A stretch of DNA of 39,358 bases, from assembly GCA_017547585.1 (NCBI GenBank), contig JAFYPH010000056.1, positions 1 through 39,358 of the forward strand. Reading direction: 5' to 3'. Under the pieces are notes generated by a model, which searched no databases, was not told the origin of the DNA, and was given only the letters and a program-made list of their open reading frames with translations. Positions 1 through 39,358 of the stretch are shown one piece after another (within the stretch, counting starts at the first letter, position 1; every line of letters starts with the position of its first letter). The position numbers and the translations under genes are program-made. Source of the stretch: Bacteroidaceae bacterium. Lineage in GTDB: Bacteria; Bacteroidota; Bacteroidia; Bacteroidales; Bacteroidaceae.

Positions 1-39
1 ATCGTGATTCGCGTCCTTTTTGGTGTATTATATAGTCTG

Positions 40-1995
40 TTATTTTACATTCGCAGCATCGAGCAGCGACCAATCGGAGAGCTTGCGCAGCGTCTCGAGC
101 CTGAAGGCACCCGGCCACGCTACCAGCCAGTCGTTTATGCGCGACTTTCCGGGAAGGCCACCGAAGCCCCAGCGGCAGTTGAAGAATGCCTCATTCTGTC
201 CACCCACGGGACGCACGCGGCCGTTAATCTCGAGCGAGCCATCCGAAATAAGCTGACAGCCGTTCGTCCAGATGGCAAGAGCCTTCTCGCGCCATGCATC
301 GTTGCCTGTAAGCTCGGCCAGACGCAACCACTCACCCACCCAGAAGAGGGCGTAGACGTCAAGATGGTGGTGCTGCACCGACACTGATGTTGCGCCGAAG
401 GTATTGTAGCCGTAACGCTCGATGTCTGTGTCGCTGCTATAGTCGGCCTTGTAGTGCCACATCCAGGTAGAGAGGTAGTATGAAATGCGCTCGGCATTGT
501 CAATATACATTGAGTCGCCGGTAATGTCGAAGAGGTTGAGCGACGCACGCAGCAGAGGCATCGACGACTCTTTGTCTATGCACCATGTGTCGAGCGCGCC
601 GGCGGTTGTGTATCCGTTGTTCAGGAATTCATTATAATAGTAGTCGTAGGCCTTGCGAGCCGAATAGAGATACTCTTTGTCGGCAGTGAGGCTGTAGGCT
701 GTGAGCATGGGAGGAATCATAAAGGCGCCCACCGTTCCTTCGCGGTAGAGACACTCGCCCGACTCGTTCCATCCTTTGCCATAGACGCCCGAGGGTTGCT
801 GGTCGGCCTTCACAAAATTACAGATTCCGAGGGCAACATCCTTCACTCGCGCCACACGCTCGCGAAGGTTGCATTTTTCGAGAAGCGCGGCTGTCTCGAA
901 GAAATTATATGCGGCCGTTCCCATATTGCAGGCATCGGATACTATATTCTTCTTTTTCTTGAGGATATTATCGTAGCTCACCACATAAAAGCCATTCTCG
1001 CGCTGAAGCTCGGGAGCCGTCCATGTGTCGAGAGCCGCAAGAGCCTTGTCGCGCGACTCCTCGTCGCCCGTCTTCAGATAATCGGTGAGCAGGGTGTTTA
1101 TGAACGATGCATTCTGTCCGCACCACCCTATTTCGTATTTTATAAAGGTACGCTGTTTCCAGCCCTTCTCGCCGTCGGGCACAAGGCCGATGCTGAATCC
1201 TTTATATGTATCCTCTTCGGCCCAGAGTGACTCTTTTGCATATTTCACTCCATACTCCCACACCTTTTCGGGAGTAATCACCGAGGCATACTCTTTTGGG
1301 GCAAAGGCCCACGCCTTCTCCATAAAGAGTGCGAGGGGATTCTCGACGACGCTTTTGTCGGCAACGAATATATAGGCCTGGAGACTCTTTTTATCGCCCT
1401 TTTTCATGGAGATTTTCGTAGTATATTCCCCGCGGTAGACATTCTTGTCTACGTAGCTGAAGGGGCGCTCCTCTTCGGGCAGGATGAGCGAATGGGTGAC
1501 TGCGGCACTGTCGGGCATCATGCTGCACGAGAAGGCCTCGGCCTCGTTTGTGGGCTTCACGCCCCACACGGCAACGGCGAACTTTTCACCCTCGGAGAAT
1601 GTTGCTCCGGGAATGGGAGTGCGACGATAGGAGTATGTGTGCCACACTCCGTCGGTAGCGAACCCTTTGGGCTCTTTTCCGCGTCCCCAATGGTTGCCAT
1701 TGTAGCACACAGAGGGGATTATTGCCTGACTGCACTTGTGGGCGTGACGAAAATCGAAGGTCAGACGCACGGAGTCGATATTCTCGCGAGCAACGAAAGT
1801 TCTTGTTACCTTGATGATGTTGTCGTCGATTTTTTCAACTTTGTCACTGAATTTCACTCCCGCCTGAGGAGCAGACAAAAACTCGCCCACACTCTCTTTA
1901 CACAGATAGAGTCTGTCGCCCTTTACTGACAAATAAGAATTGTCGCAGCCAAAGATGACTGCGAGCAACGATACGATTAAAATAATGTTTTTCAT
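40..1995 (-). CDS. Lipoprotein with probable six-hairpin glycosidase-like domain
   Basis: The 651-residue product starts with a lipoprotein signal (hydrophobic stretch then VIFGC, Cys17 as the likely lipidated residue). Residues about 30-240 look like a beta-rich domain. From about 245 to the end there are repeated helical segments rich in W, Y and H (for example GWCGQN, VQHHHLDVYALFWVGEW), typical of (alpha/alpha) toroid glycosidases. I cannot assign a GH family or name catalytic residues. It is the last gene of a probable frr-rsgA operon (15-nt gap after rsgA), with no SusC/SusD genes nearby, so it is not in an obvious polysaccharide-utilisation locus. A role in glycan cleavage at the cell envelope is inference from the fold-like pattern only. 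Confidence 0.6.
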   Translation of the reverse strand: MKNIILIVSLLAVIFGCDNSYLSVKGDRLYLCKESVGEFLSAPQAGVKFSDKVEKIDDNIIKVTRTFVARENIDSVRLTFDFRHAHKCSQAIIPSVCYNGNHWGRGKEPKGFATDGVWHTYSYRRTPIPGATFSEGEKFAVAVWGVKPTNEAEAFSCSMMPDSAAVTHSLILPEEERPFSYVDKNVYRGEYTTKISMKKGDKKSLQAYIFVADKSVVENPLALFMEKAWAFAPKEYASVITPEKVWEYGVKYAKESLWAEEDTYKGFSIGLVPDGEKGWKQRTFIKYEIGWCGQNASFINTLLTDYLKTGDEESRDKALAALDTWTAPELQRENGFYVVSYDNILKKKKNIVSDACNMGTAAYNFFETAALLEKCNLRERVARVKDVALGICNFVKADQQPSGVYGKGWNESGECLYREGTVGAFMIPPMLTAYSLTADKEYLYSARKAYDYYYNEFLNNGYTTAGALDTWCIDKESSMPLLRASLNLFDITGDSMYIDNAERISYYLSTWMWHYKADYSSDTDIERYGYNTFGATSVSVQHHHLDVYALFWVGEWLRLAELTGNDAWREKALAIWTNGCQLISDGSLEINGRVRPVGGQNEAFFNCRWGFGGLPGKSRINDWLVAWPGAFRLETLRKLSDWSLLDAANVK

Positions 1996-2010
1996 GATAA
2001 GCTATGCTTT

Positions 2011-2940
2011 TTACTCCGATGCACGATACTTTCCCTCTTTCTTCTCCTCGATCATGCTAAGGTACGAAGAGTATCGCGAGAGTGCAATGTCGCCACGCTC
2101 GACAGCCGCAACCACTGCGCAGCCCGGCTCGTGTATGTGCGTGCAGTTTCCGAAACGGCACCCTTTGGAGCATTCAAAAATCTCTATAAAATAGTCGGCA
2201 ATCTCCTCGATCTCCATGTCGTAGGTGCCGAATCCCTTCACGCCCGGAGTGTCCACAAGGTAGCTGCCGGGCATAAGTTCGAACATTTCGGAGTATGTTG
2301 TTGTGTGCATACCCTTATTGTGTATCTTGGAAATTTCGCCTATGCGCGCGGCTGTCTCTGGCGACACGGCATTCACAAGGCTCGACTTTCCAACGCCCGA
2401 GTTTCCTGCGAGCAGCGACACGCGACCCTTCACAATCTCCTTGAGCTCTTCGATGCCCTGTCCGTCGGTTGCCACCGTACGCAGACAGCGGTAGCCTATC
2501 GACTCGTAGAGGGCGATGAGCGACTCCATTGAGGCAAGCTCGGCCTCGTTGTAGAGGTCGGCCTTGTTGAAGACAAGCACCACAGGCACGCGGTAGGCCT
2601 CGGCCGAGGCAAGGAAGCGATCGATGAAGGTGGTCGACGTTGCCGGATAGTTCACGGTGACCACAAGCAGGCAGACATCGACATTAGCCGCCAGAATGTG
2701 CGACTGCTTGGAGAGGTTCGATGCCTTGCGGACAATATAGTTGCGACGAGGAAGAATATCGCTTATATAAGCGGTATTATCCTCGCGCATTGATATTTTA
2801 ACATAGTCGCCCACAGCGACGGGGTTGGTGCTCTTGATATCCTTTAAGCGGAAATTGCCCTTTATGCGGCACTCCACCACTCCGCCGTCGGTCTTGACGC
2901 TATATATATTACCTGTATTTTTTACTACTAAGCCCTGCAC
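2011..2940 (-). CDS. rsgA: Ribosome small-subunit-dependent GTPase RsgA
   Basis: This 309-residue protein is a circularly permuted GTPase that acts in late maturation of the 30S subunit. The N-terminal OB-fold covers about residues 1-70. The GTPase motifs come in permuted order: VFNKADLY (G4), then GNSGVGKSS (G1, P-loop), then DTPG (G3). The C-terminus carries the zinc-binding knuckle (FECSKGC, then CTHIHEPGC). Length and order match the family. It starts 3 nt after the frr stop, so both ribosome-cycle factors are very likely co-transcribed, with the downstream lipoprotein following after 15 nt. Confidence 0.97.
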   Translation of the reverse strand: MQGLVVKNTGNIYSVKTDGGVVECRIKGNFRLKDIKSTNPVAVGDYVKISMREDNTAYISDILPRRNYIVRKASNLSKQSHILAANVDVCLLVVTVNYPATSTTFIDRFLASAEAYRVPVVLVFNKADLYNEAELASMESLIALYESIGYRCLRTVATDGQGIEELKEIVKGRVSLLAGNSGVGKSSLVNAVSPETAARIGEISKIHNKGMHTTTYSEMFELMPGSYLVDTPGVKGFGTYDMEIEEIADYFIEIFECSKGCRFGNCTHIHEPGCAVVAAVERGDIALSRYSSYLSMIEEKKEGKYRASE

Positions 2941-2943
2941 TTC

Positions 2944-3504
2944 TTACACTGTCATAATTTCCTTCTCTTTTGCAGCAAAGAGTTCTTCGGCCTTCTTGAT
3001 GTACTTGTCGTGAATTTTCTGCAAGCTCTCCTCGCCATCTTTCTCCATATCCTCGGGAAGACCGTCCTTGATAGCTTTCTTGAGAGTGTCGATGCCGTCG
3101 CGACGTGCGTTGCGGATACTGATCTTTGCAGTCTCCATCTCCTTTGCACACTGCTTCACAAGCTGCTGACGACGCTCACCTGTCAAGGGAGGAATAGCAA
3201 GAATGATAACCTCGCCGTTGTTCGCGGGCATAATACCTACGGGAGAGTCGATGATAGCCTTCTCGATGGCGCTGAACATGCTCTTGTCCCAAGGCTTGAT
3301 GTTGATTGTACGAAGGTCGGGAGTGGTGATTGTGGCAACATTATTGATGGGTACCTCAGAGCCGTAAGAGTTCACTCTCACACAATCGAGAATATGAACA
3401 TTGGCCTTACCGGCGCGTATATGAGAAAATTCGTCCTCGAGGTGCATTACTGCCATTTCCATCATCTCCTCGCAGTCATTCAAACAAGATTTTACGTCTA
3501 ACAT
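2944..3504 (-). CDS. frr: Ribosome recycling factor
   Basis: The 186-residue product splits post-termination ribosomes together with EF-G. The sequence shows the family hallmarks: the N-terminal helix with HIRAGKANVHILD, the central INNVATITTPDLRTI domain II, and the long C-terminal helix with ERRQQLVKQCAKEMETAKISIRNARRDG split over two turns. I chose the ATG at 3504 (MLDVKS) rather than the in-frame ATG at 3528 because it gives the normal family length. It is the first gene of the minus-strand group frr-rsgA-lipoprotein. A TATTTTTG motif at 3636-3629 is a candidate promoter, giving a GC-rich leader of about 115 nt. Confidence 0.97.
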   Translation of the reverse strand: MLDVKSCLNDCEEMMEMAVMHLEDEFSHIRAGKANVHILDCVRVNSYGSEVPINNVATITTPDLRTINIKPWDKSMFSAIEKAIIDSPVGIMPANNGEVIILAIPPLTGERRQQLVKQCAKEMETAKISIRNARRDGIDTLKKAIKDGLPEDMEKDGEESLQKIHDKYIKKAEELFAAKEKEIMTV

Positions 3505-3620
3505 GATATTTATTTTATGGTTATACAATTATCTGCAGAGCCGACAAGCGGAATCGCCACCCGCCAATCTCTGCAAGCGGAACTGCACCCCCGGGGCGCA
3601 GCCTGTTTTTTCACATTCTT

Positions 3621-3628
3621 TATATTTG
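3621..3628 (+). promoter_or_regulatory. Candidate -7 promoter motif, plus strand
   Basis: TATATTTG fits the Bacteroidota -7 consensus TAnnTTTG and points toward the DUF2007 gene, but no clear TTTG -33 element precedes it and the implied leader is about 200 nt. Weak support. Confidence 0.35.
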
Positions 3629-3636
3629 CAAAAATA
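3629..3636 (-). promoter_or_regulatory. Candidate -7 promoter motif for frr operon
   Basis: On the minus strand this reads TATTTTTG (TAnnTTTG). It abuts the opposite-strand motif at 3621-3628. No good -33 element is visible; assignment rests on the octamer and its place upstream of frr. Confidence 0.4.
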
Positions 3637-3820
3637 GTCATAAAGCGTAAAGATGCACGATGTTTAACTATTTTTAATAATTAAAAACAGGAGACACACT
3701 CCCTTTATAGCTCTTTTATCGCTAAATTCGCACAGACGCGGCACGCAGCTTCTTATTTTCGCGACACTCTCGCCCAAAGAAAAACAATCGGTCGCACACA
3801 TTGTTATTTAAGCAAAGAAA

Positions 3821-3827
3821 AGGAGGT
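3821..3827 (+). promoter_or_regulatory. Strong Shine-Dalgarno site
   Basis: AGGAGGT lies 5 nt before the ATG at 3833. A near-perfect anti-SD match is unusual here: I see no comparable site before the other genes in the window. It fixes the start of the DUF2007 gene. Confidence 0.75.
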
Positions 3828-3832
3828 AAATT

Positions 3833-4084
3833 ATGTCAGAAAGAGAATCGCAGCACAAATTGGTAAAGGTTTTTAGCGGTAGCCTGTGGCAGGCACAGAT
3901 TATACAAGGCCTGCTGGAGTCGAACCACATTGCAAGCATACTGGAGAACGACACGCTCTCGGCCGTGACATCGCCCTACGCGACACTGGGCGGAGAGGTG
4001 TGGGTACTCGTGTATCAGAGAGACAGAGAGTCGGCCCTAAAATTGATTTCTACAAACAAGTTGTCGTCGGTGCCATATAATTAA
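3833..4084 (+). CDS. DUF2007-type small protein
   Basis: The 83-residue soluble protein has the compact alpha-beta pattern of DUF2007 (putative signal-transducing protein): KVFSGSLWQAQIIQGLLE, then SILEND, a variable loop, and GGEVWVLVYQRDRESALKLI. The family resembles PII/ferredoxin-like folds, and its role is not established. No signal peptide or membrane segment is present. The gene stands alone on the plus strand, has a strong ribosome-binding site, and shares a downstream hairpin terminator with the converging rplS. The family call rests on the hydrophobic pattern and length. Confidence 0.75.
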   Translation: MSERESQHKLVKVFSGSLWQAQIIQGLLESNHIASILENDTLSAVTSPYATLGGEVWVLVYQRDRESALKLISTNKLSSVPYN

Positions 4085-4098
4085 CAGGTGCCACCAAT

Positions 4099-4139
4099 AA
4101 ACATAAAAAGCTGCCCTTGTGAGGCAGCTTTTTATGTTT
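4099..4139. terminator. Bidirectional intrinsic terminator
   Basis: A perfect 17-bp inverted repeat (4099-4115 with 4123-4139) and 7-nt loop. The stem ends in A-runs on one side and T-runs on the other, so it can end transcription of the DUF2007 gene (plus) and rplS (minus). Confidence 0.9.
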
Positions 4140-4152
4140 TGCGACAGAAGAA

Positions 4153-4503
4153 TTACTTCTTGATTTCTTTGATACGAGCTTTCTTACCTGTGAGTGCACG
4201 CAAGTAGTAAAGTTTAGCGCGACGAACACGACCGTACTTGTTAACAATGATGCTGTCGATTGCAGGTGAGTTCATGGGGAAGATACGCTCAACGCCTACA
4301 GTACCTGACATCTTACGTACTGTGAAACGCTTCTCATCGCCGTGACCGCAGATGCGGATAACTACACCACGATAGAGCTGGATACGCTCTTTTGTACCCT
4401 CGACAATTTTGTAAGCCACAGTGATTGTGTCACCGGGATTGAAGTTCAACTCACGTTTAACGTCTGTTGCAAATGCTTCTTTAGCAATTTTAAGTAAATC
4501 CAT
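4153..4503 (-). CDS. rplS: 50S ribosomal protein L19
   Basis: The 116-residue product is L19, which sits at the 30S-50S interface. Visible family features are [28 protein letters not shown], the [20 protein letters not shown] segment (shown here split by family knowledge, not length) and the basic C-terminus with RAKLYYLR and [11 protein letters not shown] chose ATG 4503 ([11 protein letters not shown]) over the upstream ATG at 4545 because it matches normal L19 length and starts with the expected helix. It is monocistronic: a promoter at 4590-4620 precedes it and a hairpin terminator follows. Confidence 0.97.
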
Positions 4504-4589
4504 TGTATTGGTATTAAAAAATTGTTTATCTCTCCAACGCAACATATCAAGTTACTCTTCCTTGACAGCGATTACGCCGAAAGCGGGTG

Positions 4590-4620
4590 CAAAGATAGAG
4601 AAAATTCCTTAAATAACAAG
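4590..4620 (-). promoter_or_regulatory. rplS promoter
   Basis: Minus strand reads CTTG (4620-4617), a 19-nt spacer, then TATCTTTG (4597-4590). This is a good match to the Bacteroidota TTTG / TAnnTTTG promoter and gives a leader of about 80 nt before rplS. Confidence 0.75.
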
Positions 4621-4644
4621 CGTATGAGCCATATTTATTTGCGT

Positions 4645-6279
4645 TTACTGTTTCTTTACCACAATCTTGCGCAGATTGTCATTGTTCCACAGACGCATAA
4701 TTTCGAGGAATTCCTTGTACTTGCTTGCGGGAATAACATTCATATTCAGCGAGATTAAGCGCTTGACAACAACGCTGCCACCATCGTTGACGATGGACAC
4801 AGAGAGGCTGCCGACAGAGTTTTTCACGCTCTTTTTCACATTTTTAGTTACCGACTGAACGCCATCGAGCTTAATTTTATATTCATACGTCTCGTTCACC
4901 TTATAGGGAATTTCAAAAGCCGCCGAACGCTCTTTGCTCAATTTGTTCAATCCCCAGCGATCCATGCTGCCCGACACAGGCAGAGGCAATTTATATATTG
5001 TATAGCCGCTATTCTCGTAGGGGGTAACCTCTTCGCTGAATTTCTCCTTGTTGTTGGCTGTGCGCGAGGGAGTAACAGTGTATTCTCCATTCACTACCGC
5101 CTTGCGGGGCGAGAGGGTAACATCGGCCGAGAATTCTATTTCTGTGTCCGAGGGAGACATTTCTATCTTGTTTCCGGCAAGGTCGTAGACTGAATAGTGC
5201 GACGACTGCCAGCGCAACGGCGATTCACCCACCTTGCGTACAGAATAGAAGACTCCGTCGCAGAGCACAAGGTATTCGGCTACGTTGCGCAGGCTCTTAA
5301 CCTCGACAGCAGCGGGGAAGGCCACCACCGTCTGTGCCTGAAGACCCTCGGCACGCATGAGTCGTGTCATTGCAAGAGCCTTTTCGGCCTCGGTGCCATA
5401 GGCTGTCTCCATCACTCGTTTGCACTGACGCACGCAGTTTGCAGTAAGATAGGGAGGCACCTTGCACGATGCGAGCCCCTGAACAATATATTTCTGCACA
5501 GCCTCGGCACGTTTTTTGTTATTGTCGGCACCGGCAAGATAGTTGCGCGGTGCACGACAGAGGTCGAGTGTCTGCACAGTGAGAGGCATCAGATTCTCGG
5601 CAAGAGCCGCAGCGGTTGTCGCCGAGAGACGGGGGACGCCGCCGTATCCGCAGGGAGTGTTCGCCTCGCCCTTGGCCGATTTTACATTATTGAATGTCCA
5701 CACGTATCGGCCGCCCTTAACCACAGGCTTCACGTTAGAGCCGTGGAGACTCCAGCGCAGAGAGACACCCTGGGGAACATTAACAATCACCTGATACTTT
5801 TCAATGTCCGCGCCCGCAACGCCGATAGTCTCTTCAATATCGAGAGAGCCCACTACCCCCGCCTCGGTGGCGATTGTGTAGTCGAGAAAGGCTGTCGCGC
5901 CAAGCTCGAGGCCCGTGTGGGTGATTACAAGCTCGGTCAGTTTATTGTAGTCGGGAGCCTTGGCCGCCATCGAAGGAAGCACGTAGTTGAAGGCATTCTG
6001 GGGAGTAACAATCACCGTTCCATCCTTCTGCACAGTGTAAGAGGTGTCGACCTTCACACTCTGATACTCGGAATTGTACACCACGAAAGTCTCGCCGAAG
6101 AGGCTGAAGAACGAGTGGTGGGTATTGTACTTGAGCACCTTGCTCACACGCTGGGTGATTCCGCCGTCGGGAGCAAGCGTATACTCGCTGACGATGCTTT
6201 TATATGTACCGTCGGCTGCGGCGAAAAGCTGCATGGCAAAAATCATTGCCACTATTATCATTATATTTCTTTTCATCAT
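4645..6279 (-). CDS. DUF3857 protein with inactivated transglutaminase-like domain
   Basis: The 544-residue protein has a signal peptide (residues 1-21, ending FAAAD). It has a DUF3857 domain at about 25-235, a degenerate transglutaminase-like segment at about 250-365, and a C-terminal beta-rich part. Aligning it by eye to its upstream paralogue at 6283-8244 puts Glu297 (YGTEAEKA) where that protein has Cys340 (CGVCKDKA). Glu335 falls in place of His379, and Arg348 in place of Asp395, so the catalytic triad is gone. Probably a periplasmic binding or partner protein, not an enzyme. It begins 3 nt after its paralogue's stop, so the two are co-transcribed. Function unknown. Confidence 0.8.
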   Translation of the reverse strand: MMKRNIMIIVAMIFAMQLFAAADGTYKSIVSEYTLAPDGGITQRVSKVLKYNTHHSFFSLFGETFVVYNSEYQSVKVDTSYTVQKDGTVIVTPQNAFNYVLPSMAAKAPDYNKLTELVITHTGLELGATAFLDYTIATEAGVVGSLDIEETIGVAGADIEKYQVIVNVPQGVSLRWSLHGSNVKPVVKGGRYVWTFNNVKSAKGEANTPCGYGGVPRLSATTAAALAENLMPLTVQTLDLCRAPRNYLAGADNNKKRAEAVQKYIVQGLASCKVPPYLTANCVRQCKRVMETAYGTEAEKALAMTRLMRAEGLQAQTVVAFPAAVEVKSLRNVAEYLVLCDGVFYSVRKVGESPLRWQSSHYSVYDLAGNKIEMSPSDTEIEFSADVTLSPRKAVVNGEYTVTPSRTANNKEKFSEEVTPYENSGYTIYKLPLPVSGSMDRWGLNKLSKERSAAFEIPYKVNETYEYKIKLDGVQSVTKNVKKSVKNSVGSLSVSIVNDGGSVVVKRLISLNMNVIPASKYKEFLEIMRLWNNDNLRKIVVKKQ

Positions 6280-6282
6280 CTT

Positions 6283-8244
6283 TTATCTTTTCTCGAATAC
6301 CAACATATTGTTTGCAATAGCCTTATAGGCATTCACTGCCTCGCGGAACTCGCCCCAATCGGCTGCCTCGTAGACGCGTTTGCCGAGCGAGATTTTGCGT
6401 TCGGCGCGCAGCTTGTTGCCCGTCTGCGAAAGGCTGCCCGAAGAGTGGGCCACACTACCCTCGGCCGAGGCTGTCGCAGCCTCTTGCACCATCTTGTAGC
6501 CTGCGGGAAGAGTCATCGTCTCTTTCATCTCCACGTAGCGCGAGCAACCATCCTTGAATGCATATTTGCGCTCTTTCACGCTTGTGTCGACGCGCAGGAA
6601 CGAGCATACGCCACTGTAAATATCGGTAAATACAAAGGGCTTGCACATAATCACTCCCTCGCCCACGGTTGCATAGGCGGGAATAGAGAATTTTATCTTC
6701 AGGCTGATGGGAGCCTTCTGATAATCTTTTGCATCCTTACACGAATAGCCTTCGAGCACTGCCTGCGGAGAGACTGCAAGCAGCTGGGCCTCGAGTGCAC
6801 GGTAGACTCTGTCGGCGTAGCCCTGAAGGAAGGGCGAGCGCACCGAGCCGTCCGACTGGCCCTCGGCGTTTACCACAAACTCGCCAGTGAGCGTGCCGTC
6901 GGCCGCGAGGGTGGTCTTTGCATCTATCTTAAGATAGTGGTTCATGGGGTCGGAAACGGGAGTGAGGCAGAGGTCGGAGCCTTCGGGGATTCCCGGCAGA
7001 TAGTTCTGCTGCTGTTCGGCACTCGACCAAAGTTCGCGCTTGAAGGGCACCCACGTGGGGTCGAGAGGCATATATGTGCCATCTTCGAGCTTCACCACTA
7101 CCACACAATGGTTGAAGTGGTCGGCGGGGATTGTCTCGATGCGCGAGCCGGCCATCGTCATTGCCGGGTAGGCCTCGAAGCCTGCCATGCGCAGCATGGA
7201 AATGAGCAGCGCAGCCTTGTCCTTACATACTCCGCAGCGGTCGGTGAAGTTCATCTTTGTATTGTGCAGCGTGTAGCCCTCGCCCTTGCCCATGGGGATT
7301 CCCGAGTAGCGCATATTGTCGGCTACCCAGTGGGTGAGGATAGAGATTTTCTCCATATTGTCTTTCACGCCCTTCAGAAGTTCGTCGACCTTTTTCTGTG
7401 CCTCGGGCAACGGCTCGAAGCTGCCGTAATCTTCGTTCACCTTATGGAACCACAATGATTTTTCCTCCCATTTTTCGGTCGAAGAGAGCATCAGCTTGGG
7501 TGCAACATCGTAGAGAGCAACCATATTGCGCTCGCTCTTGAACGGGAGAGCCATAGAGGTAGAGAATGTGAAGAGCTTGCGGCCATCGGCCTTGCGCACC
7601 GACGAACGGCACTCGCCCTGATAAAATTCATACTGCACGGGCTTGTTCTCGGGCACGCTCACGCTGTATATTTTGTTCACCGTGGGGTAATCGACCCAGA
7701 AGGGGACAATGTCGTAGAACTCGCCGCGCATGGGAGGCACGAAACGCTCGTCGTCATCGGCGGGAAGGTCGGCAAGCAGCGCATAGGTGAAGCCCTTCTT
7801 GGCGATTGTGTAGTCGATAATGTCGCCCGGCTGCAACGCTCCAAGCTCTATCATTATCTGACGCGCGCCCCAATAGATTGCGCGTGCGGGAGCCGCATAG
7901 TCGCAGGCCGACGATGCATCGACCTCGCGCACAGAGCCGTCGCTGCCGTAGATTGTAACTTTGTCGAAGCGGGCAGAGGCTGTCAGAGGGTCGTAGTCGT
8001 AGACAATCACACGGTGGGCCAATGCCCCGCTGTTATTCTGTATTCTTATCACTTTATGGATGGTGAAACTGCCCGAGCCGTTGTCGGTGACGCTGACGCC
8101 GACACTGTCGAGCAGCACAGCCGCAGCAGCCGCAGAGAAGGCCTTGTCGCTCTTGACCTTTTCGACAGCCGACGACCAAGCACCTTGCGCCGAGGCAGCA
8201 AAAGCCGTCAGAAGCGCAAATAGGAGAATCGCTGTTCTTTTCAT
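6283..8244 (-). CDS. DUF3857 and transglutaminase-like domain protein
   Basis: The 653-residue secreted protein has a signal peptide (cleavage near ASAQ, residue 20). A DUF3857 domain covers about residues 25-250 and a transglutaminase/papain-like domain about 285-405. The triad is intact: Cys340 in RCGVCKDKA, His379 in DHFNHC and Asp395 in YMPLDPT. A beta-rich C-terminal domain follows. Such proteins are common in Bacteroidota and act in the periplasm or at the surface as cysteine amidase/peptidase-like enzymes, with substrates unknown. The gene lies 13 nt after the nucleotidylyltransferase-kinase gene and just before an inactive paralogue, which suggests a paired function. Confidence 0.88.
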   Translation of the reverse strand: MKRTAILLFALLTAFAASAQGAWSSAVEKVKSDKAFSAAAAAVLLDSVGVSVTDNGSGSFTIHKVIRIQNNSGALAHRVIVYDYDPLTASARFDKVTIYGSDGSVREVDASSACDYAAPARAIYWGARQIMIELGALQPGDIIDYTIAKKGFTYALLADLPADDDERFVPPMRGEFYDIVPFWVDYPTVNKIYSVSVPENKPVQYEFYQGECRSSVRKADGRKLFTFSTSMALPFKSERNMVALYDVAPKLMLSSTEKWEEKSLWFHKVNEDYGSFEPLPEAQKKVDELLKGVKDNMEKISILTHWVADNMRYSGIPMGKGEGYTLHNTKMNFTDRCGVCKDKAALLISMLRMAGFEAYPAMTMAGSRIETIPADHFNHCVVVVKLEDGTYMPLDPTWVPFKRELWSSAEQQQNYLPGIPEGSDLCLTPVSDPMNHYLKIDAKTTLAADGTLTGEFVVNAEGQSDGSVRSPFLQGYADRVYRALEAQLLAVSPQAVLEGYSCKDAKDYQKAPISLKIKFSIPAYATVGEGVIMCKPFVFTDIYSGVCSFLRVDTSVKERKYAFKDGCSRYVEMKETMTLPAGYKMVQEAATASAEGSVAHSSGSLSQTGNKLRAERKISLGKRVYEAADWGEFREAVNAYKAIANNMLVFEKR

Positions 8245-8257
8245 TTTTTATCTTATA

Positions 8258-9394
8258 TTAATTTCTTCTTATTCTTATTTTCAGGGCATTCTCGACGGGA
8301 GTGTCGTTTATGAGTATAAGATAGCCGCCACCGCCCGCGCCCGAGATTTTGAAGCCTTTTACTTTGTCCTTGTAGAGGTCGATGCACTCAAGGACCTCGG
8401 GCGGAGTCATATTGGGGAACATCGCAATCTGCGCATAGAAAGAGTCTTTGGAGGCTGCGCCCCACGCATCGACGTCGCGCGCGAGCAGTGCCTGCCAGCA
8501 GCGGTCGGTAGCCCGGGCGAGACGAAGCGCGCCCTGCTCGTCGATATTTGTATTGTCGAGCACCTTATAGTCGCTGGTGCGCGGCGAGAGAGGCACCATC
8601 CACAGACAATCCTCGATAAAGTCGAGAATCTCTGCATCGAGATTTTTCTCTATATGCACGGGCCAATAGCCATTGTCGTAGTCGAGGCGGTTGAGGCCGG
8701 GCATCACAATGCCGATAGCATCCTGTGAGCCGCTCACATACTCGCAGCCGGGAGGATTCTCGTAGCGGAAGACCATCTTGGCGAGTGTCTCGCGGTCGCC
8801 CTCGGGAATATCCACGTGCCACATTTCCATGGCCGCCTTGCGCGAGGAGGTGCTCATTCCGCTGCGGTTGTTAAATTCGTAATCGGGCTCTATACAGATG
8901 GTTATCACCGAGCCGGGACAGAATTTATTCACCGAAGGCTGGTCGTGCCAACCACCGGCAAGGTCGATGCGATAGGGAATGTTGCACTCTTGTCGCAAGG
9001 CTGTTGTCGAGCGTCGCGGAAGGCCGGCGGCTGGCTCGCGCTTGCTTACAATAAGTTCTATGGAATTCTCTTCGCAGAAACGCTTTTTCTCGGCAGTGTA
9101 GCCGTCGCTGTTCACAAAAAAGATGTCGGGCTTCAGGCGCTTGACATCCTCGGCAAAGTCCATAATGCCGCTGCCGGAATTCACAAACGCATCCTTCACG
9201 TAGCGCACAGCCTTGACCATATAGAGGCGCTCGCGCTCGGTGTTTATAGTCTTGCGATTTTTAAGGTCCTGTATAGTCCTGTCCGAACCTATTCCCACAT
9301 AGAGGTCGCCGTATGATGAGGCCTCTTCGAAAAAGGCCACGTGTCCCGAGTGCAACATGTCGTAGCAGCCCGAAACAAATACTTTTTTACTCAT
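8258..9394 (-). CDS. Nucleotidylyltransferase / GHMP kinase fusion
   Basis: The 378-residue cytosolic protein has two parts. Residues 1-132 are a cytidylyltransferase-like domain (GCYDMLHSGH at 9-18, IGSDRT at 35-40, RRSTTAL at 127-133), as in RfaE/HldE-type nucleotidyl transfer. Residues 139-378 are a GHMP kinase, with PYRIDLAGGWHD (140-151), a possible phosphate loop RSGMSTSSRKAA (177-188), GSQDAIGIVMPGLNRLDY (222-239) as in HddA-like heptose kinases, and KISGAGGGGYLIL (349-361). The kinase is only about 240 residues, shorter than usual HddA proteins (over 300). A role in phosphorylating and nucleotide-activating a sugar such as a heptose is plausible; the substrate is unknown. First gene of a three-gene operon. 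Confidence 0.8.
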   Translation of the reverse strand: MSKKVFVSGCYDMLHSGHVAFFEEASSYGDLYVGIGSDRTIQDLKNRKTINTERERLYMVKAVRYVKDAFVNSGSGIMDFAEDVKRLKPDIFFVNSDGYTAEKKRFCEENSIELIVSKREPAAGLPRRSTTALRQECNIPYRIDLAGGWHDQPSVNKFCPGSVITICIEPDYEFNNRSGMSTSSRKAAMEMWHVDIPEGDRETLAKMVFRYENPPGCEYVSGSQDAIGIVMPGLNRLDYDNGYWPVHIEKNLDAEILDFIEDCLWMVPLSPRTSDYKVLDNTNIDEQGALRLARATDRCWQALLARDVDAWGAASKDSFYAQIAMFPNMTPPEVLECIDLYKDKVKGFKISGAGGGGYLILINDTPVENALKIRIRRN

Positions 9395-9422
9395 GAATCA
9401 TTCAAAAAAGGGATTATTCCTA

Positions 9423-9430
9423 CAAACTTA
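9423..9430 (-). promoter_or_regulatory. Candidate -7 promoter motif, kinase-fusion operon
   Basis: Minus strand TAAGTTTG fits TAnnTTTG and lies 29 nt before the ATG at 9394. No clear -33 element is visible. Confidence 0.45.
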
Positions 9431-9615
9431 CATATAATTTCCGAATTTGAGTTTGAAACTGCCCGAAAATTGAGCCTCGCCCACAAAAATAGCCCCACGC
9501 AGCAGTGGAAACACTTTTACACGCACCCCCGAAACTGCTACAAATGAACACTTTTTTCGCACAACCACTGCACTATTCATTAATTTTATATATTTTCGCA
9601 AAAAAAATAGATACC

Positions 9616-10464
9616 ATGAACAATTATATAAAAGTAGCATTTGCGATTACTCCCGCCGAGGAGGCCGCAGCGGATGTACTCTCGGCACTGCTTGCCGAGG
9701 TCGGATTCGAGAGTTTTGTAACTGAAGAGTGGGGATTGACAGCATACGCCCCCAAGGCTGCGTACGACAGCGAGGCGATGGAAGAGGTTGTCAGAAACTT
9801 TCCCCTCGAGGGTTTTTCAATCACCTGCGAGAGCGAGGAGATTGAAGGCGAGGACTGGAACGCCGAGTGGGAAAAGAACTATTTTCAGCCTATAGTGTTG
9901 GGCGAAGAGTGCGTCATTCACAGCACTTTCCACACTGACGTACCCAAAGCTCGCTACGACATTCTCATCGACCCGAAGATGGCTTTCGGCACTGGCTACC
10001 ACCAGACTACCTGCCATATGTTGCGCGCCATTTTGGGCGAAAAGATGGAGGGCAAGAGCGTGCTTGACATGGGCTGTGGCACTGCCCTGCTGGCGATTCT
10101 TGCGCGCAAGCACGGAGCAAAAGATGTTGTTGCAATAGACATCGACGAGTTTGCCTATGAGAATGCACTCGAAAATATTGCGCTCAACGACACCCCCGAC
10201 ATTGAGGTGCGCCTGGGAGGAGCCGAGGCTCTGCGCGAGGATGATACTTTCGACTATGTGATTGCCAATATCAACCGCAACATTCTTCTTGCGGACATGG
10301 GCAGCTATGCTGCATGCATGCATGAGGGCTCGGTAATTTTCATCAGCGGATTCTACACCGAGGACATGGAGATTCTCAAGGCCGAGGCTGCGCGCCACGG
10401 ACTGCGCTACGAAGCCTTCGCCGAGGATAACCGCTGGGCAATGATGCGTTTCGTAAAAGAGTGA
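9616..10464 (+). CDS. prmA: Ribosomal protein L11 methyltransferase
   Basis: The 282-residue class I SAM methyltransferase trimethylates L11. Motifs are the N-terminal ferredoxin-like domain (about 1-85), FGTGYHQTTCHM, the SAM-binding DMGCGTALLAILARKHGA, VVAIDIDE and VIANINRNILLADM. I chose the ATG at 9616 (MNNYIKVAF). The longer in-frame start at 9505 would add 37 residues foreign to the family and would include a probable promoter region. A near-consensus octamer TATATTTT at 9589 would give a very short leader. The GH92 gene follows 32 nt after the stop. Confidence 0.95.
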   Translation: MNNYIKVAFAITPAEEAAADVLSALLAEVGFESFVTEEWGLTAYAPKAAYDSEAMEEVVRNFPLEGFSITCESEEIEGEDWNAEWEKNYFQPIVLGEECVIHSTFHTDVPKARYDILIDPKMAFGTGYHQTTCHMLRAILGEKMEGKSVLDMGCGTALLAILARKHGAKDVVAIDIDEFAYENALENIALNDTPDIEVRLGGAEALREDDTFDYVIANINRNILLADMGSYAACMHEGSVIFISGFYTEDMEILKAEAARHGLRYEAFAEDNRWAMMRFVKE

Positions 10465-10496
10465 AGTTCATCATCTTTGAAAACAGCCACCAATAT

Positions 10497-12779
10497 ATGC
10501 TAAGAAGAACACTATTAAGCATTTTGGCCTCAATGGCAATCATGCTCACATTTGCGAAGAACGAAGAGTTTTCTCCGGTAGATTATGTGAATCCCTTGAT
10601 GGGTACACACTCCGAGTTTGCCCTTTCGGCAGGCAATACCTACCCCGCGATTGCACGTCCTTGGGGAATGAATTTCTGGTCGCCACAGACAGGAGACATG
10701 GGCAATGGATGGATGTATTGCTACACGGAACACAAAATAAAAGGATTCAAGCAGACGCACCAGCCTAGCCCGTGGATCAATGATTATGGCCAGTTCTCTA
10801 TAATGCCCGTCGTCGGGAGCCCCGAATTTAATCAAAATCGCCGCGCAAGCTGGTTCTCGCACAAAGCCGAAATTGCCAAGCCCTACTACTATCAAGTATA
10901 TTTGGCCGAGCATGATGTTGTTGCCGAATTTTCGCCAACCGACCGCGCAGTATTGTTCCGCTTCACGTTCCCATCCAGCGACGAATCGTACATTGTGGTG
11001 GATGCATTCGACAGAGGCTCTTATATAAAGGTCGACAAAAGCAAGAACCGTCTGATTGGTTACTCTACACGCAATTCGGGTGGCGTTCCACGCGACTTTA
11101 AAAACTATTTCGTCGTAGAATTTGACAAGCCTATAGAGATTGTTAACACATTCTGCAACAACGACCTTAAGGCCGGCGAGTGTGAGCAGTCGGACAACCA
11201 CGTAGGAGCGGTTATCGGCTTCAAGACCAAACGAGGCGAACAGATACACGCACGCGTAGCATCCTCGTTCATCAGCTTCGAGCAGGCAGAATTGAACCTG
11301 AAGGAGCTGGGCAACGACTCTATGGAGCAGCTAAAGGAGAAGGGCCGCAAGGCGTGGAACGACATTTTGGGCCGTGTGGAGGTCGAAGGTGGCTCTATTG
11401 ACCAGCAGCGCACATTTTACTCGTGTCTCTACCGCGCGACACTTTTTCCGATGAAACATTATGAGATTAATGCCAACGGTGAGGTTGTACACTACAGCCC
11501 TCACAATGGCAAGATAGAGAAGGGCTATTTTTACACAGGCACAGGTTTTTGGGACACATTCCGTTCGCTCTTTCCTCTGTTGAACTTGCTCTATCCATCG
11601 GAGAACAAGAAGATGCAGGAGGGCTTCGTTAATGTCTACAAAGAGAGTGGATTCTTCCCCGAGTGGTCGAGCCCGGGACACAGAGGTTGCATGGTTGGCA
11701 ACAATTCCGCATCGGTATTGGCTGACGCATACATCAAGGGCGTCAAGGTAGAGGATGCAGAGACAATGTACAAAGGAATGTTGCACGGCACAGAAAATGT
11801 ACACCCTCGCGTGTCATCTTCGGGACGTTTGGGACACGAATATTACAATTCGTTGGGCTATGTGCCATATGATGTAAATATCAATGAGAATACGGCCCGC
11901 ACATTGGAGTACGCCTACAACGATTGGTGCATCTACCGCATGGCAAAGGAATTGAAGCGTCCGCAAGAGGAGATTGACCTGTTCCGCAAGCGCGCATTTA
12001 ACTATAGAAACGTCTACGACAAGGAGAGCAAACTGATGCGTGGCCGCCTGAAGAGCGGAGAGTTCCAGAAGCCTTTCTCGCCACTCAAATGGGGCGACGC
12101 CTTTACCGAAGGTAACAGCTGGCACTACACATGGTCGGTGTTCCACGACCCGCAAGGCCTTATAAACTTGATGGGCGGCGACAAAGAGTTTGTAAACATG
12201 CTCGACTCCGTATTCACCGTGCCACCAATCTTCGACGAGAGCTACTATGGCGGTGTTATTCACGAGATTCGTGAAATGCAGATTATGAATGCCGGAAATT
12301 ACGCGCATGGCAACCAGCCTGTTCAGCACATGATATACCTTTACAACTACGCAGGAGAGCCCTGGAAGGCCCAGTATTGGGTGCGTCAGGTAATTGACCG
12401 ATTCTACTCGGCTACCCCCGACGGATATTGCGGAGACGAGGATAATGGCCAGACATCAGCATGGTACGTATTCTCGGCATTGGGATTCTACCCTGTGTGC
12501 CCCGCTTCGGATGAGTATGTGATGGGCGCTCCACTCTTCAAGAAGGCAACTATTCATCTGGAGAATGGAAAGAAGTTCACCATAGAGGCTCCGGACAACA
12601 GTGCCGAGAATATCTACGTAAACTCTCTGAAACTCAATCGCAAGCCCTACACACGCAACTTCATCACCCACTCGGAGCTGATGAAAGGCGGCAGAATAGA
12701 GGCCAAGATGACAGCAGAGCCTAACACCAAGCGAGGTACAAAGACCGAGGATAGGCCTTACTCGCTCTCGAACGAGTAG
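10497..12779 (+). CDS. GH92 family alpha-mannosidase
   Basis: The product, about 760 residues, belongs to glycoside hydrolase family 92, Ca2+-dependent exo-alpha-mannosidases. I see VDYVNPLMGT near the mature N-terminus, GNTYPAIARPWGMNFW, GHRGCMVGNNSASVLADAY, TEGNSWHYTW (the Glu is the expected general acid), and GDEDNGQTSAWYVFSALGFY (the acidic residues are the expected base region). The ATG at 10497 (MLRRTLLS) gives a clean signal peptide, whereas the GTG at 10461 overlaps prmA and adds a non-signal leader. It is secreted, probably periplasmic. It is an orphan, with no SusC/D pair, and sits downstream of prmA with a strong terminator after it. Confidence 0.93.
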   Translation: MLRRTLLSILASMAIMLTFAKNEEFSPVDYVNPLMGTHSEFALSAGNTYPAIARPWGMNFWSPQTGDMGNGWMYCYTEHKIKGFKQTHQPSPWINDYGQFSIMPVVGSPEFNQNRRASWFSHKAEIAKPYYYQVYLAEHDVVAEFSPTDRAVLFRFTFPSSDESYIVVDAFDRGSYIKVDKSKNRLIGYSTRNSGGVPRDFKNYFVVEFDKPIEIVNTFCNNDLKAGECEQSDNHVGAVIGFKTKRGEQIHARVASSFISFEQAELNLKELGNDSMEQLKEKGRKAWNDILGRVEVEGGSIDQQRTFYSCLYRATLFPMKHYEINANGEVVHYSPHNGKIEKGYFYTGTGFWDTFRSLFPLLNLLYPSENKKMQEGFVNVYKESGFFPEWSSPGHRGCMVGNNSASVLADAYIKGVKVEDAETMYKGMLHGTENVHPRVSSSGRLGHEYYNSLGYVPYDVNINENTARTLEYAYNDWCIYRMAKELKRPQEEIDLFRKRAFNYRNVYDKESKLMRGRLKSGEFQKPFSPLKWGDAFTEGNSWHYTWSVFHDPQGLINLMGGDKEFVNMLDSVFTVPPIFDESYYGGVIHEIREMQIMNAGNYAHGNQPVQHMIYLYNYAGEPWKAQYWVRQVIDRFYSATPDGYCGDEDNGQTSAWYVFSALGFYPVCPASDEYVMGAPLFKKATIHLENGKKFTIEAPDNSAENIYVNSLKLNRKPYTRNFITHSELMKGGRIEAKMTAEPNTKRGTKTEDRPYSLSNE

Positions 12780-12803
12780 TGCGACAATCAATAAAAGCAG
12801 ATA

Positions 12804-12847
12804 GAAAAAGTTGGCAAAAGAGAGTAATTGCCAACTTTTTCTTTTTT
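12804..12847 (+). terminator. Intrinsic terminator after GH92 gene
   Basis: A 14-bp perfect stem (12804-12817 with 12828-12841), 10-nt loop, then a run of six T. Confidence 0.9.
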
Positions 12848-12871
12848 GACGACACGAAATATTGAATAACC

Positions 12872-12903
12872 TTTCACAAATAACGTTTTTATTTATATCT
12901 TTG
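12872..12903 (+). promoter_or_regulatory. Upstream promoter (P1) of exchanger-parE operon
   Basis: TTTC at 12872-12875, 20-nt spacer, then TATCTTTG at 12896-12903. A near-consensus Bacteroidota promoter. The short palindrome GAGC-AA-GCTC (12903-12912) covers the expected start point. Confidence 0.6.
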
Positions 12904-12952
12904 AGCAAGCTCTAAGATATTCTGCACTCGCTGTGAAAAATATTCAAGTAAA

Positions 12953-12986
12953 CTTGATATTTCTCGCTCGTTTGTGACTATCTTTG
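12953..12986 (+). promoter_or_regulatory. Downstream promoter (P2) of exchanger-parE operon
   Basis: TATCTTTG at 12979-12986, preceded by CTTG at 12953-12956 with a long 22-nt spacer. Transcription would start near 12993, which rules out the ATG at 12974 and supports the ATG at 13010. Confidence 0.55.
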
Positions 12987-13009
12987 TAAATTATTGCACA
13001 CATAAAAAC

Positions 13010-13972
13010 ATGATACTCACAATTCTATTTTTCATAGGGGCACTCGCCATCATTTTGTGGGGCGCCAACCTACTCACAGACGGTGCATCGGCACTCGCGC
13101 GCCGTTTCAAGATAAGCGAGCTTGTCATCGGCCTTACAATCGTTGCGTTGGGCACGTCGCTGCCCGAGCTTGTAATCAGTTTGAGCTCGGCACTGAAGGG
13201 AAGTTCGGGAATTTCTCTGGGCAACGTCATCGGCAGCAACATCTTCAACGGGCTGCTCATTCTGGGTACAACCGCACTAATCTTTCCGATAACATTCAGC
13301 GTGAAGATGCTCTCGCGCGAAATTCCTTTTAACCTTCTATCGGCCATTGCGCTGACCCTTGTTTCGGGCAGCATGATATATGGCGCAAGCTGCGAGGGCG
13401 AATATATTACCCGCAACGGAGGATTGCTGCTGCTCTGCTTCCTTGCGATATTCATACGCTACACATTCTCCATCGCCAAGGACGACAGCGCCGGCGAAGA
13501 AGAGGCGGGCGACACAATGAACATGGGTAAAATTATCTTATTCATCATCGGCGGCCTTGTCTGTCTCATTTTGGGAGGAAACATCTTTGTAGACGCAGCT
13601 ACAAAGATAGCAACGGCGATAGGACTCTCCGAGGCTGTCATCGGAATCACGATAGTGTCGGCGGGAAGCTCGCTGCCCGAACTTGCAGTGTCGGTGAACG
13701 CCGCACGCAAGAAGAGCCCCGGCATTGCTCTCGGAAATGTGCTCGGCAGCAACATCATGAACATTTTCCTGATACTCGGATGCACGGCTACAATATGCCC
13801 CATAGAATTGTCACAATTCAATTTCACAGACTACTATGTGCTCATCGCCTCGGCACTGCTCATATATCTTGTGGGCAAGTTCGGCGGAAAGGCAACAATC
13901 ACACGCATCGAGGGCGCAGTTCTCATATGCTGCTACATTGCATACACAGTTTATCTTATCTTGAACAACTAA
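13010..13972 (+). CDS. CaCA-family Na+/Ca2+ exchanger (YrbG-like)
   Basis: The 320-residue inner-membrane protein has about ten hydrophobic segments in two inverted halves. Each half carries an alpha-repeat: ELVIGLTIVALGTSLPEL followed by GNVIGSNIFN in the first, and AVIGITIVSAGSSLPEL followed by GNVLGSNIMN in the second. The Glu in each SLPEL and the Asn/Ser of GSN are the ion-binding residues of the family. A hydrophilic loop at about 165-180 separates the halves. The start at 13010 (MILTILFF) is set by promoter P2. First gene of a five-gene operon; the ion is inferred to be Ca2+ or Na+ from the family. Confidence 0.92.
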   Translation: MILTILFFIGALAIILWGANLLTDGASALARRFKISELVIGLTIVALGTSLPELVISLSSALKGSSGISLGNVIGSNIFNGLLILGTTALIFPITFSVKMLSREIPFNLLSAIALTLVSGSMIYGASCEGEYITRNGGLLLLCFLAIFIRYTFSIAKDDSAGEEEAGDTMNMGKIILFIIGGLVCLILGGNIFVDAATKIATAIGLSEAVIGITIVSAGSSLPELAVSVNAARKKSPGIALGNVLGSNIMNIFLILGCTATICPIELSQFNFTDYYVLIASALLIYLVGKFGGKATITRIEGAVLICCYIAYTVYLILNN

Positions 13973-13987
13973 ACACCCGACACAAAG

Positions 13988-15121
13988 ATGGCAGTAACCA
14001 TATTACCCGTAAAGACGCGAAAAGAGCTGAAACAGTTTATACGTTTCAACTATGAGCTGTACAAAGAGAACCCCTATTCGGTGCCCGACCTCTACGAGGA
14101 CATGCTGGGCACGCTCGACCCCAAGCGCAACGCTGCGTTCGAGTTCTGCGAGGCTGAATATTTCCTTGCAATACGCGACGGAAAGGTGGTGGGACGCGTG
14201 GCTGCCATCATCAACAGACGCGCCAACGAAAAGTGGAAGATCAATGCCGTGCGCTTCGGATGGATAGACTTTGTGGACGACGAGGAGGTGTCAAAGGCGC
14301 TCATTGAAAAGGTTGAAGAGTGGGGACGCGAAAGAGGAATGGAAGAGATTCAGGGCCCGCTGGGATTCACCGACCTCGACCCCGAAGGAATGCTCATCGA
14401 GGGATTCGACCGCATAAGCACCATGGCCACCATCTACAACTACCCCTACTACCCCGTGCACATGGAGAAGCTGGGATTCGAAAAAGACACCGACTGGATA
14501 GAATTGTTGCTGAAGGTGCCCGAGAAGGTACCCGAGAAGTTCGAGAGAATCTCGGCAATGGTGGCAAAGAGATTCGGGCTGAAGGCAAGAAAGTTCAAGT
14601 CGAATCGCGAACTCGAACGCCTCTACGGAAAAGAGATTTTCGACCTTATAAACAGATGCTACGCACCGCTCTACGGATTTTCGGCGCTGAGCGACAAGCA
14701 GATTGAGCAGTACATTAAAATGTATCTGCCGCTGGTGGACCGACGCATGATTGCGCTCATCACCGACAAGGACGAGAAGCTCGTGGGTGTGGGAATCACC
14801 ATCGCCTCGCTTGCCGAGGCACTGCAGAAGGCCAAAGGCCGACTCTTCCCCTTCGGATGGTTCCACATTGTGAAGGCGCTGTTCCTGAAACGCCCCACCC
14901 GCCTCGATTTTCTCATCGTGGCCATCGACCCCGAGTATCAGGGCAAGGGCGTGAACGCAATAATCATAAACGAGATTATGCCCAACTACATAAAGATGGG
15001 ATTCAAGGACGTGGAGAGCAACCCCGAACTTGAGGAAAACACCAAGGTACAGGCACAGTGGGAGACCTTTGAAAAGGAGCAGCACAAACGCCGCCGCGCA
15101 TACAAGAAAAGCATAAAATAA
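13988..15121 (+). CDS. GNAT-like N-acetyltransferase family protein
   Basis: The 377-residue soluble protein has no signal peptide. The part around residues 45-130 ([53 protein letters not shown] split here for length) and a second part around 285-350 ([23 protein letters not shown]) resemble acetyltransferase folds. The YQGKGV piece is like the acetyl-CoA loop. Proteins of this type are common in Bacteroidota and usually annotated only as GNAT or hypothetical. It lies 15 nt after the exchanger and 7 nt before parE. The substrate is unknown. Confidence 0.7.
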
Positions 15122-15128
15122 CAATCAG

Positions 15129-17066
15129 ATGGACGAAAATATATTTCTCGACAACAACGTACCGACGCCGGTGGAGTACACCGAAGACAACATACGTCAC
15201 CTCAATGACATGGAGCATATACGTACCCGCCCGGGAATGTATATTGGAAAGTTGGGCGACGGCTCGCAGAATGACGATGGTATCTATGTGCTGTTGAAAG
15301 AGGTCATCGACAACAGCATCGACGAGTTCAAGATGAATTCGGGCAAACGTATAGAGATTGACATTGTGGAGAACAAGAGTGTCGTAGTGCGCGACTATGG
15401 CCGCGGAATTCCCCAAGGCAAGCTCATAGAGGCTGTGAGCATGCTGAACACCGGAGGAAAGTACGACAGCAAGGCATTCAAAAAGTCTGTGGGACTGAAC
15501 GGCGTCGGCCTTAAGGCTGTGAACGCCACCAGCAGCCGCTTCGAGGCACGAAGCTACCGCGAGGGTGTCGTGCGCATTGTGTCATTCGAAAAGGGTATTC
15601 TCATCGAAGACCGCACCGAAAAGACCGGCGACGAGAATGGAACATACATTTCATTTACCCCCGACAACGAGCTTTTCGCTGGCTACGAGTTCCGCCCCGC
15701 ATTCATCGAGACGATGCTGCGCAACTACACTTATCTGAACACAGGCCTTACGATACTCTACAATGGCAAACGCATACTCTCGCGCAACGGCCTTGCCGAC
15801 CTTCTGACAGATAACATGACCAGCGAGGGGCTCTACCCCATCATCCACCTGCGCGGCGAGGATATTGAGATTGCAATCACGCACGCCGAGCAGTATGGCG
15901 AGGAGTACTATTCGTTTGTGAACGGACAGCACACTCCGCAGGGCGGTACGCACCAGAGTGCCTTTAAAGAGCTTGTAGCATCGACCATACACGACTTTTT
16001 CACAGCAAAGAATTTCGAGTACAGCGACATCCGCAACGGAATTGTGGCGGCCATCGCCGTAAACGTCGAAGAGCCGGTGTTCGAGAGCCAGACGAAAGTG
16101 AAGCTAGGCTCGCTGTATATGGCACCCGGAGGCGTCAGCGTAAAGAAGTTCATAGGCGACTTTATAAAGGTGGAGCTTGATAACTTCCTGCACAAGAACC
16201 CCGAAATCAGCGAGGAGATGCTGCGCAAGATTACAGCATCGGAGAAGGAGCGCAAAGAGCTCTCGGGACTCGCCAAGCAGGCTCGCGAAAAGGCCAAGAA
16301 GGTGAACTTGCACAACCGCAAACTGCGCGACTGCCGCATTCACCTGAACGACCCCAAGGGCGACCGTCAGGAGGAGAGCTGCATCTTCATCACCGAGGGT
16401 GACTCGGCGAGCGGATCAATAACCAAGAGCCGCGACACGAACACACAGGCTGTGTTCAGCCTGCGCGGAAAGCCGCTGAACACCTACGGGCTGAGCCGTG
16501 CGGTTGTCTACCAGAATGAGGAGTTCAACCTGCTGCAGGCGGCACTGAACATCGAGGACGGCCTCGAGGGATTGCGCTACAACAAGGTTATTGTGGCAAC
16601 CGATGCCGACGTCGACGGAATGCACATTCGTCTGCTGCTCATCACATTCTTCCTGCAGTTCTTCCCCGAACTTATAAAGAAGGGACACGTTTATATTTTG
16701 CAGACACCGCTCTTCCGCGTGCGCAACAAGCGCAAGGCTGCGCGTGGCAAGAAGGCTGCCGACGGCGAAAAGCAGAAGGGAGACTTCGAGACAATATACT
16801 GCTACAGCGAAGAGGAGCGCGTGAAGGCAATAGAGAAGCTGTCGCCCAACCCCGAGATTACACGATTCAAAGGATTGGGAGAGATTTCGCCCGACGAGTT
16901 CCGCAATTTCATAGGCACTGACATCCGTCTGGAGCAGGTGACCATGCACAAGGACGACAAGGTGGACGACCTTCTCTGCTACTACATGGGCAAGAATAGC
17001 ATGGAGCGACAGAATTTCATCATCGACAACCTAGTTGTCGAGGAGGACAAGACCAACGAAGAGTAA
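15129..17066 (+). CDS. parE: DNA topoisomerase IV subunit B
   Basis: The 645-residue type IIA topoisomerase ATPase subunit shows [14 protein letters not shown] and the GHKL motifs ([13 protein letters not shown] with the catalytic Glu and Mg-binding Asn; [20 protein letters not shown]). The transducer domain follows, then the TOPRIM motifs EGDSASGSI and [14 protein letters not shown] prefer ParE over GyrB because of the GKLGDGS-type loop, the short length and the neighbouring coaD and S41 genes, an order usual for Bacteroidales parE. No parC is in the window. Confidence 0.9.
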
Positions 17067-17075
17067 GAGAAGAGA

Positions 17076-17528
17076 ATGGAAAAGATTGCACTATTCGCAG
17101 GAACATTCGCCCCCTACACTGTCGGGCACCACTCGATAGCGACAAGAGCATTGGCGATGTTCGACAAAATAATCATTGCCGTAGGGCACAACAGCAAGAA
17201 AGGCTCGCAGGGCGACACTGCCGAGCGCGTGGAGAGCATCGCCCGCATATACGCCGACGAGCCGCGCATAGAGGTTGTCGCCTACGAGGGGCTGACTGCT
17301 GATTTTGCCAAAGAGCGTGGCGCATGCTGTCTGTTACGCGGAGTGCGCAGCGTGAAGGATTTTGAATACGAGCGCGACCTTGCCGACCTCAACCGCGAGA
17401 TTAGCGGGCTGGAGACTGTTATTCTGCCCTGCGAGCCGCAATATGCAGCCATCAGCAGCAGCGCCGTACGCGAACTTATGAGCTACGGAAAAGACGTAAG
17501 CAAATTTTTACCTAAAAAAGAACAATGA
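17076..17528 (+). CDS. coaD: Phosphopantetheine adenylyltransferase
   Basis: The 150-residue enzyme makes dephospho-CoA from 4'-phosphopantetheine and ATP. The HxGH-type nucleotidyl site is TVGH at residues 15-18, within GTFAPYTVGHH. The C-terminal ISSSAVREL motif binds ATP phosphates, and LLRGVRSVKDFEYE is also typical. The usual Asp of GTFDP is Ala12 here, while Thr10 and His18 are kept. It follows parE by 9 nt and overlaps the protease gene by 4 nt (ATGA), so it is translationally coupled. Confidence 0.95.
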   Translation: MEKIALFAGTFAPYTVGHHSIATRALAMFDKIIIAVGHNSKKGSQGDTAERVESIARIYADEPRIEVVAYEGLTADFAKERGACCLLRGVRSVKDFEYERDLADLNREISGLETVILPCEPQYAAISSSAVRELMSYGKDVSKFLPKKEQ

Positions 17529-19135
17529 AAAGAACAGCATTTATCATATATATGATGCTCGCCCCGCTGATGCTCATGGCACAGGGCGAGAAGAAACGCG
17601 CGATAATTCCCGAGCAGCTGAACAAGCTGATGATTACCGAGAATGTGATTACACGATTCTACGTTGACAGCGTGCAAGAAGCCAAAATGGTCGAAGAGGG
17701 AATAAAGGCCATGCTGAAACAGCTTGACCCCCACTCTACCTACTCGGACCCCAAAGAGGTTAAGAGCCTCATAGAGTCGATGCAGGGCAATTTCGACGGC
17801 ATCGGAGTGCAGTTCAATATGGTGGACGACACGCTGGTGATTATTCAGCCCACGGTGAACGGCCCCTCGGAGAAGGTGGGAGTGCTTGCCGGCGACCGCA
17901 TAATTTCGGTGAACGACACTCTTATTTCGGGAGTGAAGATGGGACGCTACGACATTATGCGCCGTCTGCGCGGAAAGAAGGGCACAAAGGTGCATATAGA
18001 GGTTATGCGCCGAGGCGTGAAAAACCTTATTCCCTTTGACATTGTACGCGACAAAATATCGACAACCACCATCGACGCTGCCTATATGCTCGACAAAAAG
18101 AGAGGCTACATAAGAATTTCGAGCTTCGGACAGAAGACACACGAAGAGTTTGTTGCCAAGCTCGACTCGCTGCAGGGCCTGGGCATGAAAGACCTTGTGC
18201 TGGACCTCCAGAGCAACGGCGGAGGATTGCTGCAGGCATCGGTGGACATTGCCAACGAGTTTCTGAACAAGGGCGAGCTTATTGTCTACACACAGGGACG
18301 AGTGTTCCCCCGCTACGACTATATTGCCAAGGGCGGCGGACGCTTCGGCAAAGGACGTGTGGCAGTGCTCATTGACGAAAATACAGCCTCGGCAGCCGAG
18401 ATTCTCTCAGGAGCCTTGCAGGATTGGGACAGAGGCATCATCGTTGGACGCCGCAGTTTCGGCAAAGGCCTTGTGCAGCGTCCGTTCGACCTTCCCGACG
18501 GCTCTATGATACGACTGACAATCGCACGTTACTACACACCCTCGGGCCGCAACATTCAGAAACCCTACGGCGACTCTATACAGTACCGCGATGACCTTAT
18601 GAAACGCTACAATAGTGGCGAACTTACAAGCGAGGACAGCATACACTTCCCCGACTCACTCAAGGTATTTACCAAGCGTCTCGAGCGCCCCGTATATGGC
18701 GGAGGAGGAATAATGCCCGACTATTTTGTGTCGCTCGACACCACCAAATACACAAAATATCACCGCGAGCTTGTCCGCAAGGGAACAATCATTCAGACCA
18801 CGCTGCGCTATCTTGACGACAAACGCGAAGCAATGAAGAAAGAGTACCCCACATTCGAGGAGTACAAGAAGAAGTTTAAGATCGAAGAGGACCTTCTCGC
18901 ACGTCTGCGCAGTCAGGCCGAGCGCGACAGCGTGAAACTGAAAGACGAAGAGGAGTATGAAAAATCACTGCCGCAGATTCGCCGACAGATGAAGGCACTG
19001 CTCGCACGCGACCTTTGGAACATGAGCGAGTATTTCCAGATTATAAACGAAGAGGATGATATTGTAAACAAAGCACTTGAGCTTATAAAAGAGCGCGACA
19101 CCGATGCCCTGCTTATGAAAAAGAGCAAAAAGTGA
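17525..19135 (+). CDS. S41 family C-terminal processing peptidase
   Basis: The 536-residue periplasmic serine protease has a signal peptide (cleavage near LMAQ, residue 20), a PDZ domain at about 90-165, and an S41 catalytic domain at about 190-375. The Ser/Lys dyad is Ser289 in DENTASAAEI and Lys314 in GRRSFGKGLVQ. DLQSNGGGLL at 227-236 forms the oxyanion/substrate strand. The charged C-terminal region (about 410-530) is helical. CtpA-like enzymes trim or degrade envelope proteins. Last gene of the operon that begins at 13010; it overlaps coaD by 4 nt. Confidence 0.95.
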   Translation: MKRTAFIIYMMLAPLMLMAQGEKKRAIIPEQLNKLMITENVITRFYVDSVQEAKMVEEGIKAMLKQLDPHSTYSDPKEVKSLIESMQGNFDGIGVQFNMVDDTLVIIQPTVNGPSEKVGVLAGDRIISVNDTLISGVKMGRYDIMRRLRGKKGTKVHIEVMRRGVKNLIPFDIVRDKISTTTIDAAYMLDKKRGYIRISSFGQKTHEEFVAKLDSLQGLGMKDLVLDLQSNGGGLLQASVDIANEFLNKGELIVYTQGRVFPRYDYIAKGGGRFGKGRVAVLIDENTASAAEILSGALQDWDRGIIVGRRSFGKGLVQRPFDLPDGSMIRLTIARYYTPSGRNIQKPYGDSIQYRDDLMKRYNSGELTSEDSIHFPDSLKVFTKRLERPVYGGGGIMPDYFVSLDTTKYTKYHRELVRKGTIIQTTLRYLDDKREAMKKEYPTFEEYKKKFKIEEDLLARLRSQAERDSVKLKDEEEYEKSLPQIRRQMKALLARDLWNMSEYFQIINEEDDIVNKALELIKERDTDALLMKKSKK

Positions 19136-19163
19136 TAGAATTGCAAATTTGTGAGATAAGGCG

Positions 19164-19228
19164 TAGCATATATTTGTAAAAGAAATATTGCGGTAGTTCG
19201 CAAAGTAAACCTTTACAAATATATGCTA
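19164..19228. repeat. Inverted repeat with facing promoter-like motifs
   Basis: A perfect 17-bp inverted repeat: 19164-19180 and 19212-19228, separated by 31 nt. Each arm contains TATATTTG (plus strand 19169-19176, minus strand 19223-19216), a match to TAnnTTTG, so the two motifs point at each other. It is not followed by a T-run, so it is not a typical terminator. Confidence 0.65.
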
Positions 19229-19290
19229 TGAATTTAGATACAATGGCCTATACACTGCCGTACCAGTCGAGAATAGTATTTGGAAAGTGA
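19228..19290 (+). pseudogene. Tiny ORF, possible 5' remnant of a lost gene or leader peptide
   Basis: ATG at 19228 opens 20 codons ending in TGA at 19288-19290 (starts MNLDTMAYTL, ends RIVFGK). It lies just downstream of the plus-strand promoter-like motif at 19169-19176 and is followed at 19340 by a terminator. It could be a leader peptide or the stub of a deleted gene. Chance is not excluded. Confidence 0.25.
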
Positions 19291-19339
19291 AGAAAGACAG
19301 ACTTTCGCAAGAAAAAAGGCATAATATGCGCATAGCGAT

Positions 19340-19380
19340 AAAAATAGAATAGCCGCTCCGGGCGGCTATTCTATTTTTAC
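19340..19380. terminator. Bidirectional intrinsic terminator
   Basis: A 16-bp perfect stem (19340-19355 with 19363-19378), 7-nt GC-rich loop, and A/T runs at both ends. It separates the plus-strand operon from the minus-strand AT-rich island. Confidence 0.9.
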
Positions 19381-19424
19381 CAGTGCATATAAATAATATT
19401 TCGTGCCAATCATCGGAATTACGA

Positions 19425-20723
19425 CTATTCTGCTTTATAAAAATCTTCAAACATCGGCATTCCGAAAAATCCATCTTTAAAAGATATAACATATCTATCT
19501 CCAACCTTATAATCATCCATATCTTCTCTGTTAATATCCTTTAAAAATTCCATTTCATTGAGCCTTCTTGAATAATTATTGTCACCATTATCGAATTTGA
19601 ATATTAATGATGGTTTTGATGTTCTTTTACCATTATTAAAATGTATTTCATCAATCGTTGCATTTATCAAATATGGCTTATTTTCAGTTGGCAAAATGCT
19701 GTTCAATGTGTCAAAAATAAAATAACAAGTGCCGGAAACATATAAAGTTAATATGAAAGCTATCTTTGCGGAATTAGCCCAAAAACTTTTCCACGCATAC
19801 TGCATCCAGCTATTTTTTTTGAAAGTTATAATGCGCCTTATAAAATAGATTGAAACAACCGGGACAACAAAATATGGCCAAACAGAGACAATTCCTACAA
19901 ACAACTGTTTCACTGTCGAAACATAAATTATGAAACATATTGCAGAAATAGCTAACAATATGTTCAGCATTTTTTTACTTAATCCCCCATTTGATATTAT
20001 AGAACTTTCCGGTTCGGGAAAAGCAAAATCCCGCCCCTCTACATCATTGGCATATTGTGTATTGTTGTAGAAGTTGTATAAATTCTCTCCACAAAAAGGG
20101 CAAAAGTTCCATGCGATACGTCTTTCCTCTTTGGGCGAAGATATTATATTATGTTCATTTTGGGAAAGCATGTTAAAAGATAGCTCCTTTACACGCTTTA
20201 CTTTTTTTATTATTTCATCCTCTTTTTCGATTATGTAATAATCAGAAACACTTTTTTCGAGTACCGATTTTGTAACGACGAATCTTAATGGGACTAACTG
20301 CTTTGGTTGGTCGTAAAAATACTTCAATATGTTGCAACACATATCAAGCTCATTTTCGCGACGTATCTTTTCGTTTCTATTTTCACAATAACTTTTTACT
20401 CTTTCAATAAGTGAGTCGCTTGTTGCATTTTGTATTTGTTGCGTATTTTCTATATTCTTTGTCGATGCTTCTTCGTTGCTTACATCCTCTATTATCACAT
20501 TGATATATGTGTCGTCGGTATAAAATTTGGCAAGGCATTCACCGCAATAAGGACAATATTTTATTACAATATTAATATGTTGCTTATTTTTAACATTCCA
20601 AATTTTATAAAGAAAGAACCTTGTTTTTTCAACATCATTTAATTCACCAATCGCTATTTCACTATTGGAACAAGTATTATACGATTGATAATCCTTTTTA
20701 AACTTTTCGCAACAAAAATCCAT
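19425..20723 (-). CDS. Membrane protein with duplicated zinc-ribbon module
   Basis: I do not recognise this 432-residue protein. Two related modules are visible. The first (residues 1-70) has CC at 4-5 and KYCPYCGECLAKFY with Cys57/Cys60. The second (about 127-220) has CC at 129-130 and WNFCPFCGENLYNFY with Cys208/Cys211. Both look like a zinc-binding knuckle with a preceding CC helix. Hydrophobic segments at about 252-270, 275-297 and 319-340 anchor it in the membrane, and a beta-rich tail (about 350-432) follows. There is no signal peptide, so the modules are probably cytoplasmic. Base use is clearly AT-rich compared with neighbouring core genes. It lies 15 nt after the lipoprotein gene at 20739. 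Confidence 0.7.
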   Translation of the reverse strand: MDFCCEKFKKDYQSYNTCSNSEIAIGELNDVEKTRFFLYKIWNVKNKQHINIVIKYCPYCGECLAKFYTDDTYINVIIEDVSNEEASTKNIENTQQIQNATSDSLIERVKSYCENRNEKIRRENELDMCCNILKYFYDQPKQLVPLRFVVTKSVLEKSVSDYYIIEKEDEIIKKVKRVKELSFNMLSQNEHNIISSPKEERRIAWNFCPFCGENLYNFYNNTQYANDVEGRDFAFPEPESSIISNGGLSKKMLNILLAISAICFIIYVSTVKQLFVGIVSVWPYFVVPVVSIYFIRRIITFKKNSWMQYAWKSFWANSAKIAFILTLYVSGTCYFIFDTLNSILPTENKPYLINATIDEIHFNNGKRTSKPSLIFKFDNGDNNYSRRLNEMEFLKDINREDMDDYKVGDRYVISFKDGFFGMPMFEDFYKAE

Positions 20724-20738
20724 GATATTGTCTATTGA

Positions 20739-21425
20739 TTATTTCAACAAAGAATCTACAGGGATAAAGATACACCAATCATTGCTATTTGCAAATTTCT
20801 CTCTGTTGTTTTTCCAAAAATCGTTGACTCTTTTCCGCAATTCGTTGTAACCGATTATTATAGAGTCATTTTTACCTACCAAGATAAGTTTGGTTATACA
20901 ATGCGACTTATGGTGGAATAAATTACGTGGTGCATTGTTGGTTCTATAATCATAGCTTATTATTACAGAGTCGTAACTATTTATATTGTAAAAAGCGTAT
21001 GGGGCTATTTTGTAACTCTTTTTAGGTGAAACGTGAATATCTAATGTATCTATCTTTAATTCGTAATTGCTATTTTGGGCAAAATATTGACACTCGCACT
21101 GTTGAGTTTCTCGTTTGAATTTACAAAAGATATAATGTAACAGTCTTTCATCAGACATTTTACCATGATAGTATTTATATATTTCCTCATTTCTAAACAA
21201 TGATGGAGCCCCTTTTGCCACCCGTTTATTATAATCCTTAAAATAGTATTTACTTTCTTTTATAAATCCTTCTTCATCTATTATCAATGTGTCATTATAG
21301 ATGTATAGTTTCTCAATTACATCATTGTTTACGATTATACAATTTAATCTTGCGCGGTACGATAAAAAACACGATGAAAATGTTAGTGAGATAGCAATTA
21401 TAATAAAGTATTGCAAATGCCTCAT
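20739..21425 (-). CDS. Hypothetical lipoprotein
   Basis: The 228-residue product has a lipoprotein signal (LTFSSC, Cys19 as likely lipid site). The mature part is rich in K, Y, N and I and mostly beta-like, with no motif I can name. It is AT-rich like its neighbours. Its start lies 5 nt after the stop of the coding fragment at 21431 and its end is 15 nt before the zinc-ribbon membrane protein, so it belongs to the same minus-strand transcription unit. An immunity or surface role would be guesswork. Confidence 0.65.
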   Translation of the reverse strand: MRHLQYFIIIAISLTFSSCFLSYRARLNCIIVNNDVIEKLYIYNDTLIIDEEGFIKESKYYFKDYNKRVAKGAPSLFRNEEIYKYYHGKMSDERLLHYIFCKFKRETQQCECQYFAQNSNYELKIDTLDIHVSPKKSYKIAPYAFYNINSYDSVIISYDYRTNNAPRNLFHHKSHCITKLILVGKNDSIIIGYNELRKRVNDFWKNNREKFANSNDWCIFIPVDSLLK

Positions 21426-21430
21426 ATTTT

Positions 21431-21619
21431 TTAACGATTTTTGTAATTAGTCTCTATTTCATTTGCTAAATTATCATAGCTCCCATTTGTGGTATAAATA
21501 GCATTTATGTCTCCGTATCTTAATATATGTGTAGCATAATCGATAAATATCTGTCCATAAAATTTTCCGAATCCATTTTCTGTTTGTTGTTTCCAATGTG
21601 TTCGGGCTTTTATAGTTAA
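21431..21619 (-). pseudogene. Coding-like fragment without a start codon
   Basis: On the minus strand, between the stop TGA at 21622-21620 and the TAA at 21433-21431, there are 60 codons without ATG, GTG or TTG at the front. The predicted peptide (ARTHWKQQTENGFGKF, then YGQIFIDYATHILRYG, ending IETNYKNR) has a globular-protein composition. Its stop is 5 nt before the next gene's ATG, as expected for the real 3' end of an operon gene. I read it as the surviving C-terminus of a deleted or frame-disrupted gene. An ORF in another frame (21474-21674) overlaps gene 21616 and looks less protein-like. Confidence 0.45.
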
Positions 21620-22536
21620 TCAAACAATCCCCACGAATCGCAAAATTCAAAATCAACACCTCTCTGTTCCGCAATAAACTTTTCCAATGGGTATATTGTG
21701 GCTTTTCCGTTTTTAACTTTTACGATATAAAATTCTTTGTTTCTACTGATTGCGCACAGAAGTAGTTGTCTTTTTAAACCTACAATATTTGTGTGATTTG
21801 AAAGGGTAGGGCTATAAAAAGGTGTAAAGCAAAAATATGTATAAAAATTATGTTTTATGGCAAGCTTGAGCAATAATTTGTCGCTACTATACATTTTGCT
21901 TGGGTTTGCCGGCTCTATGTATAACGAGTAGAAATTAAAATCATCTGTATGGGATATTTCTGAATAAGCAATAGTTGCAGTATCTTTTACACCATATATG
22001 ACGAAATTTATAGGTTTAAGATATATGCGCTCTTCTTTTATTTGCTTTTTAGCAGGGTATAAAATGTATGAGGTGTCTTTGAAATCCTCAAACTCAGTTC
22101 CTTGCAAAAAGTTATTTACCATACGCCATATATATGTTTTTCTATCTTCCTTGCGAACAAAATGCATCATTGAATGCATGATACTGCGCGTGTAACGGCT
22201 ATTTGAACGTAATGCATACTTGTTGCGGTCTCTCTTTAACCTCTTTTCAAAAACACAATATGCGGGTTTAATCCGTTTATAGAAATTGTGGGTTGTGATA
22301 TTTTCATTTTTGCGCACATCATATTGCGCATCAAATATTGTCAATATTCTTAAGTTTTCATTTTTGCCTATTTTATACCAATCTTGGAAAAGTTTTATAA
22401 TGCAGTTGTTGGCCGAATCGATTCTCTCTTCCGACAATAGTTGCAACAGATGTTTTTTGCCTGTATTATCTTGTGAAAAAATAGGCAGTAATATCTGTGT
22501 GCATATAATGAATAATAATATTACTCGCTGTTTCAT
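21616..22536 (-). CDS. Hypothetical secreted protein, paralogue B
   Basis: The 306-residue protein has a signal peptide (MKQRVILLFIICTQ, cleavage near IFSQ). By eye it aligns with the upstream protein at 22538-23539: KRIKPAYCVF against DCIKPRYMVF, EERIYLKPINFVIY against KEKAYLMPETYIIY, LLLCAISRNKEFYIVKV against EHLCAIDKNNNIYILVK, and ATIYPLEKFI against YIVYPIEGYL. Both end in FD. I chose ATG 22536, 1 nt after the paralogue's stop, over ATG 22560, because it gives a clean signal peptide without overlap. No known family; probably periplasmic or exported. Confidence 0.7.
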   Translation of the reverse strand: MKQRVILLFIICTQILLPIFSQDNTGKKHLLQLLSEERIDSANNCIIKLFQDWYKIGKNENLRILTIFDAQYDVRKNENITTHNFYKRIKPAYCVFEKRLKRDRNKYALRSNSRYTRSIMHSMMHFVRKEDRKTYIWRMVNNFLQGTEFEDFKDTSYILYPAKKQIKEERIYLKPINFVIYGVKDTATIAYSEISHTDDFNFYSLYIEPANPSKMYSSDKLLLKLAIKHNFYTYFCFTPFYSPTLSNHTNIVGLKRQLLLCAISRNKEFYIVKVKNGKATIYPLEKFIAEQRGVDFEFCDSWGLFD

Positions 22537-22537
22537 C

Positions 22538-23539
22538 TTAGTCAAAATTATAATCACCACCGATAAGTTCGCTTTTATTTATATATTGTAGTGAATCTTT
22601 TTGCCATATTCTTTCTCTTAGATACCCCTCTATTGGGTAAACGATATATTGCTCTTGTGGCTCTTTGTTTGCTTTGAGGTATTTGACAAGAATATAAATA
22701 TTGTTATTTTTATCTATTGCGCACAGATGCTCCCTTATCTTAGCATTATAATCGTTTATGTATCCGGTCGTCATTCCCGGAATATTCAAGATAAAAAAGG
22801 CTTTGTAATTGTTTGCTTTTTTTAGTCTGACAAGTTCCTTGTAATCGTATCTTTTGCCGTAATCATTTATTGTTATTAATTTATCTTTGCGTACAAGTTC
22901 AGAATTGTCTGTTTGGTATACAATAACTCCGTCGTTGCGATAAATTATATATGTTTCAGGCATAAGATAGGCCTTTTCTTTGTTTATGGGGCGTTTCTTT
23001 GTGAATAGCTTGGGGATTTTATCGCTATACAAAAAATACGATGGTGTTAAATTAAAAAATCGTGGCGTAACTATTTTAACTATATGATTGTAAACATTGC
23101 TGTTGTAGTTGATGCTATATGCTGAATCTTTAATATTTTTTATCTCTTGAAATTCAATAAGCCTATTATTGTTGCTGGAAATGTTATATGAAATTTTTGC
23201 TCTGCAAATACAGAGATATTTCCCCGATTCGTTTTTCCATTTTTTTATTTTTGAGTTAAAAACCATATATCTTGGTTTTATGCAGTCATATATTTCAGCA
23301 TTGTCAAAATGCGACTTTTTCGTAAATGGCAAAATAAAATCCACAGAGAATATTGGCAGAATATTGTATTCGTTAATATTTCCCACGCAAAACTTATCTT
23401 TTAATATTTCGATTAGTCTCTTCTCTGTAGAGTTTATCTCTGCTTGTGAAAATTTCTCAGAAATACTCCATTGTACCCCTTGCGGAAAAGCTGTGATTGC
23501 GGATAGAAATACCAAGATAAATGTGATGTTTTTAAACAT
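22538..23539 (-). CDS. Hypothetical secreted protein, paralogue A
   Basis: The 333-residue protein has a signal peptide (MFKNITFILVFLSAITAFPQG, split here: hydrophobic core 5-17, cleavage near FPQG). The mature part is AT-rich-encoded, basic, and predicted to be mixed beta/alpha. It is paralogous to the next gene (see 21616-22536) and just longer in the C-terminal third. It is the first gene of the AT-rich unit and has only a poor promoter candidate upstream (TATATCTG on the minus strand, about 23560-23570), so it may also be read through from the dut operon. No function can be assigned. Confidence 0.7.
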   Translation of the reverse strand: MFKNITFILVFLSAITAFPQGVQWSISEKFSQAEINSTEKRLIEILKDKFCVGNINEYNILPIFSVDFILPFTKKSHFDNAEIYDCIKPRYMVFNSKIKKWKNESGKYLCICRAKISYNISSNNNRLIEFQEIKNIKDSAYSINYNSNVYNHIVKIVTPRFFNLTPSYFLYSDKIPKLFTKKRPINKEKAYLMPETYIIYRNDGVIVYQTDNSELVRKDKLITINDYGKRYDYKELVRLKKANNYKAFFILNIPGMTTGYINDYNAKIREHLCAIDKNNNIYILVKYLKANKEPQEQYIVYPIEGYLRERIWQKDSLQYINKSELIGGDYNFD

Positions 23540-23615
23540 ATACTATGTCGTTTAACGTCCAGATATAGAAAAAAATATTTACCGCATAACACATCAAAAG
23601 AGTAAAAAACTTCTC

Positions 23616-24230
23616 TTACATATTTATGTACGACGTCAGGGTGAAAGAATTTTGCCCTGCGTCGTATTTCATTTGCAGGAAATATGTGGGGCAGAAGATT
23701 ATTCGCAAGTTAGCTACGATGCCTTTCTTGTAGAGCATCGAATATCCGGCGTTGGCAATGAAGCGCTTGTGAATGTATCCGCCAACCACCTGGAAACGGT
23801 CGAGTTTCTGCGTGCCTACCTGCTGGAACATATTGTCCCACGTTGCGTCTATCGACAGATGCGAGGGCAGTTTGACAGTCGCGGCAAGGCCGTGTGAGTA
23901 TTTTCCGGTGCGTGTGTTAAAGATTGAACGCGAGAGCAGATAATATCTCTTTGCTGCAGAAAATTCCACCCACATTTGGGGCACAAAGGCCTCTTGCTTG
24001 ATATTATACTGCGCAAAGGCTGCAGCCTTCATCCACGGGAGTAAATCCTGCTTGTAGCTTACATAGGGCGAGGAGTTCACAGAGCCGTCGTCGAAGTTGA
24101 AGGTGGCGGGCAACGACACACGGAAACGCGCCGACTGCACCGTTCCGTCCAATATCTGGCTGTGCAGGGCTGTAACTGCAAAGAGGGAAAGCACGAGAAT
24201 CGAAATTCTCTTGAGGAATATGTTTTTCAT
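23616..24230 (-). CDS. Probable outer-membrane beta-barrel protein
   Basis: The 204-residue product has a signal peptide (residues 1-25, ending LHSQ). The mature part alternates polar and aromatic/hydrophobic residues in about eight short strands (for example ARFRVSLPATFNF, YHGLAATVKLPSHLSID-like stretch, FQVVGGYIHKRFIANAGYSMLY). This suggests a small outer-membrane barrel. I recognise no named family. It begins 22 nt after the EnvC-like gene and is the last gene of the dut-TPR-DUF4292-EnvC group, so an envelope role is likely. Confidence 0.65.
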   Translation of the reverse strand: MKNIFLKRISILVLSLFAVTALHSQILDGTVQSARFRVSLPATFNFDDGSVNSSPYVSYKQDLLPWMKAAAFAQYNIKQEAFVPQMWVEFSAAKRYYLLSRSIFNTRTGKYSHGLAATVKLPSHLSIDATWDNMFQQVGTQKLDRFQVVGGYIHKRFIANAGYSMLYKKGIVANLRIIFCPTYFLQMKYDAGQNSFTLTSYINM

Positions 24231-24252
24231 AGTTTATTTGTTTGCGCAGATG

Positions 24253-25587
24253 CTACAGTTTCAGCCACGGACGGGGGTTCAGCTTCACCTTTTCGTTTCG
24301 TATCTGGAAAAGCAGGGTGGTTGCGCCTGAAACATCCGTTGCAACGTCGGCGAGAATGTCGCCGGTATTAACCTCGTCGCCCTGACTGACCTTTATATTC
24401 TGCAATTTGCAATAGACGGTGAGATATTTTCCGTGACGCACAATGACGAAGGCAAAATCTCCGGCGCGAACAACGGAGGTCACGACACCTTTGAAGACTG
24501 CGCGCGCCTTTGCTCCACGCTCGCCCTGCAGGGTGATTCCGCCGTAGTCGATGCGCACGTTGCCCTTGCCCTCGACGCCGCGCTGCGGGCCGAAGGAGCC
24601 TACAACCATGCAGGGGCCGGTGATGGGCGACGGCAGACGACCTTTATTCTGCTCGAAGGAGCCTGTGAGTTTCTGCATTCCCTTGCTGTTGGGGTTCACC
24701 ACCTCTTTCTCGCGACGCTGCACTTTGGGTGCCGGCTCGTCGGCGGTGGTAGTTTTCTTTGCAACGGCATTGCCGCCTTTCTTGGAAGCTGTATCTTTTT
24801 TCTTTGCATCGGCCTCTTTCTTTTTCTGCGCCGCTGCAAGCTCGGCGCGACGACGCGCCTCAATCTCGCGTTCAATCTCGCGCTCGATGGCTGCATTCAG
24901 ATTGTTAAGCTCTTTACGCTGACGGGTAAGCTCTTTTTCGACCTTCTTTTTCTCGCGTTTGAGCTCTGCTACAAGGCCGCGCTGCTTCTCTTCGAGCCCT
25001 TTGAGAGTCTGCTGCTCCTTCTTCTGCTCTTCGAGCGAGGCTATCTTGCTTGCGCGCACCTTTTCGACCTCGGCGCGTTTCTCTTCAAGAGCCTTTATCT
25101 TCTCCTTCAGCTGGTCGGCGAGCTTGCGGTGGGCGTTCATGTATTCGCGCGTGTAGCGGTAGCGGTGGAGCAGAGAATTGAAATTGTCGGCCGAGATTAT
25201 GAAGAGCAGTTTGTCCTGCAAAGAGCCGTAGCGACGCGCGCGGCGCAGAGCCGCCGCATATTCGTCTTGGGCTCTTTTCACCTGTGCCTCGTCGTGCGTG
25301 AGTGCGCTTGTGAGTTCGGCAATCTCTTTGTCGATGGCTGTAACCTCTTTGCTGAGCAGGGAGACGAGCGATTTCTGCTCTTCGACGCGGGCGGTGAGCA
25401 GATTGAGGTTTTTCAGTTTGGAGGCGACATCCTTTTCCGAGGAGAGGAGTATGCGCTCTTTCTCCTTTATCTGTTGCTGCAGACTGCTGACGCGGCTGCG
25501 CATCTCTTTCACGCTCTTTTGCTGCGACCACGCGGCGCATGCAACAGAGAAAAGCAACATTATAAAGATTATCCTCTTGGCTGACAT
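24253..25587 (-). CDS. EnvC-like murein hydrolase activator
   Basis: The 444-residue periplasmic protein has a signal peptide (cleavage near WSQ, residue 22) and long coiled coils at about 25-260 (K/E/Q-rich heptads). A low-complexity K/A linker at about 250-300 leads to a LytM/M23 domain at 328-444. All three zinc-binding/catalytic His positions are replaced: Asn343 (NVRID), Lys394 (VYCKL) and Leu426 (LLFQI). It is therefore expected to activate an amidase and not to cut peptidoglycan itself, as EnvC does in E. coli. It sits 24 nt after the DUF4292 gene, an order common in Bacteroidota. Confidence 0.9.
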   Translation of the reverse strand: MSAKRIIFIMLLFSVACAAWSQQKSVKEMRSRVSSLQQQIKEKERILLSSEKDVASKLKNLNLLTARVEEQKSLVSLLSKEVTAIDKEIAELTSALTHDEAQVKRAQDEYAAALRRARRYGSLQDKLLFIISADNFNSLLHRYRYTREYMNAHRKLADQLKEKIKALEEKRAEVEKVRASKIASLEEQKKEQQTLKGLEEKQRGLVAELKREKKKVEKELTRQRKELNNLNAAIEREIEREIEARRRAELAAAQKKKEADAKKKDTASKKGGNAVAKKTTTADEPAPKVQRREKEVVNPNSKGMQKLTGSFEQNKGRLPSPITGPCMVVGSFGPQRGVEGKGNVRIDYGGITLQGERGAKARAVFKGVVTSVVRAGDFAFVIVRHGKYLTVYCKLQNIKVSQGDEVNTGDILADVATDVSGATTLLFQIRNEKVKLNPRPWLKL

Positions 25588-25611
25588 ATTTGTAATTCCC
25601 TTTTTTCTATC

Positions 25612-26436
25612 TTAAAATTTAATGCCGTTAAGCAGTGTGGAGACCTCCACTTTCTTGTACGACGAGAGGTCGGTGGTGCCGTTCAGCTTGAAGCTGTCGG
25701 CCTTGGGGCTGCTGAGCTTAAAGTCGAGCTTGTAGTTTGCCACCGAGAAACGTATCTGACGGGGGAAAAGGCGTGCGCCCACAGTTGAAAAGTCGGAGTA
25801 GTTGCAATCGACGCTCAATTTGTTGTCGTAGTTGCCACGGGTGAGCTGCAGGCTGCCGCTGCTCTGCTCTACGTGGAAAGTGTACTGCATGCCCTTCTCG
25901 CGCTCGGTGGTGAGGAGAATCTCGCCGTTGGCAACAGCAACGTCCATCTTTGAGAGGTATTTTTCCACAGGCTTTCCATCGGGAGCAAAAACCTCGTTGA
26001 GCATTATTGCCTCGACCATAGAGTAGTCTATTCCCAGACGTTCGAGGGCCTCGATGTCGCTGTAGCTGACCTCGGCGTACTCGCGGCCGAGACGGTAGAT
26101 GAGCAGCATCTTTTTAGGGGTGAGCTCGGCGCGGGCTACCTCTATGAGGCCGCCGAGGGCATTGACGCTTATGAGCATTCCCTCGCCGCGCTTGATCCTT
26201 ACGTTGCCGTTGGCCGAAAATTCCTTTCCGCCGATGTTCGCCGTGAGCTTCACCTTGGACGAGAGGTGCGAGAGGCTGCTGCTCACTGCCTGCATGCTCT
26301 TGAGCTCTTTCATTGTGACGCTGCCAGCCGATGCGCTGTTCTTTTTAGAGGCACAGCCGCCCACGCCCATGAGAAGCAACAGCATTGCTGCCACTGCCAT
26401 TATATTGCATATTCTACTTTTTCTTTCTCTTTTCAT
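25612..26436 (-). CDS. DUF4292 lipoprotein
   Basis: The 274-residue lipoprotein (lipobox GVGGC, Cys28) has a LolA/LolB-like beta pattern: MQAVSSSLSHLSSKVKLT, IKRGEGMLISVNAL, EVARAELTPKKMLLIYR, ALERLGIDYSMVEAIML. It matches DUF4292. A role in lipoprotein or lipid handling at the envelope is suggested by the fold only. The start overlaps the TPR gene's end by 23 nt; an internal ATG at 26400 would also give a lipoprotein signal without overlap. Same operon as dut and the EnvC-like gene. Confidence 0.85.
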   Translation of the reverse strand: MKRERKSRICNIMAVAAMLLLLMGVGGCASKKNSASAGSVTMKELKSMQAVSSSLSHLSSKVKLTANIGGKEFSANGNVRIKRGEGMLISVNALGGLIEVARAELTPKKMLLIYRLGREYAEVSYSDIEALERLGIDYSMVEAIMLNEVFAPDGKPVEKYLSKMDVAVANGEILLTTEREKGMQYTFHVEQSSGSLQLTRGNYDNKLSVDCNYSDFSTVGARLFPRQIRFSVANYKLDFKLSSPKADSFKLNGTTDLSSYKKVEVSTLLNGIKF

Positions 26437-28183
26437 CAGCTATATATTTCTTTTTCTTAATCTTACGTTTCAATATCTTTGAGTCGTCGCCCATTTTCTG
26501 TGCTTCGAGCCAGAATTCCACCGCGCGCTCGGTGTCGCCGCACATGGCAAAAATGTCGCCGCAGTGAACGTACTCTACGGTGCTCATCTCTTCGTTAGTC
26601 TGTATGAGCTTTTCGGCGTAGGCGCGCGCCTCTTCGTAGCGCTTCTGCATGAAGAGCACCCACATATAGGTGTCAATGTATATGGGATTGTCGGGCTCTT
26701 CTTTCAGGGTTTTCAGGCTCATCTCCTCGGCGCGCTCAAGGTCGCCGCCGTCGAGTGTAAGATAGTAGGCGTAGTTGTTGAGGACTACAATGTTACCCGG
26801 GTCGTAGACTAGCGCCGAGTCGTAGGCTTCGATTGTTGCAGCCATATTTCCAAGCTCGTGCTCGGTGTCGCCTATGAGTGTGAAGAGCTCCGAGACCATC
26901 GAGGGGTCGCACTCTTCGTCGCGACTCTTGAGGCCGCGGCGGTAGCTCTCGATAGACTCCTGCGGCCTTTTCAGCTTGTAGCAGGCGATTCCGCGGTAAT
27001 AGTAGAGCTGCAGAATCTCGGGGTTGTACTGTATGGCTGTGTCGCTGCGTGCGATAATCTCTTCGTAGTCTTTGCGCCCTATCGCGTAGCTCAACAGTTG
27101 CAGCTGGGCCATGCGATTCTCGGGTTCTATGGAGAGTATCTTGTGCAACAGGGGAGTAACCATCTTTTCGTCGGTTTTTTTGTGGGTAAGATACTGCGCG
27201 TAGACCGAGAGCACAGGCAACTGCTCCACCGGCTGGGCCATGAGACGCTCGCACAGATTGATGATGTAGAGGCTGTCGCCACCCGTCTTTTCAATCTCGC
27301 CTATTACCTTGACCAATATTTCGGAGCGCATCGACGAGGGCATCTTTTTGTTCATGAGCAGCGTGTCGACGCTCGACAGGAACTGCTTGTTGTCGCCGTA
27401 GTGCTTGTAATAGTCGACCAACGAAAGTTGCGCCGGCAGATTGTCGGACTCTTGCGACAATACTTCGTTGTATATTTTCAGTGCTTGCGCGGGGTTGTTG
27501 TTCTTTTCGTAAATGTCGCCCAAAAGCACTTTGAATCGCAGGTCGTCGGGGTATTCGGCTGCGAGCTTCGCAACCTCGGCGATGGCCTTGGCGCTGTCCT
27601 GCATCTGTATGCAGATGTTGTACTTGCGCAGGCTTATCTGCTCGCTCTTGCCCTCTTTGCGCTCGTACTCGCCCAGCGCGGCAATGGCCTTGTCGTACTC
27701 GCCCTCTTCGCTGTAGTACCCTGCAAGCACAAGGTCAATCTCGCTGTGGGTGGGAAACTCCTTGCCCATATTTTCGTAGACGGCGATGGCCTCGGCACGC
27801 TGACCGCTATTCTCGTATGCGGCGGCGAGGATGGTGCGGTACCAGAAGTTGCGGGGCTCTTCCTTCACTGCCTGTTGCATGAGGGCGAGTGCTTCGTTCT
27901 TCTTTCCGAGGAACATATAGTAGTTGGAGAGCTCGAAGAGCACTGCGGGGGAATTGGGCTCTATCGACAGACAGTGCTCGAACATTTCGAGTGCATCGTC
28001 GTGGCTCTCTTGCTCTTTGAGTGCGAGGGCCTGAAGATAGTAGTAGTCGAAGGCGCGGCGACGGGCAATAGTGTCGTCGGCAGTCGGAGGGGTGTCAGTA
28101 GAGGGCAACGACGAACGGGCCGGGAGCATCGCTGCTCCAAGCATCAGCATCAACGTGACGATTATTACCCTATAGCTGTTCAT
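26414..28183 (-). CDS. Tetratricopeptide-repeat protein
   Basis: The 589-residue secreted protein has a signal peptide (residues 1-23). About a dozen TPR units follow from residue 45, for example DDALEMFEHCLSIEPNSPAV, NEALALMQQAVKEEPRNFWY, AQALKIYNEVLSQESDNLPA and ERAEEMSLKTLKEEPDNPIY. It is a periplasmic protein-interaction scaffold. The KRKIKKKKYIADEKRKKK tail is strongly basic. It begins 11 nt after dut and its end overlaps the DUF4292 gene by 23 nt, so it is part of the envelope operon. Confidence 0.9.
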   Translation of the reverse strand: MNSYRVIIVTLMLMLGAAMLPARSSLPSTDTPPTADDTIARRRAFDYYYLQALALKEQESHDDALEMFEHCLSIEPNSPAVLFELSNYYMFLGKKNEALALMQQAVKEEPRNFWYRTILAAAYENSGQRAEAIAVYENMGKEFPTHSEIDLVLAGYYSEEGEYDKAIAALGEYERKEGKSEQISLRKYNICIQMQDSAKAIAEVAKLAAEYPDDLRFKVLLGDIYEKNNNPAQALKIYNEVLSQESDNLPAQLSLVDYYKHYGDNKQFLSSVDTLLMNKKMPSSMRSEILVKVIGEIEKTGGDSLYIINLCERLMAQPVEQLPVLSVYAQYLTHKKTDEKMVTPLLHKILSIEPENRMAQLQLLSYAIGRKDYEEIIARSDTAIQYNPEILQLYYYRGIACYKLKRPQESIESYRRGLKSRDEECDPSMVSELFTLIGDTEHELGNMAATIEAYDSALVYDPGNIVVLNNYAYYLTLDGGDLERAEEMSLKTLKEEPDNPIYIDTYMWVLFMQKRYEEARAYAEKLIQTNEEMSTVEYVHCGDIFAMCGDTERAVEFWLEAQKMGDDSKILKRKIKKKKYIADEKRKKK

Positions 28184-28194
28184 AGAATTGCTCG

Positions 28195-28626
28195 TTAGAC
28201 GCCTGTGTGACCGAAACCTCCTGCACCGCGCTCAGTGTCGTCGAGGGTGGTAACCTCGACCCACTCGGCCTGCTCGTGACGCGCAATGACCATCTGGGCT
28301 ATGCGCTCGCCGTCGGTAATCTCGAACGGCTGGTCGGAGAGGTTGACGAGTATCACGCATATTTCGCCGCGGTAGTCGGCGTCGATGGTACCGGGGGTGT
28401 TGAGCACCGTGATTCCCTTTTTAATGGCGAGGCCGCTGCGGGGACGCACCTGTGCCTCGTAGCCGGGAGGCAGGGCCATGTACAGTCCTGTGGGAACAAG
28501 CGTACGCTGCAAAGGGTTCAATACTATGCTATTTTCTATGTTTGCTCTAAGGTCGAGACCCGCCGAGAGAGGGGTTGCATACTCGGGCAACGGGTGCTTG
28601 GACTTGTTTATGATTTCAACTTTCAT
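28195..28626 (-). CDS. dut: dUTP diphosphatase
   Basis: The 143-residue trimeric dUTPase converts dUTP to dUMP and keeps uracil out of DNA. The five family motifs are visible: AGLDLRA (1), PRSGLA (2), [11 protein letters not shown] (3, with catalytic Asp), GERIAQMVI (4) and [10 protein letters not shown] (5). It is the first gene of a five-gene minus-strand operon, as in other Bacteroidota. A TAATTTTG octamer at 28663-28656 lies about 30 nt upstream. Confidence 0.97.
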
Positions 28627-28655
28627 CGCTTTTTTATTTTCTTTATGCGAAAGTA

Positions 28656-28663
28656 CAAAATTA
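28656..28663 (-). promoter_or_regulatory. Candidate -7 promoter motif for dut operon
   Basis: Minus strand TAATTTTG fits TAnnTTTG; no clear -33 element upstream. Confidence 0.45.
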
Positions 28664-28749
28664 TTGCCACTTTCGGCCTCTGTTTGTTTTTTTTAATATT
28701 ATTAAAGTGGGCGTGCGAGGGGCTGAGGGCACTACCCTACTACAAAGCA

Positions 28750-28780
28750 AAAGAACGACAAGCTCTGTTTGCCGTTCTTT
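28750..28780 (-). terminator. Possible terminator after glsB
   Basis: An 8-bp stem (28750-28757 with 28773-28780) extended by 3 more pairs after one mismatch, 7-nt loop. It lies 15 nt after the glsB stop. The T-run on the minus strand is poor. Confidence 0.45.
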
Positions 28781-28795
28781 CCATGCTGTTCATCG

Positions 28796-29797
28796 TCAGG
28801 CCTGATTGCTGCTGTCGGGGTAGAAGACCTTGTGTGCGCCGGTCTTGAGCTCTATCAGCCATGGATTCTCTTTGGCAAAAGACTCAATGTAGCGCATGCG
28901 TTTGTCTTCGAGAATCTCGTCAACAGCTATAAGGATGCCCGTCTCTTCGACATTGCCGAACTCTGTGTTCACCGCTGTTCCGAACGTGCGCATCGTGGGC
29001 GACAGGCCCATATATGCGTTCACAAGCGGGGGGATATTGTATCCAAGGGCACGAACCTCGCGGTTGAGTATCTTGTAGTCCTCGGCAAATGTATCTTCGC
29101 AGAAGAGTGCTTCGAGCTCTTTTTCGTCTGTCTCGAGCAACAGGGGCGACATTGGCTCGATAAGTTTGTCGGGGTCGGCAAAATGTTTCTTCAGGAAATA
29201 GAGTATCATGTCCCTGCCCTGCTTGTGGTACGAGGGGTACATTGTCACCTTTCCGAAAAGATATTTTACGTTGGGGAGGACAACCGTCAGGGCTCCAAGG
29301 CCGTCCCAAAGGTTGTCGAGAGCGAAGAGGCTCTTGCGGCCCATTCTTGTAGATTGGTATTCGAGGGTGACGAACGAGCGTCCAAGCTCAATGGTCACGG
29401 GAAGAATCTCGTCAATGAATCGTTTGGAGAAACGGAACATGTCGTGGGCCGTTGCAAGGATGGGGGTGCCATCTTCGTGGAAACGAACATCGGAGCCCAG
29501 AATGAAGCGGTAGCCACCGATAATGTCGTTTGCATCGGGATTCCACACGATGAGCTGCTTGTAGGGATTCTCCATGGTGTCGAACTCGTCGATGTCCATC
29601 GAGAGGCCTGTACCACCGCCCGCCGCACGGAATGCAATCTCGCGCAGACGACCAATCTCGCGCATCACATTGGGCGAATCGGCTGCCGTCAACACATATA
29701 TTTCGTTCTTGCTGCGATTGGTGAAACGCAATCGCTTGTCCTCAGTTAGTTCCGCCTTGAGCAACTCTTTCGGAACCGGAGCTATAATCTCTTCCAT
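28796..29797 (-). CDS. glsB: GlsB-like N-acyltransferase (glycine lipid synthesis)
   Basis: The 333-residue protein has a GNAT/hemolysin-type acyltransferase pattern: VMREIGRLREIAFRAAGGGTG, DANDIIGGYRFILG, ELGRSFVTLEYQ and ALTVVLPNVKYLFGKVTMYPSY (pieces shown separately). This is the OlsB-like family. In Bacteroides, the glsB/glsA pair makes glycine lipids: GlsB N-acylates glycine with a 3-hydroxy fatty acid, and GlsA adds the second acyl chain. The adjacency to the PlsC-like gene 9 nt upstream supports this role. The substrate is inferred from that precedent, not from a motif. Confidence 0.85.
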   Translation of the reverse strand: MEEIIAPVPKELLKAELTEDKRLRFTNRSKNEIYVLTAADSPNVMREIGRLREIAFRAAGGGTGLSMDIDEFDTMENPYKQLIVWNPDANDIIGGYRFILGSDVRFHEDGTPILATAHDMFRFSKRFIDEILPVTIELGRSFVTLEYQSTRMGRKSLFALDNLWDGLGALTVVLPNVKYLFGKVTMYPSYHKQGRDMILYFLKKHFADPDKLIEPMSPLLLETDEKELEALFCEDTFAEDYKILNREVRALGYNIPPLVNAYMGLSPTMRTFGTAVNTEFGNVEETGILIAVDEILEDKRMRYIESFAKENPWLIELKTGAHKVFYPDSSNQA

Positions 29798-29806
29798 GTT
29801 GTGTAG

Positions 29807-30628
29807 TTATTGTCTGTTGAGAGAATATACAATATCCTGTACATATTGTGCCCACTCGGCAGGCTTCTTGCTCTTGTCGAATGTCTGCCACGAAATGGGC
29901 TTGCCTATTGTCACTTTGAACTTCTTTCCTCTGTTCTTGAACATTTCGTCGGCCAGATAGAGCATGGCGATGTTGAACTTTATGCCCAGCATCTTGTTCA
30001 CATTGGCGAGATTGTAGAAGAAGTCGGAATTGCGGCCCTCAAAGTGTATGGGAACAATATCTCTCTCTGTTTGTATGCTTTTGGTAATGAAGGTTTTTTT
30101 CCATTCAAGATCGCGGATGACGCCGTTTGTGCGACGCGAACAGATGCCCGCGGGGAACATCAGTATGTGATTCTCGGACTTGAAGGCGTCGTCTACCTGA
30201 CGGGGGAAGTTCTTTGCCTGACGACCGGTCTTGTTTATGGGAATAAACAGCGACTTCAGCTGGGGGATGTTCATCAGCAGGTCGTTTACAAGGTATTTTA
30301 TCTTTTCGTCGTAGTGCTTGCCGAGTATCATTCCCAGACCCATGCCGTCGAGCGCACCGAGGGGGTGGTTGCTGACGAATGTGCACCAGCCTTCGGCGGG
30401 CAGATTCTCCATGCCCTCGACCTCGAAAGAATTATCGAAAAATCTAAAGAAATCCTCTATAAACTCGACGCCGTATTTATCCTGCTCATTCTCGAGAAAG
30501 CCGTTAAGTTCCTCTTGATGGACAATCTTCTTGAGATACGACACGAGGAAACGAGGGACATAGCGTGCCTTTTTACCGGCCTTGGAGGCCAGAATGGCAT
30601 CTATATCTATCAACATTTTTTCGCTCAT
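29807..30628 (-). CDS. glsA: GlsA-like O-acyltransferase (PlsC family)
   Basis: The 273-residue membrane-associated lysophospholipid acyltransferase shows the catalytic NHPLGALDG (His and Asp separated by five residues where most PlsC proteins have four). FIPINKTGR, MFPAGICSRR (the glycerolipid-binding block) and IVPIHFEGRNS follow. I chose ATG 30628 (MSEKMLID) over ATG 30655, because the latter adds an unrelated 9 residues. It is the first gene of the glsA-glsB pair and a TACATTTG promoter motif lies upstream. It is inferred to acylate the hydroxyl of N-acyl glycine. Confidence 0.87.
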   Translation of the reverse strand: MSEKMLIDIDAILASKAGKKARYVPRFLVSYLKKIVHQEELNGFLENEQDKYGVEFIEDFFRFFDNSFEVEGMENLPAEGWCTFVSNHPLGALDGMGLGMILGKHYDEKIKYLVNDLLMNIPQLKSLFIPINKTGRQAKNFPRQVDDAFKSENHILMFPAGICSRRTNGVIRDLEWKKTFITKSIQTERDIVPIHFEGRNSDFFYNLANVNKMLGIKFNIAMLYLADEMFKNRGKKFKVTIGKPISWQTFDKSKKPAEWAQYVQDIVYSLNRQ

Positions 30629-30695
30629 GATTCTATGTTTTTCATCTCTCCGCAAAATGTATCAGAAACGGAAAGATCTTCTTTATTCTATCATG

Positions 30696-30727
30696 CAAAT
30701 GTATGATATATTTTTTAGATAATGAAA
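30696..30727 (-). promoter_or_regulatory. glsA-glsB promoter
   Basis: Minus strand TTTC (30727-30724), 20-nt spacer, TACATTTG (30703-30696). A near-consensus Bacteroidota promoter just downstream of the rpoC terminator. Confidence 0.65.
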
Positions 30728-30739
30728 TTTTAACATACA

Positions 30740-30779
30740 AAAGAAAAAGTGACAGAAGCAATTCTGTCACTTTTTCTTT
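30740..30779 (-). terminator. Intrinsic terminator after rpoC
   Basis: An 18-bp perfect stem (30740-30757 with 30762-30779) with a GCAA tetraloop on the plus strand. It closes the rplL-rpoB-rpoC unit. Confidence 0.93.
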
Positions 30780-30794
30780 GGGAATTTATCTTAA

Positions 30795-33700
30795 TTAATC
30801 CTCGTTGTCATCAACGTCGGAAAAATCGAGTACCGATTTCTTGTTGGCCATCATGCGCTCGTAATCCTCTTTCGAGCCTACGATTATGCGCTGGAACTCG
30901 CGCTGACCTGTTCCGGCGGGGATAAGGTGACCGCAGATTACGTTCTCCTTCATACCCAACAGGTAGTCGCTCTTCATGTTGATTGCAGCCTCGTTGAGCA
31001 CCTTTGTTGTCTCCTGGAACGATGCAGCTGACATGAAGCTTGTTGTCTGCAATGCTGCACGTGTGATACCCTGGAGAATCTGTGTTGATGTTGCGGGAAC
31101 TGCATCGCGTGCAACAATCTGCTTGAGGTCGCGGCGCTTGAGCATACTGTTCTCGTCGCGCAACTTGCGGGCTGTTACAATCTGGCCGGGCTTGAGGTTC
31201 TCCGAGTCGCCTGCGTCGACGATTACCTTCTTGCCCCAGATGCGGTCGTTCTCCTCCTGGAATTCGAGTTTGTCCACAATCTGAAGTTCGAGGAAGCGTG
31301 TATCGCCGGGCTCGTTGATCTGCACCTTGCGCATCATCTGACGTACGATAATCTCGAAGTGCTTGTCGTTGATCTTCACACCCTGTGAACGGTACACATC
31401 CTGAGCCTCGTTCACAATGTACTCCTGTACGGCTGTGGGGCCCTTGATGGCAAGAATGTCCGAGGGAGTGATTGCGCCGTCCGAGAGGGGTGTACCTGCA
31501 CGTACATAGTCGCCATCCTGAACAAGAATCTGCTTAGAGAGTGCCACAAGATATTTCTTGACGTCACCAACCTTAGAGGTGACAACAATCTCGCGGTTAC
31601 CACGTTTAACCTTACCCATTGAAACCTCACCGTCAATTTCGGCAACGACTGCGGGGTTAGAGGGGTTACGAGCCTCGAAGAGCTCGGTTACACGGGGGAG
31701 ACCACCGGTGATATCACCGGCATTACCGAACACGCGAGGAATCTTCACGAGAATATCACCGGCCTTGAGCAACTGCTTGTTGTCGATAACCACGTGACCA
31801 CCCACGGGGAGGTTGTATGTGTGAAGAATGTTTCCGTCCTCGTCTACAATGTGAACGGTAGGTATCTTGTTCTTGTCCTTAGACTCTGTGATTACTATCT
31901 CTTTAAGACCTGTACTCTCGTCAGTCTCTACCTTGTATGTTACGTTCTCGATAACCGACTCGAAGTCTACACGGCCACCAACCTCGGTAACGATTACCGC
32001 GTTGAAGGGGTCCCATGTTGCAACTATCTTTCCGGCCTCTACAAGCTCGTCCTCTGATGCGTAGAGTTTAGAACCGTAAGGAATGTTGTGTGTAGAGAGT
32101 ACGATTCCTGTGTTTACATCCACGAAACGTACCTCACCCAAACGACCTACTACAATCTTCACGGGAGAGCCGTCAGAGTCTACAGCGTCTACTGTACGCA
32201 ACTCCTCGAATTTCACACGTGAAGCGTGCTTAGCCTTGATGCTTGCGTCTGCTGCGATGTTGGCAGCGGTACCACCGGCGTGGAAGGTACGAAGTGTAAG
32301 CTGTGTACCGGGCTCACCGATTGACTGTGCTGCGATTACGCCGACTGCCTCGCCCTTCTCGACCATACGGCTGGTAGCAAGGTTGCGACCGTAACATTTT
32401 GCACAAACACCGTGCTTAGACTCACAGGTGAGTACCGAACGAATCTCTACGCTCTCGATGGGAGAGTTCTCAATCTCCTCGGCAATAGCCTCGGTGATGA
32501 GCTCGCCTGATGCAACGATGAGCTTGCCCGATACGGGGTCGATAACATCGTGAACAGATACGCGACCGAGAATACGCTCAGAGAGTGAAGAGATAACCTC
32601 GTCGTTGTTCTTGAGAGCTGTACATACGAGTCCGCGCAATGTACCGCAATCCTCTTCGTTGATGATAACATCGTGCGATACGTCAACGAGACGACGTGTA
32701 AGGTAACCGGCATCGGCTGTCTTAAGCGCGGTATCGGCAAGACCCTTACGAGCACCGTGAGAAGAGATAAAGTACTCGAGCACCGAAAGACCCTCTTTAA
32801 AGTTAGAAAGAATGGGGTTCTCGATAATCTGTGCACCCTCGGCACCCGCCTTCTGGGGTTTAGCCATAAGACCACGCATACCCGAGAGCTGACGAATCTG
32901 GTCTTTAGAACCACGGGCACCTGAGTCAAGCATCATATATACTGAGTTGAAGCCCTGATCGTCGGTTGAGATTGTCTTCATCAATACGTTTGCAAGGTCG
33001 GCATTTACGTGTGTCCACTCGTCGACAACCTTGTTGTAACGCTCTTTGTCGGTGATAAGACCGAGGTTGTACTCTGCGAGAATCTCCTCGACCTTCTCGT
33101 TACCCTTACGCACGAGCTCTTCTTTCTCTTTGGGGATGATAACATCGTCCAAGTTGAACGAAAGACCACCCTTGAACGCCATCTGGTAACCGAGGTTCTT
33201 GATTCCGTCGAGGAAGTCTGCCGAACGGGCAACACCCACACGTTTGATAACCTCGCTGATGATGTCGCGGAGAGATTTTTTAGAAATGATGGTGTTCACG
33301 TAACCCATTTCACGGGGAACAATCTGGTTAACGATTACACGACCCACTGAAGTCTCGCGCAATACGTTTACATAATTGCCATTCTCGTCGCGGTCCTCAA
33401 CAAGCACCTTGACGGGAGCGTGAATGTCTACGCGACCCTGGTTGTAAGCGATGAGAGCCTCCTCGGGACCATAGAATGTCATTCCATGACCCTTAGCGCC
33501 CTCGCGCATCTTTGTAATATAATAGAGTCCGAGTACCATATCCTGTGAAGGTACGGCAATAGGAGCACCATTCGAGGGGTTAAGTATGTTGTGCGACTGA
33601 AGCATGAGCATCTGAGCCTCGAGAACTGCCTCGTTGCTCAAAGGCAAGTGAACAGCCATCTGGTCACCGTCGAAGTCGGCGTTGAACGCGGTACATGCGA

Positions 33701-35150
33701 GGGGGTGCAGCTGGATAGCCTTACCCTCGATCATCTTGGGCTGGAAGGCCTGGATACCCAAACGGTGAAGTGTCGGCGCACGGTTGAGCAGTACAGGGTG
33801 ACCCTTCATTACGTGCTCGAGGATGTCCCAGATAACGGGCTCGCGACGATCGACAATCTTCTTGGCCGATTTTACAGTCTTCACGATGCCGCGCTCTATG
33901 AGCTTACGGATGATGAAAGGCTTGTAGAGCTCGGCTGCCATCAATTTGGGAAGACCGCACTCGCCCATCTTGAGCTCGGGACCAACGACGATTACCGAAC
34001 GAGCCGAGTAATCGACACGCTTACCGAGAAGGTTCTGACGGAAACGTCCCTGCTTACCTTTGAGGCTGTCCGAGAGAGACTTCAAAGGACGGTTGGCGTC
34101 AGACTTCAACGCGCTTGCCTTACGTGAGTTGTCGAACAATGAATCGACAGCCTCCTGAAGCATACGCTTCTCGTTACGCAAGATAACCTCGGGAGCCTTA
34201 ATCTCGATGAGCTTCTTCAGACGGTTGTTACGTATGATTACACGACGATAGAGGTCGTTGAGGTCGGATGTTGCGAAACGTCCACCATCCAGAGGCACCA
34301 AAGGACGCAATTCGGGAGGTGTTACGGGAATCACAGTCATAATCATCCACTCGGGACGGTTGCGACCTGCCGACGCCGACATTGACGAACGGAAAGACTC
34401 CACTACCTGAAGACGTTTCAAAGCCTCGTTCTTGCGCTGCTGAGACATGTCAGTGTTTGCGCGGTTACGCAACTCGTAAGAGAGAGCGTCGAGGTCGATG
34501 CGTGCAAGGAGGTCCTGAATAGCCTCGGCACCCATCTTTGCAATGAACTTGTTGGGGTCTGAGTCGTCGAGTGCCTGGTTGCCTGCGGGGAGGTTGTCCA
34601 TAATTGAAAGATACTCGTCCTCGGTGAGCAACTGGTTGGCAACAACGCCGTCAGTTACGCTATCCTTACCGATAACCTCCTGACGTGTATCACCCTCGGT
34701 GCGGGCCATTACACCCGGCTGTATAACAATGTACTTCTCGTAGTAGATGACAGCATCGAGGTTCTTTGTGGGAAGACCGAGAAGATAACCAATCTTGTTG
34801 GGAAGTGAACGGAAATACCAGATGTGAGCCACAGGCACAACAAGCTGAATATGTCCCATACGTTCACGTCTAACCTTCTTCTCTGTAACCATTACACCAC
34901 AACGGTCACAAACGATACCTTTATATCTGATACGTTTGTACTTACCGCAATGACACTCGTAATCCTTTACAGGACCGAAGATACGCTCACAGAACAATCC
35001 GTCACGCTCCGGCTTATAGGTACGGTAGTTGATTGTTTCGGGTTTCAACACCTCACCACTCGAACTACCAAGGATCTCCTGCGGAGAGGCCAATCCTATG
35101 GTAATTTTAGTGAAGTTATTTTTTGTCTTAGTTTCTTTTCTGAAAGCCAT
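30795..35150 (-). CDS. rpoC: RNA polymerase beta' subunit
   Basis: The 1451-residue catalytic subunit of RNA polymerase has the N-terminal zinc finger (Cys66, Cys68, Cys81, Cys84) and the rudder/lid region. The active-site [12 protein letters not shown] at 490-501 has Asp492, Asp494 and Asp496 holding Mg2+. The trigger-loop region (GMRGLMAKP) and the second zinc site ([13 protein letters not shown]) are also present. It starts with [12 protein letters not shown], 31 nt after the rpoB stop. Base use is that of a highly expressed gene. Length fits Bacteroidota RpoC. Confidence 0.99.
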
Positions 35151-35181
35151 AATACTATATTGACAAACGTGATGGTATTAA

Positions 35182-38100
35182 TTATTCAAATGATATACTC
35201 AAGCCCAATCCGCGAAGCTCGTGCAACAATACGTTGAGCGACTCGGGAATTCCGGGAGTAGGCATTGCATCGCCCTTGACGATTGCCTCGTATGCCTTGG
35301 AACGTCCCACAACATCGTCGGACTTGATGGTAAGAATCTCCTGAAGGATGTGTGCTGCACCGAATGCCTCGAGTGCCCAAACCTCCATCTCTCCGAAACG
35401 CTGACCACCAAACTGAGCTTTACCACCAAGAGGCTGCTGAGTGATGAGTGAGTAAGGACCGATTGAACGGGCGTGCATCTTGTCCTCTACCATGTGACCG
35501 AGCTTAAGCATGTAGCTGACACCCACTGTCGCAGGCTGGTCGAACTGCTCACCTGTGCCACCGTCGTAAAGGTAGGTCTTACCGAAGCGGGGGAGGCCTG
35601 CCTTGTCTGTCCATGTGCAGAGGTCGTCGAGTGTTGCTCCATCGAAGATGGGAGTAGCAAACTTAACGCCCAGCTCTTTACCTGCGCGGCCGAGTACGGT
35701 CTCGAAAATCTGACCGATGTTCATACGCGAGGGCACACCCAACGGGTTGAGGATGATATCTACGGGAGTACCGTCTGCAAGGAAGGGCATATCCTCCTGA
35801 CGCACTACGCGCGACACGATACCCTTGTTTCCGTGACGTCCCGCCATCTTGTCACCAACACCGATCTTACGTTTCTTGGCGATGTATACCTTAGCCATCT
35901 TCATTGTGCCCGAGGGAAGCTCGTCACCGATGGTCAAGGCGAACTTCTCGCGCTTAACCTGTGCATCGAACTCCTTGTACTTGTGCAGGAAATTGATGAT
36001 GAGTGTACGGATAAGTTCGTTTGTATGTGCATCGGCTGTCCACTTGCTCAACTGGATTGAAGTGAAGTCGAGGTTCTCGAGGTCGTGCTTTGTGAACTTA
36101 GCGCCCTTGGCAATAACCTCGGTGCCCATGAAGTCCTTCACGCCCTGTGAAACGCGGCCGCCGATAAGCTTGATAAGTTTATCAACAAGTATATCTTTCA
36201 ACTCGCCAACCTTCTCCATGAACTCGTCGTCAATCTTGGGCAGCTTAGCCTTGTCGGCCAATTTTGCCGAACGTGACTTCTCGGCACGCTGGAAGAGACG
36301 ACGGCCGATAACGACACCCTGCAATGAGGGAGAAGCCTTCAATGAAGCATCCTTAACGTCACCTGCCTTGTCACCGAAGATGGCACGGAGGAGTTTCTCC
36401 TCGGGCGAGGGGTCAGACTCTCCCTTGGGAGTAATCTTACCGATGATAATGTCGCCGGGCTTAACATAAGCACCGACACGGATAATACCATTCTTGTCGA
36501 GGTCTTTTGTAGCATCCTCGCTGACGTTGGGAATGTCGTAAGTGAACTCCTCCATTCCGCGCTTTGTCTCGCGAACCTCGAGTGAAAGCTCGTCCACGTG
36601 TACAGATGTAAGAACATCCTCGCGAACTACCTTTTCGTTAAGAACGATAGCATCCTCGTAGTTGTAACCCTTCCAAGGCATGTATGCCACAAGAAGGTTC
36701 TTTCCAAGCGCAAGCTCGCCGGCCTGGGTAGAGTAACCCTCGGTGAGAATGTCGCCTGCCTTGACTCTCTGGCCCTTCTCGCAGATGGGACGCAAGTCAA
36801 TGGTCATATTCTGGTTCGTACGGCGGAACTTGGGAATAACGTACTCTTTCCATGAAGGATCGAAGCTTACGAATTCCTCTTCCTCGGTACGGTCGTAGTT
36901 GATTCTGATTGTGGTAGCATCGACAAATTCAATAACACCGTCGCCCTCGGCAACAATCTGTGTACGTGAATCCTCGGCAAGCTGTTTCTCGATACCTGTT
37001 CCCACGATGGGAGCCTCGGTAGTGAGCAAAGGTACAGCCTGACGCATCATGTTAGAACCCATCAATGCACGGTTGGCGTCATCGTGCTCAAGGAAGGGGA
37101 TGAGCGATGCAGCGATTGATGCAATCTGCTGAGGAGCTACGTCCATATAGTCTACTCTTCCGGGCTCAACAACAGGATAATCTGCATCCTGACGTGATTT
37201 TACCTTTGTGCGGATGAACTTGCCATTCTCGTCGAGAGGAGCATTACCCTGTGCGATAATCTTTGCCTCCTCCTCCTCGGCTGTAAGGTAAACAACATTG
37301 TCGTTGTTGATGTCAACAACGCCGTCGGCCACCTTTCTATAAGGAGTAACGATGAAGCCCAGCTCGTTTATCTTGGCGTAGATACACAATGACGAAATAA
37401 GTCCGATGTTGGGACCCTCAGGGGTCTCGATGGGACAGAGGCGGCCATAGTGTGTGTAGTGTACGTCTCGAACCTCAAAGCCGGCGCGGTCGCGTGAAAG
37501 ACCGCCGGGACCAAGTGCCGAAAGACGACGTTTGTGTGTAATCTCGGCAAGGGGGTTAGTCTGGTCCATGAACTGTGAAAGGGCGTTTGTACCAAAGAAT
37601 GTATTGATAACAGCCGACACAGTTTTTGCGTTGATAAGGTCGGTGGGAGTAAACACCTCATTGTCGCGGACGTTCATACGCTCGCGAATGGTGCGTGCCA
37701 TACGTGCAAGACCAACAGCAAACTGGTTAGAGAGCTGCTCGCCCACTGTACGTACGCGACGGTTACTCAAGTGGTCGATATCATCCACCACAGCCTTTGA
37801 GTTCACCAGACCTATCAAATATTTGATAATCTCAATAATATCCTCTTTTGTCAGCACGCGTACAGACATATCTGTTGTAAGACCGAGCTTACGGTTGATA
37901 CGGTAACGGCCAACATCACCCAAGTCGTAACGCTTTTCAGAGAAGAAGAGGTTGTTGATAACCTCGCGTGCACTTGCATCGTCAGCGGGATCGGCATTAC
38001 GCAACTGGCGGAAGATGTAGTACACAGCCTCTTTCTCAGAGTTACTTGTGTCTTTGTCCAAAGTATTGAAGATGAGCGAGCAATCCAAAGACTCGGGATT

Positions 38101-39003
38101 GTCACCCTGCTCCTTGTGGAGCAAAATACGCTCTACGCCACTGTCAAGGATGCGCTCAACGATCTCGGCATCGAGAACTGTCTCGCGCTCAACAACTACC
38201 TCGCTACGCTCGATTGAAACAACCTCGCCTGTATCGGGGTCAACGAAGTCCTCGAGCTTGGTCTTCACCACGCGGCCGGCCATCTTGCGGCCGATAGCCT
38301 TCTTAAGAGAAGCCTTGTTCACCTTTACCTCCTCGGCAAGGTCGAAAATCTCGAGAATATCCTTATCTGTCTCAAAGCCGATGGCACGCAAAAGTGTTGT
38401 TACGGGCAACTTCTTCTTACGGTCAATGTATGCATACATGACATTGTTGATGTCAGTTGCAAACTCTATCCATGAACCCTTGAAAGGAATGATACGTGCA
38501 GAATAGAGGGGAGTACCGTTTGCATGAACGCTCTGTCCGAAGAATACACCGGGAGAACGATGCAACTGAGAAACCACAACGCGCTCGGCACCGTTGATGA
38601 TGAATGTACCACGCTCGGTCATGTAGGGAATGGGGCCAAGGAATACATCCTGAATAACCGTGTCGAAATCCTCGTGATCGGGGTCGGTACAATAGAGTTT
38701 TAACTTTGCCTTCAAAGGCACACTATATGTTAATCCGCGCTCCAGACACTCTGCTATAGAGTAACGGGGCGGGTCGATGTAATAGTCCAAGAACTCCAAT
38801 ACGAAGTTGTTTCGTGTATCAGCTATCGGAAAGTTTTCAGCAAACACCTTGTAAAGGCCATCGTTCACACGTTTTTCCGGTGGAGTATCTAATTGGAGGA
38901 AGTCTTCGAACGACTTCAATTGTACTTCCAAAAAGTCCGGACAAGGCATCGGATCTTTAATAGAAGCAAAGTTAACTCTTTGATTATTAGCTTTTAGAGA
39001 CAT
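35182..39003 (-). CDS. rpoB: RNA polymerase beta subunit
   Basis: The 1273-residue subunit begins [15 protein letters not shown]. The rifampicin-binding cluster I reads [19 protein letters not shown] then LSALGPGGL; the Asp, His and Ser positions where E. coli resistance mutations fall (516, 526, 531) keep the sensitive residues. [22 protein letters not shown], the [18 protein letters not shown] bridge-proximal block and the C-terminal [19 protein letters not shown] clamp block are intact. It is preceded by an attenuator-like hairpin after rplL and followed by rpoC. Confidence 0.99.
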
Positions 39004-39047
39004 TGTTGAAAAAGTTTATAGAACTTATTTTTTTTAAATGCAGAAAA

Positions 39048-39094
39048 GGTTAAGAACCCTCTGAGGGCTCTTAACCATAAACCCTTGAAAGGGT
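39048..39094 (-). promoter_or_regulatory. Attenuator-like hairpins between rplL and rpoB
   Basis: Minus strand order: a short hairpin ACCCTTTC/AAGGGT (39094-39081), then a longer stem (39076-39064 with 39060-39048, one mismatch, 3-nt loop), followed by TTTT. It lies in the 100-nt rplL-rpoB gap. Partial termination here would set the ratio of L7/L12 to RNA polymerase, as known in other bacteria. Confidence 0.75.
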
Positions 39095-39103
39095 ACTTTT
39101 TTC

Positions 39104-39358
39104 TTATTTAAGTTCAATCTCAGCACCTGACTCCTCGATTGTCTTCTTCAAGGATTCAGCCTCTGCCTTAGAAAGACCCTCTTTGATTGTGCTGGGAGCA
39201 CCATCTACGAGGTCTTTAGCCTCTTTCAAACCGAGACCGCAAGCCTCTTTAACAGCCTTAACTACCTGAAGTTTGTTAGCACCTGCGCTCTTCAAAACTA
39301 CATCGAAGCTTGTTTTCTCCTCAGCAGCCTCGCCTGCACCAGCAGCGGGAGCAGCAGC
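39104..39358 (-). CDS. rplL: 50S ribosomal protein L7/L12, partial
   Basis: The 5' part lies beyond the window edge; 84 codons plus stop are present. Visible are the Ala/Gly/Pro-rich hinge ([16 protein letters not shown]) and the globular C-terminal domain ([51 protein letters not shown]), which recruits translation factors. Its frame runs to the last base of the window. Confidence 0.97.

What the first reader, a model, noticed from the sequence alone, without database searches (positions are those of the whole stretch)
19425..23539. AT-rich island of unrecognised exported and membrane proteins inside a core-gene neighbourhood
Four consecutive minus-strand genes and one fragment are visibly AT-rich while both flanks (S41 protease/parE on one side, dut-EnvC operon on the other) are not. 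The set comprises two exported paralogues, a start-less fragment, a lipoprotein and a multi-pass protein with zinc-ribbon-like modules, with short gaps throughout. None matches a family I know. The pattern would suit a horizontally acquired surface or interbacterial-competition cassette (exported factors plus lipoprotein/membrane immunity), but that function is inference.
Basis: partly seen in the sequence, partly recalled or inferred. Interest (0 to 1): 0.72.

Follow-up and report, generated by a model that had tools for sequence, protein, structure and literature searches.

The report
AT-rich gene island, probably borrowed immunity
A foreign-looking block of four genes sits at a spot that is empty in the closest relative; one of its proteins weakly resembles an exported protein encoded right behind a bacterial Rhs-type toxin gene, so the block may protect the cell from neighbours' toxins, but that role is not proven.

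Summary
The four genes in 19425-23539 are 30-33% GC (GC3 0.29-0.33) against 49-57% (GC3 0.62-0.74) for nine flanking genes. The nearest congener by S41 identity, G025, is collinear over 16 kb but has 135 bp where the window has about 4.5 kb. Gene B is found in 0 of 36 congeners.

Genes in transcription order: A and B (exported paralogues), a start-less 58-codon remnant, a lipoprotein, and p4 (two CC...CPxCG modules, three predicted membrane segments, soluble tail). In 393 genomes of the order, the only other match to the A/B profile is a probably exported protein encoded 18 bp behind a 2524-aa Rhs gene. The match is weak (E 9e-4 per genome), though B exceeds 2000 of 2000 shuffles and A 1983. 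p4 has a 37%-identical solo homologue in congener G002, so the block is separable cargo.

Best reading: an acquired set of envelope-directed orphan immunity-type genes without a recombinase (about 0.5). It is not filed as rAID. A structure model of A was too poor to use.

The parts
19136..23615 (-). Island as a whole: sequence between the stop of the S41 protease gene and the stop of the 204-aa gene, absent from the nearest congener
   Evidence: Comparison with 16 kb of G025: window matches 12979-19129 and 23622-31520 are 135 bp apart there; GC 0.29-0.36 over 19001-23500
22538..23539 (-). Gene A, exported protein of 333 aa, first gene of the block
   Evidence: ORF; one hydrophobic N-terminal segment; no Pfam, NCBIfam or PADLOC family, two weak partial PHROG hits, best E 0.004 over 43 residues; paralogue of B
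21616..22560 (-). Gene B, exported paralogue of A (314 aa as listed from GTG; probably 306 aa from the ATG at 22536)
   Evidence: sub-cut-off hit to DUF7829 and weak hit to PADLOC PDC-M24B; in 0 of 36 congeners; N-terminal half resembles the protein encoded behind an Rhs gene in G380
21431..21607 (-). Start-less 58-codon open frame, apparently the remnant of a larger gene
   Evidence: Frame read; no NCBIfam or Pfam match; no relative in genome contigs, plasmids or phages, one unfollowed short match in a viral contig, only weak matches in 354 genomes
20739..21425 (-). Predicted lipoprotein, 228 aa (Cys after the hydrophobic segment, ...TFSSC)
   Evidence: ORF, hydrophobic segment; no Pfam or PADLOC hit, NCBIfam and PHROG hits only at E 0.03 or worse; no relative in plasmids or viral contigs, only weak matches in 354 genomes
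19425..20723 (-). p4: two CC...CPxCG zinc-ribbon-like modules, three predicted membrane segments, soluble C-terminal tail of about 90 aa
   Evidence: full-length homologue at 37% identity in congener G002, standing alone
19339..19379 (.). Perfect 18-nt inverted repeat with 5-nt loop, terminator-like, downstream of p4
   Evidence: I5
19164..19228 (.). Pair of perfect 17-nt inverted repeats 31 nt apart, each arm holding TATATTTG
   Evidence: I7; two exact matches; 0 of 100 shuffles gave two, with up to 3 mismatches; role unknown

Best explanation
The block is an acquired insert between two convergent runs of core genes (well supported). It carries envelope-directed genes that most likely act as orphan immunity-type cargo: proteins kept without the matching toxin, which neutralise toxins delivered into the periplasm or inner membrane by neighbouring bacteria (inferred). 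A and B are exported tandem paralogues, and their N-terminal region is most like a probably exported protein encoded directly behind an Rhs gene in another genome of the order, the usual place of a cognate immunity gene (similarity and position shown; homology probable, immunity function inferred). The proposed mechanism is direct binding and occlusion of the incoming toxin domain in the periplasm. The remnant before the lipoprotein may be the tail of a displaced toxin domain, with the lipoprotein as its partner (inference, no homology found). p4 would place its C-terminal tail in the periplasm if its N-terminus is cytosolic, as the basic loop between segments 2 and 3 suggests (inference); it belongs to a separable family present elsewhere in the genus.
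For: Acquired: GC and GC3 gap; empty site in a genome collinear on both sides; B in 0 of 36 congeners; A, lipoprotein and p4 sought as one query in 9 congeners, only p4 found, in 1 of 9. Immunity: A/B profile against 393 genomes gives the own genome plus one place, E 8.9e-4; that place is the first gene behind a 2524-aa protein with RHS, SpvB and TcdB-mid Pfam domains, with a paralogue 0.4 kb further on and a further RHS-bearing ORF downstream. B against it: score 86 against a shuffle mean of 36.8, 0 of 2000; A: 17 of 2000; B by BLASTP E 1e-5 as a single comparison; hhalign of the A/B profile 69%. No RHS_repeat match in the own genome, fitting orphan status. Published precedent: Bacteroidales carry low-GC, co-oriented orphan immunity arrays (PMC12247911, abstract and passages; PMC10470768, abstract and one section).
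Against: At E 8.9e-4 about 0.35 chance hits are expected over 393 genomes, so the search match alone is not significant. The paralogue behind the Rhs gene does not match A or B (427 and 1147 of 2000 shuffles; hhalign 0.8%); against both proteins together hhalign falls to 45%. In a pool of 656 ORFs, B and the 209-aa protein find each other (E 0.016 and 0.011), but A and that protein do not list each other at E up to 10 (the A list shown was cut at nine lines). The C-terminal halves give at best 46 of 2000. A class-wide search with the widened profile gave five weak matches besides the own genome; the two inspected are small proteins of another sort. Nothing shows that the proteins behind the Rhs gene are immunity proteins. 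The lipoprotein and the remnant have no credible relative. The solo p4 homologue argues against one functional unit.
Confidence: 0.5

Rival explanations
1. A decaying scrap of a mobile element or of a lost effector locus: the genes are passengers with no current role, on the way to deletion.
For: A start-less remnant lies in the block; no tRNA, end repeats or recognised integrase remain; the nearest congener lacks the block.
Against: The four genes are open over 228-432 codons and closely spaced except at the remnant; p4 is conserved over its full length at 37% identity in another species, which suggests selection on that family.
Confidence: 0.2
2. An anti-phage defence module: envelope proteins plus a zinc-ribbon membrane sensor acting together.
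For: AT-rich acquired islands often carry defence genes (recalled); weak PADLOC hit of B to PDC-M24B, E 0.002; partial PHROG hits of p4, best E 2e-7, family of unknown function.
Against: No nuclease, ATPase, TIR or other usual effector domain in Pfam; no other PADLOC hit for the four proteins at E up to 10; p4 occurs alone in G002; exported paralogues are unusual in phage defence (recalled).
Confidence: 0.12
3. A secreted or surface weapon cassette: A and B are effectors or adhesins and the lipoprotein and p4 protect the producer.
For: Two exported proteins followed by a lipoprotein and a membrane protein in one direction.
Against: A and B carry no recognised toxin or adhesin domain; their only match in the order is the small gene behind the toxin, not the toxin; p4 stands without A and B in G002.
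Confidence: 0.08
4. An assembly artefact: foreign sequence joined into the contig.
For: The genome is a fragmented assembly of 65 contigs, 85% complete; no reads were available.
Against: Both flanks stay collinear with G025 right up to the island, so an artefact would need two false joins at one point; the p4 family exists in the same genus.
Confidence: 0.05

Closest known systems
rAID (recombinase-associated acquired interbacterial defence) arrays of Bacteroidales
   Same: Low GC (<41%), co-oriented genes, acquired, presumed orphan immunity (definition read in PMC12247911)
   Different: No tyrosine recombinase seen on the 39-kb contig; only four genes, three of them over 300 codons (rAID genes are described as about 100-300); no shared intergenic motif seen; products exported or membrane-bound
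Tandem paralogues behind the Rhs gene in G380 (L069:2598-4264)
   Same: Probably exported (N-termini read by eye), in tandem; N-terminal block of about 85 residues of the first alignable with B (0 of 2000 shuffles)
   Different: 209 and 222 aa instead of 314 and 333; the 222-aa paralogue does not match A or B above shuffles; C-terminal halves hardly alignable; beside a toxin-like gene, which the window lacks
Solo p4 homologue of congener G002 (L112:8634-9932)
   Same: 432 aa, 37% identity over nearly the full length, same two CC...CPxCG modules, membrane segments and C-terminal tail
   Different: Stands alone between an oxidoreductase-like and an adenylate-kinase-like gene (labels by eye), about 44% GC
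DUF6980 (PF22400)
   Same: p4 modules resemble it (E 1.5e-4; homologue 6.6e-4)
   Different: Below the curated cut-off (22.4 against 27 bits); a domain of unknown function; no paper found by the name

Membership tests
rAID system | Predicted tyrosine recombinase upstream of the array | tested here: not met
   No recombinase among 10 large flanking ORFs by Pfam (two of the ten had no family at all) nor recognised by eye among the other window ORFs. The rest of the genome was not searched for one
rAID system | Two or more co-directional genes below 41% GC | tested here: met
   Four genes, 30-33% GC, all on the minus strand
rAID system | Conserved intergenic motifs | tested here: inconclusive
   Gaps of 1, 190 (with the remnant) and 15 nt leave little room; one search shows only two-copy short repeats, none lying in two of the gaps; the published motifs were not compared
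rAID system | Genes homologous to cognate immunity genes of T6SS | tested here: inconclusive
   No named immunity family in Pfam or NCBIfam; only the weak Rhs-linked match
Rhs-associated immunity protein (type of L069:3635-4264) | Sequence homology to the gene behind the toxin | tested here: inconclusive
   B 0 of 2000, A 17 of 2000 shuffles, hhalign 69%; the paralogue is not matched
Rhs-associated immunity protein (type of L069:3635-4264) | Adjacent to a toxin gene | tested here: not met
   No toxin gene recognised in the window; no RHS_repeat match in the own genome. Orphans by definition lack this
Rhs-associated immunity protein (type of L069:3635-4264) | Neutralises the toxin | not testable with these tools
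   Needs binding or protection assays
DUF7829 (PF25167) | Score above the curated cut-off | tested here: not met
   B 20.6 against 28.6 bits; the best-scoring DUF7829 protein (L072) is a 557-aa protein of different make-up
DUF6980 (PF22400) | Score above the curated cut-off | tested here: not met
   p4 22.4 against 27 bits

The most novel reading that the evidence does not exclude
A and B define a new family of exported, duplicated immunity proteins that guard the periplasm against Rhs-delivered toxin domains, spread as small recombinase-less islands separately from their toxins, with p4 as an independent zinc-ribbon membrane immunity or sensor family of the genus.
Probability: 0.3. Interest if true: 0.6.

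Novelty: new variant of a known kind. Interest (0 to 1): 0.4.

Why it matters
The orphan immunity arrays described as rAID in Bacteroidales are recombinase-linked (PMC12247911, passages read). If this block is what it seems, orphan immunity also travels as small inserts without a recombinase and covers toxins that act in the envelope, and A/B and p4 become testable new protein families. If not, it is an ordinary species-specific island of unknown genes.

Tried and rejected
DUF7829 as the identity of B: rejected, sub-cut-off and a different kind of protein. Similarity of the p4 tail to the 177-aa membrane protein of the G380 locus: rejected, 310 and 339 of 1000 shuffles reach the scores; BLASTP E 0.06, not in the tail. 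The other weak p4 hits in the order (3 besides the own genome, E 3e-4 to 8e-4): the one in G393 lies in an RpoN-like ORF (label by eye) and is taken as noise; those in G426 and G279 hold stops and were not inspected. The remnant/lipoprotein query gave five weak matches besides the own genome (E 0.004-0.008). Four were looked at and lie in ordinary-looking ORFs or cross the joint of the query; one (G269) was not. One of them, 41% identity in a LOG-like gene of G209 (TIGR00730-type, recalled), raised the idea that the remnant is a LOG tail; 1 of 354 genomes and no Pfam hit make it chance. Viral-contig match of the remnant (L101): 37% over 38 residues, not followed. Class-wide A2 matches, five besides the own genome: the two in G490 and G693 are small proteins (DUF4476-like by recall); the other three were not inspected. 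Class of the Rhs C-terminal domain in G380: no Pfam match better than E 0.056 and no PDB match better than 0.052; a papain-like reading of its Cys/His/Asp is mine and untested. Lipoprotein against A, B and p4: 165, 228 and 49 of 500 shuffles, no similarity. Collection scans without a credible relative: B in genome contigs; p4 in plasmids, phages and viral contigs; lipoprotein in plasmids and viral contigs; A in plasmids; A/B in viral contigs; remnant in plasmids, phages and genome contigs; the G380 proteins in viral contigs and plasmids. A and the lipoprotein were not searched in phages, and A, lipoprotein and p4 not in genome contigs. PDB sequence search gave nothing better than E 0.5 for the four-row profile and 1.6 for p4. 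One sub-threshold Rfam match (STnc240, E 0.33, at 19309-19380) is taken as chance. Promoter and terminator scans were at the level of shuffles. Structure of A with B as the only other row: mean pLDDT 33, so no fold search was made. p4 and the lipoprotein were never folded.
Full report
Observation. GC drops to 0.29-0.35 between 19501 and 23500; by gene it is 0.30-0.33 with GC3 0.29-0.33, against 0.49-0.57 and 0.62-0.74 for nine flanking genes. In transcription order the block is A (333 aa), B (314 aa as listed), a start-less remnant of 58 codons, a lipoprotein (228 aa) and p4 (432 aa), all on the minus strand. They follow, in the same direction, the dut, TPR, DUF4292-like, EnvC-like and 204-aa genes (labels from the finding or by eye) and are convergent with the S41 protease gene (Pfam S41).

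Acquisition. Of 44 genomes of the genus, own included, the S41 gene is found in 44 and EnvC in 39. Taking the best match of each, S41 and EnvC lie on one contig in four genomes besides the window's own (G025, G021, G002, G066) and next to each other only in G025, the nearest relative by S41 (92% identity). Most of the others are fragmented, so adjacency across contig ends cannot be excluded there. In G025 a 16-kb stretch is collinear with the window at 79-85% DNA identity, and 135 bp separate the flank matches where the window has 4492. So there is one informative empty site, not many. B is absent from 36 of 36 congeners searched. A, lipoprotein and p4 as one query against nine congeners gave a single match, p4 in G002; the remaining 34 congeners were not searched for those three on purpose. 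No direct repeats mark the ends, no tRNA lies in the window, and no integrase or recombinase was recognised, so the route of entry is open; exchange through the flanking genes would do.

The proteins. None of the four exceeds a curated cut-off in Pfam or NCBIfam. A and B are paralogues. p4 holds two similar modules, CC...CPYCGE and CC...CPFCGE, with 0 of 2000 shuffles reaching their alignment score, then three hydrophobic segments and a soluble tail. Its best library matches are partial and fall on the zinc-ribbon modules: two PHROGs of unknown function (E 2e-7 and 3e-7), a Lar-like PHROG (1e-4) and DUF6980 (1.5e-4). The G002 homologue keeps the modules, the FDTLN and DNNY stretches and the tail and stands alone between an oxidoreductase-like and an adenylate-kinase-like gene at about 44% GC. 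Hence p4 is a family of its own within the genus and not a fixed partner of A and B.

The lead on function. A profile of A and B against 393 genomes of the order found the own genome and one other place, G380:C63. That place is a 209-aa protein with a signal-peptide-like N-terminus (by eye) whose gene starts 18 bp after a 2524-aa ORF with RHS, SpvB and TcdB-mid domains. A 222-aa paralogue (E 7e-8) follows after a short ORF that looks to me like a displaced toxin tail, and a further ORF with an RHS domain lies downstream. This is the layout of a polymorphic toxin with immunity genes (recalled). The alignment of B with the 209-aa protein spans about 85 residues of the mature N-terminus: 0 of 2000 shuffles for B, 17 of 2000 for A; hhalign 69%. 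In a pool of 656 ORFs from the 113 sources held, B's E-value to it is 0.016 and the next unrelated ORF is at 1.0.

Weight against it. The search E-value alone is what 393 genomes would give by chance about once in three tries. In the pool of 656 ORFs, A and the 209-aa protein do not find each other within the lists shown. The 222-aa paralogue does not match A or B above shuffles, hhalign drops to 45% when both G380 proteins are used, and the C-terminal halves give 46 of 2000 at best. The four-row profile over 295 genomes of the class rang in six, own genome included; the two inspected are small proteins of another sort, which shows that a signal peptide plus Lys/Ile-rich sequence can mimic the pattern. 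Of the 12 genomes of the G380 family searched, only G380 itself holds the G380 proteins. The structure model of A is unusable (mean pLDDT 33).

Comparison with known systems. Orphan immunity arrays are established in Bacteroidales. PMC12247911 (abstract and 12 passages read) describes rAID by a predicted tyrosine recombinase, co-oriented short genes (below 41% GC in its detection rule) and conserved intergenic motifs. PMC10470768 (abstract and one section read) reports orphan tdi genes with other putative immunity genes nearby. The present block shares low GC and orientation but shows no recombinase, so it is not filed as rAID; whether it shares the motifs was not properly tested. It may still work like an orphan immunity array. 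Searches of the paper library for DUF6980 and DUF7829 returned none, as did one for Muribaculaceae with type VI secretion, immunity genes and genomic island; other paper searches were seen as listings only. The species and family of the window's genome were not identified.

Verdict. The island is real and acquired. Orphan immunity cargo is the best single reading at about even odds; decay, phage defence and a weapon cassette follow. The interest is moderate: new uncharacterised families with one suggestive context.

Noticed in passing
window 19164-19228: Two perfect 17-nt inverted repeats 31 nt apart between the S41 gene and p4; each arm holds TATATTTG, which fits the TAnnTTTG -7 box of Bacteroidota promoters (recalled), pointing towards each other. 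Of 110 fetched loci only the three that copy this part of the window hold it.
   Followed up: partly
L069 1-12000 (G380:C63): A large Rhs/SpvB-type gene followed by two paralogous, probably exported proteins, a displaced toxin-tail-like ORF and a further RHS-bearing ORF with small neighbours: a rich toxin-immunity-like array with unassigned domains.
   Followed up: partly
G002:C23:8634-9932 (L112): Solo p4 homologue beside an adenylate-kinase-like gene in a congener; its presence across the genus was tested in 9 of 43 congeners only.
   Followed up: partly
G013:C59:110850-112019 and 154124-155293: Two S41-like matches with identical scores on opposite strands of one contig, perhaps an inverted duplication or an assembly duplicate.
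   Followed up: no
window 4645-8244: Two adjacent large proteins with signal-peptide-like N-termini, the second with a transglutaminase-like look (recalled), beside rplS and frr (recalled labels).
   Followed up: no
genus-wide, S41 and EnvC loci: The S41-EnvC neighbourhood is not conserved: adjacent in the window and G025, but about 26-125 kb apart in the three other genomes with both best matches on one contig. The core-gene neighbourhood itself seems recently rearranged.
   Followed up: partly
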